NCBI GenBank assembly: GCA_029821755.1
Contig: JALGSV010000021.1
Coordinates: 1 to 54,801 of the forward strand
DNA: 54,801 nucleotides
DNA from: Candidatus Zipacnadum vermilionense
GTDB lineage: Bacteria > Armatimonadota > Zipacnadia > Zipacnadales > Zipacnadaceae
Direction: 5' to 3'
Positions within the stretch are counted from its first letter, which is position 1. The number at the start of each line of letters is the position of its first letter. Below the pieces are notes generated by a model. The model had not been told where the DNA came from and made no database searches. It was given only the letters and a program-made list of their open reading frames with translations. Made by a program: the position numbers and the translations under genes. Below, in pieces: positions 1-54,801 of this stretch.

Positions 1-371
1 CTTGCGCGCCGGGTTGCTGGACATGCGGATGATCACGTCATCGCCGTTCCAGGCCCCGACGCCCTTGCTCGGGAAGGTGTTGTAGGGTGGGTGGGGCTCC
101 ACGATCACCGCGCCAGGTACAGATTCTCCTGGTCGTACATCGCGTAGCAGGTGGCGCTGAAGTCGTCGATGGAGTCCGGGTCGAAGGTAGCAGGCCCGAG
201 CTTGCCCTCCTGATTCCACTCGGTCAGATCACCGTCAATGACCACCTCTTCCGGCGCCGGCACAATCTTCATCGGCGGGGCTGCCTCCGTAGCCTCCTCG
301 GCCCGCGCGATCCCGCAGAGCGCAGCAGCCAAGGCCACACATAACACGCCAATCACAAAGTACTTGGTCAT
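1..371 (-). pseudogene. CBM9-like secreted protein, frameshifted, 3' end off the window
   Basis: The ATG at 371 is preceded by an AGGAGG box and opens a clear signal peptide (about 24 residues, ending in GIARA). A CBM9/DOMON-like start follows: EVVIDGDLTEW, then DQENLYLA. The frame stops at about 105. In the next frame the sequence continues to the left edge with PPYNTFPSKGVGAWNGDD and VIIRMSSNPARK, which is how such domains normally go on after LYLA. One indel near 105-112 therefore breaks the gene, or the base calls are wrong there. It lies 41 bp downstream of the BNR-propeller gene on the same strand and may be co-transcribed. CBM9-like modules bind sugars or act as extracytoplasmic domains; nothing here shows the ligand. 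Confidence 0.6.
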
Positions 372-412
372 TGAGCTATCGCCTCCTGGAGAGCAAAGTC
401 AATCCGAGGTCT

Positions 413-1546
413 CTATTCGGTGCTGATTATCACCATCAGGCTGGCGGCCTCCATGCCCCCGCCCTGACCACCGGCCGCCCACCCGTGGGTGGGGTCGAGG
501 AAGAAAAGTTTGCGCAAGGCGCCGATGCCCGGGTGCACATTCTCCCAGGTCTGGCCGCCATCCGTGGTGTGGCGCAGCGTTCCGGGCGCGCCGTTCTGGA
601 GCGCATACCCCCCGGGACCACTGATCCAGGCTTCCTGATCGGACTGGGCCCACACGTCGCTAAGTGGCGCCCGGAGCTCGACCGTTCGCCGTTCCCAGGT
701 CTGCCCGCCGTCGGTGGTGCGCAACACTACCGGATCGCGCTCCTGCGTCCAGCCGTTGGGGTTGGAGATGTAGTCACCCTCCCCGCCCACGGCCCAGCCC
801 GACTTGCCCTCGGGGGCAAAGCTCAGCGCGCTCAGTCTGGCGGCGGACTCATGCCCCGCGGGCAACTTCAGCGGGACCTGCCGCGCCTGCCAAGTCGCGC
901 CCCCATCCGTGGTCTCCACGAAGACTCCGGCCATGCCGCAGAGCATCAGATGGTCCGCGGAGAAAACGTACATGCCGGGGTGGGTGAAGTTGCCGGGCAT
1001 GGGCTTGTCTCCAAAGGTGAGTGTCCCCTCGTAATTGGCGACCTCCACTGGCAGCCAAGTGCTGCCCCCGTCGGTGGTCTTGTAGATCGGGCCGCCGGGG
1101 GTGTTTATCCATCCCCGCTGCCCGTCTGCGTCAAACCAGATCCGGCCCAGGGTCGCGGCCTTGTCCAACTCACCCAGGGATTGTCGCTTCCAGGCCTTGC
1201 CGCCATCCTCGGTCTTGCGCAGCACCTGGCCGCGCGGCTGGAGCATCACGTGCAGCGACCAGCCGGTCTGGCCGTTCATCCACAGCCCCTCTGGCTCGCT
1301 GTTGGACAAATCGGTATCCAGCGTGGCGTCATTCCACGTCTCCCCCCCGTCGTCCGTCCAGGCCAGGGCCGACCCCGCCTGGGGCTTGCTGCCTGCCACC
1401 ACGCCGTGCAGGGCGTCGGTGAAGAAGACCTGCCGGAGGGTGGAGGGCCCGGGGGCCACCAACTCGATCTGCAAGGCAACCCCCGCGGCTGTAGCCCCGG
1501 CGGTGGTCCCGATTGCGAGCAATACGGCCACTAGAAGTCGAGACAT
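413..1546 (-). CDS. secreted Ycf48/BNR-repeat beta-propeller protein
   Basis: 377 residues from the ATG at 1546. I chose this start because AGGAGG lies 5-10 bases upstream and it opens a typical signal peptide (MSRLLVAVLLAIG, cleaved near residue 23); longer in-frame starts have no signal. At least six Asp-box motifs of the type TxDGGxTW recur through the chain: TDDGGETW, TEDGGKAW, TTDGGSTW, TTDGGATW and TTDGGQTW twice. Together with blocks such as GWAVGG this is the Ycf48/Hcf136-like or sialidase-type propeller fold. In non-photosynthetic bacteria such exported propellers are poorly characterised and usually non-catalytic, so no enzymatic role is claimed. The start overlaps by 16 bases the end of the truncated gene upstream. 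Confidence 0.8.
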   Translation of the reverse strand: MSRLLVAVLLAIGTTAGATAAGVALQIELVAPGPSTLRQVFFTDALHGVVAGSKPQAGSALAWTDDGGETWNDATLDTDLSNSEPEGLWMNGQTGWSLHVMLQPRGQVLRKTEDGGKAWKRQSLGELDKAATLGRIWFDADGQRGWINTPGGPIYKTTDGGSTWLPVEVANYEGTLTFGDKPMPGNFTHPGMYVFSADHLMLCGMAGVFVETTDGGATWQARQVPLKLPAGHESAARLSALSFAPEGKSGWAVGGEGDYISNPNGWTQERDPVVLRTTDGGQTWERRTVELRAPLSDVWAQSDQEAWISGPGGYALQNGAPGTLRHTTDGGQTWENVHPGIGALRKLFFLDPTHGWAAGGQGGGMEAASLMVIISTE

Positions 1547-1962
1547 CTTGGCGTCCTCCTTGATTCTCTGCTTGGTCTCTGTCGGGCCAGGGCGCGCCCG
1601 CTGCAGGCGTCCACCAGCCGGACCTCGCGCTGTTCGGCAGCGCGGTCCCAGGCTTGGTTTCCTATCACGGCGACAACGTCGAAATCCTTCAGGCACTCCA
1701 GCGTGGGCTGGGAATAGTCGCTGCCACGCTGGGGAATCGAGACACTCTCGATACCTCGCGTGGTAAGTTCGCGGCGATAGGGCTCGAACTCAAAGGACCG
1801 CGGGGCAAAGGCCCCAACGAAGAGGACCGACAGGCGCGGCGCCTGACCCGCGGCCGGCGCGAGGCAGAGAAGGGAGGCCAGAATGGTACAGGCGGGGAGA
1901 GAGACCTTCAGCTTTCTCACCGTCACCGACTCGACTATGATGAGACCGCGCCGCGGGGACAT
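1531..1962 (-). pseudogene. truncated N-terminal piece of a secreted GATase-like protein
   Basis: The ORF opens at 1962 behind a good AGGAGG box and has a long signal peptide ending APAAGQA. Residues from about 43 (LSVLFVGAFAPRSFEFEP, RELTTRGIES, LKDFDVVAVIGNQA) match, block for block, the start of the 1146-residue protein at 20206-23646 (LAVLFLGPGAPRP, KELKAHGLES, LKQFNVVVVVGNPA). Homology ends near residue 105, followed by arginine-rich filler and a stop inside the propeller gene. It is a paralog that lost everything after the first Rossmann-like strands. The fold of the preserved part resembles class I glutamine amidotransferase-like domains; that assignment is inference. Confidence 0.6.
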
Positions 1963-1988
1963 GCCGCGCCTCCTGGGAGCGCTAGGCC

Positions 1989-2126
1989 GGGACTACCCAT
2001 ATAGAATAGATCCAGTTGCGCATCCAGCTTCCGGTACGCCAGCAATCCCGCGTCCGAGGTGATCTTGCTGCCCACAGATTCCAGCCGCACCCGAGCTTGG
2101 GGCCGTTCCACTACACCAATTAGCGC
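1989..2126 (-). mobile_element. IS1380-family transposase N-terminal remnant
   Basis: Read on the minus strand, one frame gives about 45 codons without a stop: VERPQARVRLESVGSK followed by ITSDAGLLAYRKLDAQLDLF. The SDAGLL-x4-LD pattern is the hallmark of the N-terminus of IS1380-type transposases. The rest of the transposase (DDE core) is absent: after position 1989 the sequence runs into the upstream region of the truncated gene that starts at 1962. No terminal inverted repeats were recognised. Confidence 0.6.
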
Positions 2127-2129
2127 CGC

Positions 2130-5100
2130 TCAGCCGGTGGCGCCGGCGGGCAGATCCCCGAGCAGTTGGATATCGTCCACGTACAAGGTATGCGTGCCCG
2201 CTTGAGCACCGCCCACTAGGGCGAAGAGTTTGACCTGGTCCAGGTTGAGGGTCCCATTGGGATCCTGGCTGAACCCGCCCAGCTTGAAATCGCTCAAGGG
2301 AAGCACCACGCGGTGCCACTGTGCCGGAGCGCCCTCCACGGGGACGGACGCACAGTAAGTTCCGCCGCCCTCCTCCGGCAGATGCACTTGTAGCAGGCAA
2401 TCAGGCTTCTCAGTCCAGTACATCCAGAAGGATAGCCCCCGGTAGGCCGACCAAGGCTGGGGCTCCCCGAAGCGAAGGACGGCGCTGGCCCAAAAGCCCT
2501 CAGCCCCACCGAAGCTGTACTGCAGGCGCAGCGAACGCTTGCCGGAATGGGCCACTTCCTCGCTCGGCGTCATCTCCAGTGCGGCGCCCGGCGGGAGGTC
2601 CTGGCCCCAGCGGCCCAGGTCACCCTCGAAATCGTCGACCACCTTCACCGGCTCCCGGGCGGCCAGGGCCGCCGAGGCAGCGCCGATCACGTCCACGCGC
2701 CCCTGGGCGCAGAACCGCTCCCCAGCCGTAGTGCTGCAGACCACCTGCCACAAGGCGCCGCGGCCGTCGGCGCCGGGAGTCACGTCGAAACGCACCTGCC
2801 GGGCAGTCAAGGGGGGCAAGGCCACCTCTCGCGGGGGGGGCAGGACCCAGCCCTGCGGCAACCGAAGTTCCGCTTTCAACCGCCAGGTATGGGGGAAGGG
2901 ATTCTTCAGACTGACGATCACGGGGTAGGTCTGTCCGGTGGTCCAGCCCGCCACCGGCGCTTCAGCGGAGACCGGGTTCAGCAACTGGACCGACTGGCCG
3001 GGCAGATACACCGGGCCCTCGCCTACCGCGAGAGAGGCCACCCCTGCACGCAACCGTACCTCGCTCTCTTGCCCCATGACATCCACCACCCGCAGACTCC
3101 GCGCCTGGCCCTTAACCTTCACCACCGCTGTGGTCTCACCCTCGGTGCTCCACAGGCAACTGGTCCGGCTCCCGTCCGGCCCCTTGAGGATCACCCCGCG
3201 CACCGAGGCCTGGGGCGAGCCCGCCACCAGTGTCGCGACTGCGCGGTGACCCCGCAGCAGATGCGTCGCCACCGCATAGGCCGGCAGCGCCGTGGTCGGC
3301 TGCATGTCGTTCCAGGTCAGCCAGGAATACCACGGCGCCCCCACGGCATAGCCGCACCAATCGAACTCACAGTACGCCTCCACGCCTTGCTCCAGGGCGA
3401 TCAAGAAGGTTTGGACCATCCAGTCGGCTTTCTGTTGGGCGGTGCAGAAGATGTCCTCGATCCAGTCCGACTCCGTCACCGCCATGCCCTGGGCATGCAT
3501 CCCTTGCCCCGGGTGGTGGCCGCTCTCGGTGATGTAGTACCGGGGTTGGGCGCCGCCCGTCTCCTGTACGTGGCGGCGTGCCCGGCCGAGGATCTCCCGC
3601 ATAGTGTCCCCGCCCGCCTCCGGGCCCAGCCGCCAGGCGGCGAAGGTGTAATGCAGCGACAACGCTTGCAGGGGTCGGCCGGCGCGCGCCCGGCAGAAGT
3701 CCTGCAGGAAGATCATCGGATCGCCCAGGCCGCCGGTGACGTTGGTCATCATTACCGCATCCGGGCGAACCTGCTTGCACGCCTCATGGGCCGCCCACAT
3801 CAACTCGACTCGGTTCGTGATATTGGGTTGCCAAAAGATCTCGTTCCAGCTCTCGAAGAGCCGCACGGTCTTGAAATGAGCCACGGTGTCAGCGACGTAC
3901 TTGCGGAAGGCCGCCACGTCCAGCGCGCCGGTGGGGTTGCCGTCCGGACCTTTCAACTCAGTCCAGGCCGGGTGCCCGGTACCCAGGCACACCAGCGGCA
4001 CGATGTGGTGGCGCCGCATGCCTTCCAGCGCCTGATCCATGACCGGGAACTGATAGGGGCTCTCGGGTGAGGGGCTGTCCCAGCCGCAGTAATTCTTGGC
4101 AATCTCGCAGCCGATGGCCTCCAGCAAGTCCCAGTTGCGTGCGAAAGTCCCGTCACCGTGGACGCCGAAGAAGGGTCTCTCGGCCGCGGCGGTCCGTGGC
4201 TGCGGCTGGGGGATCGTGGCAAAGTGGCAGCGCCAGGTGGCGCTGCCTTCCTCACCCGGAAGCGTCAGGATGAAGACCGCCTGCCCGTAGCCGCGCCAAT
4301 CCTTGCCCAACGCCAACTCGCCGGCCGTCGCCTTGCCGGACGGGCAGGTGAGGTTCAACTCCCCGTCGCGCACTTCCTGGCCGGTGTAGTCGCGCAGGGA
4401 GTACTGCAGGCGCGCCTGCTGCGGCTGTGCGCCCCAGTTAGCAACCACCGGCCGCAGCACCACTTCGTCTCCCCAGTAGAAGACGTTGGCAAACCGGTCG
4501 GTGCCAGCGCCAAGTTCCACCTCACAAGAGGGCCGGTAGTCGCTCAGCGATCCCCGTTCCACCTGCACCGCGTCCAGCCAGGCGCTCTGCCCCTGCTTCA
4601 GGCCCTCCACCGTGATGGTGATGAAGTAGGTCTGCCGTCGCGTGTCTCCCGCCTTGCCGGTCGCCTGCACTCGCTGCCACTTACCGGTAAGTGGCAGCGC
4701 CTCCGCAAACTGGGGCTGCCAGGCGGTGTTGCAGAAGGCGAGGCGCAGAGTCAGTCCGGGGGTGTCCGCACGCGCGTAGCAGGAGACGGTGTACTCCTGC
4801 CCTGCCTCCGCCCGAAAGATCGGCGAGGCCAGAGTCAGCCCGGCCGGCTCCTCCCCGCTGGACTCGACCCGGCAGGAGGACCCGCCGTGCCAGCTCGCCG
4901 CGCTATCCGGTTCGCGATCGCTGTATTCCGAGCCCCGCTGTGTGGACCAGCCGTTGAGGCCCTGCTCGAAGCTGCTGTTGTAGAGGAGGTTACGTCCCGG
5001 TTCGGTTGCCACCGGTGTCGCCGGGTCGCCCGGCGCCCAGCTAAGCTTCGGGCCCAGCACCGCAGCGGCCGCCGCATTGTCGGCGGCGGCCAGGTGTACC

Positions 5101-5153
5101 CCTGCCAGGGCAACAACGACCCAGACCAGGGGAAGGGCGCGGGTATGGCGCAT
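2130..5153 (-). CDS. secreted multidomain glycoside hydrolase, clan GH-A-like, with two carbohydrate-binding modules
   Basis: 1007 residues from the ATG at 5153, set by the AGGAGG at 5161-5166 and the signal peptide (MRHTRALPLVWVVVALAG). Order of domains: CBM4/9-like beta-sandwich at about 45-195 (NLLYNSSFEQGLNGW, opening typical of these modules); a linker beta domain; a TIM barrel at about 300-620; beta domains; and a C-terminal CBM11/CIA30-like module from about 838 (VVDDFEGDLGRW to LYVDDIQLLG). In the barrel, FESWNE (E near 434) and YYITESGH (E near 543) fit the acid/base on strand 4 and nucleophile on strand 7 of clan A enzymes, closest in style to GH39/GH5-like families. The substrate is not evident. 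A terminator separates it from the prepilin gene upstream, so it needs its own promoter or read-through. Confidence 0.75.
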   Translation of the reverse strand: MRHTRALPLVWVVVALAGVHLAAADNAAAAAVLGPKLSWAPGDPATPVATEPGRNLLYNSSFEQGLNGWSTQRGSEYSDREPDSAASWHGGSSCRVESSGEEPAGLTLASPIFRAEAGQEYTVSCYARADTPGLTLRLAFCNTAWQPQFAEALPLTGKWQRVQATGKAGDTRRQTYFITITVEGLKQGQSAWLDAVQVERGSLSDYRPSCEVELGAGTDRFANVFYWGDEVVLRPVVANWGAQPQQARLQYSLRDYTGQEVRDGELNLTCPSGKATAGELALGKDWRGYGQAVFILTLPGEEGSATWRCHFATIPQPQPRTAAAERPFFGVHGDGTFARNWDLLEAIGCEIAKNYCGWDSPSPESPYQFPVMDQALEGMRRHHIVPLVCLGTGHPAWTELKGPDGNPTGALDVAAFRKYVADTVAHFKTVRLFESWNEIFWQPNITNRVELMWAAHEACKQVRPDAVMMTNVTGGLGDPMIFLQDFCRARAGRPLQALSLHYTFAAWRLGPEAGGDTMREILGRARRHVQETGGAQPRYYITESGHHPGQGMHAQGMAVTESDWIEDIFCTAQQKADWMVQTFLIALEQGVEAYCEFDWCGYAVGAPWYSWLTWNDMQPTTALPAYAVATHLLRGHRAVATLVAGSPQASVRGVILKGPDGSRTSCLWSTEGETTAVVKVKGQARSLRVVDVMGQESEVRLRAGVASLAVGEGPVYLPGQSVQLLNPVSAEAPVAGWTTGQTYPVIVSLKNPFPHTWRLKAELRLPQGWVLPPPREVALPPLTARQVRFDVTPGADGRGALWQVVCSTTAGERFCAQGRVDVIGAASAALAAREPVKVVDDFEGDLGRWGQDLPPGAALEMTPSEEVAHSGKRSLRLQYSFGGAEGFWASAVLRFGEPQPWSAYRGLSFWMYWTEKPDCLLQVHLPEEGGGTYCASVPVEGAPAQWHRVVLPLSDFKLGGFSQDPNGTLNLDQVKLFALVGGAQAGTHTLYVDDIQLLGDLPAGATG

Positions 5154-5174
5154 CACGAGCCTCCTAACGAGTGG

Positions 5175-5216
5175 GAAAAGAAGGCGCGACCGGACCCCCA
5201 GCGGTCCTGTCGCGCC
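5175..5216 (-). terminator. rho-independent terminator after the prepilin-like gene
   Basis: The arms 5183-5196 and 5203-5216 are complementary over 14 bp with one mismatch and a 6-nt loop. On the minus strand the hairpin is followed directly by TTCTTTTCCC (5173-5182). It lies 50 bp beyond the stop of the prepilin-like gene and 22 bp before the start of the glycosidase gene. Confidence 0.75.
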
Positions 5217-5266
5217 GTGCTGCCTGCTCGCGGAGTTGAGTCGGTACGCCGCCGGAGACCGCCAGC

Positions 5267-5878
5267 CTAGTCCATGGCAGCCGTCCACATGTTGTACTCC
5301 AGAGAGGACGGCTTCATCCACTTGGCGTGCCCGCCGGCCCAGCCGATATTCCACCCATCGGCGTGCGGGCCATAATTCGTGTTGTCGTAGTCGGTGGCAG
5401 TGGCTGGCCAGGGCGCCCCCACCGACAAACCGGTAGCGGGGTCTAGCGCCGCCATCTGGAAGATGCCCCAAGGTATGCCCCTGGCGCAAGCGAACATCAA
5501 CGTGTCGGTGCCGGTAGTGTCGACGCTCTTGGCGGGGTAGGAGAGCGGGCCGATCCCCGCCGGCCACCGGTTGGGGACGTACGAGGCAGCCCAGGCGGTG
5601 GGGTAGGGGTCCTGGCTGGGGCATTGCCACATCTGGCTGTTCTTGATGTAGGGCATCAGTTGGTTTCTCAGTGAGGGATCCGTGATGAGGGTGTAATTCC
5701 CGAAACCCTCAGCGCCGACGTAGCAGGGCCACGTGTCGTCGTAGTCGCTGGCGTACATGAGGAAGGCCAGCGTGATCTGTTTGACGTTGGACAAGCAGGA
5801 GCTCTGCTTGGCTTTCGCCCGGGCGCGGGCGAAGACGGGGAAGAGAATTGCGGCCAAGATCGCGATGATGGCGATCAT
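5267..5878 (-). pseudogene. type II prepilin-like (DUF1559-like) protein lacking its prepilin leader
   Basis: From the in-frame ATG at 5878 the protein begins MIAIIAILAAILFPVF, the hydrophobic helix of a type IV/II pseudopilin, then ARARAKAKQSSCLSNVKQ and LMYASDYDDTWP, then a C-terminal H-x-DG-like segment (PHADGWNIGWAGGHAKW, with GGH in place of the usual DGH). What should precede it, the basic leader and GFTLIELLVV cleavage motif, is missing: upstream codons read SGAGPGLPIPF. Without that motif a prepilin peptidase could not process it. The head of the gene seems to have been replaced at about 5879 by the region carrying the divergent GH106-like gene. These proteins occur in many copies per genome in Armatimonadota and Planctomycetota. 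Confidence 0.7.
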
Positions 5879-5918
5879 AAACGGTATGGGGAGCCCGGGA
5901 CCCGCGCCGGAGGACCAC

Positions 5919-8597
5919 ATGAGAGAAGACCTGATCAGCCACTTCAGCAATCCGCAACCCTTGTCTCGGCCGATGGCCTTCTGGTTCCTGGATGGAACCG
6001 TGACGCCCCGGGAAACTGAGTGGCAGATCGCGCAAATGAAGGCGCAGGGAATCCACGCCGTCATCCCGCAGAAAGCGTCCGGCGAGCTGCAGCCTCCCTA
6101 CCTGTCGAAGGCCTGGTTCGAGATGCTCGGTGCCCTCTATGCCGCGGCCGGACGCCACGGGGTGCAGGTGTGGATTTACGATGAGGGTAGTTGTCCCAGC
6201 GGATCGGTAGAGAAGTCATTGGGGGCGCTGGAGCAGTTTCCCGGCAAAGCGATTGTCTGTGAGACCCGGCCAGTGCCCGCCGGTGGCGTCGTGCCGGTTC
6301 CAGAGGGCGAACTGCTCGGCGTTTTCGTGCGCAGCGAGGACGGCTGGCAACACGTAGATGAATGGGTGCAGCCCGGTGGGGTCGCTGTGCCGTCGGAAAA
6401 AGGGGGCGTCAACACGCTCCAGTTCTTTGTCGCGCGCCCGCATGTGCTGCAGCCCGGCAACTTCACCTGGGGGGACGTGGACCGCACCAACCCGGCGGCC
6501 ACGCAGGTCTTCATGGATCGGGTCCACCGCGAGTACGAACGGCGCTTCGGCCACTTGTTTGGACGAGTCATCACGGGCGTGTTCACCGACGAGCCCGCCC
6601 TGTTCGAGCAACCACCGTACGCTTTCGGCTTCTTCGAGGAGTTCGAGCGGCGCTGCGGGTATGACTTCCACCCCCACTTGCCGGCGCTCTTCTTCGAGAT
6701 GGGACCGCCGACGGCGCGGGTCCGGTGCGACTTCTACGATACCGTGGCTTCCCTCTACGCCGAGGCCTTCTTCCAGCCGGTGGCCGAGTGGTGCACCCGG
6801 AACGGCTTGATCTACACGGGCCATCTGTGGGGCGAAGAACATCTGGACGTGATGCAAGCGCTTCAGGGCGACCCCTTCCGCGTCTACCGAAGAATGACTT
6901 GGCCGGGCGTGGATGACATCGTCGGCCTGAACAAGCTCAGCCCGGTGGTGGCGAAATTGGCCGCCTCCGCCTCGCATCTGTACGGCAAGGAGCGCACTCC
7001 CTGCGAGGCTTTCGCCTGCACCGGCCCCGCCTTCCGTTTCCAGGACCTCAAGTGGAAGGGCGACTGGCTGATGGTCTGCGGGGTGGACCTCCTGATTCCC
7101 CATCTCTTCTACTATACCTACGAGGGAAACGCGCGTGTCTGGAGCCATGCCTCCTTCTTCTACCAGCATCCCGGCTGGCCGCATTTCCACCACTACTCCG
7201 ACTACGTGGGTCGAGTGTGCGAGATGCTGCAGGCTGGCCGACACGTGGCAGAGGTGGCGGTGCTCTATCCCGGCGCCTCCGTCTGGGCCCAGACGACCTG
7301 GCCCCCGACCGGCCATGTCGGGAACCTTCGTTGCCAGGGCGCTCGCGATTTTCGGGACGGGTTCCCCGCTTGCCCGGCGGACCTGGAGCCGTTGATCCAA
7401 GATTACCAGACAGTGACGGAGGTGCTGATCAACAGCCAGGACGATTTTGACTACGTTGATGAAACTGCACTGCAGGGGGCCGCGGTTGTCTCTGGCCGTC
7501 TGCAGGTGGGAGCGGAGGATTTCGGCGTGCTAGTGCTGCCGCACGTGACTACCTTGAGCCTAACCACGATGCGGAAAGTGGTGGAGTTTGCCCGGGCCGG
7601 AATCCCGGTGGTTGCCTATGGCGGCGTGCCGACGACGGCGCGGGAGGCCCCCCCGGCCCAGGCGGAGTTCTCCGTTCTGGTGGAGGCTGTTTTTGGCGCC
7701 GGGGCTCCCGGTCTCGTGGTGGCGAGGGATCGGGAGAGGCTCCTGGAGGCGCTGCCGGCTGCGGACGTGACCATTCGAACGAACCCGGACTCCGGGCGTG
7801 ACCGGGCGATCCACTGCCAGCATCGGCGGGTAGCCGAGGCGGATCTATACTTCCTGGTCAACCACTCGGCAGAACGTGTGAGCGCGGAGGTGAGTCTGCG
7901 CGGCGTCGGGGAACCGGAGCTTTGGGAGCCTGAGACCGGGAATCGGTATCGCGCGTCCTCCTGGAACTGCGCCGGCGGGCGTACCGCGCTTGATCTTCTC
8001 TTCGAGCCGGACCAGTCCCTCTTCGTAGTGCTCCGACCCCAGACCGACCCGGCTTTACCCCTATGGGTGGACTGCCTGGAAACCGTGGCCTGCCTCGACG
8101 GCGAGTGGGAGATCGAGTTCCTACCCAACGAGGGCCATCGCTATCTGGCACAGTATGACCCGCTCTTCAGCTTCGAGCCGCGGCACGCGCACTTGGCGGC
8201 CTGGTCCGAGCTGGGAATGAGGAATTTCTCGGGGCGCGCTCGCTATACGCACCGATTCTCCTGGGCGGAGCCGCCGACGGGCGATGAGGTATACCTGGAC
8301 CTGGGACGGGTGGAGCAGATAGCGGAAGTCCGACTGAATGGCCGGGAACTAGGGACGCGCCTGTGGCGACCATACCGCTGCGAGGTCACCTCCGCGCTCC
8401 ACGAGGGCGAGAACTGCCTGGAGGTCACCGTGACCAATGGCCTGGCTGAGATCTTCTTGCACCCCGCGCTCGACAAGCCCTGGGACTATGGACCCGACAC
8501 CGCGGGCCTGGTCCGGCCCGACCAACTCGTGTCGGGCCTGCTGGGTCCCGTGACTTTGGCAGGCCGGTCCAAGGCAGCGGCGGGGCGCCAGGTGTGA
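5919..8597 (+). CDS. GH106-like glycoside hydrolase (alpha-L-rhamnosidase family related)
   Basis: 892 residues from the ATG at 5919, with GGAGGA at 5909-5914. The N-terminus (PMAFWFLDGTVTPRETEW, QMKAQGIHAVIPQ, VWIYDEGSCPSG) has the layout of GH106 and related barrel enzymes: a WFWNG-like block, a Q-M-K-x-x-G-I block and a W-x-Y-D-E block. FTDEPALFEQ near residue 224 offers acidic candidates for catalysis. The last 180 residues (LDGEWEIEF, RYTHRFSW, VYLDLGRVEQIAEVRLNG) are the GH2-like galactose-binding sandwich usual at the C-terminus of this family. No signal peptide is visible, so it may act on imported oligosaccharides in the cytoplasm. Its 5' end is head to head with the truncated prepilin gene, 40 bp away. 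The GH106 label rests on motif layout; activity on rhamnosides is inference. Confidence 0.75.
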   Translation: MREDLISHFSNPQPLSRPMAFWFLDGTVTPRETEWQIAQMKAQGIHAVIPQKASGELQPPYLSKAWFEMLGALYAAAGRHGVQVWIYDEGSCPSGSVEKSLGALEQFPGKAIVCETRPVPAGGVVPVPEGELLGVFVRSEDGWQHVDEWVQPGGVAVPSEKGGVNTLQFFVARPHVLQPGNFTWGDVDRTNPAATQVFMDRVHREYERRFGHLFGRVITGVFTDEPALFEQPPYAFGFFEEFERRCGYDFHPHLPALFFEMGPPTARVRCDFYDTVASLYAEAFFQPVAEWCTRNGLIYTGHLWGEEHLDVMQALQGDPFRVYRRMTWPGVDDIVGLNKLSPVVAKLAASASHLYGKERTPCEAFACTGPAFRFQDLKWKGDWLMVCGVDLLIPHLFYYTYEGNARVWSHASFFYQHPGWPHFHHYSDYVGRVCEMLQAGRHVAEVAVLYPGASVWAQTTWPPTGHVGNLRCQGARDFRDGFPACPADLEPLIQDYQTVTEVLINSQDDFDYVDETALQGAAVVSGRLQVGAEDFGVLVLPHVTTLSLTTMRKVVEFARAGIPVVAYGGVPTTAREAPPAQAEFSVLVEAVFGAGAPGLVVARDRERLLEALPAADVTIRTNPDSGRDRAIHCQHRRVAEADLYFLVNHSAERVSAEVSLRGVGEPELWEPETGNRYRASSWNCAGGRTALDLLFEPDQSLFVVLRPQTDPALPLWVDCLETVACLDGEWEIEFLPNEGHRYLAQYDPLFSFEPRHAHLAAWSELGMRNFSGRARYTHRFSWAEPPTGDEVYLDLGRVEQIAEVRLNGRELGTRLWRPYRCEVTSALHEGENCLEVTVTNGLAEIFLHPALDKPWDYGPDTAGLVRPDQLVSGLLGPVTLAGRSKAAAGRQV

Positions 8598-9000
8598 TCG
8601 CCTCCCCGAGGGGCTGGGCAGTGATTGGGGATGGGTTGCAGAGAGGGGAAATGAGTTTCTCGCCCTGACCGACCTTCACTTCCACGATCGCCACATCCTG
8701 GCCGCGCCAGCAGTCAGGTAGTCCACCGCAGGCGGAGGATGGTTCGGGGGCAGGTCAATTAGCCGCTGCCGAAGAAACGAGCCGAGACATGCGTACCATG
8801 TCCACCGCTCGAGGAGATTCTTGAGTGTCGGCACCTGACCCAAGCCTGTCCTCGCCGCGGCCTTGCTGGCCCAGTTCTGCCCGGACCCCAGTTTGGAACA
8901 GCAGACCGCCAACCATGAAATCCGAGTTGCGCCCAGCTCCGGTCCGGTCAGGGCTAGCGGTCCCCCCGGCGCAACCTCGCAACGGTGGGAACCGACAGGT
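8598..9000 (+). other. 403-bp gap, no convincing gene
   Basis: Open frames on both strands here have atypical composition and no recognisable motif. The minus-strand stretch near 8680-8890 has a readable frame (VDYLTAGAARMW), but I could not tie it to any family. No hairpin with a T-run was found after the GH106-like gene, and no clear promoter before 9001. Confidence 0.4.
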
Positions 9001-10155
9001 ATGAATGTCTCCAAGCACGACCGGGGAATCCTACGCTCCCTATCCGCGCGAGTGGCTGAACACGCCGCCGACCCCGTCCACGAGTCGCGGCGAAAACTGT
9101 GGCGCCAGCACAATGAACTGCAGGGCGAGAGGCCGGCAATCCTGGCCTATGTCCATGACTCCTGGCCGGAGTTCTTCAGCCTGCAAATCGAGGCCCCCCT
9201 CCTCCGCGGGTGGGAATGGACGCTCCGGCACACTCTGGCCGTGGCTGACCTGGACACCGACGAAGTTATCCCCCGCTACTTCGCCATCCCCTATGTTGCT
9301 CTCAACACGGACTTCGGCATGCCGCCACACATGCGCACAGTGGAGAGCGCGCGGCAGTCGGCCTACAAGTGGGAGGCGCCGTTGCGGCGCCCGGAGGACT
9401 TGCAGCGGCTTGTCCCGGGGATTACGGTGGAAGGCGCAGCCTCCCAGCGCAACTTCGCGCTGGCCCAGGAGCTGTTTGGTGACCTCTACGAAGTCCGCCT
9501 CACCGGCGGCTTGGGCCTGGGCATGGACGAGAAGGTGGCCTTCCTGCGGGGCATGGACCAGATGATGCTCGACATGTACGACAACCCAGCCTTCCTCCAC
9601 CGGCTGATGGCCTTCCTACGGGACGAAAAGATGAAGATGCTTAGGTACGGGGAGGCGCATCAGATCTTCCACCACGACGACGGGCGGCCGGCAAAGCTGC
9701 ACGAGATCAGAGGCGGGGAGGGCGCCCAGACCTTCGTCGGCATCTCACCCCCTATGTGGGAGGAATTCGTGTTTCAGTATCAGAAACCCGTCCTGGAGCT
9801 CTTCGGGACCTCGGCGTATGGCTGCTGCGAGCCGCTGCACGATAAGCTGGACGCGCTCATGACAATGAGGAACCTTCGTTGGGTATCTGTCTCGCCGTGG
9901 GCTGACCTGGAGATCTGCGCGGGGAAGCTCCAGGATAGATACATCCTCTCCTGGAAGCCGCATCCCGCGATACTCGCCGGGGAACGTTTTGACCCGGAAG
10001 AGATTCGCCGGGTGCTGCGAGAGGGCCTAGCTACCACGCGAGGCTGTAAGGTGGAGGTCATTATGAAGGACGTCACCACCACGGGCAACCAGCCACAGCG
10101 CCTCAAGACCTGGGTGCAGATCGCCCGAGAAGAGGTGGACAGGGCATGGGGATAG
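9001..10155 (+). CDS. uroporphyrinogen decarboxylase superfamily protein (corrinoid methyltransferase-like)
   Basis: 384 residues from the ATG at 9001; the ribosome binding site is weak, so the start is provisional. The chain has the URO-D superfamily pattern: an RP-poor N-terminal half with EVIPRYFAIPYVAL, a central GGLGLGMDEKVAFLRG, then FQYQKPVLELFGTSAYGCCEPLHDKLD, VSVSPWADLEICAG and ILSWKPHPAILAG. The YGCCEP-type block, with a cysteine pair ahead of a conserved glutamate and histidine, is seen in the MtaA/CmuA-like branch rather than in true HemE. True HemE functions in tetrapyrrole synthesis; this branch often transfers methyl groups between cobalamin proteins and cofactors, but no corrinoid protein is encoded in the window. 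The next gene (10374) is a second, more diverged member. Position between glycosidase genes suggests a link to sugar metabolism, which is inference. Confidence 0.65.
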   Translation: MNVSKHDRGILRSLSARVAEHAADPVHESRRKLWRQHNELQGERPAILAYVHDSWPEFFSLQIEAPLLRGWEWTLRHTLAVADLDTDEVIPRYFAIPYVALNTDFGMPPHMRTVESARQSAYKWEAPLRRPEDLQRLVPGITVEGAASQRNFALAQELFGDLYEVRLTGGLGLGMDEKVAFLRGMDQMMLDMYDNPAFLHRLMAFLRDEKMKMLRYGEAHQIFHHDDGRPAKLHEIRGGEGAQTFVGISPPMWEEFVFQYQKPVLELFGTSAYGCCEPLHDKLDALMTMRNLRWVSVSPWADLEICAGKLQDRYILSWKPHPAILAGERFDPEEIRRVLREGLATTRGCKVEVIMKDVTTTGNQPQRLKTWVQIAREEVDRAWG

Positions 10156-10373
10156 TGGCGTGCCCCGCGATCGGCTCGGCTTGACCGCCCTCTAGGAGTT
10201 TTCCACCTGAGATCTCCGACGACGGACAACCCCACACACACTTCACGGCTGCCCGGCGTTCGGCCAGGCTCAGGAGTTTCCCGACACCGCCTCCTTCATG
10301 ATCGCCAGATTCAGCGCAGGGTTCCTGCTCATGGGCAGAGAATGAGGGAAGAGATCCGGTAAACAAGAGACCT

Positions 10374-11403
10374 GTGGAGAAGACTGACCTAGCGGTGGGC
10401 TTCAGCGAGGCCTGGTGGGAGCAGCGGCACGGGCTGGCGATGACCGAGCGCTGGTATGTCGACCCTGAATTCCGGGCGCAGCGCTCCCGAGAGCGAGAAG
10501 TCGTGCTCCACCGGCGGTTCGGGCATCTCGGCTTGGGCAGCGAAGACCCCCCCCGCCTGCCCGGCGGGCCTGGCCTTTCCGCTCAGTCCTGTGGCCGAGG
10601 CCCTCGGACTGCCCCTAGCTTACCGCTACGAGGTGGAAAGTCACTGGTGGCCCATCCCCCTCAATCTCGACGACGAGGCCGCCGGGGGGCTGCGGCCCGT
10701 GCATGATTTTGGCAGCACCGCGTGCGCTGAGCGCTTGCTCCGGGAGTGGCAGTGGCTGGAGGAGCGCTTCGGCTGGAGGCCACCGCCGCCGGGTGAGTGC
10801 CAGGGCACCAGCGGGGTGATGAACACGGTGCTGGACCTGCGGGGTTACCAGATCCTGACCGACATGCACCTCAAACCCGACCTGGCTCGCCACCTTCTGG
10901 CGGTGGTGACAGAGACCCTCAAGTCGTATCTGGACTGGCAGTGCCAGGTGCTGTGGGGAGGGGTGCGGCCGGCCACGCTCGGTATCGGTAATTGCAGCGA
11001 CTCGCTGATCTCGCCGCACGCCTACCTGGACTTCGTCCTTCCCTGTGATGAATGGTTAGCCGCCAACCACGCGCACCTAGGCATCCACCGGGATAACCGC
11101 TTGGAGCCGTGGCTGGAAGCCTACCTGCATCACCCCAAACTCAACGCGGTGGATTGCGGCTGGGACTCAAGCCTTGCCGCTGTGCGCAAGATGCTCCCTG
11201 CCGATCGCTACCACGTGAATCTGCGCCTCGACCCCTGGTGACTGGCCACGGCAAAGCCCCAGGAGATTGTCGCCCAGGTACGCGCCTGGATCGAGGAAGC
11301 GGGACGGCCGCGCGCGCAGTTCGCCCTCATCTGCGACTGCGTAGACCCGGCGACTCCGGACGCCAACATCGAGGCCCTGTTTGACGGTGTCGAGATGGAG
11401 TGA
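10374..11403 (+). pseudogene. second URO-D superfamily protein, broken by a frameshift and an in-frame TGA
   Basis: Reading starts at GTG 10374 (EKTDLAVGFSEAWWEQRH, FGHLGLGSEDP). At a run of eight C residues (10547-10554) the frame must change by one base to continue as FPLSPVAEALGLPLAYRY, VMNTVLDLRGYQILTDMH, GNCSDSLISPHAYLDFVLP and VDCGWDSSLAAVRKMLP. A TGA at 11239-11241 interrupts LRLDPW, and the same frame then runs on through LATAKPQEIVAQVRAW to FALICDCVDPATPD and a normal stop at 11401-11403. Seven Cs would restore the first frame. The TGA could be a true nonsense mutation, a base error, or much less likely a recoded codon. Conserved tail wording after the TGA shows that the protein once extended about 54 residues further. 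Total about 342 residues, similar to its neighbour. Confidence 0.65.
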
Positions 11404-11469
11404 GATGAGCCTGACCTGCCGCCGCGTTGCGCTTCTTGGTCAGGTGACACTTGGGGAGGATACTGAACT

Positions 11470-13223
11470 GTGCGAAACGACGTAACTGACTACACTACCT
11501 ATCCCTTGATGCCCAGAGGCGGCTTGGTTCAGCTCATGTACCGCCCCGACGAACCGGGCTTCCACTGCGCGGTGGCCTCCAATGTGGACAATCCCGAATG
11601 GGAGGCCGAGACCTTGGCGCGGCCCTTCCTGCGGCTGCCCTTTGCCGGCGCGCCCTCCGCGACCAGTGGCCCTGGCTCTCTGACCCTCAGCGACGGCGAA
11701 CTCACTATGGAGGCGCGCCGCTCGCCAGTGCTGCACAGCGTGCATATCACTGTCACCTCGCCCGTTCCAGTAAAGTTGCACTGCGGGCCGGCCGGGGTGT
11801 TCGACCGGTACGGGTACACCGAGGGGCTTGATCCCTCGTTCTTCCACGGTTACCCGGACGAGGCGGTGGCCGGTGGCTGTTGGGTGACGCACCGGAACGA
11901 ATGGAATGGGGCCTTGGCGGTTGGTCCGGGAGCGATCGAGACCTGGGGAAGAGGAGTGACGGTCGCTCTGCCCGCCGGGCGCAGCGTCCTGGCCTTCAGC
12001 GTTGGGCGCACGCACGGAGAGGCCATCGCCCGTGCTCACCAGGTCGCCGCCAGCTCACCCGAACAGGCCGAGGCCTTCCTGGAGCAGACCTGGGAAGCGG
12101 TGTTGGCGAAAGTGCCCGAGAGCATCTACGACTTGCCGCCGGCCGCGCAGCGCAAGGCGCTGGAGGCCATCTACCTGCATCTGGAGGACACCAAGTATGA
12201 GCCCTATGGCGCGATCAAGTACGCCGTGCCCTGCGCCGTAGTGACCGGGTACCGCACTCCGGTGGCCGACTGGGACAACGGCCTCTCCGCCGCCTTGGCG
12301 ACGATTGATCTTGAATACGCGGTCGGCATCGTTCTCAACTTCCTGGCGCACCAGCATGAGGACGGCAGCCTTCCCGCCGGAATTGAGCCTTCGGGCGCCC
12401 TCGGGCGGACCTGCGGCGGTAAAGTTCTTATCCCCGCCACGGGCGCTTCCTGCAAGACTTCCTGGCAACCTGCCCCGACGGCCTGCCCTACCTGGCCACC
12501 GGTCTCAACGACAATACCCCCAGCGACGATCCCTACAACTACTTCAGCCGGCCCGCGTCCAACTTCCTCCGGCCCCCGCGGGAGCCGGAGGAGTGCCGCG
12601 TGTTCGGCGGGGAAGCTTCCGGGGGGATGATGAATGTGCTCGTCTGTCTGGCCCGCCTCTGTCGGGCGGCGAAACAGGACACCCAGGCGGACTCGTTCAT
12701 GGCGTCCGCTCGCGCGGTCGCCCAGAGCACGCGCCGGCACCTGTGGGATGCCGAGCGCCGGGACCTGCTCTACCGCTACCCCGATGGGCTGGTCTTTGCG
12801 AACAACGTCGAGCGTTTCCTGGGGGCGGCCGCCCTGCCCTTGGAGGAGATGCGGGAGTCCATGCGTCACGCCCTGCGGCGGGGCGGCACCTTGTGGCCCA
12901 ACTACGGTCTGGCCACCACCGGCACAGATGACCCGGGCTTCGACCCCAACCAGCTCTGGCGCGGCCCCATCTGGATCGGCACCAACTACCTGGTGGCCGA
13001 AGCCGCTGCGGCCCTGGGCCTGGTGGACCTCGCCGAGGACATCAGTGCCATGACCCAGGAGCTGGTGACTCACAACTCAGGCTACTGGGAATGTCACAAC
13101 CCGCTCACCGGCAGGGGATTTCGCACCCAATTGACCATGGGGCTGAACGCCTCTGCGTTCCTGATGTTCTGCCTCGGCGCCCACCGCCGGCCGGGCTGGG
13201 TTCGGCCGGAGGAGCTGGCGTAG
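11470..13223 (+). pseudogene. GH63-like glucosidase/mannosidase, frameshifted
   Basis: GTG 11470 follows a strong GGGAGGA at 11453-11459. The first 320 residues run in one frame: a beta-sandwich N-domain, then the start of an (alpha/alpha)6 barrel with GYRTPVADWDNGLSAALAT, matching the W-D-x-x-F/L block of GH63/GH15-like enzymes. Near 12420-12445 the frame shifts back by one. From there the coding reads HGRFLQDFLATCPDG, TGLNDNTPSDDPYNYFSR, FGGEASGGMMNVLV and, near the end, LWRGPIWIGTNYLVAEA, a strong GH63 signature, then ECHNPLTG and a stop at 13223. Adding one base in the ATCCCCGCC stretch would reunite about 585 codons. No signal peptide is visible. Either a recent pseudogene or a homopolymer error. 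Confidence 0.7.
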
Positions 13224-13254
13224 CGCCAATCCAACGGGTTCCTGGGAGATGCTC

Positions 13255-15657
13255 ATGGGAATGCGCAACCTGCGAAACCTGCTCGCCCTGCTGATAGGCC
13301 TATCGTGCGTTGTCGTCCCGGCGGCGACCGGCGCCGCGCAGGAGGAGGTGCCGGTGATCCTGCGCCCACCGGGGCCGCTGGTGATTGACGGGCGTCTGGA
13401 GGACGCGTGGTATGTCACTCAGCCTTTGGTCCTTATGGGCTGGGGGCCGGGTTTGGCTCCGCGGCGGGACACGGCTCCGCCCACCTTGGTTATTAATGAG
13501 CTGCGCCAAGTAGTGTTCGCGACAGGACGGCGGCGGCCGGAGGCGACCGACGAAGAGGTGCTCAGGTCCTGGAAAGGCCCGCAAACTCTGTCGGGCAGGA
13601 TCTACCTGCGCATGGACGAGGAGAGCCTGTACCTGGGAGCCGAGGTCACTGACGACAACCCTCTGGCGAACCACGGCACGAAGGGGGGTATCTTCGACGG
13701 TTGCGGCCTCGAACTCTACTTTGGCGGCCAGTCCCGACGTAACCACCCGGAGATCACCACGCCTACCTATGCTCCCTTTGAGTACCAGGTGGAACTAGGG
13801 CTGGACCAAGACGGCCAGCCTGTCATCTGGTTTGGGCCTCAGGCGCCTTCCTGGGAGCGGGGCACCAGCAATGGGCCGGCCGTGGGCGGCGAGCTGGCGG
13901 CGGTGAAGCGCCCCGACGGAACCGGCTACGTCCTGGAGGCCAGGATTCCTCTCAGTAACTTCCGCTTCACCCCGAAGGCGGGGGTGGAGATCGAGATTGA
14001 CCTCGGTCTGAATCATGCGGGCAGGCAGCCCGGGCCGGACGGCAAAGTCCACCGCGACCTGCAGATGATGTGGCACGGCGACTTTGATAATTGCGCGACG
14101 ACCAAGGCGTGGGGACGAGCGTACGTCTGGGCGCCACCCCTGCCCGGTCAGGCCGCGGCGGCCGCGGCGCCGCCTGCGGTCCAGGCCACTGTCGAGGTCG
14201 CCGGAGACACGGTTTGGGAGATCAACGGCTACCGGACCGTTCCCAAGGAGCTTTTCGGGGTGCGGGTGGTGAGCGAGGATCGGCTGCTCAAGGACCGGGA
14301 GAGTTTTGTCGCGCTACTCAGGGAAGCCGGCTTCGAGAGTTTCTTCTGCTATTTCCATGTCCAGAACATAAGTCGGGAGTGGGAAGACCCGGCCCGGCCC
14401 GGGCATCTCAAACCAGAGGTATTTGAGCACCCCGAGCAAGCCTATGGCGACCAACTCGTGGGCCAGGTCTACGACACCCTGCGCCTGGTCAATCCCTACG
14501 GCACCTATGAGCTTTGCCTGCAGACCCCCGCGGACTGGCTGGGGCTTAAGCCGATACCGAATTGCCGGCCGGCGCCGGCGGATCCCGAAGAGTACGCGCG
14601 GTCGGCCTCCGCCCTGCTGAAGGTCTACGAGAGCGACCCGCGCGGCCCTGGCAAGCAGGTCAAGTTCGTGAGCTTCTTGAACGAGCCGGAACCTTTTGGG
14701 CACTGGGCCAGCGAAGAGTGGAAGGATGATCCCACGGCTCCAGTGGCCGGGTACAACGGCGAGAAGGGACTCGATTACTATATCAAGACCTTCAATGCTG
14801 TCTCCCAGCGCCTTAAGGCCGACTTCCCCGGTCTTTCGACTGGTGGATATGGAAGAACTGGGGCCTCAAGTTCAGAGTGGGACGAAATCCTGCCCTCAAA
14901 TCTGTGGCGCGCGGAGGGCGACCAACTGATCCCCCAGCCAGTGTTCTATCTCTACCGGGCCCTGCGCGACCTGCGGGGGCCGCGTCTCTGGGCGCGGACC
15001 AGCCGCCCGGAGCTAGCCGTTCGGGCCGCCCGCTATGGGAATCGGCTCAGTGCGGTGCTGTTCAACGACGCCGGCCAGGAGGCGACCGTGCAACTTGCCC
15101 TGACCCTCCCCGTGGGCGCGCAGGTCGGTCGCGTGCTGGTCAGCGGCTGGGACTACGATGGCGCCAAGAACGAGTTCTTACACTTTGAGGACCGGGAGAT
15201 CACCGCCCAAGCGCAAGACGGCAAGCTGTCGCTGCCGGTCACGCTGACGCCCTTTGCCACGCGGTCACTTGTCGTCGAGTTGACCGGCGCGCCGAGGGCT
15301 TCTCGGTTGGCCCGAACGACAGAGTACTACGCCGACCGGGTGTTCGCCGAACAGGCCGCCGAGACGAAGCCGGTATTCAAGATAGCGCTGCCGGCCCCGG
15401 CCAGACGGGCGCAAAGCCTGACGCTGCGCCTGGGCTGGGAGGGGCCCAAGCCAGCGGCGGTGCAGGTGGGGGCCAGGAAGTACCCGGTGCCCGACCAACG
15501 CCGGGAGATTACCGACATCAAGGTGGCCGAGATCCGCTTGCAGGCCAACGACCTGGCGTCGGTGACGGAGGTTAGACCTCTCTACGAGAAGACCTATCCG
15601 GAATTCAATGAGAAGATTCTCTTTGCCACCATCGTGGCAACGGAGGTAGAGGAGTGA
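13255..15657 (+). CDS. secreted CBM9 plus TIM-barrel hydrolase paralog 1, internally deleted
   Basis: 800 residues. The ATG at 13255 is preferred because GGGAG lies six bases upstream and a signal peptide follows (LRNLLALLIGLSCVV, cleaved after TGA or GAAQ). Residues about 30-300 are a CBM9-like module (VIDGRLEDAW, LYLGAEVTDDNP, VLEARIPLSNFRF). A clan A-like barrel follows with the putative acid/base in VSFLNEPEP. Aligned with paralog 3, the stretch between KADFPGL and SNLW is 20 residues instead of 134, a net loss of 114 residues (342 bp, frame kept) that removes the strand carrying the likely nucleophile. Within the 20 residues a second frame encodes FDWWIWKNWGLKF, the counterpart of LDWWGWKNWTIKF in paralog 3, so at least two deletions happened. 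C-terminal beta domains (from TEYYADRVFAEQAAET) are intact. Probably inactive as an enzyme but still able to bind. Confidence 0.7.
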   Translation: MGMRNLRNLLALLIGLSCVVVPAATGAAQEEVPVILRPPGPLVIDGRLEDAWYVTQPLVLMGWGPGLAPRRDTAPPTLVINELRQVVFATGRRRPEATDEEVLRSWKGPQTLSGRIYLRMDEESLYLGAEVTDDNPLANHGTKGGIFDGCGLELYFGGQSRRNHPEITTPTYAPFEYQVELGLDQDGQPVIWFGPQAPSWERGTSNGPAVGGELAAVKRPDGTGYVLEARIPLSNFRFTPKAGVEIEIDLGLNHAGRQPGPDGKVHRDLQMMWHGDFDNCATTKAWGRAYVWAPPLPGQAAAAAAPPAVQATVEVAGDTVWEINGYRTVPKELFGVRVVSEDRLLKDRESFVALLREAGFESFFCYFHVQNISREWEDPARPGHLKPEVFEHPEQAYGDQLVGQVYDTLRLVNPYGTYELCLQTPADWLGLKPIPNCRPAPADPEEYARSASALLKVYESDPRGPGKQVKFVSFLNEPEPFGHWASEEWKDDPTAPVAGYNGEKGLDYYIKTFNAVSQRLKADFPGLSTGGYGRTGASSSEWDEILPSNLWRAEGDQLIPQPVFYLYRALRDLRGPRLWARTSRPELAVRAARYGNRLSAVLFNDAGQEATVQLALTLPVGAQVGRVLVSGWDYDGAKNEFLHFEDREITAQAQDGKLSLPVTLTPFATRSLVVELTGAPRASRLARTTEYYADRVFAEQAAETKPVFKIALPAPARRAQSLTLRLGWEGPKPAAVQVGARKYPVPDQRREITDIKVAEIRLQANDLASVTEVRPLYEKTYPEFNEKILFATIVATEVEE

Positions 15658-16697
15658 GAAGGCGAACGCTCCGCGCTGCTATGGGGCTGGTGTGTGGTCT
15701 TCTGGCCGGCGCCTCGCTCGCCCAGTCCCTTGCCCGGCCGGAGGAGATACCGGTAATCCCTCGCCCGCCGGGGCCGGTGGTCATTGACGGGCGTTTGGAA
15801 GACGCCTGGTTGACCGCGGCTCCCTTGCTCCTCGACCGCCCTGAGCAGGCCTTCTGGGGAGGCCCGCAGGCACTGTCGGGCCAGGTCTACCTGCTGATGG
15901 ACGAGCGGAATCTATACCTGGGCGCCGAGGTGAGCGACGATCATCCCTTGCTCAACGACAGCACCGGAGGCGACAGCATCTTTGACGGCAGTGGCGTCGT
16001 GCTGTACTTCGGGGGACAGGAGTTGCAGGACACTCCCGGACTGGTCATGCCCAGCTTGGCCCCGTTCGAGTTCCGGTTAGGAATGGGGCTGGGTCGGGGC
16101 GGGAAGCCGATCATGGCCGTGGCTCTCCAGGGAGCGGCCGGGGGACCGGTCGTGGGCGGCGAACTGGCAGCTCGAGAGCGCGCCGACGGATCCGGGTACC
16201 TCCTAGAAGCCAAGATCCCTCTGAGCACCTTCCGCTTCACGCCTCGGGAGGGCCAGAGAATTGAACTCGACGTCGCTCTCCACTACACCGCCGGACAGCC
16301 TGGGGCTGACGGTAGGATTCACCTCAACACGGGGATGACGTGGCACGGCACTGTCTTCAACTATGCCGGGTCGCGCGATTGGGGCCGCGCTTGGATATGG
16401 GAACGGGGTCAGATTCCGCCACCGCGAGCCTTGCCGGCGCCTCCCCAGGTCCAGGCCACGGTGCAGGTAGCCGGGGACACCGCCTGGCAGATCAACGGGT
16501 ACAGCGAGATCCGCCGCGCCCTGTTCGGGGGTCGCATCCAGGGCAATACCGGGGCGGTCAAGGACCTGCCCGAGTTTGTCTCCCTGGTCAAGGAGGCAGG
16601 TTTCGAGTCCTTCTTCTACTACATCTATCCCCAGAACCTCACTTCGTCAGCCTCGTGGCCACCGGGAGGTAGCCAACGAAAGGAGCAATTCCTGTGA
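15654..16697 (+). pseudogene. CBM9 plus TIM-barrel paralog 2, truncated to the CBM9 module
   Basis: 347 residues starting at GTG 15654, which overlaps the TGA of paralog 1 (GTGA). Signal peptide RAAMGLVCGLLAGASLAQ, then a full CBM9-like module (VIDGRLEDAWLTAAP, LYLGAEVSDDHP, LLEAKIPLSTFRF), then the first 70 residues of the barrel region (VAGDTAWQINGYSEIRR, EAGFESFFYYIYPQNL). Homology stops there. The next bases, read one frame over, give FVSLVATGR and a stop, reminiscent of the family's C-terminus (FATIVATEVEE). So a deletion may have fused the beginning to the very end. The product could still be a secreted binding protein. Its stop overlaps the GTG of paralog 3. Confidence 0.65.
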
Positions 16698-19376
16698 AAC
16701 GAAAGGGTCTCGGCGGGGCCGTGCTGGGTGCGGCCCTTCTATGGTGTGTGGCGCTGTCTGCGGCGGAAGAGGGCGTTCTGCCGGTGATCACTAGGGCCCC
16801 CGGGGGCCCTAGTGATCGACGGCAGGCTGGAGGACGCCTGGTACGTTGCCGAGCCGCTCATGATCACCGGCCTCAGCCAGGTGGTGCTGGTCAACAACAA
16901 GGGCAAGGCCGACCTTGCGGACGTTGACGTCAACCAGGTCTGGAAGGGGCCGCAGACGCTGTCCGGCAAAATCTACTTGCTGATGGACGAGGCGAACCTC
17001 TACCTGGGCGCGGACGTGACTGACGACCACCCGATGGTCAACCAGGGCACCAAGGGCGGCGTTTTTGACGGTACCAGCCTGGAACTCTACTTCGGCGGGA
17101 GGGACCGCCGCGATCATCCCGAGCTCACCACCCCCGGCTATGCACCCTTCGAGTACCAGGTGGAACTGGCGCTGGACCGCGAGGGCCAGCCTACTATTTG
17201 GTTCGGCCCGCAAGCGCCCTCCTCCGAGCGGGGAGCCAGCAACGGGCCGGCGGTGGGCGGGGAACTGGCGGCCCAAAAAAAGCCCGACGGCAGCGGCTAT
17301 GTCCTGGAGGCGAAGATACCCCTCACCAACTTCCGCTTCACCCCCAAAGCCGGTCAGAAGATCGAGCTCGACGTCGGCCTGAATCGAGCCGCAGCGCAGC
17401 CCGGAGCGGGCGGGAAGATACACCGCGAGCTGCAGATGATGTGGCACGGCGAAGCCGGCAACTTCGAGAAATCCAATGCCTGGGGACGCGCCTACGTCTG
17501 GATGCTGCCTCTCCCCGGGCAGGAGGCCGCCGCCGCGCCGGTGCCCCAGGTGCAGGCGCAGGTCCGGGTGAGGGGCGACACCGCCTGGCAGATCAACGGG
17601 CACCGGGAAATCCCCCGCGACATTTTCGGGGCCCGCGTCCAGGGCAACACCAAGTCCAACCAGGACGTGGCGGAGATGGTGCGGTGGCTCCAGGAGGCCG
17701 GTTTTGAGAGTTTTTTCTACTATATCTACCCGCAGGGGGCCTCCAAGGAATGGGAGGACCCCGCGCGGCCGGGGCACCCCAAGGCGGAGCTCTACGAGCA
17801 TCCCGACCGCGTCTGGGGCCAGAACTGGCAACTGACGGACGCGGCCTACGAGAACCTGCGGCAGGTCAGTCCCGAGGGCAACTACTGTCTCTGCCTGCAG
17901 AGCTGCCCGCCCTGGATGGCGCTGAACCCCGTCGGCAACCACGTGCCGGTCCCCTCCGATCCCGGCGACTACGCCCGCATGTCCTCGGCACTGATCCAGC
18001 TTCTGCGTAGCGATCCGCGCGGGCCGGGCAAGTTCGCGCGCTATATCAGCTTCATGAACGAGCCCGAGTACATCTTCGATTGGGACAGCCAGAACTTCTC
18101 CCCGGACCCCACTATGCCCACCGACCACCTGCTGGGGGAGAAGGGGTTGGCCTACTACATCCAGTGCTATCGGGCGATGGCTCAGCAGGTGAAGGCTGAC
18201 TTCCCTGACCTGCTGGTCGGCGGGCCGGTGGCCCACGGCCCCTTGCAGATGCTGGACTGGTGGGGCTGGAAAAACTGGACCATCAAGTTCCTCGACCAGA
18301 CCGGACCGCTGTGCGATTTCTACGATTTCCACCCTTACGCTGACTGGAACAACGACCGGGCCTCCATCCAGGCGATGATGACCATGGTCATGAACCACGT
18401 CTTGCTCACCCAGGGCCGGCCCATGCCCTGCTTGTTCTCCGAGCAGAACTACTACGGTACCGCTGCCCTGGTCAATGACCCGGGCCAGCGCTTCCAACAG
18501 TTGCTGTGGAACCAGCGCGTGCTGTTCATGGAAATGGACGAGTCCGACAAAACCCTGGGGCACTACTACTTCCTGGTCTTCGACAACCGCGTCTATGACT
18601 GGGGTCTGCAGGTCTCCAATCTCTTCCAGGCCGTTGACGGCAAATGGGTCCCCTACCCGGTCTTGTATCTGTATCGCGGCATGCGCGAGTTGCGGGGGAC
18701 CCGGCTGTACGCCGAGTCGAGCCGGCCGGAGGTGATGGTGCGCGCGGCGCAAAACGGCGCTCGCCTCAGCGTGCTGGTCTTCAACGACGCTCGCCAGCAA
18801 GCGGCGGTGAGCCTAGACTTGGCCCTGCCGGCCGGCGCGCGGGTGGTCCGGACGCTGGGAAGCGGCTGGAGCTACGACCGGGACAAGAACGAGTTCGCGC
18901 ACTATGAGGACAAGGAAGTAGCGGCCACCCCTGCCGGCGGGGTCCTGCGCCTGCCGGTGGATCTGGCACCCTTTGCCAGCCAGTCGTTCGTTGTGGAATT
19001 GGCCGACCCGCCCCAGAGCGCGCGCTCGGCCGAGACGACGGAGTACTACGCGGACCGCATCTTCGCCGAGCAGGCAGCCGAGACCAGGCCAGTGTTCAGC
19101 ATAGCGCTACCCGCCTCCGCGCGAGGGGCGCAACGTCTGACGCTGAGCCTGGGCTGGGAGGGGCCCAAGCCGGAAGCAGTCCTGGTGGGAACCGCCCGCT
19201 ACCCCGTGCCTGACCAGCGCCCGGAGATCACGGACATCAAGGTAGCTGAGATTCCGCTGCAGGCCGCGGACGTGGCGGCGGTCACCGAAGTCAGACCGGT
19301 CTACGGGCAAACCTATCCGGACTTCAACGAGAAGATCCTCTTTGCCACGATTACAACGACGGAGGTCAAGCAATGA
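16694..19376 (+). pseudogene. CBM9 plus TIM-barrel paralog 3, full length with a +1 frameshift near codon 37
   Basis: GTG 16694 overlaps the previous TGA and has AAGGAG eight bases upstream. It opens a signal peptide (GLGGAVLGAALLWCVALSA) and reaches PVITRAPG, where one extra G in the run 16802-16806 throws the frame. Removing it gives PVITRAPGALVIDGRLEDAW, the same length as the paralogs (PVILRPPGPLVIDGRLEDAW). The rest, about 850 residues, is uninterrupted: CBM9 module; barrel with ISFMNEPE (acid/base near residue 455), DFYDFHPYADWNND, and PCLFSEQNYYG (nucleophile near 582); then C-terminal beta domains. The best guess is a clan GH-A enzyme near the agarase/porphyranase-like families, but no family-defining signature could be checked. 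As written, no exported protein is made; initiation at GTG 16812 would lack the signal. Confidence 0.7.
16786..16817. repeat. perfect 32-bp palindrome inside paralog 3
   Basis: Bases 16786-16801 are the exact reverse complement of 16802-16817, with no spacer (arm GATCACTAGGGCCCCC). It includes the extra G responsible for the frameshift. In paralogs 1 and 2 the matching site is only a rough quasi-palindrome. Confidence 0.9.
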
Positions 19377-20131
19377 GGGAGGCAACCGCGTGGATGGCAG
19401 CGGTCACGCTGGTGCTGGCGTCAGTGGCGGGGGTGCTTGGTCAGGCGGGGGCGCCGGAGGTGCAGGGCGATTCCTATACCGAGCCGGTGGGACTCCCCCT
19501 GCCGCAGGAGGGCTTTGATCCGCGGACCACCGTGGTTCCAGTGAAGATCGAGGAGCAGCCGGCAGCGGGACTCAAGGTAGCCGGCGGCACCTGGAACAGC
19601 CGCGTCGGCGATGCCGCGCGCGCAGCGAAGGTGGTGTGCCTGGTGCCGCTGGGACTGTGGCCGAGCGCGGAGAGCAAGGTGGGGCAACGGTGCATCGCCG
19701 CCGCCTTCGCGGCGCTGCGGCCCTACCCGCCGGAGGAGCTGCCGCTCACCGAGCGCTGGAAGCCGCAGGCTGTTTACGTACAACTCTGGCCGGAACCCGC
19801 CTGGAACCTGACCGGCCGGCAGGCGCTGGTTTTCTGGCTGCGGGTGAGCAATCCCCGTCCGTTCGGGCCGAATCCGAAGGCAGAGTTGGTAGCGCGCTCC
19901 GGGGACAAGCTGGTCTACGCCCAGGGCGGCACGGCGGCGCTGCTCGCCGCCCTGGCGCAGGGCGACACCTGGCAGGAGGTGCGCCTGCCGCTGGCGGAGA
20001 TCACGCCCCTTGATTCCCGGATCGAGAGATTCCCGGTGGAGCAGGTCATCGGGCTGACGATCTCCCTGCACGTCAACACGCCAGAAGTGTTCACGGAAGT
20101 GGTGTGGATTGATGGGTTGAGGTTTGAGTAA
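19373..20131 (+). CDS. secreted protein of unknown function with a CIA30/CBM11-like beta-sandwich
   Basis: 252 residues. ATG 19373 overlaps the stop of paralog 3 (ATGA), the fourth gene in a chain of 4-nt overlaps, which implies translational coupling. Signal peptide MAAVTLVLASVAGVLGQ. The second half (PAWNLTGRQALVFWLRVSN, WQEVRLPLAEITPLD, VVWIDGLRFE at the C-terminus) has the strand order of sandwich domains such as CIA30/CBM11, where a ligand-facing W-x-x-V-x-L-P-L block and a terminal I-D-x-L-x-F are usual. No catalytic motif is visible. Given its place it may be an accessory binding partner of the CBM9-barrel proteins; this is inference. Confidence 0.65.
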   Translation: MREATAWMAAVTLVLASVAGVLGQAGAPEVQGDSYTEPVGLPLPQEGFDPRTTVVPVKIEEQPAAGLKVAGGTWNSRVGDAARAAKVVCLVPLGLWPSAESKVGQRCIAAAFAALRPYPPEELPLTERWKPQAVYVQLWPEPAWNLTGRQALVFWLRVSNPRPFGPNPKAELVARSGDKLVYAQGGTAALLAALAQGDTWQEVRLPLAEITPLDSRIERFPVEQVIGLTISLHVNTPEVFTEVVWIDGLRFE

Positions 20132-20205
20132 TTCTACCGGCCGCCTGGGCGCGCCAAGTCGGGCAAGGTGAGTAGTTGCGATCCCGGATCAGCGGAGGTT
20201 TTCCA

Positions 20206-23200
20206 ATGAAGCGTTTAGGACACCGACGGCATGGCTCACCACCAGGGCGGATTGGTCTGTGGAGCCGGGCTTGGTTCATTACGGCAGCCCTGCTCTTCGC
20301 GATTCCGGCGGTGTGCTTCGCGCAGGGCCCTCTCGCGGTGCTCTTCCTCGGCCCCGGGGCCCCCCGCCCCTCGGTCACGGGCTTTGAAGTCGGGTTCGAC
20401 AATTCCTACGGCAAGGAACTCAAGGCGCACGGCCTTGAATCCACCTCAGAGCCGGGCGTCGCGTACTCCCTCGACCGGTTGAAGCAGTTCAACGTGGTCG
20501 TGGTAGTGGGCAACCCCGCCGCCACTGTGGCGGCGGGACAGGGGGTCATCCCGGAGGACTGGCAGGAGTTCTGTGCTGTTCTCGAAGACTATCATAGGCT
20601 GGGGGGCGGTATCCTGTTCATGCCGGTGGGCTCTGAGCACCTGTCTGAAGCTCGGGACCTGACGGCCAACTACCTGCTCGAGCCCTATGGCGCCGGCGTC
20701 TACCCCGAGGCGCTGACCGATCCCAACCATACCTACAAAGCCGAGCGGTTCCGGCCCTTCGTTTGGGACTACTTCTGGACGAGCGCGATCACGCCCCATC
20801 CGGTCACGGCCGAGGTGAAGAACCTCTTCTTCCCCGTCATCGGTTCGCACCAGAGCGCCGCAACTGTCCCCCTGAAAGTGGACAACAGCTGGAGCGTGGT
20901 AGTCAGAGGCATGGACACGGCTCGTTCCGTGCCGGTGGACCCGCAGACGGTCAAACGCAGTGAGCTGGAATTGACTTATCTGTGGGACCAGGTCGGGAGC
21001 GTGCCCTCCTCGCCGGCGCTGATCGCGGTGAAGGCGCCTGCCGACGGCGGCCGCCTGGCTATCGTGCCTGTCTACAATACGTTCACCGTCTCCAACTGGC
21101 ACAACCCCGTGCTGGGCGACGTGGCCATGGAGCGGGGCGACGACGTGCGCAAGAGCGACCTGCAGACGCTACTGCTGAATACGTACCACTGGCTGGCGGA
21201 GCCGGCGGAAAAGACCGGGGCCGTCGGGGGCTTCGTCTACCAGCCGCCTACGCAAGATCTAACGCCGCTGGACTGGGACGCCCAGCCGGTGCCACCCAAG
21301 CGCAAGGTCCTACGGGGCCTGATCGGGGCGCATTCGAACCTTACCGACGGGCGGTCTACCGTGGCCGAGTATATGCGGAAGGCCGCGGAACTGGACCTGT
21401 CTTTCGTCGTCTTTACCGAGCCGCTCGCGCTCATGAACGCTGACAAGCACGCGCAACTGGTGGCGCAGTGCCAAGCCGCCTCGACCGAGACCTGCCTGGC
21501 TCTGCCGGGCTTGGGATATCAGGACAGCTCGGGCTTCTACTGGGTGGATTTCGTGACCTGGAAGTTCCCCGACGCTTCCCTGATCACCGGAGGTCGGATG
21601 AACAGCGCGCACAAGTGGGAGTTTGCTACCTGGCACGCGCATTGCTACCAGAGGGCCGGGCAGGAGAAGGAAGACGCGTGGTTCCAGTGCATGTACACCG
21701 GCGTGGTTCCGCTCAGCTATGAGGTCGACCGGCTTGTGGACAACTCGATCAAGCAGTACCTCCACCTGGAGGCCAACAATCACGCGCTGATTCCGGTCAG
21801 TCACGTGCGGGTGCGAGACGTGGACGAACTGGCGAGAGCCGCCGCGAGCGCGCACCTCACTTGCTTCTGGGGAGAGGGGCCGGCGGAGTTCCAAGAGGCA
21901 TACCAGGGGAACGCCATGGGCACCATGGACGTGTACTGGGTGCAGCGCACTTTCCTATCCAGCGGCCCCTCAATTGACCGCTGGGTATGCCAGAATCCTC
22001 TCGGCTTCCCTTGGCGGCTCCTGGCCAACCGCTTTCGAGTCTACCTGAGCGCCTCGTCGGCGGTGGGGCTGCAGGAAGTTCGTGTCTGGAACGCCGCCAC
22101 GGGGGAGCTGTACCGGCGCTTTGACCCGCAAGGGCAGAAGACCTTTGACGCCGTCATAGATGAGGCCCACAGCCGGCAATGGTACCTGGTGGCGGAGGTC
22201 GTCGACACGCTAGGGCGGACGGCCCTCAGCTCCAGCCTGCGCACCTTCACCGAGGGGAACCGCTCCTGGTCCATGAGTGATCGCTTCATGACGATGAACC
22301 ATCCTCATGACTGGAACGACGACCACACGCTCATTGTGCAGTACACCGGCGCGGATCCGGGCTACGTCAAGAGCGCGCCGCTCGCCGGCCTGAGCCCCTT
22401 CAACTCGTTTGCCGATACTCTGATGGAGGTCGGGATTGACGGCGGGCTCAAGTCCCAGGCGATTGCCGAAGTGTGGCCGTTCATCAATACCGACCAGGGC
22501 AGTGAACCGTCTGCGCCTGCCTACCGGCATGACCTTAAGCTGGCTGCCCACGACGTACACATAGTTGACTACATCGGCGAAACCAAACGGCCGGAATCTG
22601 CGCAGCCGTGGTACAAGGCCTATGAAGACCCCGTGCCTCGGCAGGTAGACAATCAGTTCGCAGACATGGCCGTGCGCTACTACGTTTACCGGCCGCGCTT
22701 CCACCAGGACGCTTACGTCAACCTGGTGGAATTCACGGCCACGATCAAGCAGGACCTCACCCTCAAAGGTCCGGTGCCGTTGCGTGTGTGTAACCTGCGC
22801 AAGAACCAGCCGGGGGTACCCGGGGAGTTCGACCACGTTACCGTTAAGGACACCTCCGGCCGAACCCTCAATTGGAAACTAGCCTGGCAGCAGGGCTTGG
22901 CTCATGAGGGCACACTGGGCGCTGGTGACTATCTGACGCTCTACAACTTCGTCGGCGGAGCGCCGCTCTTCGTGGCGATCACGCCCGTTAACTACCGCTT
23001 GGTTGGCTCCGGCGGGGGAATGGGGGCGGACATCTTCCTGGGGCGGGAGGGGGACATGCTGAAGAAGGGGGACCGGCTTACCGCACGGTTCCTTCTGCTC
23101 ACACTGCCGATGCAACAGCAGACCACCAACCTGTGGATCGAGGACTTCGTGCACAATCTCGGCGTGGCGGGGGGTAAACCAGGCTATCTCTTTACCGTCA

Positions 23201-23646
23201 CCCAGGGGAAGGTCGTCTCGACGCGGTACGAACTAGTATTCGACGCGGTCCAGGGCGGAGTGGAGCTTAATCTGCCCCAGTGCGACTTGCCCCAGAACCT
23301 ACCGATCGTCGTGCGTGGCGTGTCCGACCGCCTCCCATGCGGTATATGGGAGTCTAAGGGAACTTCCATGCGAGAGATCGGCGTCTACCAGGGCGCCGCC
23401 TATGCCACCGTGGACACCCGCGCCCAGGACAGCGAGTTGTACGTGGGCAATCTACTCCAGTGCAGCAGTCCCGACCTGCGCGTGAGCATGGTCCCTACGG
23501 TCGCGGGGTACTTGATGGAAGTCCACAACCCCACCGAGATGGCGGTCAAAGCAGTGGTCAGTGGCAACCCTTCTTTCCCGCCCTTGAGGGGGTGGAAGGC
23601 CGAGGTCACCGTGCCGGCCGGCAGCTCTGTGCGCCTCACGAAGTAA
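20206..23646 (+). CDS. very large secreted protein with GATase-like N-domain and degenerate PHP-like domain
   Basis: 1146 residues from ATG 20206, with GGAGG at 20193-20197. N-terminal signal or anchor at about 24-45 (WFITAALLFAIPAVCFAQ). Residues about 48-340 form a Rossmann-like class I amidotransferase-type domain (LAVLFLGPGAP, NVVVVVGNPA, LGGGILFMPVG) without a clear Cys-His-Glu triad. Residues about 365-500 resemble a PHP phosphoesterase: GLIGAHSNLTDGRSTVAEYM corresponds to the H-x-H-x4-SDG opening, and AAELDLSFVVFTE to the strand that normally ends in TDH. Two of the usual metal ligands are therefore replaced. The rest is beta-rich with no recognised domain. A shorter paralog lies at 1531-1962. 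It may follow the four-gene operon, 74 bp upstream. Function unknown. Confidence 0.65.
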   Translation: MKRLGHRRHGSPPGRIGLWSRAWFITAALLFAIPAVCFAQGPLAVLFLGPGAPRPSVTGFEVGFDNSYGKELKAHGLESTSEPGVAYSLDRLKQFNVVVVVGNPAATVAAGQGVIPEDWQEFCAVLEDYHRLGGGILFMPVGSEHLSEARDLTANYLLEPYGAGVYPEALTDPNHTYKAERFRPFVWDYFWTSAITPHPVTAEVKNLFFPVIGSHQSAATVPLKVDNSWSVVVRGMDTARSVPVDPQTVKRSELELTYLWDQVGSVPSSPALIAVKAPADGGRLAIVPVYNTFTVSNWHNPVLGDVAMERGDDVRKSDLQTLLLNTYHWLAEPAEKTGAVGGFVYQPPTQDLTPLDWDAQPVPPKRKVLRGLIGAHSNLTDGRSTVAEYMRKAAELDLSFVVFTEPLALMNADKHAQLVAQCQAASTETCLALPGLGYQDSSGFYWVDFVTWKFPDASLITGGRMNSAHKWEFATWHAHCYQRAGQEKEDAWFQCMYTGVVPLSYEVDRLVDNSIKQYLHLEANNHALIPVSHVRVRDVDELARAAASAHLTCFWGEGPAEFQEAYQGNAMGTMDVYWVQRTFLSSGPSIDRWVCQNPLGFPWRLLANRFRVYLSASSAVGLQEVRVWNAATGELYRRFDPQGQKTFDAVIDEAHSRQWYLVAEVVDTLGRTALSSSLRTFTEGNRSWSMSDRFMTMNHPHDWNDDHTLIVQYTGADPGYVKSAPLAGLSPFNSFADTLMEVGIDGGLKSQAIAEVWPFINTDQGSEPSAPAYRHDLKLAAHDVHIVDYIGETKRPESAQPWYKAYEDPVPRQVDNQFADMAVRYYVYRPRFHQDAYVNLVEFTATIKQDLTLKGPVPLRVCNLRKNQPGVPGEFDHVTVKDTSGRTLNWKLAWQQGLAHEGTLGAGDYLTLYNFVGGAPLFVAITPVNYRLVGSGGGMGADIFLGREGDMLKKGDRLTARFLLLTLPMQQQTTNLWIEDFVHNLGVAGGKPGYLFTVTQGKVVSTRYELVFDAVQGGVELNLPQCDLPQNLPIVVRGVSDRLPCGIWESKGTSMREIGVYQGAAYATVDTRAQDSELYVGNLLQCSSPDLRVSMVPTVAGYLMEVHNPTEMAVKAVVSGNPSFPPLRGWKAEVTVPAGSSVRLTK

Positions 23647-23785
23647 TCACAGCTGGTTGACCTTGGCACTCCCCCCAGGATCGGGCGCGAGTGGATACAG
23701 TGCCGAGTATCATGGACTCACAGAAAGCCCAATAAACGGCTTGGAACGGGGCTTTGTGGGTGCATACTTCGGCTTCTGTGCCTGA

Positions 23786-24079
23786 TTACTCACCGATATG
23801 CGCTGCCCCTGCTCTGCACTCGTCGTTGGCCAGCCAGTTGCGGAAGTCGTCCAATAAGGGGAGCCAGTCTGAACACTTGAGCCCTTCTGCCAGCCAGCAG
23901 AAGGGGTTTTTGTAGTCTGGAGGCAGGTTTTCGCCGCCGAAGCTGCAGTTCGATAGTAGGATATCCAGCAGTTTCCGCCTCCCGAACGCATCCTGCCGAA
24001 TCCACAGGCTGTAAGCCTTGCTGGCGAGTTCTATAGTGCGACTGCCCTCCTCGCAGTAGCATTGGTTGGCGTTCTCGTG
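23786..24079 (-). mobile_element. serine recombinase C-terminal remnant
   Basis: One minus-strand frame, closed by TAA at 23786-23788, reads ENANQCYCEEGSRTIELASK, AYSLWIRQDAFGRRKLLDIL and LSNCSFGGENLPPDYKNPF. This is the usual tail of large serine site-specific recombinases (NANQnYVEEG, LSNC, PPDYKNPF blocks). A TGA immediately precedes the first recognisable codons, and the catalytic and zinc-ribbon parts are absent. Confidence 0.7.
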
Positions 24080-24177
24080 TCACTCCCCCCCGGCGTGGGG
24101 GTGCACCGGCGGTGATTGACCTGCTACCATGCACTTGATTCTTCGGTGACCCTACTTCAGGGGTTCCGGAGCGGACC

Positions 24178-25647
24178 TCACCGCCGCCGGAGCGTGTACT
24201 TCAGCTGATAGCTACCGGTCGTGTCACCGTTGTAGAAGTCCAATCTGCCGGCCATGCTCTCCCCCCCGTCCAGCATCTGCTGCAGATCCGGCGCAGTTGC
24301 CAGGAACCCTTCGGCGCCCAGATAGACAGGGTCCTTGGTCAAGAGGTCCACGATGCCGTTCAGCATGCCCTCAAGCAGCCCCAGCAGTTGCTCTATAATG
24401 CCCGAGCCGCTCATACTCGACCCATACATCGCCGCCAGCATCTCTGCTGCCAGGTCCACCACTCCCTCCACCGTGCTGGGGCTCACTGCGGTAACGTTCC
24501 ACTCGTACAACGCCGTCTGCACGGCCAGGAAGTACTCGATTCCCTCGTAGCCCTGCTCGGGTGGCAGTACATACTGGTCCCCGTCCTGGTAGCCCATGGA
24601 GCTTCCGTCCTCGAAAGGTCTGTACTTACCCGAGTTCTTAGACCAGGAACTCTCGTCCGCCACTACCATCCAGAAGGTCACGAGCGAGTCCTGGAACACT
24701 TGCTCGTCGTTCGGCCCTCGCGACTCGTCAATGCACACCATCTCGTCGAAGGTCAAGCGATACAGCGGTACAACGACCTCGTAGTCCACTGCATTGATGT
24801 CCGTATGGCTTCCCGGCGCTTCCACATGAATCTCATACGAGCCCGGGTAGATGTTCTTGGGGATCTTGCATTGCAGCTTGGTACTGGTTAGCGCTGTAAC
24901 CACCACGCGCGCTTGCTCCTCATTGTGCAGGCCCACTGGGGTGAAGACGACGGTGTGCTTCTTGCCTGCCTGGTAGTTGCGTCCGGCGAGGTAGATAACG
25001 TCTCCCGGCTCTGCGTCATCGGGGGTGATGCTGGTAATAATGGCCAGGTTGGCATTGCTCTCCGGCTGGGTAACGGGTACTGCCTCCCCCGCCTCCACGT
25101 CCTGGTCCCCGAACTTCCCGTACCCGCCCCCCAGGTCCCGGAATAGCGCCGCCTGCAGCTGTTGCTCCTCCAGCGGGGCCGTATTGGCCATACCTTCCGG
25201 CTGGAAGTCCGGCAGGACGAAACGAGCGCGCTTCTGCTGTATGGGAATGGCATTGTAGCCCTGCACGAATTGCGTCAGCACTTCCTGGGTCACGCCTGGC
25301 CGCGCGGCAACCGCTGCGGCAAACTCCTGGTCCAGAGCGCCCTTGTCCTCCACATCCTGTAGGTATCGCTGCGCCAGTTGCGCCAGAATCGGTATGACCG
25401 CGCTCTTGCCTGACCCGCGCCTGATCCCCACCAACGTCCCTTGCGGCGGCCCGGGTCGCACCTTGGGGCGCAACTGCGTTGGCGTCTGGATCCCCGGAGC
25501 CGGCCCCACCTCGCCCGCGGGGGCGGGTGAAGGCTGGGGCTGAGGACGCGGGGGCCGCGACGGCGCCGCCATAGCCGCGACCGCTGTACTCAGAAGGAGA
25601 CCACAGAGGATGCGCCCTACCGACAACCTGATGAGTCTACTGGTCAT
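24178..25647 (-). CDS. secreted protein with IPT/TIG-like domain
   Basis: 489 residues from ATG 25647. Signal peptide (LIRLSVGRILCGLLLSTAVAA) followed by a proline-rich linker (PPRPQPQPSPAPAGE), which suggests a cell-wall or surface location. Residues about 205-300 (AIITSITPDDAEPGDVIYLA, GRNY, KLQCKIPKNIYPGSYEIHVE) fit an IPT/TIG immunoglobulin-like domain. A second region (CIDESRGPNDEQVFQDSLV, FWMVVADESSW) and a hydrophobic, glycine- and leucine-rich stretch (EQLLGLLEGMLNGIVDLL) follow; the latter could be an amphipathic membrane-active helix. The C-terminus ends in RLDFYNGDTTGSYQLKY. I do not recognise the overall family. The start has only a weak AGAGG box. Confidence 0.7.
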   Translation of the reverse strand: MTSRLIRLSVGRILCGLLLSTAVAAMAAPSRPPRPQPQPSPAPAGEVGPAPGIQTPTQLRPKVRPGPPQGTLVGIRRGSGKSAVIPILAQLAQRYLQDVEDKGALDQEFAAAVAARPGVTQEVLTQFVQGYNAIPIQQKRARFVLPDFQPEGMANTAPLEEQQLQAALFRDLGGGYGKFGDQDVEAGEAVPVTQPESNANLAIITSITPDDAEPGDVIYLAGRNYQAGKKHTVVFTPVGLHNEEQARVVVTALTSTKLQCKIPKNIYPGSYEIHVEAPGSHTDINAVDYEVVVPLYRLTFDEMVCIDESRGPNDEQVFQDSLVTFWMVVADESSWSKNSGKYRPFEDGSSMGYQDGDQYVLPPEQGYEGIEYFLAVQTALYEWNVTAVSPSTVEGVVDLAAEMLAAMYGSSMSGSGIIEQLLGLLEGMLNGIVDLLTKDPVYLGAEGFLATAPDLQQMLDGGESMAGRLDFYNGDTTGSYQLKYTLRRR

Positions 25648-25958
25648 GGCTTTTGCCTCTTTCTTTTGCGGGCTAGTCTTAGATTCAGCGAGTAGTTGGT
25701 ACAGTTCTTTGTATTTCTTCGCCCCTCAGGTGGTCGACTCCTGCGCTTGGCACGGTCTTCTTCGTCCCGGACGGCCTGCAGCGCCTACGTCGGCGGGTGC
25801 AACGGTCTCCGCAGTTACCTGCGGCGTCTGCCGGCGGTTCAGACATGGCAAGCAGACACTTCTCCTGATACGCGGCCCGCGGGGATGGCCCCTTCTCTAC
25901 CCCCTTGCTGGGTCAAGCACATGCTGGAGGCCGTTGGGCACCGCCTCGCCGCTCGTCG
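25648..25958. other. gap with no recognisable gene
   Basis: Short frames occur on both strands (for example a minus-strand ATG near 25851 opening SEPPADAAGNCGDR), but none shows a family motif or a good ribosome binding site. The first bases are likely the 5' untranslated region of the IPT/TIG-like gene. Confidence 0.4.
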
Positions 25959-26222
25959 TGAAGTAGCGGCCAGGTAGGGATCGGGGGCCTGTACGATCTC
26001 CAGCGCCCAGGGCGTCACGGTGCCGGTCTCGGCGTAGCGGCAGTGGTCGAGGTCCACGTCGCATGGCCCGCCGGTGAGCACGATCCCCAGGCCATCAAAC
26101 CGTCGGACGTGCTGGAGGGCGGAAGAGAAGTCAACCCACGTGGCCGGGTCGGTCGCGCTCACCAAGTGGCCGGTGAGGGGGTTGTAAGGGCGCTTTGTCG
26201 GTTTGACGTCGGCGCTAAGCTC
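25959..26222 (-). pseudogene. primase-polymerase (prim-pol) N-terminal fragment
   Basis: Minus-strand frame: KPTKRPYNPLTGHLVSATDP, ATWVDFSSALQHVRRFDGLG, IVLTGGPCDVDLDHCRYAET, GTVTPWALEIV. The K-x-P-Y-N-P, D-P-x-T-W and DLDHC blocks are diagnostic of the bifunctional primase/polymerase domain of phages and plasmids; DxD supplies metal ligands. The usual next block (TYxExSPSGxGxH) is gone and the helicase part is missing. Remnant of a prophage or plasmid replication gene. Confidence 0.65.
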
Positions 26223-26336
26223 CAGCCGTCAGCACACCTACGTCACACGCTCCCGCAAGGGCGCCATCGTCCCTCAAGACGTGGCCCGTGAGGGTGGCTG
26301 GGGCCAAGGGGGCCTCCACCGGCCCCTCCGGCAAGG

Positions 26337-26900
26337 TCATGCCAGCCGGGCGTAGGCGACGACAAGCCCAGGCCCAGCGCCGGGCTCCGGGTTGGTCGTA
26401 GGCCCTGCACCTGTCTCCTCAAGGGAGGTGACCAACACATCATCTAGGTAGACGCTGGTCTCCTCAACCGTCTCGAAGCTGATCCCGCCCGGCCCCAGGG
26501 GAGTGCGGTCCTCATACTGCAGTACACGAACTCCGTCGACTCGCACCTGCACCTGAGAGCCCTGGCAGGTCACTTCAACGGTGATGAAGCGATTACTGGG
26601 CACCGGGCGTTCGGAGACGGCGAGGTCGTTGAAGAAGGTCTCCGGACCGGTCTGCTTAGCCAGGTACACCCACTCCGATTCCGAACGCAGGCCGACAAAG
26701 TGCCGCCGCGGGCCGTCCACGCGGCAGTTAAGGTGTACGGCGCCGCGTAGGAGCCGGAGTTGTAGCTTGAGCGTTAGGTCGCCCCAAACGCCGCCCCCAT
26801 ATCTCGCCCACCCGGAACGGTTCCCGCGCAGGTAGCGGCCGGCGGCAACCACGTCGGTAGGTATGATGGCAGGGGCAGGGGGAGCAACCAGGAAGGGCAA
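26337..26900 (-). pseudogene. DUF1080/LamG-like domain fragment
   Basis: 187 codons in an open frame with no ATG and no ribosome binding site; a TGA lies just before the first residues (TTG 26900). The body reads GDLTLKLQLRLLRGAVHLNC, RSESEWVYLAKQTG, FITVEVTCQGSQVQVRVDG and TSVYLDDVLVTSLEE, the jelly-roll pattern of DUF1080 (3-keto-disaccharide hydrolase-type) or LamG domains, where V-x-V-D-G and a terminal I/V-x-x-D-D-V are typical. Probably the surviving C-terminal part of a larger secreted protein. Nothing else in the immediate surroundings completes it. Confidence 0.5.
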
Positions 26901-27028
26901 GCAGGCTGCCCCGCGAGCTAAGGATCACCGACCAGACCTACTACCGCTGGCGGAGTGGCACTGGGTGAGGCCGAGCGGGAGGAAACCACGTTAATCATAC
27001 GGGGTGTCTGGGGATTGAGGCACTTCAT

Positions 27029-27057
27029 TTGCGGTCTTTTCCCAACTGATGTATAAG
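27029..27057 (+). promoter_or_regulatory. sigma70-type promoter for the double beta-helix gene
   Basis: TTGCGG (27029-27034), 17-bp spacer, TATAAG (27052-27057), in a locally AT-richer stretch about 100 bp upstream of the ATG at 27158. Sequence match only. Confidence 0.45.
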
Positions 27058-27157
27058 ACAGTTTGCACACAGCAAACGCCACCTGACGGCGACGGCCGGC
27101 AGTTCAGCGAACAGAAGCTGATCTACAGGCTCCGCCATTCGCAAGGAGACATTTGAC

Positions 27158-29485
27158 ATGGCGATCCGACTCGATACCTCCCGGAACTGGCCTCTAACCC
27201 TCGCGCTGGTGCTGCTCTCTGGGATTGTCTGTGCGGCGCTGGCCGGTGGGAGAGAAGCGAGGGCGGCGGACGACGCCCGCGACCCGCGCCCCTACCCGCC
27301 GATCCCGGTGCTGAACTGGGAGGCGCGCTCTGACTGGAAGAACGTGCAGGAGGCCGGCGCTGTCGGCGACGGGGTGGCGGATGACACGGCGGCCATCCAG
27401 CGCGTGCTGGACACGGTCGGCGAGGAATTCACGGTGTATGCCGGCGACCTGGACAGCATCTACTTCCCACCTGGCACCTACCGCCTCACCGCACCGCTGC
27501 GCGTGGGCGGGAAGGTCCGCCTCAACGGGGTTCTGCTGATCGGCCACGGCCGCGACACCCGCCTGGTGTGGGACGGCCCGCAGGATCAACCCATGCTGAT
27601 CGCGGACGGCATCACCACCGCCCGCTACGAGGGCCTCGTCTTTGAGGGCCGGGGCCGGGCCGGCGTGGGGTTGCTGCATCCGAACAAGTTCTTCACCACC
27701 GAGAGCCGCTACCGACACCTGGCCTTCCTGAACTTCACCGATGCGGGCATCCTGGTCGACCCCAGCCGCGTGCAAGCGCAGGCGGAACCGATGTACGAGA
27801 ACTGCTACTTCGAGAATTGCGGCCGCGGTGTGGCCTTTCTGCGCTGGAACGACTACAACCACACCTTCGACGGCTGCGAGTTCCGCAACTGCGGAATCGG
27901 CATCGAGTGCGACAACGGTAGCTTCTTCGTGCGCAACACCCACTTCACCGGCAGCCGCACTGTGGACATCAAAGCGCATCCCATGCACTCAAGCTCGGTG
28001 CGGCGCGTCACCTCGCTGAACTCGCAGGGGTTCCTGCTTTACTCCCACGCCTCGGGAGCCATGACCCTACAGGATGTGCATGTCTCCCGCAGTCTCATGT
28101 ACTCGGGCGGCGCCCTCCGCCTCTCCGGCGTCCCGCCCGTCACCATCTTCGACTCGGTCTTCACCTGTCCGCCCGGCGGCTCCAGGCCGATCAACATCGC
28201 CCGGGATGGACAGCGTCTGATCCTCTCCAACAACCGAGTCGAGGGCGCCGACGAGCTCCTGCCGTCGGAACGCGGGAGTGTCTACCAGGTACCACCGGGC
28301 CAGCGGGGCGGCTCCCTGCGTTCGGCGCAGCAGACGTTCATCAGAGACAGCGTGGCCGTTCCCGGCAAGGTGTTTGACGCTAAGCGCGACTTCGGCGCCC
28401 AAGCCGATGGACGCACCGACGACACGGCCGCGATCCAGGCGGCGATCGACGCGGCCCGCGAGCACGGCCAAGGCGCCCTCGCCTACCTCCCCGCCGGCGC
28501 CTACCTCGTGAAGGATACGCTCAACATCACCGGCAGCGACTACACCGTTGGCGGCCAGGGCTGGGGTACCTATCTCCGTTGGGCCGGCCCCGAGGACGGC
28601 ACGGCCATCCACGTCCGCGACCCGCGCGAGGTGACGATCGAACATTTTCAGGTGGCGACCACGCCCGCGGAGCAAAATGCGGTCGACATCCGCCAGACAG
28701 GCTCGGGGGCGGGCTCCACGGTCGTGTATGACGGTGTCAGGGTCTTCGGCTGCTATCAGAAGCAACCCCTGCGCAAGGGGCTGCACTTGGTGGGCCTGGG
28801 CGCCCGGGACCAGGTCGTGATCAATACCATGCAGGGCAACCTGCGGGTCATCAATTCCGCCGACGCCACCATCCTGGGCAACTACACCTACGAGGGCAGC
28901 ATCATCGTCGAGGGCAAGGAGACCGGCCGGAACGGTTTTCTGGGCTTCATGACCCGCTTGGCCACGGTGGTGACCCACGCCCTCTACGTGAAGGACAATC
29001 ACAGCATCGTGCTCAGCGACTTCTACAACGAGCAATCGGACGGCATGTTCCAACTGTCCGGCTCGCCGGAGTTGCCGCCGGGTCGCGTGGTGCTGACGGG
29101 CGGCCGCTCGCACATATGGCCCGTGGAAGCCACGTCCAGAGACATCGACAACTACCGCGGTGAGATCTTTATCGGCGGCAAGGAATTCAGCGACTACAGC
29201 ACCGCCCAGGACCCACCGCACAGGATCGAGCAGGCGGGTGAGGCTAGCGTGGACGTCTACCTGTTCGGCAACCTCTTCTACGGCTGCAAACTGGAGATTG
29301 AGAAGCAAGACACGATGCGGCTGTTCATGATCGGCAACGCAGCGCTGCCGGATCCGCGCTTCGTGCGCTACGATCCCGCTGACGCCTTCACCGACGAGGC
29401 GCTGAAGGGGCTGGCGCGCGCCCTCGACGACCTGCGTCGATTGGGCGAGATAGACCTAAGACTCAACCACCCCGAGGTTCGCTGA
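27158..29485 (+). CDS. secreted tandem parallel beta-helix (pectate lyase 3/GH55-like) protein
   Basis: 775 residues from ATG 27158, preceded by AAGGAGA. Signal peptide PLTLALVLLSGIVCAALAGG. Two copies of the pectate_lyase_3 opening are visible: AGAVGDGVADDTAAIQRVL (about residues 66-84) and FGAQADGRTDDTAAIQAAID (about 408-427). Each is followed by a Y/F-P-x-G-x-Y block (IYFPPGTYRLT, AYLPAGAYLVKDT) and then right-handed helix coils rich in N and G. The layout of two helices side by side is that of GH55-type glucanases and related lyases. The catalytic residue cannot be fixed from sequence alone. It appears to be a stand-alone gene; an IS3 remnant begins within a few bases of its stop codon. 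Confidence 0.8.
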   Translation: MAIRLDTSRNWPLTLALVLLSGIVCAALAGGREARAADDARDPRPYPPIPVLNWEARSDWKNVQEAGAVGDGVADDTAAIQRVLDTVGEEFTVYAGDLDSIYFPPGTYRLTAPLRVGGKVRLNGVLLIGHGRDTRLVWDGPQDQPMLIADGITTARYEGLVFEGRGRAGVGLLHPNKFFTTESRYRHLAFLNFTDAGILVDPSRVQAQAEPMYENCYFENCGRGVAFLRWNDYNHTFDGCEFRNCGIGIECDNGSFFVRNTHFTGSRTVDIKAHPMHSSSVRRVTSLNSQGFLLYSHASGAMTLQDVHVSRSLMYSGGALRLSGVPPVTIFDSVFTCPPGGSRPINIARDGQRLILSNNRVEGADELLPSERGSVYQVPPGQRGGSLRSAQQTFIRDSVAVPGKVFDAKRDFGAQADGRTDDTAAIQAAIDAAREHGQGALAYLPAGAYLVKDTLNITGSDYTVGGQGWGTYLRWAGPEDGTAIHVRDPREVTIEHFQVATTPAEQNAVDIRQTGSGAGSTVVYDGVRVFGCYQKQPLRKGLHLVGLGARDQVVINTMQGNLRVINSADATILGNYTYEGSIIVEGKETGRNGFLGFMTRLATVVTHALYVKDNHSIVLSDFYNEQSDGMFQLSGSPELPPGRVVLTGGRSHIWPVEATSRDIDNYRGEIFIGGKEFSDYSTAQDPPHRIEQAGEASVDVYLFGNLFYGCKLEIEKQDTMRLFMIGNAALPDPRFVRYDPADAFTDEALKGLARALDDLRRLGEIDLRLNHPEVR

Positions 29486-29489
29486 CGAC

Positions 29490-29800
29490 GCCCGGGGGCG
29501 ACGACGGCTGACCAGCGAGGACGTACTGGACCGGCTGCGGGAGCTGTTCATCGCGCGGGGCTTGCCAGCCCACCTGCGCTTGGACAACGGCTCGGAGTTC
29601 ACGGCGCGGCGGGTGCGCTCATGGCTGCAAAGCCTGGGAGCCCTTGTGAAAACGTATACCTGGAGTCGCTCAACGGCAAGGTGCGAGATGAGCTGCTCAA
29701 CGGAGAGATCTTCGACACGCTGATGGAAGCGCAGGTGTGGGTGGAGCGGGGGCGGAACCATTATAGTCAGGTGCTGCCGGACAGCTTCGCTATTCACGGC
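29490..29800 (+). mobile_element. IS3-family orfB (transposase) remnant, copy A
   Basis: Starts almost at the stop of the beta-helix gene. One frame reads ARGRRRLTSEDVLDRLRELF and LPAHLRLDNGSEFTARRV, including the second catalytic Asp of the DDE core. After RSWLQSLGA about ten residues are missing and the frame shifts. The next frame gives ENVYLESLNGKVRDELLNGE and IFDTLMEAQVWVERGRNHY, with the catalytic Glu. The N-terminal part and the conserved RPHSAL tail are absent. Confidence 0.75.
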
Positions 29801-30100
29801 ATCCATATCCTGGAAGCCACCGACTGTGCGAGTGCAAGCAGCGCCTGGGCAAAACCATCCGCGGGAACCAGAATAACCCCTGAGAAGCGAAGGGATTCAC
29901 CCCCGAGATAGCGTACAACCTGGCAGTACTGGGTGCCGCGGCTCTGTGCCGCCCCCCGCCGCACTTTCTGACCGGCGTTCACATATCGCCCCTGGGGAGC
30001 TCCGCCCCCTTTCAGACTTCCAGTGGGGCATCGGCAGAGGGGTCGGCGCTGTAGCGGACAAAAACCGGGCCACACCAAAATGCAGTACAGGGAGATCGCC
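29801..30100. other. gap, no recognisable gene
   Basis: Between the IS3 remnant and the heparinase-like gene only short, unsupported frames are present. No clear promoter motif was seen before 30101. Confidence 0.4.
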
Positions 30101-33100
30101 ATGCGTATCACGCTGCTTACAGTCTTGCTATTCACCACCGCCGCGGCCTTTGCCCGGCCTTATGGCAACGGCGACGTCATCCGCCTGAAGGAATACGTGG
30201 GAAGAGAGTGGGCCGACGAGCTCATTCATTACCCGCTCACGTTCACCCAGGGGGAGTTCCCGGGCGCGACAGTGCGGCTGCTCAGGAACGGGGCCGAAGT
30301 GCCCGCCCAGCTTGCCGAGGTGACGACCTACCCCGATGGCTCGCTGAAGACGGCGACGCTGTGGCTGGTGACCACTCTGCGCGCCAACGAGGTGCAGGAG
30401 CTGGTATTGCAGCCGGGTACGCCGACGGCGGCCGGGGACCTAGGTGCCGTCCGCAGAGACGGTGTGCTGGAAGTTACCACCGCCCTCACCGGCGCGCGCT
30501 TCAACCTGTTGGACCAGACCTTTGACCCGCCGGTCCCCGCCGAACAGGTGCCGCCCTATATCGCGGCCGTTCGCCAGCGCAGCGGCGCCTGGGGCGGGCG
30601 CGGCTGGTTCGAGACGCCGCATAAATGCCGCAGCGCCCGTGTGTGGGTGATGGAGGAAGGCCCGGTCTTCGTGAAAGTCGGCTTCCGGTATGCCTTCGAC
30701 GGCTATCGGGGGGAGGGGAAGGACATCTACCAGGGGTCCGTTCGCATCGCCGCCAGCCAAGAGTTGATCCAGGTCGACGAGGATTTCTCGCTAGGCGACC
30801 CCAAGGTCTACCAGTTCTGGAAGCCGAGGGACCGCGCCGACGAGATCAGTTGGGATTGGTGGCAATGGCGCCCGCACGACGCGGAGAGCAATTTCTGCTT
30901 CTCTCTCTACGACGGCCTGCGCCCGACGAAGGCGCGCTGGTTTGGTCATAGCGCCTCCCAGCCGGAGAAGCACACCGGCTCGGGTATCATGCAGCTTGAT
31001 ATTGAGACCGACTACCTGCTCACTTACAAGGCGACGCAGTTCGAGATCGATATTAACTCCCACCACGGCAACCAACCCGACCTGGGTCTGTCCTACTTGC
31101 TCTGGCGGGCGGAGGACCCGGAGAGCGACGCGCTCGCGGTGATCGGCTTGCGCCCTGTCGACTGGGTGCATCCCGACATGCTGCCGCGTACCAGCACCGC
31201 CATCAACCAACATACCAACACGGTGGAGCTGCGCGTCTACAGCACCGCGCAGCCCGACCTGGTGCTGAAGGCGCCGCTGCCCTTGGGCCAGCGCTCCTGG
31301 GGGCTCGTCACGTTGCGCATGCCCGAGGCCGCTCCGGTAGACGACGTGGAGAACGGCGAGGTGGTGAAGTACGGCTTCCAGAAGGGCAGCTCGCAGGCAC
31401 TACAGCTGCGCAACAAATATGGTAGCCGCCCGCTGGACAAGGTGAAGGACTGGACGCTGGAATGGCCGGTGGCGAAGAGCTTCCCCTCGCTGTTCATCAA
31501 GGAAGGCGGGCTGCCGGCGGTGCTCAACCGCATCCGTTCCAGCCAGACACTACTGAGCCGCGCGAAATCCCTGCGGCACAAGCCCATTAATCGCTATATC
31601 ATCAGCAGCACGCCGGAGAATGCGCAGGATGCCTACGCCGACCTGCTGCGCAACCTGGATGGGTTCATCAACGGTGTGTTCGACTGGGGGTATAACGCAC
31701 ACAACGTGGGCCTCAACATCAACCAGTTCCCCTGGTGGATGCAGGAGTACTCGGCGCAGTACGACTTGGTGATGGGCATGCCGGAAATCACCGTCGATCA
31801 GAAGAATACTCTGCGCGCCCATTTCTCCTTCTGCGCCCACATGCTGCACGACCCGAACTTCATGCCTCCGCGCGCGACGGGTGTGGGCTGGGGCTCGGCC
31901 AACATGCCCGTGAATATGCGCGGCGGGCAGGCGGTAACGGCCTGCGTGCTCTCGGACAACCCGGACGCCGAACCGTGGCTGAAGCTGGCGGTGGAGGTCG
32001 TCGACGTGCTGGTGCAAAAGGTCTGGTCGGAAGACGGTTCCAGCATTAGCGGGCCGCACTACACCAGCACCCAGGCCGACCCGCTGATGAACATGGCGCT
32101 GCCGCTGTACTACGCCGGCGCCATTCCGCCCATCCAGCAGAAATACCCGCGGCTGACCAGGTTCACTCGGTTGCTGATTGACCGCATGACCCCGCCCGAA
32201 CTGCGCGCCAGATATGTGCGTCTGCTGCCCACCATCGGCCACACCATGATGGAATACGACTGCAACATCGGCAAATACGCGCTGCTGATGAACTTGACCG
32301 ACCGCAAGTTGGGCGGGGAAGCCTACTGGATGTGGAAGCGCGCGGGCAGCGCGCTGGACGGCTTCATGGACGGCATCTACTACATGAACGACGATTTCGA
32401 CGAGCGCGAGCCCAACTGCAAGAGCGTCGTCTACCCCGGCAGCACTACCATTCTGCGCAACGGTTTCCCCCGCGAGAACGAGACCTACATGGCTATCCAC
32501 GTGGGCAACCAGGGCGTTGACCATTACGATCGCGATGTCGGCGCCTTCCTGCTCTACGCCAAGGGCGTGCCGCTGATGATGGACTTCAGCTCCATGTACA
32601 CGCCCAATTGCTGGCAAAGCATCTGGCACAACACCCTCACCTGGAACGTCGAGGAGCATCAGCACAAAACGCCGTGCCCGGGCCGCGACAACGGGTGTTT
32701 CTACACGGTGAACAAGCTGGGGTGGTTCGATCACGAGTATGAGCCTCACACGCTCTTCGACCGCGACGCGGACTCGCAGACGAAGGCCGCCGACGGCTAC
32801 AAGGAACTGGGTGGCGAAATGCCGGCGTACGCCTTCTCGCCGGAGGCGGACTACGCCCAGGCCTCTATCCCGCTGAGGGAGTTCCAGTTGTGGCCGTGGT
32901 TCGACCACGAGGAGTCAGAGAACCCCCAGGCGTGGTCCTCGTTCAGCGAGTTCCGCAAGCTACGGTTGCAGCGCCCCTACGAGTGGCAGCGCCGCTACCT
33001 GTTCATCAAGGACGCCGACCTGCAGGGGCCGAATTATTTCCTCATCGCCGATGACCTGGACGGCCAGGCGGAGTTGACTCCTCAGGCGAATTTCTGGTGC

Positions 33101-33781
33101 CTGGCCGACTCCCAGCAGATCACCGGCGACCTGGTGCGCTGGAAGGGGCAGTATGACCTGGACCTGGACATGTACGTGGCCTGGCCGAAGAAGCCGCAGA
33201 TCGGCACACGCGAGTGGTGGCACACGCAGCGCGGGCCGACGCGCGCCGACTTCAAGAACGGCCGGGAGTACCAGATCGCCGCTCACCTACATAACACGCT
33301 CGGCAACGGCGGGTTCACCGTGCTGCTGTACCCGCGCGGGCGCTATGAAGTGCAGCCGAAATACACCAGCACCGAGGATGGCAAGGCCGTCACCGTCACC
33401 ATCGGCCCCCGCACCGACCAGATCTTCTGTAGCCGCCAGCCGTTCAACACGACCGTTGGCGGGGTGGCCTTCGACGGCACCGTCGGGGTAGCGAAGCTAC
33501 ACCCGGACTACACCGCGCTGGTGCTCTGCGCACCCGGGGCCATCAGTGCCCGCGGCATCGGCATGGTCTCGGCGCAGGCGCCTCTCACCATCCGGGTCGA
33601 CGGCAACACCCTCACCGGCACCGCCATGGGCCAGGGCGAGGCCAGCCTCACCGTCCCCCAGGCCTGGGCCGGCCGAGAGCTGCTCGTCAACGGCGAAGCG
33701 GCCGGCGTCTTCGACGCCAACGGACACCTGGTCGTGAGCCTCCCCGGCGCCGGGGCCACGCTGTCCGTGGAGGGAAACTAG
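30101..33781 (+). CDS. secreted heparinase II/III-like polysaccharide lyase, paralog 1
   Basis: 1226 residues; ATG 30101 is chosen for its AGGGAG box and immediate signal peptide (MRITLLTVLLFTTAAAFA). Residues 25-130 are a beta domain shared with two other genes here (DVIRLKEYVGREWADELIHY; D/Y-x-L-x4-W-x2-E-[LP]-x-x-Y). The middle region, about 480-780, is helical, with WGSANMPVNMRGG and YDCNIGKYALLMNL, as in the (alpha/alpha) toroid of alginate/heparin lyases. Then comes the heparinase II/III-type sandwich: LRNGFPRENETYMAIHVGNQ, VDHYDRDVGAFLLYAKG, PLMMDFSSMY. The HYDRD-x-G-x-F motif carries the His/Tyr used for beta-elimination in that fold. Substrate unknown, likely an acidic or uronate-containing glycan. 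Aldo/keto reductase follows 22 bp downstream. Confidence 0.7.
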   Translation: MRITLLTVLLFTTAAAFARPYGNGDVIRLKEYVGREWADELIHYPLTFTQGEFPGATVRLLRNGAEVPAQLAEVTTYPDGSLKTATLWLVTTLRANEVQELVLQPGTPTAAGDLGAVRRDGVLEVTTALTGARFNLLDQTFDPPVPAEQVPPYIAAVRQRSGAWGGRGWFETPHKCRSARVWVMEEGPVFVKVGFRYAFDGYRGEGKDIYQGSVRIAASQELIQVDEDFSLGDPKVYQFWKPRDRADEISWDWWQWRPHDAESNFCFSLYDGLRPTKARWFGHSASQPEKHTGSGIMQLDIETDYLLTYKATQFEIDINSHHGNQPDLGLSYLLWRAEDPESDALAVIGLRPVDWVHPDMLPRTSTAINQHTNTVELRVYSTAQPDLVLKAPLPLGQRSWGLVTLRMPEAAPVDDVENGEVVKYGFQKGSSQALQLRNKYGSRPLDKVKDWTLEWPVAKSFPSLFIKEGGLPAVLNRIRSSQTLLSRAKSLRHKPINRYIISSTPENAQDAYADLLRNLDGFINGVFDWGYNAHNVGLNINQFPWWMQEYSAQYDLVMGMPEITVDQKNTLRAHFSFCAHMLHDPNFMPPRATGVGWGSANMPVNMRGGQAVTACVLSDNPDAEPWLKLAVEVVDVLVQKVWSEDGSSISGPHYTSTQADPLMNMALPLYYAGAIPPIQQKYPRLTRFTRLLIDRMTPPELRARYVRLLPTIGHTMMEYDCNIGKYALLMNLTDRKLGGEAYWMWKRAGSALDGFMDGIYYMNDDFDEREPNCKSVVYPGSTTILRNGFPRENETYMAIHVGNQGVDHYDRDVGAFLLYAKGVPLMMDFSSMYTPNCWQSIWHNTLTWNVEEHQHKTPCPGRDNGCFYTVNKLGWFDHEYEPHTLFDRDADSQTKAADGYKELGGEMPAYAFSPEADYAQASIPLREFQLWPWFDHEESENPQAWSSFSEFRKLRLQRPYEWQRRYLFIKDADLQGPNYFLIADDLDGQAELTPQANFWCLADSQQITGDLVRWKGQYDLDLDMYVAWPKKPQIGTREWWHTQRGPTRADFKNGREYQIAAHLHNTLGNGGFTVLLYPRGRYEVQPKYTSTEDGKAVTVTIGPRTDQIFCSRQPFNTTVGGVAFDGTVGVAKLHPDYTALVLCAPGAISARGIGMVSAQAPLTIRVDGNTLTGTAMGQGEASLTVPQAWAGRELLVNGEAAGVFDANGHLVVSLPGAGATLSVEGN

Positions 33782-33803
33782 ACCGCTTGGAGGTAGAGAA
33801 GCT

Positions 33804-34742
33804 ATGCTCTCGACACGACAACTGCCGCAGACCGACCTGCGCGTCTCGGCCCTCTGCTACGGCGCGATGGGACATGGCACCCTCGCTGACGGCGACCTCA
33901 GCGATCATCTGTTCGGCCTCTATCGCGACGCCGGCGGCAACTTCTTCGATACCGCGCACTGCTATAGCTTCTGGATTGAGGGCAAGCTGGGGGCCAGCGA
34001 ACGGGCGCTGGGCGCGGCGGTGGGCCGGGCACGCTGCCGCGACGCGGTGGTGATCGCCTCCAAGGGCGGGCATCCGGCGGCGGGCACGGCCTATCCGCGG
34101 CCGGACCGCTACATCGCGCCGGACCTCCTCGCCACCGACCTGGACGACAGCCTGTCGCGGCTGGGCATGGAGGTCATCGACGTCTACTACCTGCACCGCG
34201 ACGACCCGCGCGTGCCCGCCGGCGAAATCATCGAGATGCTCAACGCCGAGATCCAGCGCGGGCGCATTCGCTACCTGGGCGCCAGCAACTGGACCACCAC
34301 GCGCATCGCCGAGGCCAACGCCCATGCCGAGGCCCACGGCCTGCAGGGGTTTGCTGCCTCGCAGCCGCGCTGGAACCTGGCGCAGGGCAACCCAGGCGGC
34401 GATCCCACCATGCGCACACTCACGCCGGAGGATGCCGCCTGGCACCAGGAAAGCGGCCTGCCAGTGGTGCCCTACACCTCCACCGCGGCCGGCTACTTCG
34501 CGGGCCGCGAGGTCGCTGCCTTCGACAACCCGGTGAGCCGCGCCCGCCGCGAGCGCGCCATCCAGCTGGCCGCGAAGCTGGGCTGCACCGCCAACCAGCT
34601 CGCTCTCGCCTGGCTCCTGCACCAGCCCTTCCCCGTGGTGCCCATCATCGGCACCGTCCACCCGGAGCACCTGACCGATGCCCTGGGCGCGGTGAAGGTG
34701 ACGGTGACGCCCGAGCAGGTGCAGTGGCTGCTTGACGGGTGA
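33804..34742 (+). CDS. aldo/keto reductase
   Basis: 312 residues from ATG 33804. All four catalytic residues of the family can be placed: Asp in NFFDTAHCY (near 48), Tyr of the same block (near 53), Lys in IASKGGH (near 84) and His in YYLHRDDP (near 129). RYLGASNW, LAWLLHQPFPVVPIIGT and a C-terminal substrate-like loop complete the NADPH-dependent (beta/alpha)8 fold. No signal peptide, so cytoplasmic. Placed 22 bp behind the lyase gene, it probably reduces a sugar-derived aldehyde or ketone, for instance an unsaturated uronate product. That role is inference; AKR substrates cannot be read from sequence. Confidence 0.85.
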   Translation: MLSTRQLPQTDLRVSALCYGAMGHGTLADGDLSDHLFGLYRDAGGNFFDTAHCYSFWIEGKLGASERALGAAVGRARCRDAVVIASKGGHPAAGTAYPRPDRYIAPDLLATDLDDSLSRLGMEVIDVYYLHRDDPRVPAGEIIEMLNAEIQRGRIRYLGASNWTTTRIAEANAHAEAHGLQGFAASQPRWNLAQGNPGGDPTMRTLTPEDAAWHQESGLPVVPYTSTAAGYFAGREVAAFDNPVSRARRERAIQLAAKLGCTANQLALAWLLHQPFPVVPIIGTVHPEHLTDALGAVKVTVTPEQVQWLLDG

Positions 34743-34845
34743 GGTAGGCCCTCGGTTCTGGTTCGCGCGACCATCTCTAGTCGAACAGGACTACGCAGAC
34801 CGGCGTTCCGAGCCGAGATTGCTTTCCTGTGCTCCTTCGCGCCAC

Positions 34846-36705
34846 TCAGCTTCCCAGCGCCAGCCAGCGCAGCAGCGTCGCCATCGCCGACGGCCACTCG
34901 GGTGACTCCCAGTAGGGCGTCTCTCCCCATCTGGGTTCACCCATCGGCGTCAGCTCTGGCCGTGAGCGCATGCATCCACATGGCCACCGGGGTCTGCTTT
35001 CCCCATGCAATCATCGCCAGCGGTGTTCCGGGCGCCGCGGCCAGGCGTGTTCCGTTCTCCAACGGGCGCAGGTCGTAGGCATCGGTCAGCCCCACCGGCA
35101 GGAGGTCGTTGAGCGCGGCGCTTTCGTGGTAGCGGCCGCGCCCAAAAGCCTGCGGGCCGCCGAGGAACAGGACGGCGCCGCCGTTCTCGACGTAGGCCTT
35201 GAGCATACCGGTGCCCTGCTCGCCGATCATGGCTCCGTATGCGATGTTGTTGAAGACGATGACATCCTGCTTCATGATCTCCGCGTAGTCCCAGGGCGGG
35301 ACGCTGAGCATCTGGATGTCGCCAACGTCCTTGTAGTACGACGGCACCAGTTCGTGCTCGCCCAGCCTCGCCGCGGCGGCCTCGACTTGCCACAGCTTGT
35401 AGTACAGGCCGCGCAGGTGCATGATCCGGGGTCGCTCGTTCTTGACTTTTGTAAGCACGGGCGGCTTCACGATCTGCCGATGCCGGGGCGGGGCGGGGAT
35501 CGTGTAGCCTTCTACGTGTTCGCCCGGCTCCTTACCGGTTCCCGTCCCGGCGTAGGCGAACTCATAGCGCTCTTCCCAGCCGTCCCCCTCGATGTTGACC
35601 TGGATGATGAACGGCTTGCCCGCCTGGCCGGGGAACTCCGCCGTCACGCGCCGTGGCTCCCGGCCGAGACCATCCACCTCGCTCACCGACGGTTGCGCAC
35701 CGATGGCCAGGCTGCGGTTGAGCCAGGCCAGCGTGGTGGTCACCTGCGCGGGCCCTAGCGGCTCCGGCGCCACCAGTGCGTGCTGCACGCACAGCGTCCC
35801 GTCCTGCGCCGACACCTGCAGGTCAGCGGCCAGGCGGGACGAGGCATGGACAACAGAGGTCAGGCCCTCGATGAGCACGGCGCTCGACCGCGTGGTCCAG
35901 CTCATCCCGCCTGGCAGCAGCACCTGCTCGAAGAAATACTCGGAGGTGGAGCGCCCGCAGTTGTAAAGCGCCCACAGGGCGTTGTAGTCCATGAGGAACG
36001 CCAGCCCCACCCGGTCCTGCGGGTCGACGCCCGCCGTCCAGCCGGCAACGAGATCCTTCGTCCAATCGTTGGCGGGAACCACGACGTGCAGGCCGCGAGC
36101 GGTCGGCTTAGTCATGACCTGCCGGCTCTCCGCGCCAGAGTCGCCGTCCGCGCGGTAGTTGTGCTGTTGCCAGTAAGTGAACACCTTACTGGCGGTGTCC
36201 GGATTCTTCAGTTCCACCTCGCACTCGACGACCGGCCGATCGGCCGGCAGCGTCAGGGTGCGAATGACTCTAAGGCCCGCCACGCTCGCGTTCACCGATC
36301 CCCCCACTGGCCCGTAGACAAGCAGGACACGCGCACAGACGCCTGCCCAGGGCCGGCCTCCACCACCTCCACCTCGTAGGGCGCATCGAGGAACTCGCCC
36401 GGCCAGTTCTGCTCGTAGAAATGGTCCATGAACAGACCGCCGTTGGCAGCGTCCGTGACCATTTCCCAGTTGTTGCGCTTGACGATGAAACTGGAAACCC
36501 TCCCGCCCCGGGCCGGGCTCACGGTCGCGCGAATCCACTCGTTTTCCAGCACGGCAACTCTCTTGTCGCCTTGTGCAATGATCGTCGCGGTGGCCGGAGC
36601 TGCGGCGGCGCTCGGCGTGGACAGGGCCAGCGCCCCGAGGAGGAGTGTCAGCAAAGCGATGTGTCTGCGTGGTACCAATCCGCATGTCCTCGTGACGTTC
36701 CTCAT
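34846..36705 (-). pseudogene. secreted GATase-like protein, frameshifted and with an internal deletion near the C-terminus
   Basis: ATG 36705 (GGAGG seven bases upstream) opens a signal peptide (HIALLTLLLGALALS) and a galactose-mutarotase-like sandwich (VAVLENEWIRATVSPARGGR). At a run of six Gs (36300-36305) the frame must change by one base to continue from STGQWG to SVNASVAGLRVIRTLTLPAD. The C-terminal domain (DVIVFNNIAYGAMIGEQG, AYVENGGAVLFLGGPQAFG) is class I amidotransferase-like and matches the next gene (MIHDFVKAGGGLLVVGGPF). Its frame ends at 34937 after MWMHALTARADADG. In another frame the counterpart of the neighbour's C-terminus follows: GEPRWGETPYWESPEWPSAM and LLRWLALGS, stop at 34846. 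So about 35 codons have been lost just before it. Last gene of a three-gene operon. Confidence 0.7.
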
Positions 36706-36727
36706 CTCGGTGTCCTCCATCGGGGCG

Positions 36728-38044
36728 TCATTGCCGTGGTAGCAGCCACTGCACGACGTTTGTCATCAACCTGGGCCAGTCCGACCAGTTCCAGAAGGCT
36801 GTCGCCCCGGCGGGCGGCTCCCCGAGCACGGTGATAGTGAGCGCCGCCACCCGGCCTTTGCCAAATTCCCAGACGACCAGCGCGGGCTGGCCGCCGGCCG
36901 TCATCTCCACCGTTGCGCCCGGCTTGGGCTTTGCCTGGTGCATCCACAAGACCAGGGGATCGCGCCCCCAGGCCAGTCCCTGCTTGGGGACGCTCCCCGG
37001 CCCGGGCTGCAGGGGAGCCGGCGCCAGCAGCGGCTTGAGGTCGTAAGAGCCGGGAATCGTCACCGGCAGCAGCGGCGCCAACAGGTCGCTGCGGTCCAGG
37101 GCGCCGCGGCCGGAAGCGAAAGGCCCCCCCACGACCAGCAGTCCGCCACCCGCCTTGACGAAGTCGTGGATCATGGCCCGCTGCGCCACCGTCAGGCACT
37201 CCGCGTCGGTGTCGCCCAGCACGACCAAGTCATAGCCCAACACTGTGTCATAGGGACGGGACCGAAGGGGTGGCGTGAGACCCTCCTCCTCGCCAGCGAG
37301 AGTGTCCGGGCGCTTCTCCTCCGCCTGCTGGCCCTGCAGTGGCACTCCAGCCAGCCCGCTCCCGCGCTGGCCGCGAACAACATAAGCGTAGTCCACCATC
37401 GCGCCCATGCGCTGCAGCAGCGTGTGGAGGCGATAGTGCTGGTAATACAGCCCTTTGACAAACCAGACACGGGTGCCCTCGTGGAGGAGCAACTTCGGGT
37501 TATCCGGTCGCTCAAACTTCGCGAACGTCAGTTGCTCCAGCTCCGTATAGAGGCGCTTGCGAATCACCATTACCCGGTCAATCCAGGCTGGGTGACCGGC
37601 AAGCTTGCGGACGACGCAGATGTTGAGGACCGGGGTCTGAATGGTGAACGGGTAGACGAATTCCTGGTACTCGCCCGATTCTCTGAAGTCGGTGCCGCGG
37701 GGGTGTTCCCACACTCCGCCGTTCTCCACGCCGAGGTCGAAAAGCAAATCGCGGCCGGTATTGTCCTCCACCTTCAGGCGGAAGCGCGCCTCGTACTCGC
37801 CGGGCAGGTATTCCATGGTGTAGCCGGAGGTGAACGTAGGCCAACCCGACCACGTCTTGCCAGACGTCGGGCATTCCAGCGCCTTGCCATCCAGCGCATC
37901 GGGATCATCGACAAGCGTGACCTCTGGATCGCTCGACCCCGTCGCTTCGTAGACCCACGTGGTCTCGGCTTCCTGTGCGTGCCCGCACGCCCATGCCCAC
38001 AGCAGCAGCAACGCCGACATGGCGACCACCGCACTGCGGCGCAT
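36728..38044 (-). CDS. secreted protein with C-terminal GATase-like domain
   Basis: 438 residues. ATG 38044 lies one base after the stop of the GH66-like gene (TGAGATG), so the two are likely translationally coupled; GGGAGG is the ribosome binding site. Signal peptide VVAMSALLLLWAWACGHAQ. Residues about 25-165 are a beta-sandwich (YLPGEYEARFRLKVEDNTG, WIDRVMVIRK), like a carbohydrate-binding module. Residues about 190-438 are a class I amidotransferase-like Rossmann domain (YDLVVLGDTDAECL, FVKAGGGLLVVGG, VVWEFGKGRVAALTITVLGE). The nucleophilic Cys of true amidotransferases is not seen at the expected turn, so it is more likely a ligand-binding or trimerisation-type domain, as in some GH42 and ThuA-like proteins. 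The damaged neighbour at 34846-36705 is a paralog. Confidence 0.7.
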   Translation of the reverse strand: MRRSAVVAMSALLLLWAWACGHAQEAETTWVYEATGSSDPEVTLVDDPDALDGKALECPTSGKTWSGWPTFTSGYTMEYLPGEYEARFRLKVEDNTGRDLLFDLGVENGGVWEHPRGTDFRESGEYQEFVYPFTIQTPVLNICVVRKLAGHPAWIDRVMVIRKRLYTELEQLTFAKFERPDNPKLLLHEGTRVWFVKGLYYQHYRLHTLLQRMGAMVDYAYVVRGQRGSGLAGVPLQGQQAEEKRPDTLAGEEEGLTPPLRSRPYDTVLGYDLVVLGDTDAECLTVAQRAMIHDFVKAGGGLLVVGGPFASGRGALDRSDLLAPLLPVTIPGSYDLKPLLAPAPLQPGPGSVPKQGLAWGRDPLVLWMHQAKPKPGATVEMTAGGQPALVVWEFGKGRVAALTITVLGEPPAGATAFWNWSDWPRLMTNVVQWLLPRQ

Positions 38045-38045
38045 C

Positions 38046-39902
38046 TCACCGCCTCCCCTCAAAGACCACGACGGTCCAGTACTGCAGTTCGGGCACGGTC
38101 ACCGTGAGACCGCCCTCCACGGGAGCAAGCGGCAGCGGGGTGCTCATCGGCCCGTCGGCCCCATCAGCGGTCAGCGCCAGCGCCCTGGTGATCGTCACCC
38201 CGGCAGGCGGAGCGAGGCGTACGGTGACGTTCTGCTGCGGCGCCGGCACGGCGTTCTTCTCATCGTAGCGCTCGCCGGTGGAGGGGTTGATGAGATGCAC
38301 GATGATCTGCGTCGACTTATCGGGCAGGTCGCGACGGCGCACGTACTCCTGCCACCAGATCTCGCCCGGCCCGGTGACGGTCAGCATCTTCGGTGAATCG
38401 CTGATGAACTGCAGCGTGTCATCGTAGAGTAAGCCGCAATAGCGGGCGTACAGGCGCATATAGGGCCAGTAATCCGGGGACGCAGCGTAGCACAGATGCA
38501 TGCCCGCCCCCATCAACACTCCGTACAGAATGCAGTTCTCGGGGCGCGGAGTCGCCGGCGTAGCGGCATGCGTTCGGTCGCCAGCAATACCCACGATGCC
38601 GTAAGGGAAGCCGCCGGCCTGGCGCACCGTGGGAATGGCCTGGCGCAGGTAGTCGCGCAGGAACGCCCAGTTGTTCAACCTCCCGCCCGGTTGGGTGATC
38701 TCGTTCATCCCTTCGTACATCACCAGCCCGCCGCGGGCGGCCTCCGCGCGCCACTTGGGCGAGGCCTGGGTGATATCCGTGTGCCAGCCGACGTTATCCC
38801 CGTAGATGAAATGCGCCACCGCCTTCTCGCCATCCGTCCGGATCCGGCGCACCAGGTCAGCCTCCAGCTTCGGGATATCAGTACCTGGCTTGACGGCGGG
38901 CTCACCGTGGATGTCCTTCACGTCGTCCACGTACCAACCGGCATTATCAAAGCGGATGCCGTCCCACCCAAACTGCTTCAGGGAGCCGACGATCTGGGAG
39001 AGGCCGAACTCCGCGACCTCGGGCTTCGCGATCAGCGGGCAGATGGCCCAAATGCCGCCGTCCCTTTGTTCCTTCCATTTGCCGTCCTGGAGACTCTCCT
39101 CCTCGGTCCAGTCCAGCACTTCGACATCGAACTTGCAGCCGTACCAGTCCTGCCCCCAGTGGTACCAGTCCGGATGCTGGCGTGCATGCTCGAACCCGAC
39201 CGGGCCCACCGCCCACTTGTCGGCATAGATGACGATCCATCCGCCCAGAGCATGCACGGTATCCGACATCTCCTGCATGCCCTGAAGGCTATCGAAGCGC
39301 CCGGCCTGTCCCGACGTCCAGAACTCCCTCTCCGTGGTCAGTTCGCTGAAGTCGCACGGCGCCCAAAAGGGCGTCTCCGCCATACAGAAGTACTGCTCCC
39401 GCATGCGCTGCGCTCCCCGCTTCACCGACTCGCCCCACCAGTCATGGCGGTGATCTGTTGCCGCCGTCGTGATGGTCAGGTGGCCGATCTTCAGCGGCGA
39501 GTCGGTCACCATGAAGAACTCGCGTGCACTGGAATCCGGCTGTCCCTCGACGGACAGGACCGCACGCGCCTCGTACCCGTACTCAGCGCCCTCGGCCTTC
39601 TTGCCCGTGGTGAACGGGACCGTGACCTCTTTGGTTTCCCCAGCGGTCAGGTCGAGGGGCTCATCGTAGACTGTATCCTCGCGATCCAACCGACTGCCGA
39701 GGATGACCCTCAACCGCGCTGACCGTGGCGCATTGTCTGCGTTGCTGACGGTCACAGCGATCGTGCCGGGCGCGGCGAACCCATACACCAGCTTATCGGG
39801 CCAGACTCTGTTCACCGTGACGCCGGTCGCGGCCCACGCAAGGCTGCCGCCGATGACCCAGGCCATCACCACTAGTCCAAGTTGCCCATAGACCCTCATC
39901 AT
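38046..39902 (-). CDS. secreted TIM-barrel glycoside hydrolase, GH66-like
   Basis: 618 residues from ATG 39902 (GGAGGG six bases upstream). Signal peptide QLGLVVMAWVIGGSLAWA. Residues about 28-135 are an Ig-like N-domain (IAVTVSNADNAPRSARLRV). The barrel (about 140-520) contains WIVIYADKWAVGP, FEHARQHPDWYHWG and FGWDGIRFDNAGWY; the Asp of RFDN fits a retaining nucleophile at the end of a strand, and MYEGMNEITQPGG may give the acid. A C-terminal beta domain (VHLINPSTGERYD) closes it. The layout recalls GH66 dextranase/cycloisomaltooligosaccharide enzymes, and more loosely GH27/GH31-like barrels. Substrate uncertain. First gene of the minus-strand operon with the two GATase-like genes. Confidence 0.7.
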   Translation of the reverse strand: MMRVYGQLGLVVMAWVIGGSLAWAATGVTVNRVWPDKLVYGFAAPGTIAVTVSNADNAPRSARLRVILGSRLDREDTVYDEPLDLTAGETKEVTVPFTTGKKAEGAEYGYEARAVLSVEGQPDSSAREFFMVTDSPLKIGHLTITTAATDHRHDWWGESVKRGAQRMREQYFCMAETPFWAPCDFSELTTEREFWTSGQAGRFDSLQGMQEMSDTVHALGGWIVIYADKWAVGPVGFEHARQHPDWYHWGQDWYGCKFDVEVLDWTEEESLQDGKWKEQRDGGIWAICPLIAKPEVAEFGLSQIVGSLKQFGWDGIRFDNAGWYVDDVKDIHGEPAVKPGTDIPKLEADLVRRIRTDGEKAVAHFIYGDNVGWHTDITQASPKWRAEAARGGLVMYEGMNEITQPGGRLNNWAFLRDYLRQAIPTVRQAGGFPYGIVGIAGDRTHAATPATPRPENCILYGVLMGAGMHLCYAASPDYWPYMRLYARYCGLLYDDTLQFISDSPKMLTVTGPGEIWWQEYVRRRDLPDKSTQIIVHLINPSTGERYDEKNAVPAPQQNVTVRLAPPAGVTITRALALTADGADGPMSTPLPLAPVEGGLTVTVPELQYWTVVVFEGRR

Positions 39903-40053
39903 CGTGTTCCCTCCGTGGCAGTGCTTAGCGCAGTGGACGAGTATGGACGCTATCGACCATGGCGACTACCGGTAGCGTCACCGGTGTGCCTGTGAGGCAG
40001 TACTGTACGTCCTGCGGGAAGCTGGGGCGCATCGCCCTGTGAGGACAGGTGTG

Positions 40054-40059
40054 ATTATA
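40054..40059 (-). promoter_or_regulatory. possible -10 box (TATAAT) upstream of the GH66-like operon
   Basis: A consensus TATAAT on the minus strand about 150 bp before ATG 39902. No good -35 hexamer stands at the right distance, so this is a weak call. The rest of 39903-40135 holds nothing else I recognise. Confidence 0.25.
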
Positions 40060-40135
40060 TCCGTTGGCCGGAGAGCTACGCCTCCTAAGAGATACTCGCG
40101 GCAAGCAGGGCCTCAGAGCCTGGTCGCTGTCCCGG

Positions 40136-40423
40136 TCACTGCTGCCGGCTGGCTGGTTCCTGGCTGGTCAAGGTCAACTCCCCGCAGGCGGCCTCGCCTC
40201 CGGCGAGCAGCGTCACTTGCGTCTGTCCGTCCGCCCAGCGCTTGGCCACTGCCGCCGTACCGGAGAGCCGCACCGGCCCGTCAGTCACTGTGACCGGGTC
40301 CTTGCTGAGCAGGATCCAGTGCGTTTGGTCGGGCAACGTCACCTTGAGGAGGCGTCCGTCGGCCAGCGTGGTGATTGCCAGCACTCGGGACATGGGGGAC
40401 ACTTCCTCTCGCTGGAGTGTCAA
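40136..40423 (-). pseudogene. C-terminal scrap of a heparinase-like paralog
   Basis: The 95-codon frame reads AITTLADGRLLKVTLPDQTH, WILLSKDPVTVTDG, VRLSGTAAVAKRW and VTLLAGGEAACGELTLTS. It lines up with the last 75 residues of the protein at 40801-44148 (YTSLADGKGVKVVTPKGTDW, VFLSDEPVQWTGEG, LSFSGTAGAIRQ). Only the last beta domain survives, in inverted orientation to that gene. No ribosome binding site or signal peptide. The stretch 40424-40800 beyond it shows no gene. Confidence 0.6.
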
Positions 40424-40800
40424 CGGCGGGGACGCTGGTCTTGTCCTCGGCGTTGTGGGGCTTGGCGGTGGCCTGGTGGGTATGATGGGTTAGTCTTCCC
40501 GCCTCCGTCGCCGACGGTTCCTCGATCTGTTTGTGCTGGGAGTCGCCTTCAGGCCATCTCGCTCTTCCTTGGCGTTGGGGCCCACAGGTCCCCGGTTAAC
40601 GGAGATTCAGAATCCTACGGGGAGGGAAGAGGCGTCTCCTCGGGGAAGACTCCCTCGAGCCCCCCAGTTCCACCTCTTCGTGACGGGGGGCGATGGCCAA
40701 GCGTTGCTGACGACGAGCCCGCCGGGATCCCTCGGGTAGGGAGCAACGCTCACAACCAGATGAAGCACGACCCACAATCGAAGGGGAGGGGCACACGATA

Positions 40801-43800
40801 ATGCGGAAGCTTCTTGTGGCAGGCATCTTGATGGTGTTAGTGGCGACGGCGGGGCAGGCGGACATGATCTTCACGCTCCAGGACTACTTGCACCACCAGT
40901 GGCGCGATGAGTTGGTGACATATCGGGTGGACAAAGGGAAGGTGCCGCGCCCGGCGCGGCTGATGGGGCCGAGGGGACAGTTTGTCCCCGTGCAGATACG
41001 GGACCTAGGCCAAGAGGCTGAAGTGGCCTTCATCGTTCGCGATCTGCCGGCAGATGGCGAGGTCACCTACACATTGACTGCCGGGACGGCCATTGGCCGG
41101 CCCCTGACGCAAACGCTCAGGAACGGCCTGCTGCTGGACGCCGGTGAGGTGGCGGCCCTGGTGCCGGGGGTGGGCGAGGAGAGGCCCGCCGGCAAGACGC
41201 TGGCCGAGGTGCGGGCGCCGCTGCTGGGAGTGCGCACGGCGGGGGGCCAGTGGCTGGGTTCGGGGCGACTGGTGGGCGACCTGCCGGTCAAGTCCATGCA
41301 GACGACTCTGGTGGCCTCCGGGCCGGTGTACGCCGAAGTGCGCACTGACTACGTGGTGGAGGGTGGACGGTACTCGATGACCGTGCGCGTGGTAAAGGGC
41401 CAGCCGGCAGTGCTGGTGTCCGAGGAGTTCGACATGCCCGGCACGGCGGCAGAGAAGTGTTTCTTCCAATACGACCTGAAGGAAGGCTTCGAGCCAGAGA
41501 GGCTGGCCGTTCTGGGGCGGCTGTGGCGCCAGCGCACCGACGCCACCAAGGTGTGGATGGACGCCGTTAACCAGAGCCTCGGCGAGGGTGGGGACGACTA
41601 CAAACTAGACTTCGACGCCGACCGACGCGAGGTGGCCTGCATTGGCTACGTGACCTGGTGGCCGGAAACGGTACGGGTGATGGCCCTGCACGCCAGCCCC
41701 ACCGGCCAGACGCTCGCCTTCTTCCCCACCCGCATCGGCCAGTGGCGCAACCCCATGGGCTGCTACCTGGAGACTCGCAAGGACGGCAGCCTGTACCTGT
41801 CACTGCCCTTATACATCCAGCAGAGCTGGGCCAATGACGGGGTGGGCGGGCGCGGCTCCTTCGGCAGCGGCAGTCTCGAGAGCGGCTGGCCGCTCACGGC
41901 GCTGCGAAGACATTGGGCCATGATCCTCACCCCGGAAGAGGAGGCCTTCCCCGCCGTCGGGCGATCGTCCGTAGGGGAGGCGGTCGTCAAGTACTCCGAC
42001 CTGCCGCTGGATAAGCTCAAGGACTGGATCTTCAACTGGGACTGGGACGGGGTGAAGTACCCGCGGCTGTATGTGGACCCCGACAAGCTGGCGGAGACGC
42101 GAGTGCGAGCCCAACAAATCCCGGGGTGGGACGCGGGCCTACGCACCTATCCTACGCGCCCCCTGACCTATGTGCTTACCGGGGACCCCGAGGTCGGCGA
42201 CGAGTTGCTGCACGCAGGCGTGCCGGAGCAGAACGCCTCGTGGTATGCCAACGCCGGCGCCCTGCCGGGCTTGCGGTTCTACGTGTCGAACATTCTCGAT
42301 AGATGGGGCTACGTCGGCTTCATGGCTCCCAACAACGCCGCGCCAATGAACGAGCTGGTGCGCTTTGACGCCGCCATGTCCGTGCCGGAGGCCACCGAGG
42401 CCGAGAAGGCGGAGATGCAGGAACTGACGGCGTTCGTGGCCCAGGTCGTGTACGACACCGACTGGCATGCGGTAGGGGCCGGCTGGCATCTGGGCAATCC
42501 CAACATGCCGCCCCGGCAGGAGGCCCACTTGGGCGTGGCCTCCCGGACGCTGCCCACGCACCCCCTGGCCGCCGCCTGGGCGGCCCGCGGCGCCGCGCAG
42601 CAGGAGCGCTCGCTGCGTGAGCAGGTCAGACCCTCCGGGGCCTGGATCGAGTGCCCCCACTACCAGTATGAAGCAGCTTTCTACCCAATGATGCAGGCCG
42701 CGATGCCTCTGAAGCTGCAGGGCACCTACGACGTCTTCGCCAATCCGCTCCTCAAGAAGACGATGGTCTACCTGGTCAACCTGCTCACCCCACCCGATCC
42801 GCGCTTCAAATCAGGGGTGCAGAAGCTGCGTACGCTACCGGCTTTCGGCAACGGCTCGTGGGAATTCATGCCGGTCACGGGCTGGATCGCAGCCATGTCG
42901 GCCCAAGACGACCCTGAGTTCTCCCAGGAGATGATGTGGGCCTGGGAGGAGCAGGGCGGCCAGCTCTGGTTCCCGATGAGTCAGTTGGTAGTGGACCCGG
43001 CACTGCCGGGGAAGCAGCCCGACTTGACGAGTAGCCTCTATGAGGGTTTCGGCGCGGTGCTCCGCTCCGGATTCCCCTCGGAGGACGAGACATGGATGGC
43101 CTTCCGCCACGGCGACTGCGTGGCCCACTACGACTATGGCGACCAGGGGAGCTTCATGCTGTTCGCGAAGGGAGCGCCGCTAGTGCTGCATTTCGGCTCG
43201 CAGTACGCTCCGTCCTTCCAGGGCGCCTGGTACTATAACCGGGCCTGCTTCAACCACCGGCCAGTCACGGCGGCCGACACCGAGGTTTTCAAGATGCTGC
43301 AGGAGTATGAGCTAGACCCCGCCAACTTCTCGCTAGGGACGGAGGCCTGGGCCGAGACAGAGGGCGGCTCGTATGTGATGAGCAACCGCGGCTTCTTCAC
43401 CGGCGTGCAGGCGGACTACGCGCGGGGGGAGCAGGTGCAGCGGGCCCAGGCGGCGGTAGGCAAGACGCCCGACTACCGGCAGCCGGGCAATAGCCCGCTG
43501 CCGACCATCTCCATTCCCGAGACCCACTGGAACCGGCGGATCGCTCTACTCAAGGACGCGGATCCGCTGGCGCCCAACTACTTCGTGATCCGCGACGACC
43601 TGATCGGGCAGAGCGGCTATCCCGGTGAGTGGAACATCTGGGCCCTGGCGCAGGACGTGCAGTTCAACGCCAATCAGGCGATAGTGACCAGCAAGTACGG
43701 CGTGCTCATGGACGTATTCATGGCTGAGCCCCTGCAGCCGCAGTGGTCCACGCAGCAGACGTCCCACAACTTCCTCGCCGGTCCCTCCAGCCAGTACGCA

Positions 43801-44148
43801 GTGGACAAGCCTTGGCAGGAGACGCTGACCAATCTGCGAGCGAAGCAAGCGCCGGGGAAGGGCTTCCTGGCAGTGCTCTACCCACGCAAGGCCGACGAGC
43901 CCCTGGCCACCTACACCTCTCTCGCCGACGGCAAGGGGGTCAAGGTGGTCACGCCTAAAGGCACCGACTGGGTCTTCCTGAGTGATGAGCCGGTGCAGTG
44001 GACCGGGGAGGGGCTGTCCTTCTCCGGGACGGCCGGGGCGATCCGCCAGGCGGGGGACCAGTGGACAGTGGAGTTCTTTGAGCCAGGCGAGGCCACGGTC
44101 AACGGGAAGACTATCAAGGCCGACGAGCCACAGGAAGTCGTGCTGTAG
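40801..44148 (+). CDS. secreted heparinase II/III-like polysaccharide lyase, paralog 2
   Basis: 1115 residues from ATG 40801, with GGGGAGGGG upstream. Signal peptide LLVAGILMVLVATAGQA. N-domain FTLQDYLHHQWRDELVTY matches paralog 1 at 30101. Helical centre with WHLGNPNMPPRQEAHLGVAS and IECPHYQYEAAFYPMMQ. Lyase-type sandwich: LRSGFPSEDETWMAFRHGD, VAHYDYGDQGSFMLFAKGAP, LHFGSQY, in which the HYD-x-G-D-x-G-S-F block carries the presumed catalytic His and Tyr. The C-terminal beta domain is the one whose scrap is found at 40136-40423. About 110 residues shorter than paralog 1. Exported; substrate unknown. No obvious co-transcribed partner: recombinase debris follows. Confidence 0.7.
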   Translation: MRKLLVAGILMVLVATAGQADMIFTLQDYLHHQWRDELVTYRVDKGKVPRPARLMGPRGQFVPVQIRDLGQEAEVAFIVRDLPADGEVTYTLTAGTAIGRPLTQTLRNGLLLDAGEVAALVPGVGEERPAGKTLAEVRAPLLGVRTAGGQWLGSGRLVGDLPVKSMQTTLVASGPVYAEVRTDYVVEGGRYSMTVRVVKGQPAVLVSEEFDMPGTAAEKCFFQYDLKEGFEPERLAVLGRLWRQRTDATKVWMDAVNQSLGEGGDDYKLDFDADRREVACIGYVTWWPETVRVMALHASPTGQTLAFFPTRIGQWRNPMGCYLETRKDGSLYLSLPLYIQQSWANDGVGGRGSFGSGSLESGWPLTALRRHWAMILTPEEEAFPAVGRSSVGEAVVKYSDLPLDKLKDWIFNWDWDGVKYPRLYVDPDKLAETRVRAQQIPGWDAGLRTYPTRPLTYVLTGDPEVGDELLHAGVPEQNASWYANAGALPGLRFYVSNILDRWGYVGFMAPNNAAPMNELVRFDAAMSVPEATEAEKAEMQELTAFVAQVVYDTDWHAVGAGWHLGNPNMPPRQEAHLGVASRTLPTHPLAAAWAARGAAQQERSLREQVRPSGAWIECPHYQYEAAFYPMMQAAMPLKLQGTYDVFANPLLKKTMVYLVNLLTPPDPRFKSGVQKLRTLPAFGNGSWEFMPVTGWIAAMSAQDDPEFSQEMMWAWEEQGGQLWFPMSQLVVDPALPGKQPDLTSSLYEGFGAVLRSGFPSEDETWMAFRHGDCVAHYDYGDQGSFMLFAKGAPLVLHFGSQYAPSFQGAWYYNRACFNHRPVTAADTEVFKMLQEYELDPANFSLGTEAWAETEGGSYVMSNRGFFTGVQADYARGEQVQRAQAAVGKTPDYRQPGNSPLPTISIPETHWNRRIALLKDADPLAPNYFVIRDDLIGQSGYPGEWNIWALAQDVQFNANQAIVTSKYGVLMDVFMAEPLQPQWSTQQTSHNFLAGPSSQYAVDKPWQETLTNLRAKQAPGKGFLAVLYPRKADEPLATYTSLADGKGVKVVTPKGTDWVFLSDEPVQWTGEGLSFSGTAGAIRQAGDQWTVEFFEPGEATVNGKTIKADEPQEVVL

Positions 44149-44399
44149 ACCGCGTGCCCGACGCCAGGCGCGAGTAAGCGAAGCGGCGGCGAAGGTTGAG
44201 AGGCCTGCGCCGCCGGTGTTCCGGAGTGCAGGAGGCGGGGGAAGAAGGGACGCGAGGCTTCAGAGCTAACACCGCGAACCAGGCGGAGGGACCACACCAG
44301 GAGCAACTGACCTCCCCCATGCCGCATCGCGAGGCCCCGCGGCGGGAACTGGCGGCATACGTGGGAGCGCTGGGGGAGGCGGCCGACCGGCGCGAGTCC

Positions 44400-44818
44400 A
44401 AACAGCGCTGGCGCGTCGCCTGCGCCTGTGGACACTCCTCAGCCATTTTGCCTCCACCACCGTGGGCCGAGGCGAGCATCTCCCTGGCGTGGCGAACACC
44501 ATCGCTGACCGGCTGGAGTTCCGGCCTGAGGTGGGGCACGACTACCTGTTCACGGGTCGGGAAGGCAAGCCGCTGTCGATCAAGGGGATTGTGCGGGCCT
44601 TTGAGTTGGTGAAGCGGAGGGTGGGGTTGGTCCGCGAGGGGGTGACGCTGCACACGCTGCGGCATACCTTCGCGACCATGCTGCCGCAGGAGGGGTGCGA
44701 CCTGGTCTCGATCAAGGAAATGCTCGGGCATGCCGACCTGGCGACGACCTCGATCTACCTGCACGTCTGCGCGCCGCACCTGCAGGCGGGGGTGGCGCTG
44801 CGTCCGCTTGGCGGGTGA
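44400..44818 (+). mobile_element. tyrosine recombinase/integrase remnant
   Basis: The frame ending at 44818 reads VGHDYLFTGREGKPLSIKG, LHTLRHTFATMLPQEGCDLV, SIKEMLGHADLATTSIYLHV. H-x-x-R, LGH and the nucleophilic Tyr of the XerC/D-type core are present, but the first catalytic Arg and the arm/core-binding domains are not. The bases 44149-44400 before it hold no recognisable gene. Confidence 0.65.
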
Positions 44819-44834
44819 CCTTCGAGGGGAAAGA

Positions 44835-44867
44835 GCAGGGGGGCTTGTGATCGAGCAGCCCCCCTGC
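44835..44867 (-). terminator. hairpin terminator between integrase remnant and winged-helix gene
   Basis: Perfect 11-bp stem (44835-44845 with 44857-44867) and an 11-nt loop. On the minus strand it is followed by TCTTTCCCC, 40 bp beyond the stop of the winged-helix gene. It may also serve transcripts from the left. Confidence 0.6.
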
Positions 44868-44906
44868 GGCGCGGTTATTCAGTTGTGTGTCAAAGTCCCG
44901 TTCGGG

Positions 44907-45254
44907 CTAGTTGTGGTCGTATGGACCAGGAAAGTTGGCGATCATGCCGTCCAGAGTTTCGAGGAGAACGCTCAAGCTTTCTACCCGTCCTAAAATGGAT
45001 GCTCGGAACCTCGCGATGTCGGCGACATCAGTTGCGAGGTAGTATCCTTTCAGGTCTGAGTTCGACGCCATGATAGGGTAACCCAAGAGGCGAAGCCGCC
45101 GAATCGCGTCGCGTACGGCGACGTTCTCGCGGGTGATCGGCAGTCCGGCACGGGTGCTGATCACATCGCTCGTGATGGCATTCTCGGGACCTACTGCGGA
45201 GGTCTGCATGACCTCCAGAATTGCGTCGTCTACAGGTACAGCTGTCGTAACCAT
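44907..45254 (-). CDS. small winged-helix DNA-binding regulator
   Basis: 115 residues from ATG 45254 with a strong AAAGGAGA box. The region NAITSDVISTRAGLPITREN, VAVRDAIRRLRLLGYPIMAS, GYYLATDVADIARF has the length and pattern of a winged helix: a short N-terminal helix, a recognition helix around VRDAIRRLR, then a two-stranded wing ending in GYYLA. A C-terminal helical tail (FRASILGRVESLSVLLETL) may serve dimerisation. Similar small proteins are found in phages and integrated elements. It is transcribed away from a divergent promoter at 45301-45329, with a 14-bp palindrome between them. Regulation of its own and the divergent promoter is inference. Confidence 0.6.
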   Translation of the reverse strand: MVTTAVPVDDAILEVMQTSAVGPENAITSDVISTRAGLPITRENVAVRDAIRRLRLLGYPIMASNSDLKGYYLATDVADIARFRASILGRVESLSVLLETLDGMIANFPGPYDHN

Positions 45255-45276
45255 ATGAGTCTCCTTTGGCCCGTTC

Positions 45277-45290
45277 CCGGGCCGGCCCGG
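45277..45290. promoter_or_regulatory. 14-bp palindrome, candidate operator
   Basis: CCGGGCCGGCCCGG is its own reverse complement. It starts 22 bp upstream of the winged-helix start codon and ends 10 bp before the divergent -35 box. In GC-rich DNA such a palindrome can occur by chance. Confidence 0.35.
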
Positions 45291-45300
45291 TGTGGGCCTA

Positions 45301-45380
45301 TTGCAGGAGGGCTCCCCGGATGCTAAAATAGCAGTGTCGCGCTCGCCCGGTGCAGGAGGAGTATCTCAGGTGGCAAGCCT
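45301..45380 (+). promoter_or_regulatory. orphan promoter and ribosome binding site, divergent to the regulator
   Basis: TTGCAG (45301-45306), 17-bp spacer, TAAAAT (45324-45329); then AGGAGGAG and a GTG about eight bases on. The frame from that GTG stops after some ten codons (ASLGCVQCA), so the original target gene has been lost. Confidence 0.4.
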
Positions 45381-45410
45381 GGGATGCGTTCAGTGTGCAT
45401 GAGTGACCTA

Positions 45411-45702
45411 CTACCTTGCAGGGATGGGGCACTCATTCTCCTTGTTGGGTTGCTCCCCACGTGCTATGCTAATTGACCTCCTCGCGCATCCTCCGACTGA
45501 TCGTTGGGGGATTGCTCCTGGGTCAAGGGAGACTCGGGGGACGGCGGCGCGCTGTATTTCGTCGAGGTCGTAGTTCAGGTAGCGGATGGTCGTCCCTAGA
45601 TCCTCGTGGCCGAGGAGGGCCTGTACTTGCCGGATGTTGAGGCCGCTGTCGAGCCAACGCTTGGCGGCGAAGCGGCGGAGGCTGTGGAGAGAGTAGCGGT
45701 TG
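45411..45702 (-). mobile_element. tyrosine recombinase C-terminal fragment
   Basis: Frame: NRYSLHSLRRFAAKRWLDSG, LNIRQVQALLGHEDLGTTIR, YLNYDLDEIQRAAV, stop at 45411. H-x-x-R, LGHEDLGTT and the Tyr of the catalytic core are visible. The upstream part is replaced, exactly at about 45702, by IS3 orfA sequence. It differs in sequence from the integrase remnant at 44400-44818. Confidence 0.65.
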
Positions 45703-45936
45703 CGCCTGGTCCGCCACGATCCGTTTGAGCCGCGCATTCTCTTTCTCCAGCTCCCGGAGCCGTTTGGCCTGATCCACCCGCAGCCCCCCGTGCTCCTTGC
45801 GCCGGCGGTAATAGGTCTGGTCGGTTATCCCTAGCTTGCGGCACACTACCCCGACCGTGCCCCCCTGGGCTAATTCCACCTGCGCCTGTCGCAACACGTC
45901 AATGATCTGCTCCGGCGCGTACCCCTTGCTTGGCAT
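45703..45936 (-). mobile_element. IS3-family orfA remnant
   Basis: From ATG 45936: MPSKGYAPEQIIDVLRQAQV, ELAQGGTVGVVCRKLGITDQ, TYYRRRKEHGGLRVDQAKRL, then ELEKENARLKRIVADQA. This is the helix-turn-helix and leucine-zipper part of IS3 (IS407-type) OrfA. The gene is cut after ADQA. The element's outer end probably lies near 46010-46018, where TGTCCTTGCCCCCGG can be read on the minus strand; no second inverted repeat was found. Confidence 0.7.
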
Positions 45937-46018
45937 CCTGCTTGCCCCTTTCTTCCTGCGCCAGCTTTCCCTATACTGACCTAACAGTTGGACTTGTTTC
46001 CGGGGGCAAGGACAAACC

Positions 46019-46915
46019 ATGACTTACCTCAGCATCCAGTTCCTCGCAGTTGCGCTGGTCGGGTGCCTGCTCGCCGCCGGCGTCTGCCGCGCGGCGACGC
46101 GGGAGTATGTACTGGAGGACCTTCTGAACAAGCAATGGACGCGGGAGCCACTCTCGTATGCCCTGGAGGCGGAGCAGGGGACCTGCGATCCGGCCTCCGT
46201 GCGCTTGCGCGGGCCCGAGGGGCCGGTCGGCTGCCAACTAAGCGACGTGGTGTTGTGGCCGGGGACGCAATCGCTGAAGTCGGCCAACCTGTGGTTTGTC
46301 ACGGACCTGGCTCCGCTGGCAAGGAAGATCTTCACGGGGGAGTACGGCCCGAAGCCCCCGGCGGAGGCGGGCGCGACTACGGACCTGCACGTCACGGTCA
46401 CGCCGCAAGGAACCGAGTCCGTCAATGATCAGTTCGGTGTCCGCCTCATGCGGGGGGAACAGCGCTACGCAGAGCCGGTGCCCGCGAGTCAGGTCCCCGG
46501 TCCGGTCTTGGGGATGCGCCTGGCGGAGGGGACCTGGTTCGGAGGCAGCGACCTTTACGGGGAGATGAAGGTCAGCGGCTACAGCGCCACGCTCACCGCG
46601 CAGGGCCCGGTCTTCGCGGAGGTCACTTACCACTATACCTACGCGGATGGCAACTCGCTGCAACTGGCGGTGCGCCTGGGGATCGGTGACTGCGCGCGCG
46701 AGTTGCACGTCGCCCGGTGCGACCCCGGCGCCTGGGTGAAGCTGGTGGGACAGAACGGGTGGCATGAGCTGCTGCCGGTGATGAAGTCCGCCGAGGGCGA
46801 CGTGTGCGTGGACCTAAACCTGGCGGCGGGCGCGGTGGGAGGCGTGCGTAAGTTCGCTATCGGCGAGAGCGCGCCTACCGAGGCGGTCGGCTTGCGGCCG
46901 CTGCGCGACGGCTAG
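46019..46915 (+). pseudogene. N-terminal stump of a heparinase-like lyase, paralog 3
   Basis: 298 residues from ATG 46019. Signal peptide SIQFLAVALVGCLLAAGVC, then YVLEDLLNKQWTREPLSYAL, matching FTLQDYLHHQWRDELVTY and RLKEYVGREWADELIHY of the full-length proteins. Further matches: VRLRGPEGPVGCQLSDVV and ANLWFVTDLAPLARK (compare ATLWLVTTLRANEVQ in paralog 1), and SATLTAQGPVFAEVTYHYTY. It stops at RPLRDG, before the helical toroid and the catalytic sandwich. The IS3 remnant lies directly in front of its start codon, so expression may now depend on that end. It cannot be an active lyase. Confidence 0.65.
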
Positions 46916-46976
46916 TCTGGGAGAAATGCAGACAGACCTTGGAGGCGGGCTATCCTCTTCCAGGGAGGCACTCTAT

Positions 46977-47768
46977 ATGGACCGAGTTCTCGCCTTTGGC
47001 TGCCATCCGGACGATGTGGAATTCCAGGCGGCCGGGACGCTGATCCTGCTCGCCGAACGAGGCTGGGAAATCCATATCGCGACCATGACCGGCGGAGAGC
47101 TCGGCCATCCCACGCTTCCGCCACAGCAGATCCGCGCCCGTCGTCTCGAGGAGGCCCGCCGCGCCGCTGAGTCCATCGGCGCCACCTACCACTACGCCGG
47201 CGGGCATGACCTGGAGGTCCAGTACGACAGCCCCTACCGCCGGCGCGCTGTCCGCGTCATGCGCGAGGTGGACCCCCTCCTCGTGTTCACCAACCCGCCG
47301 ATGGACTACCTCCCGGACCACGAGGAGACCTCCCGCTTGGTGCGCAATGCCGCCTACATCGCCTCGATCCCCAACTACGACTGCGGTGTCCCCACCACCC
47401 CCACCAACCGCTTCCCCTACCTTTACTACTGGAACGCCAGCAGCCTTACCGACATCTTTGGTCGCCCGCTGCCACTGTCGTGCGTGGTAGACATCTCGGA
47501 CATGATGGGGGGCAAGCTGGCGATGCTGCGCTGCCATGAGTCCCAGCGCGAGTGGCTGGCCCATCACAACAACTACGACGATTACACCGAGATTATGCGC
47601 AAGCGGTCAGAGCGACAGGGCCAGGGAATCGGCGTCGCCTACGCCGAGGGTTTCATCCAGCAGCGCAGTACCGGTCATCCGCAGGACAACATACTGAAGG
47701 AGATCTTGGGGGAATTGTGCGTGGAGTTGCCGGGGGCCGCTACCTCTTTACCGGGGAGGCACACATGA
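46977..47768 (+). CDS. PIG-L/LmbE-family deacetylase
   Basis: 263 residues. ATG 46977 is chosen over the earlier in-frame ATG because GGGAGG lies eight bases upstream and the family motif starts ten residues in: CHPDDVEFQAAGTL gives the zinc-binding His-x-Asp-Asp. Other family blocks are MTGGELGHPTL, RRLEEARRAAESIGATYHY and PMDYLPDHEETSRLVRNA (third zinc-binding His near 114). Known members remove N-acetyl groups from GlcNAc-linked substrates (PIG-L, MshB, BshB). Cytoplasmic, no signal peptide. First gene of a three-gene operon; its stop overlaps the ATG of the acyltransferase gene (ATGA). Confidence 0.85.
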   Translation: MDRVLAFGCHPDDVEFQAAGTLILLAERGWEIHIATMTGGELGHPTLPPQQIRARRLEEARRAAESIGATYHYAGGHDLEVQYDSPYRRRAVRVMREVDPLLVFTNPPMDYLPDHEETSRLVRNAAYIASIPNYDCGVPTTPTNRFPYLYYWNASSLTDIFGRPLPLSCVVDISDMMGGKLAMLRCHESQREWLAHHNNYDDYTEIMRKRSERQGQGIGVAYAEGFIQQRSTGHPQDNILKEILGELCVELPGAATSLPGRHT

Positions 47769-48583
47769 CACAGGCGCAGGGTAAAACGGTTGTCCGCCAA
47801 GCCGACGTGGAGCGCGCGCTCCGCGAGGTCGGCGTGCAGGCGGGCGAGGTGGCCTTGGTGCATAGCAGCCTCTCCAGCTTGGGTTGGGTGGAGGGCGGGG
47901 CCGAGGCGGTCATCGAGGCCTTCGTGGCGGTGCTGGGGCCCGCCGGCACCCTGGTGTTGCCCACGTTGTGTCAGAAGGGCGCCGAGCGGTGCTTCCAGAT
48001 CTGGGATGTCCGTACTTCTCCCTCGGACGTCGGGCGGATCACCGAAGTAGGGCGCTTGTGCCCTGACGCCTTACGCAGCGACCATCCCACCCACTCAGTG
48101 GCCGCCCTGGGCGCCGAGGCTGTCCAGATCACGCGCGACCATGGCTGCGCCTACGGACGCCCCAGCCCCTGGGGGCCGGCGGCCTTCGGGATAGGCAGCC
48201 CCTGGGAGCGACTGTACGAACGAGACGCGCACTACCTGTTCCTGGGGGTGACCACCTCGTGCGACACCTTGGGCCACTTCGCTCAGGCCCAGTTCGTGGC
48301 GGAGGTGCTGGCGGCTTCAGGGGATCGCTGCCAGGAACTCGAGCCCGAGCTTGCCGGCTGGCAGCAGCCCGGCGTCTGGCCCAACTTAGGCTTCGCGGTA
48401 GTCGAGGAGTGGCTCCAGGAGAAAGGCGCCATGCGCTATGCGCGGGTCGGGGAGGCTACCTTGCGCGCCACCCGCGCCCGCGTCAACGCCGACACCATCA
48501 TCGAGAAGCTGCGTGCCGCGCCGGAAGGGTTGCTGCCCCTTGAGTTCGTCGCCTGGTACCGCCGGGCCACCGGCTCGGACTAG
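47765..48583 (+). CDS. AAC(3)-family aminoglycoside N-acetyltransferase-like protein
   Basis: 272 residues from ATG 47765, coupled by a 4-nt overlap to the deacetylase. The AAC(3)/YokD blocks are present: VALVHSSLSSLGWVEGGAEA, GTLVLPTL, RTSPSDVGRITEVGRL, RSDHPTHSVAALG, FGIGSPWERLYERDAHYLFL. His of SDHPTHS matches the catalytic base region, and the N-terminal H-S-S-L block binds acetyl-CoA. The family includes true resistance enzymes and acyltransferases of sugar and natural-product metabolism. Beside a de-N-acetylase and an amidohydrolase a metabolic role on an amino sugar is more likely than antibiotic resistance; this is inference. Confidence 0.8.
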   Translation: MTQAQGKTVVRQADVERALREVGVQAGEVALVHSSLSSLGWVEGGAEAVIEAFVAVLGPAGTLVLPTLCQKGAERCFQIWDVRTSPSDVGRITEVGRLCPDALRSDHPTHSVAALGAEAVQITRDHGCAYGRPSPWGPAAFGIGSPWERLYERDAHYLFLGVTTSCDTLGHFAQAQFVAEVLAASGDRCQELEPELAGWQQPGVWPNLGFAVVEEWLQEKGAMRYARVGEATLRATRARVNADTIIEKLRAAPEGLLPLEFVAWYRRATGSD

Positions 48584-48599
48584 CAAGGAGAGCCCGCGT

Positions 48600-49505
48600 A
48601 TGAGCGCCCCCGGACGCCGATTATGGATCGACTCGCATATTCACATCCGTGGCTGGAGTGAGGAGGGCGGCCCGCGCGACTTCCCCGTTGAGGCGATCCT
48701 GGCCGTCCTGGACGCCGAGCCAGCCGGACTCGTCTGGGTTATCAGTCTCGGGTTCCCCGAGATGGCGCGCCTGCGCGCCGACCCGGTGGCGGCGGTGCCC
48801 TGGGTCAACGAGGGGCAATGGCGCCTGCTGCAGGAGGCCCCGCCGGGGCGCCTGTTCGGCTCGCTGAGCGTCCATCCCCGGGCGCTGCGGGAATCGCACG
48901 CGGCGCTCGATCTGTACGGCGGGGAGCGGGGCTTCGTTCAGGTAGGGGAAATCCTGTCGCACGACTGGGGGTGCGCACTGGATGATCCGGGCCTGGTGGA
49001 GTTGGCGCGCCACGCCGCCGACCTGGGCCTTCCCCTGCAGTGCCATTGCTCCACCAGCGCCGTCCCCGACGGCGAGCACATTCGGCAGACGATCAGCCTT
49101 GCTCGGCAGGTGCCCCAGGCGCAGGTCATCGCCGCCCACGCTATCGGCGGGAGCAATTCCTACCTCCATATCACTGCCGCCGAGATCTACCGCACGCTGG
49201 GCCACGACAACCTGTGGCTGGAGATCCGCGACTTCCACACGCGCGAGTACCTGCGGGCGGCGCTGCAGCGCCTGGGCGCGGAGCGCCTGCTGGTGGGCAC
49301 CGACTGGATCGCCCGCAAACAGCCGCCGTTCCCGCCGTACGGCCTCCTGTTCTCGGAGACCGACGTTGACCGCAACCCCTACCCTTGCTGCGTCGCCAGC
49401 CTGGAAGGCTTCCTCCGTGAGTCCGGCGCCACCGATGAGGAGGTAGACTGCATCGCGTCCGCGAATGCCCTGAGGCTCTTCCGTCTGGCCGACCGGCTCG
49501 GCTAG
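48600..49505 (+). CDS. amidohydrolase family 2 metal-dependent hydrolase
   Basis: 301 residues from ATG 48600 with AAGGAG eight bases upstream, 16 bp behind the acyltransferase gene. Metal-ligand and fold motifs of the amidohydrolase-2 TIM barrel are all seen: DSHIHI (residues 11-16), LQCHCST (near 148), AAHAIGGSN (near 179) and LVGTDWI (Asp near 233). The C-terminal SANALRLFRL matches the usual gNAaRLf end. Known members hydrolyse or decarboxylate small cyclic or acyl compounds. The substrate is not evident; with the preceding genes it may act on an N-acyl sugar derivative. An IS3 remnant begins directly after the stop. Confidence 0.8.
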   Translation: MSAPGRRLWIDSHIHIRGWSEEGGPRDFPVEAILAVLDAEPAGLVWVISLGFPEMARLRADPVAAVPWVNEGQWRLLQEAPPGRLFGSLSVHPRALRESHAALDLYGGERGFVQVGEILSHDWGCALDDPGLVELARHAADLGLPLQCHCSTSAVPDGEHIRQTISLARQVPQAQVIAAHAIGGSNSYLHITAAEIYRTLGHDNLWLEIRDFHTREYLRAALQRLGAERLLVGTDWIARKQPPFPPYGLLFSETDVDRNPYPCCVASLEGFLRESGATDEEVDCIASANALRLFRLADRLG

Positions 49506-49850
49506 CCACGGCGCGGCGAGTGCGCCCCTGGCTGCAGAGCCTGGGGATCAAGGCCCTATGCATCGAGCCGGGCAGTCCTGCAGAACGCAGTTCCGCGAGG
49601 AGAACGGGTACCTGGAGTCCTTCAACGGCAAGCTGCGGGAGGAGTTGCTCAACGGAGAGATCTTCGACACGCTCCTGGAGGCGCAGGTGTTGGTGGAGCG
49701 GTGGCGAAACCGCTACAATGAAGTGCGACCGCACAGCGCCCGGGAGTACCGGCCGCCGGCGCCCGCGACGATCCAGTCGCCCCCCGTGGCGATCGAGCCG
49801 GAGCACCTGAGTTGCCCGGCCCAAAGGGCCCAGACTCCAACTCAAGAAGT
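49506..49850 (+). mobile_element. IS3-family orfB (transposase) remnant, copy B
   Basis: Starts at the stop of the amidohydrolase gene: RRVRPWLQSLGIKALCIEPG, then a frame change with about seven inserted residues, then ENGYLESFNGKLREELLNGE, IFDTLLEAQVLVERWRNRYN and EVRPHSAREYRPPAPATI. The catalytic Glu and the conserved RPHSA tail are present; the Asp residues are lost. It is related to copy A at 29490 and in the same orientation. Confidence 0.75.
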
Positions 49851-50089
49851 GGTAGCGCAGAGGGGCGCAGGTCACTTCGTCGACATGGCCGCGCGGGAGG
49901 CGGAGGTGCCGTAGACAAGTGGGAAGTGGTAGACATAGCGCGGACGCAATGTGGTCGGCGAGGGGAGAGGGTGGGGGCGCGTAGCGGAATTCACTTTCCC
50001 GAGACTAGGGGGCCGTGGGAAGCTCGCAGTCAAGAAGACAATCTCTTCGGGGAGTGCGCGGACGGTTCTGGAAAGGCAGTGGTGACGCA

Positions 50090-51343
50090 GTGAGGCGAGC
50101 AGGGCTGCTACTGGCGGTGTGGGCGCTGCAACTCCAGGGAGTCTGCGCGCAAGAACCGAGCCCGGCGCGGCAGTGGTCGCGCTTCCGCGGAGCTCTCGGC
50201 CTCGGCGTGTCGCCCTTCACGAACGTGCCGATGAACTGGAACGCGGCCAGCGGCCAGGGCATCATTTGGAAGGTCGCGCTGCCGAGTGCAGGCACCAGTT
50301 CGCCCATCGTGTGGGACAACCGCATCTACGTGACGGGCGGCGACGAGCACGAGCGCGAGGTTGACTGCTTCGACGCGACAACCGGGGCTCTGCTGTGGCG
50401 TCACCCGGTGCCGGAAGCGACCGTCCCCAAGCCGCGCCTGTACGAGATGACGGGCTGGGCGAGTTCCACGCCAGTCACCGATGGCGAGCGGGTCTACGCC
50501 ATTTTCCCGACCGGCGACCTGGTGTGCTGCGACCTGCAGGGCAGGCGGCTGTGGCAGCAGGGCTACGATCTGTCGCGCAACCTCTACGGCCACTCGACCT
50601 CGCTGGTGACGCACCGCGGCCTTCTGTACGTCCAACTCGACCAGGGCGATCTCCCCGACGGCCTGTCCCGCCTGGTGGCGCTCGACGCGCGCACCGGGAA
50701 GAGGGTCTGGGAGCGCCAGCGCGCAGTGGCCGGGTCGTGGACCACCCCGATCATCATCGAGGTTCCCCTCGAGGGCGGCGCGACCCGCGAGGAACTCATC
50801 ACCAGCGCCCGCCCCTTCGTGATCGCCTACGACCCCCTGACCGGTGAGGAGTACTGGCGGGCAGACGCGGTGCGGGGCGACTCGGCTCCCTCGCCGGTCT
50901 ACGCGTCGGGGCGGATCTTCGTGGCCAACATCTACTCCAAGCTCGTGGCCCTGCGCCCGGGCGGTCGCGGTGAGGTAACCTCCAGCCGGACCCTCTTCGC
51001 CGTGCCCGGCAAGCTACCGGACATCTGCAGCCCGGTGGCCACCGACGCGTACGTGTTCACACTCAATACCCAGGGCGTGCTGAGCTGCTATGCCACCGGA
51101 GACGGGGCCCTGCTGTGGACGCACGACTACCGCTTGGCTTGCCAGTCGTCGCCCTCGCTCGTGGGAGACAAGGTCTACGTGATCACGGATAATGGTAGGG
51201 GCTTCGTGATCCACGCGGGACCGGAGTACCGGGAACTGGCGACGAATGATCTGGGGGAAGCCTGCGCGACGTGTCCGGCTTTCGCCGACGGCCGAATCTA
51301 CGTGCGCGGGGGCCAGCACTTGTTCTGCTTGGGAGCGCGGTGA
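50090..51343 (+). CDS. secreted PQQ-like beta-propeller protein
   Basis: 417 residues from GTG 50090, the start that opens a signal peptide (RRAGLLLAVWALQLQGVCAQ); its ribosome binding site is weak, and an earlier ATG at 50015 is possible. The opening RQWSRFRGALGLGVS and repeated blade blocks (GIIWKVALPSAGTSSPIVW, DATTGALLWRHPV, LDARTGKRVWERQR, YDPLTGEEYWRADA) are those of PQQ-type or BamB-like outer-wall propellers common in Planctomycetota and relatives. Each block has the G-x-x-x-W tryptophan dock. No residues for quinone binding could be verified, so a dehydrogenase activity is not claimed. Probably periplasmic. Confidence 0.8.
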   Translation: MRRAGLLLAVWALQLQGVCAQEPSPARQWSRFRGALGLGVSPFTNVPMNWNAASGQGIIWKVALPSAGTSSPIVWDNRIYVTGGDEHEREVDCFDATTGALLWRHPVPEATVPKPRLYEMTGWASSTPVTDGERVYAIFPTGDLVCCDLQGRRLWQQGYDLSRNLYGHSTSLVTHRGLLYVQLDQGDLPDGLSRLVALDARTGKRVWERQRAVAGSWTTPIIIEVPLEGGATREELITSARPFVIAYDPLTGEEYWRADAVRGDSAPSPVYASGRIFVANIYSKLVALRPGGRGEVTSSRTLFAVPGKLPDICSPVATDAYVFTLNTQGVLSCYATGDGALLWTHDYRLACQSSPSLVGDKVYVITDNGRGFVIHAGPEYRELATNDLGEACATCPAFADGRIYVRGGQHLFCLGAR

Positions 51344-51515
51344 GCGTCGGGGCCGATTTCGTGGCCCAGAAACCGGTCGTGTCCCGCACGCTCGAAATTC
51401 GGTCCGACCAGACCTTGTAGCAACTGCACCGGGCGATCTTCGATGCCTTCGGCCCCTGGGATGATTGCCACCTCAGCGAGGTCGACACTAAGGGTCCGTG
51501 CACTCTGTCCTGAGG
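51344..51515 (+). pseudogene. plasmid pRiA4b ORF-3-like remnant with in-frame TAG
   Basis: From GTG 51379: SRTLEIRSDQTL, stop TAG at 51418-51420, then QLHRAIFDAFGPWDDCHLSE. The T-L-x-x-L-H-x-A-I-x-x-A-F-x-W-D-D-x-H-L pattern is diagnostic of the pRiA4b ORF-3-like family of mobile-element proteins. The C-terminal half is missing. Confidence 0.55.
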
Positions 51516-51616
51516 CATCTCGTACATGGCCTCGCTGGCGTCCACGCCGGCGGGGTACGTCCGAAGGAGCCTGACATGAACCGTGCCCTCGCGGCTGGAA
51601 CACGCGCGGCGGTTGG

Positions 51617-51700
51617 GCGCTGGAGGAGGCGCCGGAGGCGTTTGCCTTCGTGCATAAGCACCAGGCCGAGGTGATCAAGGGGGTAGTGAGGGTGGGGTAG
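51617..51700 (+). pseudogene. C-terminal scrap of a zinc-type dehydrogenase
   Basis: The 27 codons before the TAG at 51698 read ALEEAPEAFAFVHKHQAEVI then KGVVRVG. This resembles the end of medium-chain dehydrogenases (eApeAf...iKvvv). Very short, so tentative. The rest of 51516-51932 shows no gene. Confidence 0.35.
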
Positions 51701-51932
51701 AGCGAGGCGGGCGCGGGAGGGGAGGGCGCCTCCTCCCGAGGTGCCCTGGGCTCGGAGCAGGACAGCACCAACGGGCTGGTGCTGTCCCTGGGAGCGGAGG
51801 TAGAGAAGGTGGCGCTGACGAGAGGGTAGGAGGAGGCGAGCGTACAACCGCGCCCGGCGTCCGCACGCTACCATGCAGGAACGACGCCCATTTGGCATAC
51901 GCAATCCCGAACTGAGAAAGGACAGAGGGCAG

Positions 51933-54437
51933 ATGGCAAACACGCTTACCCGCCTGGTCTTGGCGGTGCTCGGGGTGACGATGATGACGGCCGCGCATGC
52001 GGAAGTGCAACTGTACGTGGCGGCCAACGGGCACGACGACAGTCCAGGGACGAAGGAGCAACCCCTCGCGACCTTGGCGCACGCTCGTGACCTCTTGCGG
52101 GACCGGCGCCAAACCGGAGCCCCGCGCGAGACTGTGCAGGTGCTGGTACGCGAGGGAACTTACTACCTACGGGAGCCGCTGGTGCTGGAGCCGGGAGACA
52201 GCGGGACAGCGCAGGAACCGGTCACCTTCCGCGCCTATCCCGGCGAGAAGGTGGTGCTCAGCGGCGGCCGGCCCATCACAGGCTGGCGCCGTGATCAAGG
52301 CGAGATCTGGATGACCAACCTGCCGGAGGTCGCAGCGGGCAACTGGTACTTCCGGCAACTATTCGCCGACGGCAAGCGGCAGATTCGGGCGCGGCACCCG
52401 AACTTTGACCCGGCGAGTCCCTACAAGGGTGGGTGGCTCTTCGCCCGGACCCCGCCGGGTTGGGCCGGCGACTTCGATCGGGGAGTGCACATGACCCAAG
52501 TGCCGGGCACCACCATGGCGTATGATCTGGCGGTCCCCGCCACGGGGCACTACTTCGTGTGGATGCGGCAGGCTTGGGTCGCAGCGACGAACGTCACCTA
52601 CCACCAGATCAGCGACATGTCCGGGGCCACCGAGATCAAGATAGGGGACCTGCCGGCGGCGCCGCTGATGAACTTGCCTGCTTCCGGTGGCTGGACCACC
52701 CACGTCTGGGGGCCGCGGCCGAGCGCCGAGATTGACCTGATCGCGGGCCCGCAGCATATGGTATGGACCAACGTCAAAGGCGGGGGCATCAACCCCGACG
52801 CCTGGGTCTTCACCGATGACCCCAACTGGCGGCCCGCGTTGCCCCTGCCCCCGGTGGCGGAGGGCAAACACCTCTTCGTAGTGCAGGCTGAGCGCCCGGT
52901 CAAGACTAACAGTGATATCCTCTTCTTCGAGGACTTCTACGTCGCCGACCGCGACCTCTACGTGGATCCGGGGATTGCCAAGGCCGCCTGGCAGGCGCCG
53001 GACGCGGTGCTCAACATCTTCCCCTACAAGTCCTGGTTCAGCGACCGCATCGCGATCGAACAGGTGGACCCGGCCCGCAATCATGTTATCCTGGCCCGCA
53101 ACGTTCCCGGCCGGGTGTTCGCGGGAAACCGCTTTTTCGTCGAGAACGTGCGCGAGGAACTAGACAGCCCCGGCGAGTGGTACCTGGACCGCCGAACGGG
53201 GAACCTGTATTACTGGCCCACCGACCCGGCCTTCCCCACCCTGACCATCACCGCCCCGGCCATGGACCGGCTGATCGTGCTGGCCGGCACGCCTGACGCG
53301 CCCGTGGAGCATATCACCATTTCTGGGTTCATCATCAAGGACGTGGACTTCGGTGATCAGCAGGATGTCTACTACCCCGCCCACGCGGCAGTGCACCTGT
53401 ATGAGGCGAACAACTGCCGGATCGCGAACTGCGATTTCCTGAGCGTAGGGGGCTACGCGGTATGGCTCAAGGGCGCTTGCCAAGGGAACGTCATCTCCGG
53501 CAACGAGGTCGCCGAGCCGGGCGCGGGCGGCGTGTTCGTGGACGGTAGCGCCTACCAGGAGGGCCAGATAGGTGGCTTACTGCACCGGGCCAACCCGGAC
53601 GGCAGGATACCGGTGGGCAACCTCATCACTGAGAACTACATCCACCACTGCGGACGCATCTACGCGCACGTGGGCGGGGTGTATATCAACCGCGCGGCGG
53701 GCAACCGGGTCACGCACAACCTGATCACCGACGTGTCGCGCTACGGTCTGTCCGTCAAGGGCCGATCGCCGGACAACGAACTGGAGTACAACATCGTGCT
53801 GCGCACCAACTTGGAGACCAACGACACGGGCGGAATCGAGTCGTGGGGCAACCCCGGGCCGCTGGCGATTCGCTACAATATCGTGGGCGACACCATCGGC
53901 CTAAAACCGACGTCGCGCGGAGAGATAATCTCGCCGACCTTTGGCTGCGGGGTGTACCTGGACGGGGAGGTCAGCCAGGCGGAGGTGCGGGGGAACATCG
54001 TCTACCGCCAGGCCTGGTCGGGGCTGACCCTCAACAGCGGTCATGACAATATCGTCGAGAACAACGTCTTCGTGGATAGTCAGGACCGCCAATTCTACTT
54101 CAGCAACTACGCCGGCACCGCCAAGGGCAACCGGCTACAGCGCAATGTCTTCTACTGGCGCCGTGCCGAATCCACGTTGGGAATAGGCACCGCCTCGGGG
54201 CCGGAGTATCTGGATTCGGACTACAACCTCTTCTGGTTGCCGGACGGGAAAGTGGACCTGACCGCCCTGCAGGCCAAGCAACTGGATGTGCACTCGCTGA
54301 TTGCGGACCCGCTGTTCGTGGACCCCAATAGAGATGACTACCGCCTCAAGCCCGACTCCCCGGCGTTCGAGTTAGGCTTCCAGCGGATTCCGGTGGATCG
54401 CATCGGCCCGCAGGGGAGGTTCAAGGGGAGCGGGTGA
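51933..54437 (+). CDS. secreted right-handed beta-helix enzyme, GH141-like
   Basis: 834 residues from ATG 51933 (signal peptide RLVLAVLGVTMMTAAHA). The opening is the classic one of this group: LYVAANGHDDSPGTKEQPLA, TLAHARDLLRDRR, YYLREPLVLEPGDSGT, VTFRAYPGEKVVLSGGRPI. An inserted beta-sandwich of about 200 residues (DLAVPATGHYFVWMRQAW to HLFVVQAERPVKTN) resembles a carbohydrate-binding module. The beta-helix continues with HITISGFIIKDVDFG, NLITENYIHHCGRI, HVGGVYINRAAGNRVTH and ends in FVDPNRDDYRLKPDSPAF, the typical last coil. GH141 members include fucosidases and xylanases; the substrate here cannot be told. No operon partner on the plus strand. Confidence 0.75.
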   Translation: MANTLTRLVLAVLGVTMMTAAHAEVQLYVAANGHDDSPGTKEQPLATLAHARDLLRDRRQTGAPRETVQVLVREGTYYLREPLVLEPGDSGTAQEPVTFRAYPGEKVVLSGGRPITGWRRDQGEIWMTNLPEVAAGNWYFRQLFADGKRQIRARHPNFDPASPYKGGWLFARTPPGWAGDFDRGVHMTQVPGTTMAYDLAVPATGHYFVWMRQAWVAATNVTYHQISDMSGATEIKIGDLPAAPLMNLPASGGWTTHVWGPRPSAEIDLIAGPQHMVWTNVKGGGINPDAWVFTDDPNWRPALPLPPVAEGKHLFVVQAERPVKTNSDILFFEDFYVADRDLYVDPGIAKAAWQAPDAVLNIFPYKSWFSDRIAIEQVDPARNHVILARNVPGRVFAGNRFFVENVREELDSPGEWYLDRRTGNLYYWPTDPAFPTLTITAPAMDRLIVLAGTPDAPVEHITISGFIIKDVDFGDQQDVYYPAHAAVHLYEANNCRIANCDFLSVGGYAVWLKGACQGNVISGNEVAEPGAGGVFVDGSAYQEGQIGGLLHRANPDGRIPVGNLITENYIHHCGRIYAHVGGVYINRAAGNRVTHNLITDVSRYGLSVKGRSPDNELEYNIVLRTNLETNDTGGIESWGNPGPLAIRYNIVGDTIGLKPTSRGEIISPTFGCGVYLDGEVSQAEVRGNIVYRQAWSGLTLNSGHDNIVENNVFVDSQDRQFYFSNYAGTAKGNRLQRNVFYWRRAESTLGIGTASGPEYLDSDYNLFWLPDGKVDLTALQAKQLDVHSLIADPLFVDPNRDDYRLKPDSPAFELGFQRIPVDRIGPQGRFKGSG

Positions 54438-54616
54438 AGGGGGCAACAGCGGCCGGCCGGCGGGCTGGGTGTGGCTGCGTCTCTTGCAGCGGCCTGGGAG
54501 GCCTGTGCTACTGGACCGCGCTGCGAGGGGTGGTACTTCCGCTTCTCGTGGCTTGCAGGGGGCTTCCGTTGCCCCGTAGCCTTGCGAGCATGCCTCTTAG
54601 GGAGGGCAGACAAAAC

Positions 54617-54659
54617 GGGCGGGCATCGCGGGGGGGGTGTCCTCGCGCAATGCCCGCCC
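54617..54659 (-). terminator. rho-independent terminator for the NHL-repeat gene
   Basis: Perfect 10-bp stem, 54617-54626 with 54650-54659, plus an inner CGCG pair, followed on the minus strand by GTTTTGTCT. It lies 30 bp past the stop at 54690. The plus side has no T-run. Confidence 0.7.
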
Positions 54660-54689
54660 TTACTCAGCCGTCCGAGCTACGCTGCGGTG

Positions 54690-54801
54690 CTACTCGCCCG
54701 CGATCCGGTCGATGCGGCGGATTCGCCGGTTGGTGTTGTCCGTGAGGTACAGGCTCCCGGAAGCGTCCAGAGCCATGCCGGAATCGGCGAAGCGGAACTT
54801 G
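54690..54801 (-). CDS. NHL/SMP-30-like repeat protein, C-terminal 36 residues only
   Basis: Minus-strand partial gene running in from the right edge: KFRFADSGMALDASGSLYLT, then DNTNRRIRRIDRIAGE and TAG at 54690-54692. G-x-A-x-D-x-x-G-x-L-Y-x-x-D-x-x-N-x-R-I-R is the NHL repeat signature, as in 6-bladed propellers of serine/threonine kinases and secreted proteins. Only the last blade is in the window. Confidence 0.7.
   Translation of the reverse strand, partial: KFRFADSGMALDASGSLYLTDNTNRRIRRIDRIAGE

Follow-up and report, generated by a model that had tools for sequence, protein, structure and literature searches.

The stretch of 54,801 nucleotides analysed here (the window) is part of a 4.39-Mb, 95% complete assembly of Candidatus Zipacnadum vermilionense (G000; contig C73), and carries three genes and one remnant of a single protein family (Table 1). 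Genes A, B and C are real open reading frames with signal-peptide-like N termini, and the kinship proposed for them in the initial annotation was confirmed by BLASTP: A and B align over nearly their full length (236 bits), and C aligns with A and B over the N-domain only (50-65 bits). The signature said to mark this N-domain is common to all three genes, but its spacing needs correction to L-x7-W-x2-E-[LP]-x2-Y, as the L-x4-W form occurs only in the third. A C-terminal scrap reported near position 40136 also proved real. It lies in an open frame on the minus strand (40139-40489) and shares 66% identity with the C-terminal end of L138, a homologue in genome G142. Elsewhere, the nearest paralogue of B is L026 on contig C104 (76% identical), and A has two orthologues, L013 and L014 (76% identical).

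Gene C is 50% identical to L046 and L024 over residues 24-235, and its nearest relatives belong to a clade that lacks the histidine of the HYD block discussed below. It is probably a truncated family member, and may have been cut by mobile-element activity. The interval between B and C (44200-46020) contains tyrosine recombinase fragments, along with a transposase gene of OrfA-like type.

Table 1. Features of the window and related loci. Residue numbers refer to gene A unless stated otherwise.
Feature	Position	Strand	Basis
Neighbour family of ~1120-1190 aa	window 20176-23643; L045:191-3559; L018:721-4293; L030:13232-16585; L031:10026-11999		
Gene A, full-length, putatively secreted PL26-like/heparinase-like chimera, 1226 aa	30101..33781	+	ORF; family profile E 0; orthologues L013/L014
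RIFT-barrel-like domain, residues 26-110, PL26 domain-1 type	30176..30430	+	hhalign Prob 99.1; weak PF19501 match at 30236-30349; AF2 pLDDT 78-93; Foldseek PL26 5xqg
Beta (super)sandwich-like domain, residues 111-430, PL26 domain-2 type	30431..31390	+	hhalign, AF2, Foldseek, VIA-align; confidence good over the first half, pLDDT low over the second
Predicted helical (alpha/alpha) toroid, ~residues 441-770, boundaries approximate	31421..32410	+	Profile match to PL39, PL15, PL21 and PL17 structures; low-confidence predicted helices
Asn601, aligned with PL39 Asn186, candidate charge neutraliser	31901..31903	+	Profile alignment; PMC12088678
Tyr654, aligned with PL39 Tyr239, candidate catalytic acid/base	32060..32062	+	Alignment; PMC12088678
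Predicted antiparallel beta-sheet domain, ~residues 771-1226, holds HYD block	32411..33781	+	Profile vs PDB; low-confidence model
His808, HYD block, aligned with PL39 His405	32522..32524	+	Alignment
C-terminal beta domain remnant of another family member, 79 aa	40139..40378	-	Family profile E 5.3e-17
Gene B, full-length, 1115 aa, triad Asn568/Tyr621/His776	40801..44148	+	ORF; family profile
Tyrosine recombinase C-terminal fragment, mobile-element debris between B and C	44462..44818	+	PF00589 E 1.5e-18
Transposase OrfA-like HTH gene, adjoins gene C	45523..46020	-	PF01527 E 4.6e-14
Gene C, N-domain only, 298 aa	46019..46915	+	Profile positions 10-231, E 9.8e-63

The initial annotation credited the family with an N-terminal domain of its own. 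An extra N-terminal domain is indeed present, but it is not peculiar to this family. The family profile also matches the middle of 1100-1750-residue proteins in other Armatimonadota, in a stretch that Pfam labels PcRGLX_1st (a RIFT barrel) and PcRGLX_2nd (a beta-sandwich), which are the first two domains of PL26 exo-rhamnogalacturonan lyases. In a profile-profile comparison (hhalign), the N-terminal half matched proteins bearing PcRGLX_1st/2nd with Prob 99.1 and E 4e-19 over ~200 columns. Across G000, PF19501 matched family members only, gene A among them, at E ~0.02, which is under its cut-off. An AlphaFold2 model of residues 26-430 of A, built from five sequences, reached a pLDDT of mostly 70-93 over its first ~200 residues and was poor over the remainder. 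When this model was compared with the PDB, Foldseek placed PL26 structures at ranks 1 to 13 (best E 2.4e-8), and VIA-align superposed ~300 residues on PL26 residues 28-493 with a Z-score of 11.8. Z-scores of 11-12 were also obtained for sandwich domains of GH38, LacZ, PL4 and mutarotase, many of them covering mainly residues 88-384; we favour PL26 over these on account of its Foldseek ranks, a match that spans two domains, and the sequence profiles. Searching the N-domain profile against PDB sequences yielded nothing convincing, and it was the fold search that brought PL26 to the surface. Altogether, we conclude that the N-terminal ~400 residues are homologous to domains 1 and 2 of PL26. The proteins thus resemble PL26 PcRGLX (5XQG) and YetA-like proteins in these two domains, by profile and by fold, and differ from them in that a heparinase-type toroid and C-terminal beta domain stand in place of the PcRGLX_3rd toroid (PF21346), for which no match was found in 33 members at E<=0.1. 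As a separate observation, the PL26-like domains of the Armatimonadota proteins L072, L075, L073, L069, L085, L078, L071, L077 and L070 (1100-1750 aa) begin mid-chain, after several hundred other residues.

The remainder of the chain had been described as heparinase-like, with a toroid, a sandwich and an HYD block, and profile matches to solved lyases bear this description out. When the family profile was searched against the PDB, the best match was the PL39 alginate lyase 6jph (E 8e-19), followed by heparinase III, 5jmd (E 2e-15), PL15 (3a0o, E 4e-11; also 6lja), PL21 (2fuq, E 6e-9) and PL17 (7bjt, E 8e-7), so that homology to a toroid plus antiparallel beta-sheet extends to five PL families at E 8e-19 to 1e-5. 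An AlphaFold2 model of full-length A from five sequences had a pLDDT of 35, and the toroid assignment is therefore based on the sequence profiles alone. According to these profiles, the residues that follow the N-terminal ~400 are the (α/α)-toroid and antiparallel β-sheet lyase fold of PL12/15/17/21/39. The HYD motif itself differs from the HYD-x2-G-x-F first given for it, as it reads HYD-x3-G-x-F in A and HYD-x4-G-x-F in B.

These matches raise the question of whether A and B are simply ordinary members of an existing CAZy family such as PL12, PL39 or an unclassified PL, with a known accessory domain as N-terminal extension. One member in G000 (L048, on contig C20) does exceed the 22-bit cut-off of Hepar_II_III_N (PF16889) with 29.8 bits, which puts the catalytic half on the margin of an already known superfamily, and at E<=0.1 Hepar_II_III_N and Hepar_II_III_C touch 6 and 4 of 33 members, respectively, with the NCBIfam HepC model touching 3 of the 33. 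Against this, no Pfam model, Hepar_II_III_N included, matches A or B at E<=1, and the NCBIfam matches at that threshold consist of two chance-level rows and nothing relevant. Among solved structures none matches over the full length, the known lyases covering just the toroid and some of the sandwich. The PL39 alginate lyase of Defluviitalea (6JP4/6JPH), the closest of them, aligns over the toroid and the beginning of the beta domain, ~400 profile positions (423-821 of 1119). It leaves the ~400-residue PL26-like module uncovered and is separated from the family by a distance beyond the reach of Pfam. Heparinase III of PL12 (5JMD) and its relatives in PL15, PL17, PL21, PL33 and PL35 share the fold class, but they offer no full-length match, have another N-terminal module, and are represented here by weak Hepar_II_III_N/C matches. 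Given also a methionine at the position of the alginate-marking His187 (see below), we consider membership in an existing family unlikely. A strong full-length match to an existing PL family, which the initial annotation had named as the result that would overturn its proposal, did not emerge from Pfam, NCBIfam or solved structures.

The window had been noted for holding four copies of the family. These are indeed homologous, but they represent only 4 of ~41 loci in the genome. Using A as a query, tblastn found 91 matching stretches in G000, and a family profile of 33 sequences found 64 matches. The latter sort into ~37 near-full-length genes, 4 more that are interrupted by a contig end or a frameshift, and around 12 shorter fragments. 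This amounts to ~41 loci and roughly 3% of the DNA of the genome. Two long members contain internal stops (C1:103471 and C18:61842). Internal stops or frameshifts also break L020, L021, L017 and L046, and such broken members suggest ongoing gene decay, or assembly error.

The catalytic residues of PL39 are Asn186, Tyr239 and His405, and the same combination of Asn, Tyr and His is found in PL35 and in PL12, where it comprises Asn240, Tyr294 and His424 (PMC12088678). In profile alignments, the PL39 residues correspond to Asn601, Tyr654 and His808 of gene A. A census of 100 full-length homologues from seven genomes found the complete triad in 77, with Tyr kept in 99, Asn in 93 and His in 81. Most of the 19 homologues without the His, one of which lacks it merely because of a gap, fall into one 16-gene clade and a clade of 3. 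Some of the family may therefore be non-enzymatic, and the two His-less clades may have another role. A broader version of this idea, in which much of the family is non-catalytic and consists of glycan-binding proteins or decaying copies, could also draw on the fragments, frameshifts and internal stops seen at several loci. We think it doubtful, somewhat more so than membership in an existing family, since A and B themselves have the full triad and the three residues are retained together in most of the homologues. Moreover, dN/dS values of 0.18-0.22 (A vs L013, A vs L014, and B vs L026) show that A and B are under purifying selection.

We propose that A and B are secreted composite lyases, each joining a PL26-type module to a heparinase-type unit, which beta-eliminate uronate polysaccharides and belong to a family of ~41 loci. 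We consider this proposal likely to be correct. The homology of both halves, the conservation of the triad, the multiplicity of the genes, their intermixing on the tree, the transfer of gene A and the purifying selection come from direct computation; catalysis, secretion and substrate class are what we infer. As in PL12, PL35 and PL39, the Asn (601 in A, 568 in B) would bind the carboxylate of the uronate and neutralise it, the HYD-block His (808 in A, 776 in B) and the Tyr (654 in A, 621 in B) would act as base and acid, and the glycosidic bond at O4 of the uronate would be broken through beta-elimination. The PL26-type module would probably shape, line or extend the substrate cleft. Alternatively, the proteins could be uronyl C5-epimerases or other non-lyase enzymes built on a lyase fold, as is human dermatan sulfate epimerase; in DS-epi1, C5-epimerisation takes place on a related fold of bacterial-like type (PMC8006597). 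The Asn-Tyr-His triad is that common to lyases, though no residue test in this analysis separates a lyase from an epimerase, and a multi-copy set of putatively secreted proteins with a PL26-type module, in a bacterium rich in other glycan-degrading genes, argues against this alternative, which we regard as improbable.

As for the substrate of the proposed lyases, the residue after the triad Asn is Met in 89 and Phe in 10 of the 100 homologues, in place of His187 of alginate lyases. Alginate specificity of the PL39 type is thus not expected, and alginate appears less likely as a substrate. The window also encodes a GH106 rhamnosidase and a protein of rhamnogalacturonase/pectate-lyase fold, which hints at rhamnose-containing acidic glycans. 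At other family loci the neighbours include fucosidase, sulfatase and lectin-like genes, and a census of neighbours found no consistent substrate partner across loci. Two families recur in these neighbourhoods. One, of uncharacterised proteins of ~1120-1190 residues with only weak PHP or ABC_transp_aux matches, occurs near lyase paralogues at five loci (Table 1). The other consists of large proteins with weak GATase1_like/GH66-like matches, encoded at 34937-39902 of the window and by 10 other ORFs (e.g. at L015, L017, L032 and L045), with 13 members in one similarity cluster. Further along the window lie an aminoglycoside 3-N-acetyltransferase family gene (47552-48580; Antibiotic_NAT, E 6e-42) and a gene for a right-handed beta-helix protein with matches to the GH141 insertion domain (51873-54434).

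In a survey of 251 genomes of the phylum Armatimonadota, near-full-length members were confined to a few: many in G000, G142, G068 and G097, several in G033, and one each in G017 and G115. G142 belongs to the same genus as G000, and G068 and G097 to another family of the phylum; G110, a 90% complete genome of the same genus, had no match. A scan with the peptides of gene A, sensitive to close relatives only, found L013 and L014 in Armatimonadota metagenome-assembled genomes (MAGs). Separate searches gave no relative on viral contigs and, among plasmids, one distant match in Arthrobacter (27% over part of the protein). Distant relatives in G112 (L079:3686-6166), G013 (L080:1270-5226) and G079 (L081:4015-7224) keep the order of N-domain then toroid with almost no Pfam matches, and are a possible outgroup of the family.

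A FastTree phylogeny of 100 members contained 52 changes of genome label, compared with an average of 51.9 when labels were shuffled. This intermixing indicates that the copies are mostly not recent within-genome duplicates, and that the subfamilies are old and common to the genomes. For many of the G000 copies the best match lies in a different genome. For gene A the comparison can be made at the DNA level: it shares 79% identity with L013 over 3.6 kb, the similarity does not extend beyond the gene, and the two loci have no flanking gene in common. Their dS of 0.71 is below that of RpoB between G000 and its genus-mate G142 (0.92), and the genome that carries this homologue has an RpoB protein only 51-57% identical (G000 vs G068). 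Taken together, these results show that lateral transfer of gene A is well supported. Extending lateral transfer to the whole family is the simplest reading, though repeated loss could also account for the pattern. The copy number and the mixing of genomes on the tree could in principle be artefacts of contaminated or mis-binned metagenome assemblies, without any lateral transfer. The genomes that we traced by name are MAGs, and one of the genomes, G097, consists of 780 contigs at 78% completeness. However, several of the genomes have an estimated contamination of 1-4% and tens of copies each, spread over many contigs, some longer than 100 kb, and the orthologues of gene A come from two separately named MAGs. 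We therefore judge mis-binning very improbable. On our reading, subfamilies that diverged long ago were probably passed between distant Armatimonadota and would equip each of these genomes with a set of enzymes for different acidic glycans.

The initial annotation had suggested that this may be an undescribed family, which is plausible as judged against Pfam, NCBIfam and solved structures. The folds are all known; the combination, the absence from the models searched, and the multiplicity appear to be new. A search of one literature library returned no paper on a PL26-like/heparinase-like fusion, none that mentions both heparinase and Armatimonadota, and none on PcRGLX by name. In its strongest form, this reading describes a new PL family in which PL26 domains 1 and 2 are joined to a heparinase-type unit, with dozens of ancient subfamilies held in a lateral pool of the Armatimonadota, each probably adapted to an acidic glycan of its own, and with one clade that lost the His and was repurposed; we hold the chances for and against this full picture to be evenly balanced. 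Function, structure and mechanism have been investigated in fewer than half of the 44 PL families listed by CAZy (PMC11848413). If a family of ~41 loci in one genome carries no Pfam or NCBIfam name, much of the turnover of environmental carbohydrates could escape annotation. The fusion is also relevant to the recombination of lyase modules, and a common gene pool would provide many natural variants for testing the determinants of substrate specificity.

Follow-up and report, generated by a model that had tools for sequence, protein, structure and literature searches.

A conserved AAC(3)-like and amidohydrolase gene pair with a PIG-L deacetylase gene of probably separate ancestry in Candidatus Zipacnadum vermilionense

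Three adjacent genes of Candidatus Zipacnadum vermilionense (assembly of 4.39 Mb in 115 contigs, 95% complete), which encode a PIG-L deacetylase, an AAC(3)-like acyltransferase and an amidohydrolase, very probably represent a conserved gene pair, AAC(3)-like and amidohydrolase, to which a PIG-L gene has been recruited. That the two members of the pair act in a shared pathway is well supported because they form a conserved coupled operon. With moderate confidence, the best explanation overall is a one-off trio made of this stable core and the recruited PIG-L gene, in which an N-acetylation would be followed by a step at a metal site.

Organisation and mosaic ancestry of the three genes

The window, i.e., the whole stretch of 54,801 nucleotides that was analysed, carries the three genes on the forward strand. 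The gene for a PIG-L/LmbE-family N-deacetylase (46977..47768, 263 aa; PF02585 with 75.7 bits, Pfam cut-off 28.2) is followed by that for an AAC(3)-like N-acyltransferase of the Antibiotic_NAT family (47765..48583, 272 aa; PF02522 with 145.4 bits, cut-off 25) and by that for an Amidohydro_2 (ACMSD-like) metal-dependent enzyme (48600..49505, 301 aa; PF04909 with 55.1 bits, cut-off 26.4). All three reading frames are intact, begin with ATG at the first and end with a stop codon at the last of these coordinates. The end of the PIG-L gene and the start of the AAC(3)-like gene have ATGA (47765-47768) in common, a 4-nt overlap, and a gap of 16 nt (48584-48599) separates the AAC(3)-like gene from the amidohydrolase gene, which confirms the layout given in the preliminary description. 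Purine-rich stretches resembling ribosome binding sites were read from the sequence 5' of each start (AGGGAGG, GGGGAGG and AGGAGA, respectively). The PIG-L start at 46977 was favoured over 46926, as the relative in another genome of the order (G025) starts at the same methionine. A simple consensus scan of positions 46700-50100 revealed neither a sigma-70-like promoter nor a + strand terminator, and we infer that the three genes are cotranscribed. Their GC3 of 0.83-0.87 is similar to that of the adjacent genes, so codon composition gives no sign of a foreign origin.

The preliminary description had proposed one dedicated pathway for exchange or protection of an N-acyl group, in which the PIG-L protein deacetylates and the AAC(3)-like protein re-acylates an amino sugar and the amidohydrolase processes a later intermediate. 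The tight spacing and overlap of the three genes would fit this proposal, as would the apparent catalytic integrity of all three proteins, judged from their residues and leaving Gln174 of the AAC(3)-like protein aside (see below), and the fact that the nearest solved relatives of the PIG-L protein include GlcNAc-malate and diacetylchitobiose deacetylases. The distribution of the PIG-L gene speaks against it. PIG-L homologues as such are common (35 of the 41 genomes of the order, E ≤ 1e-30), and a close relative (75%) was found only in G025, on a contig (C252) that carries DUF6785/DUF6784-type and other genes and lacks the pair. A tblastn search with the window PIG-L protein (E ≤ 1e-3) gave matches at none of the 40 relatives' loci and at none of 31 loci from a wider genome collection, and comparison by eye of the match lists for the order showed contigs on which a PIG-L match and an AAC(3)-like match are less than 100 kb apart in the window's genome only. 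Because a PIG-L gene lies near the pair in no other genome searched, the trio is not conserved among them; it is present in one of 41 order genomes, the window's own, and was rejected as a conserved system. The proposed exchange of acyl groups between a deacetylase and an acyltransferase consequently found no support, and we regard one dedicated pathway for all three proteins as unlikely.

The DNA itself is composed of blocks with different matches. Positions 46977-47730 align only with the G025 locus (about 77%), positions 47798-49465 align with AAC(3)/amidohydrolase loci of family f5 and with other such loci (about 70-72% over the longest f5 matches), and positions 49494-49874 align with IS remnants. 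The DNA matches on either side place the putative junction zone between blocks of different ancestry at 47731..47797 (+ strand), which also counts against a dedicated pathway, since the overlap lies at this junction. Judged by sequence comparison, the 4-nt overlap is best read as the junction formed when the blocks met, because the DNA matches split there and the window PIG-L protein extends 11 C-terminal residues past its G025 relative, reaching into the AAC(3)-like leader. Genes that are tightly spaced, even with a 4-nt overlap, may thus have met recently, and their closeness need not reflect a long-standing functional connection.

Such a rearrangement is plausible because mobile-element remnants flank the genes: an IS3-type OrfA remnant (HTH_Tnp_1; 45523..46020, - strand; PF01527 with 52.8 bits), an IS3-type OrfB remnant (rve_3; 49494..49914, + strand; PF13683 with 71.3 bits) directly 3' of the amidohydrolase gene, and a tyrosine-recombinase fragment (44462-44818). 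The same remnants, together with the truncated N-terminal part (298 aa) of a PcRGLX-like lyase gene, the upstream neighbour outside the trio (46019..46915, + strand), could suggest that the three genes are decaying cargo between IS remnants with no present function. We consider this improbable, given three full-length genes with conserved active-site residues and with a coding-type GC3 like that of their neighbours.

Recurrence of the AAC(3)-like and amidohydrolase genes as a pair

Amidohydrolase homologues were found at 21 places in 15 genomes when the 41 order genomes were searched (E ≤ 1e-20). At 17 of the 21 places an AAC(3)-like gene lies directly upstream on the same strand; this count includes the partial AAC(3) gene of G037 C183 as well as G037 C180, where about 0.8 kb lies between the two genes. 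The four exceptions are G026 C18, with the AAC(3)-like gene 2.5 kb off, G026 C114, G019 C136 and a contig-edge fragment in G033. Of the single coupled operon postulated earlier, the AAC(3)-like/amidohydrolase part is thus retained and the PIG-L part is not. A scan of bacteria and archaea with one genome per species yielded 31 amidohydrolase loci (the collection loci mentioned above), 18 of them with the pair, and the two genes are at most 25 nt apart or overlap in 16 of these 18, a 4-nt overlap being possible in nine. The 41-genome order set and the 31-locus collection set share most genomes; L108 and L116 are extra. These two, one planctomycete (L108) and one lentisphaerote (L116), represent the pair outside the Armatimonadota, the other loci there having the amidohydrolase alone.

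Amidohydrolase genes unaccompanied by an AAC(3)-like gene were also found, namely at 13 of the 31 collection loci (one cut by a contig end and two being very weak matches) and at seven of nine loci of a further set, in which about 1.5 kb or less of flank is visible. The amidohydrolase was detected in 20 of 291 genomes of the phylum (best eight candidates per genome scored), in one of 392 genomes from the surroundings of the planctomycete, this one being the planctomycete itself, and in six of 387 genomes around the lentisphaerote, including G292, G293 and G295 themselves (at most six candidates per genome scored in both cases). Carriage of the amidohydrolase by viruses was considered and rejected, since 98 stretches of viral contigs that matched the pattern encoded no relative. 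Within the window's own family, the 14 other genomes all lack the amidohydrolase. Trees were built on chosen subsets of 24 and 22 rows; the L110 amidohydrolase, with a stop inside the match range, and the partial AAC(3)-like sequence of L093 had been left out of the respective alignments. Both pair proteins of the window group beside or among f5-family sequences, in a nine-row clade (100/99) for AAC(3) and an eight-row clade (96/96) for the amidohydrolase. This fits a gain of the pair by transfer in the window's genome, the alternative being repeated loss in the other members of the family.

Families and active sites of the three proteins

The predicted structure of the AAC(3)-like protein (mean pLDDT 84) matches the folds of AAC(3)-IVa (6mn3, E 4e-21), FrbF (3sma) and BA2930. 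With these proteins and YokD it shares the PF02522 family, the fold, the CoA-binding segment HSSLSS and the residues Thr168 and His171. Among 43 homologous rows, the Thr and His of the TxxHxAE motif are present in all 42 that cover the site, and H171 aligns with His183 of BA2930 (counted by hand in the alignment). According to PMC8956665, the His and Glu of this motif form a catalytic dyad and are completely conserved in the Antibiotic_NAT members analysed there. In the window protein and in all nine of its clade mates, however, the position of the dyad Glu is occupied by Gln (Gln174 in the window protein). Across the 42 rows this position is Gln in 21 and Glu in 21, two of the Glu rows being one gene. 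The exchange does not define the pair, since its distant members (38-45% identity) retain the Glu. A loss of acetyl-CoA binding, which the preliminary description had considered, is not indicated by the sequence, as HSSLSS and His171 are kept, but with the dyad Glu replaced, the protein cannot simply be taken for an ordinary acetyltransferase; it may transfer acetyl groups weakly or catalyse a different reaction.

The Antibiotic_NAT fold, with AAC(3)-IVa as nearest relative by fold, could also indicate detoxification or resistance, with the AAC(3)-like protein as the enzyme that inactivates aminoglycosides or some other amine antibiotic and with accessory roles for its neighbours. Surroundings with mobile elements would be in line with this, and PMC8770908 describes a putative aminoglycoside cluster in Rickettsia buchneri that contains both PIG-L deacetylases and DegT aminotransferases. 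The protein is, however, only 28-30% identical to AAC(3)-IVa and misses the cut-offs of all AAC(3) NCBIfam models by far (best 95.9 of 270 bits); it lacks the dyad Glu; and FrbF, YokD and BA2930 are inactive on aminoglycosides, as stated in PMC8956665. Furthermore, that it recurs beside the amidohydrolase in numerous sediment-type MAGs points to a metabolic function. A resistance function is thus quite improbable. Its operon partner, an amidohydrolase, also sets the protein apart from AAC(3)-IVa, FrbF, BA2930 and YokD. AAC(3)-named genes are readily taken as resistance genes in environmental surveys, and the conserved operon of a Gln-dyad clade with an ACMSD-like enzyme suggests a metabolic role beyond antibiotics. 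The pair offers a handle, by paired substrate screening, on the function of the large Antibiotic_NAT family in uncultured Armatimonadota.

The predicted model of the amidohydrolase (mean pLDDT 94.6) most closely resembles the fold of ACMSD-type decarboxylases, and the metal ligands are kept. Its closest fold is CAC3332 (3cjp; VIA Z 22.8), and IDCase, ACMSD and LigJ follow at Z 21-22, rows within 1 Z being tied. It has the fold (Z 21-23) and the His/Asp metal-ligand pattern of ACMSD, IDCase, gamma-resorcylate decarboxylase, the LigJ hydratase and CAC3332, whereas its identity to the proteins matched in the structure comparison is only 13-20%. A single-sequence search of the PDB with the protein gave no match. 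Residues H13, H15, H180 and D235 are invariant in 29 aligned amidohydrolase sequences and H149 is present in at least 90%; these five residues correspond to metal and catalytic positions of ACMSD. The ACMSD-type family includes decarboxylases and hydratases, and "hydrolase" is therefore used as a label only.

The PIG-L protein fits its family by its metal-site motifs HPDD and PDH, which align with those of 2ixd; family and motifs are shared with BshB1 and diacetylchitobiose deacetylase (2ixd, 3we7, 6p2t). A role of PIG-L as BshB deacetylase in low-molecular-weight thiol (bacillithiol-like) metabolism was rejected as highly improbable: although BshB1 is its best NCBIfam model, the score of 124.7 bits lies below the cut-off of 182.5, two other PIG-L genes are present in the genome, and the last enzyme, BshC, was not found in this 95% complete genome by a search that as a control detected BshC in three of 14 known genomes.

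Proposed chemistry and genomic context of the pair

The combination of a PIG-L deacetylase and an N-acetyltransferase in one pathway or cluster has precedents in mycothiol biosynthesis (MshB/MshD) and in aminoglycoside pathways (BtrD-type deacetylase with AAC(3) self-resistance). Compared with the window trio, these systems are not known to have an amidohydrolase partner, and their acetyltransferase differs, MshD being a GNAT protein. No mycothiol- or aminoglycoside-type cluster was recognised in the window. The literature searched, which covered few subscription journals, yielded no account of either the trio or the pair; the earlier statement that no described pathway with exactly this trio is known agrees with this, even though its deacetylase and acetyltransferase part is not without parallel. 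Each of the three proteins belongs to a known family, the conserved pair looks undescribed, and the third member looks like a chance addition.

The reading that we prefer, a stable pair with a recruited PIG-L gene, can be extended to a mechanism. Its core would be the operon of the AAC(3)-like and then the ACMSD-like gene, which is found repeatedly within the order and, in rare cases, in other phyla. A PIG-L gene of separate ancestry would have come to lie immediately 5' of it, amid numerous IS3 remnants, and, because it overlaps the AAC(3)-like start, is probably translated together with that gene. The AAC(3)-like protein would N-acetylate an amino-bearing small molecule, such as an amino sugar or an amino acid-like compound, with acetyl-CoA as donor and His171 as base, and the amidohydrolase would then hydrolyse or decarboxylate the acetylated product at its metal site. 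In this genome, PIG-L may cleave off an N-acetyl group and thereby supply the free amine. This chemistry is tentative: folds and residues are observed, and we infer the order of reactions, the substrate and the PIG-L role. Its weak points are the link to amino sugars, which comes from two loci, and Gln174 in place of the dyad Glu. Similarly speculative is the idea that the pair constitutes an undescribed two-enzyme metabolic module, in which a Gln-for-Glu clade of Antibiotic_NAT proteins works on a non-antibiotic substrate and passes the acylated product to the amidohydrolase, the deacetylase having just been gained here. If true, this genome would be a case of pathway extension by operon fusion.

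The gene neighbours of the pair loci were assigned by crude ORF calling, and part of them were scanned against Pfam. A hint at amino-sugar chemistry comes from two distant pair loci: both contain genes for DegT aminotransferases and URO-D-like proteins, and in addition one has GH123 and the other a ceramidase-like gene. At most f5 pair loci, an NADPH-dependent glutamate synthase-type protein and a dihydroorotate-dehydrogenase-like subunit are encoded upstream of the pair, which gives no clear hint on the pathway. Further neighbours are a heparinase-like protein or helicases, and no theme is common to all loci. In the planctomycete (L108, 84-11301), three DegT aminotransferases, a ceramidase-like protein, the pair and a URO-D-like protein are encoded in one direction, and this locus is well suited to guessing the pathway of the pair. 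At L051, two amidohydrolase copies stand in tandem (7456-8331 and 8407-9282) without an AAC(3)-like gene, and according to the alignment the first copy lacks the beta-5 metal-ligand His.

Several IS remnants of the genome are related to one another. A piece of the OrfA remnant (45902-46014) matches L124, another IS remnant of the same genome, in which (at about 1501-1822) a few bases separate the start of OrfA from the end of OrfB, as would follow from an internal deletion. The OrfB remnant at 49494-49914 has eight matching places in the genome, the query itself counted, with pieces on five other contigs. It is 83-85% identical to a second OrfB remnant of the window (29588-29785), both deriving from one IS3-type element. 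The lyase fragment 46019-46915 directly abuts the OrfA remnant and is probably a truncated gene; it shows 30 and 29% identity to the N-termini of the lyases encoded at 30023-33781 (1252 aa) and 40801-44148 (1115 aa), respectively. The lyases of the window have no Pfam match of their own at E 0.01 where scanned, and the name PcRGLX reflects their likeness to a so-named L104 protein. The vicinity is rich in secreted carbohydrate-active proteins, which comprise a GH106-type rhamnosidase, a GH141-type beta-helix protein and these PcRGLX-like lyases. Near the GH106-type gene lies a weakly URO-D-like gene (10456-11241; 20.1 bits, below the cut-off of 23.9), so that URO-D-like genes occur here, if weakly, as well as at two pair loci; the reading frame 8863-10155 is without a Pfam match.
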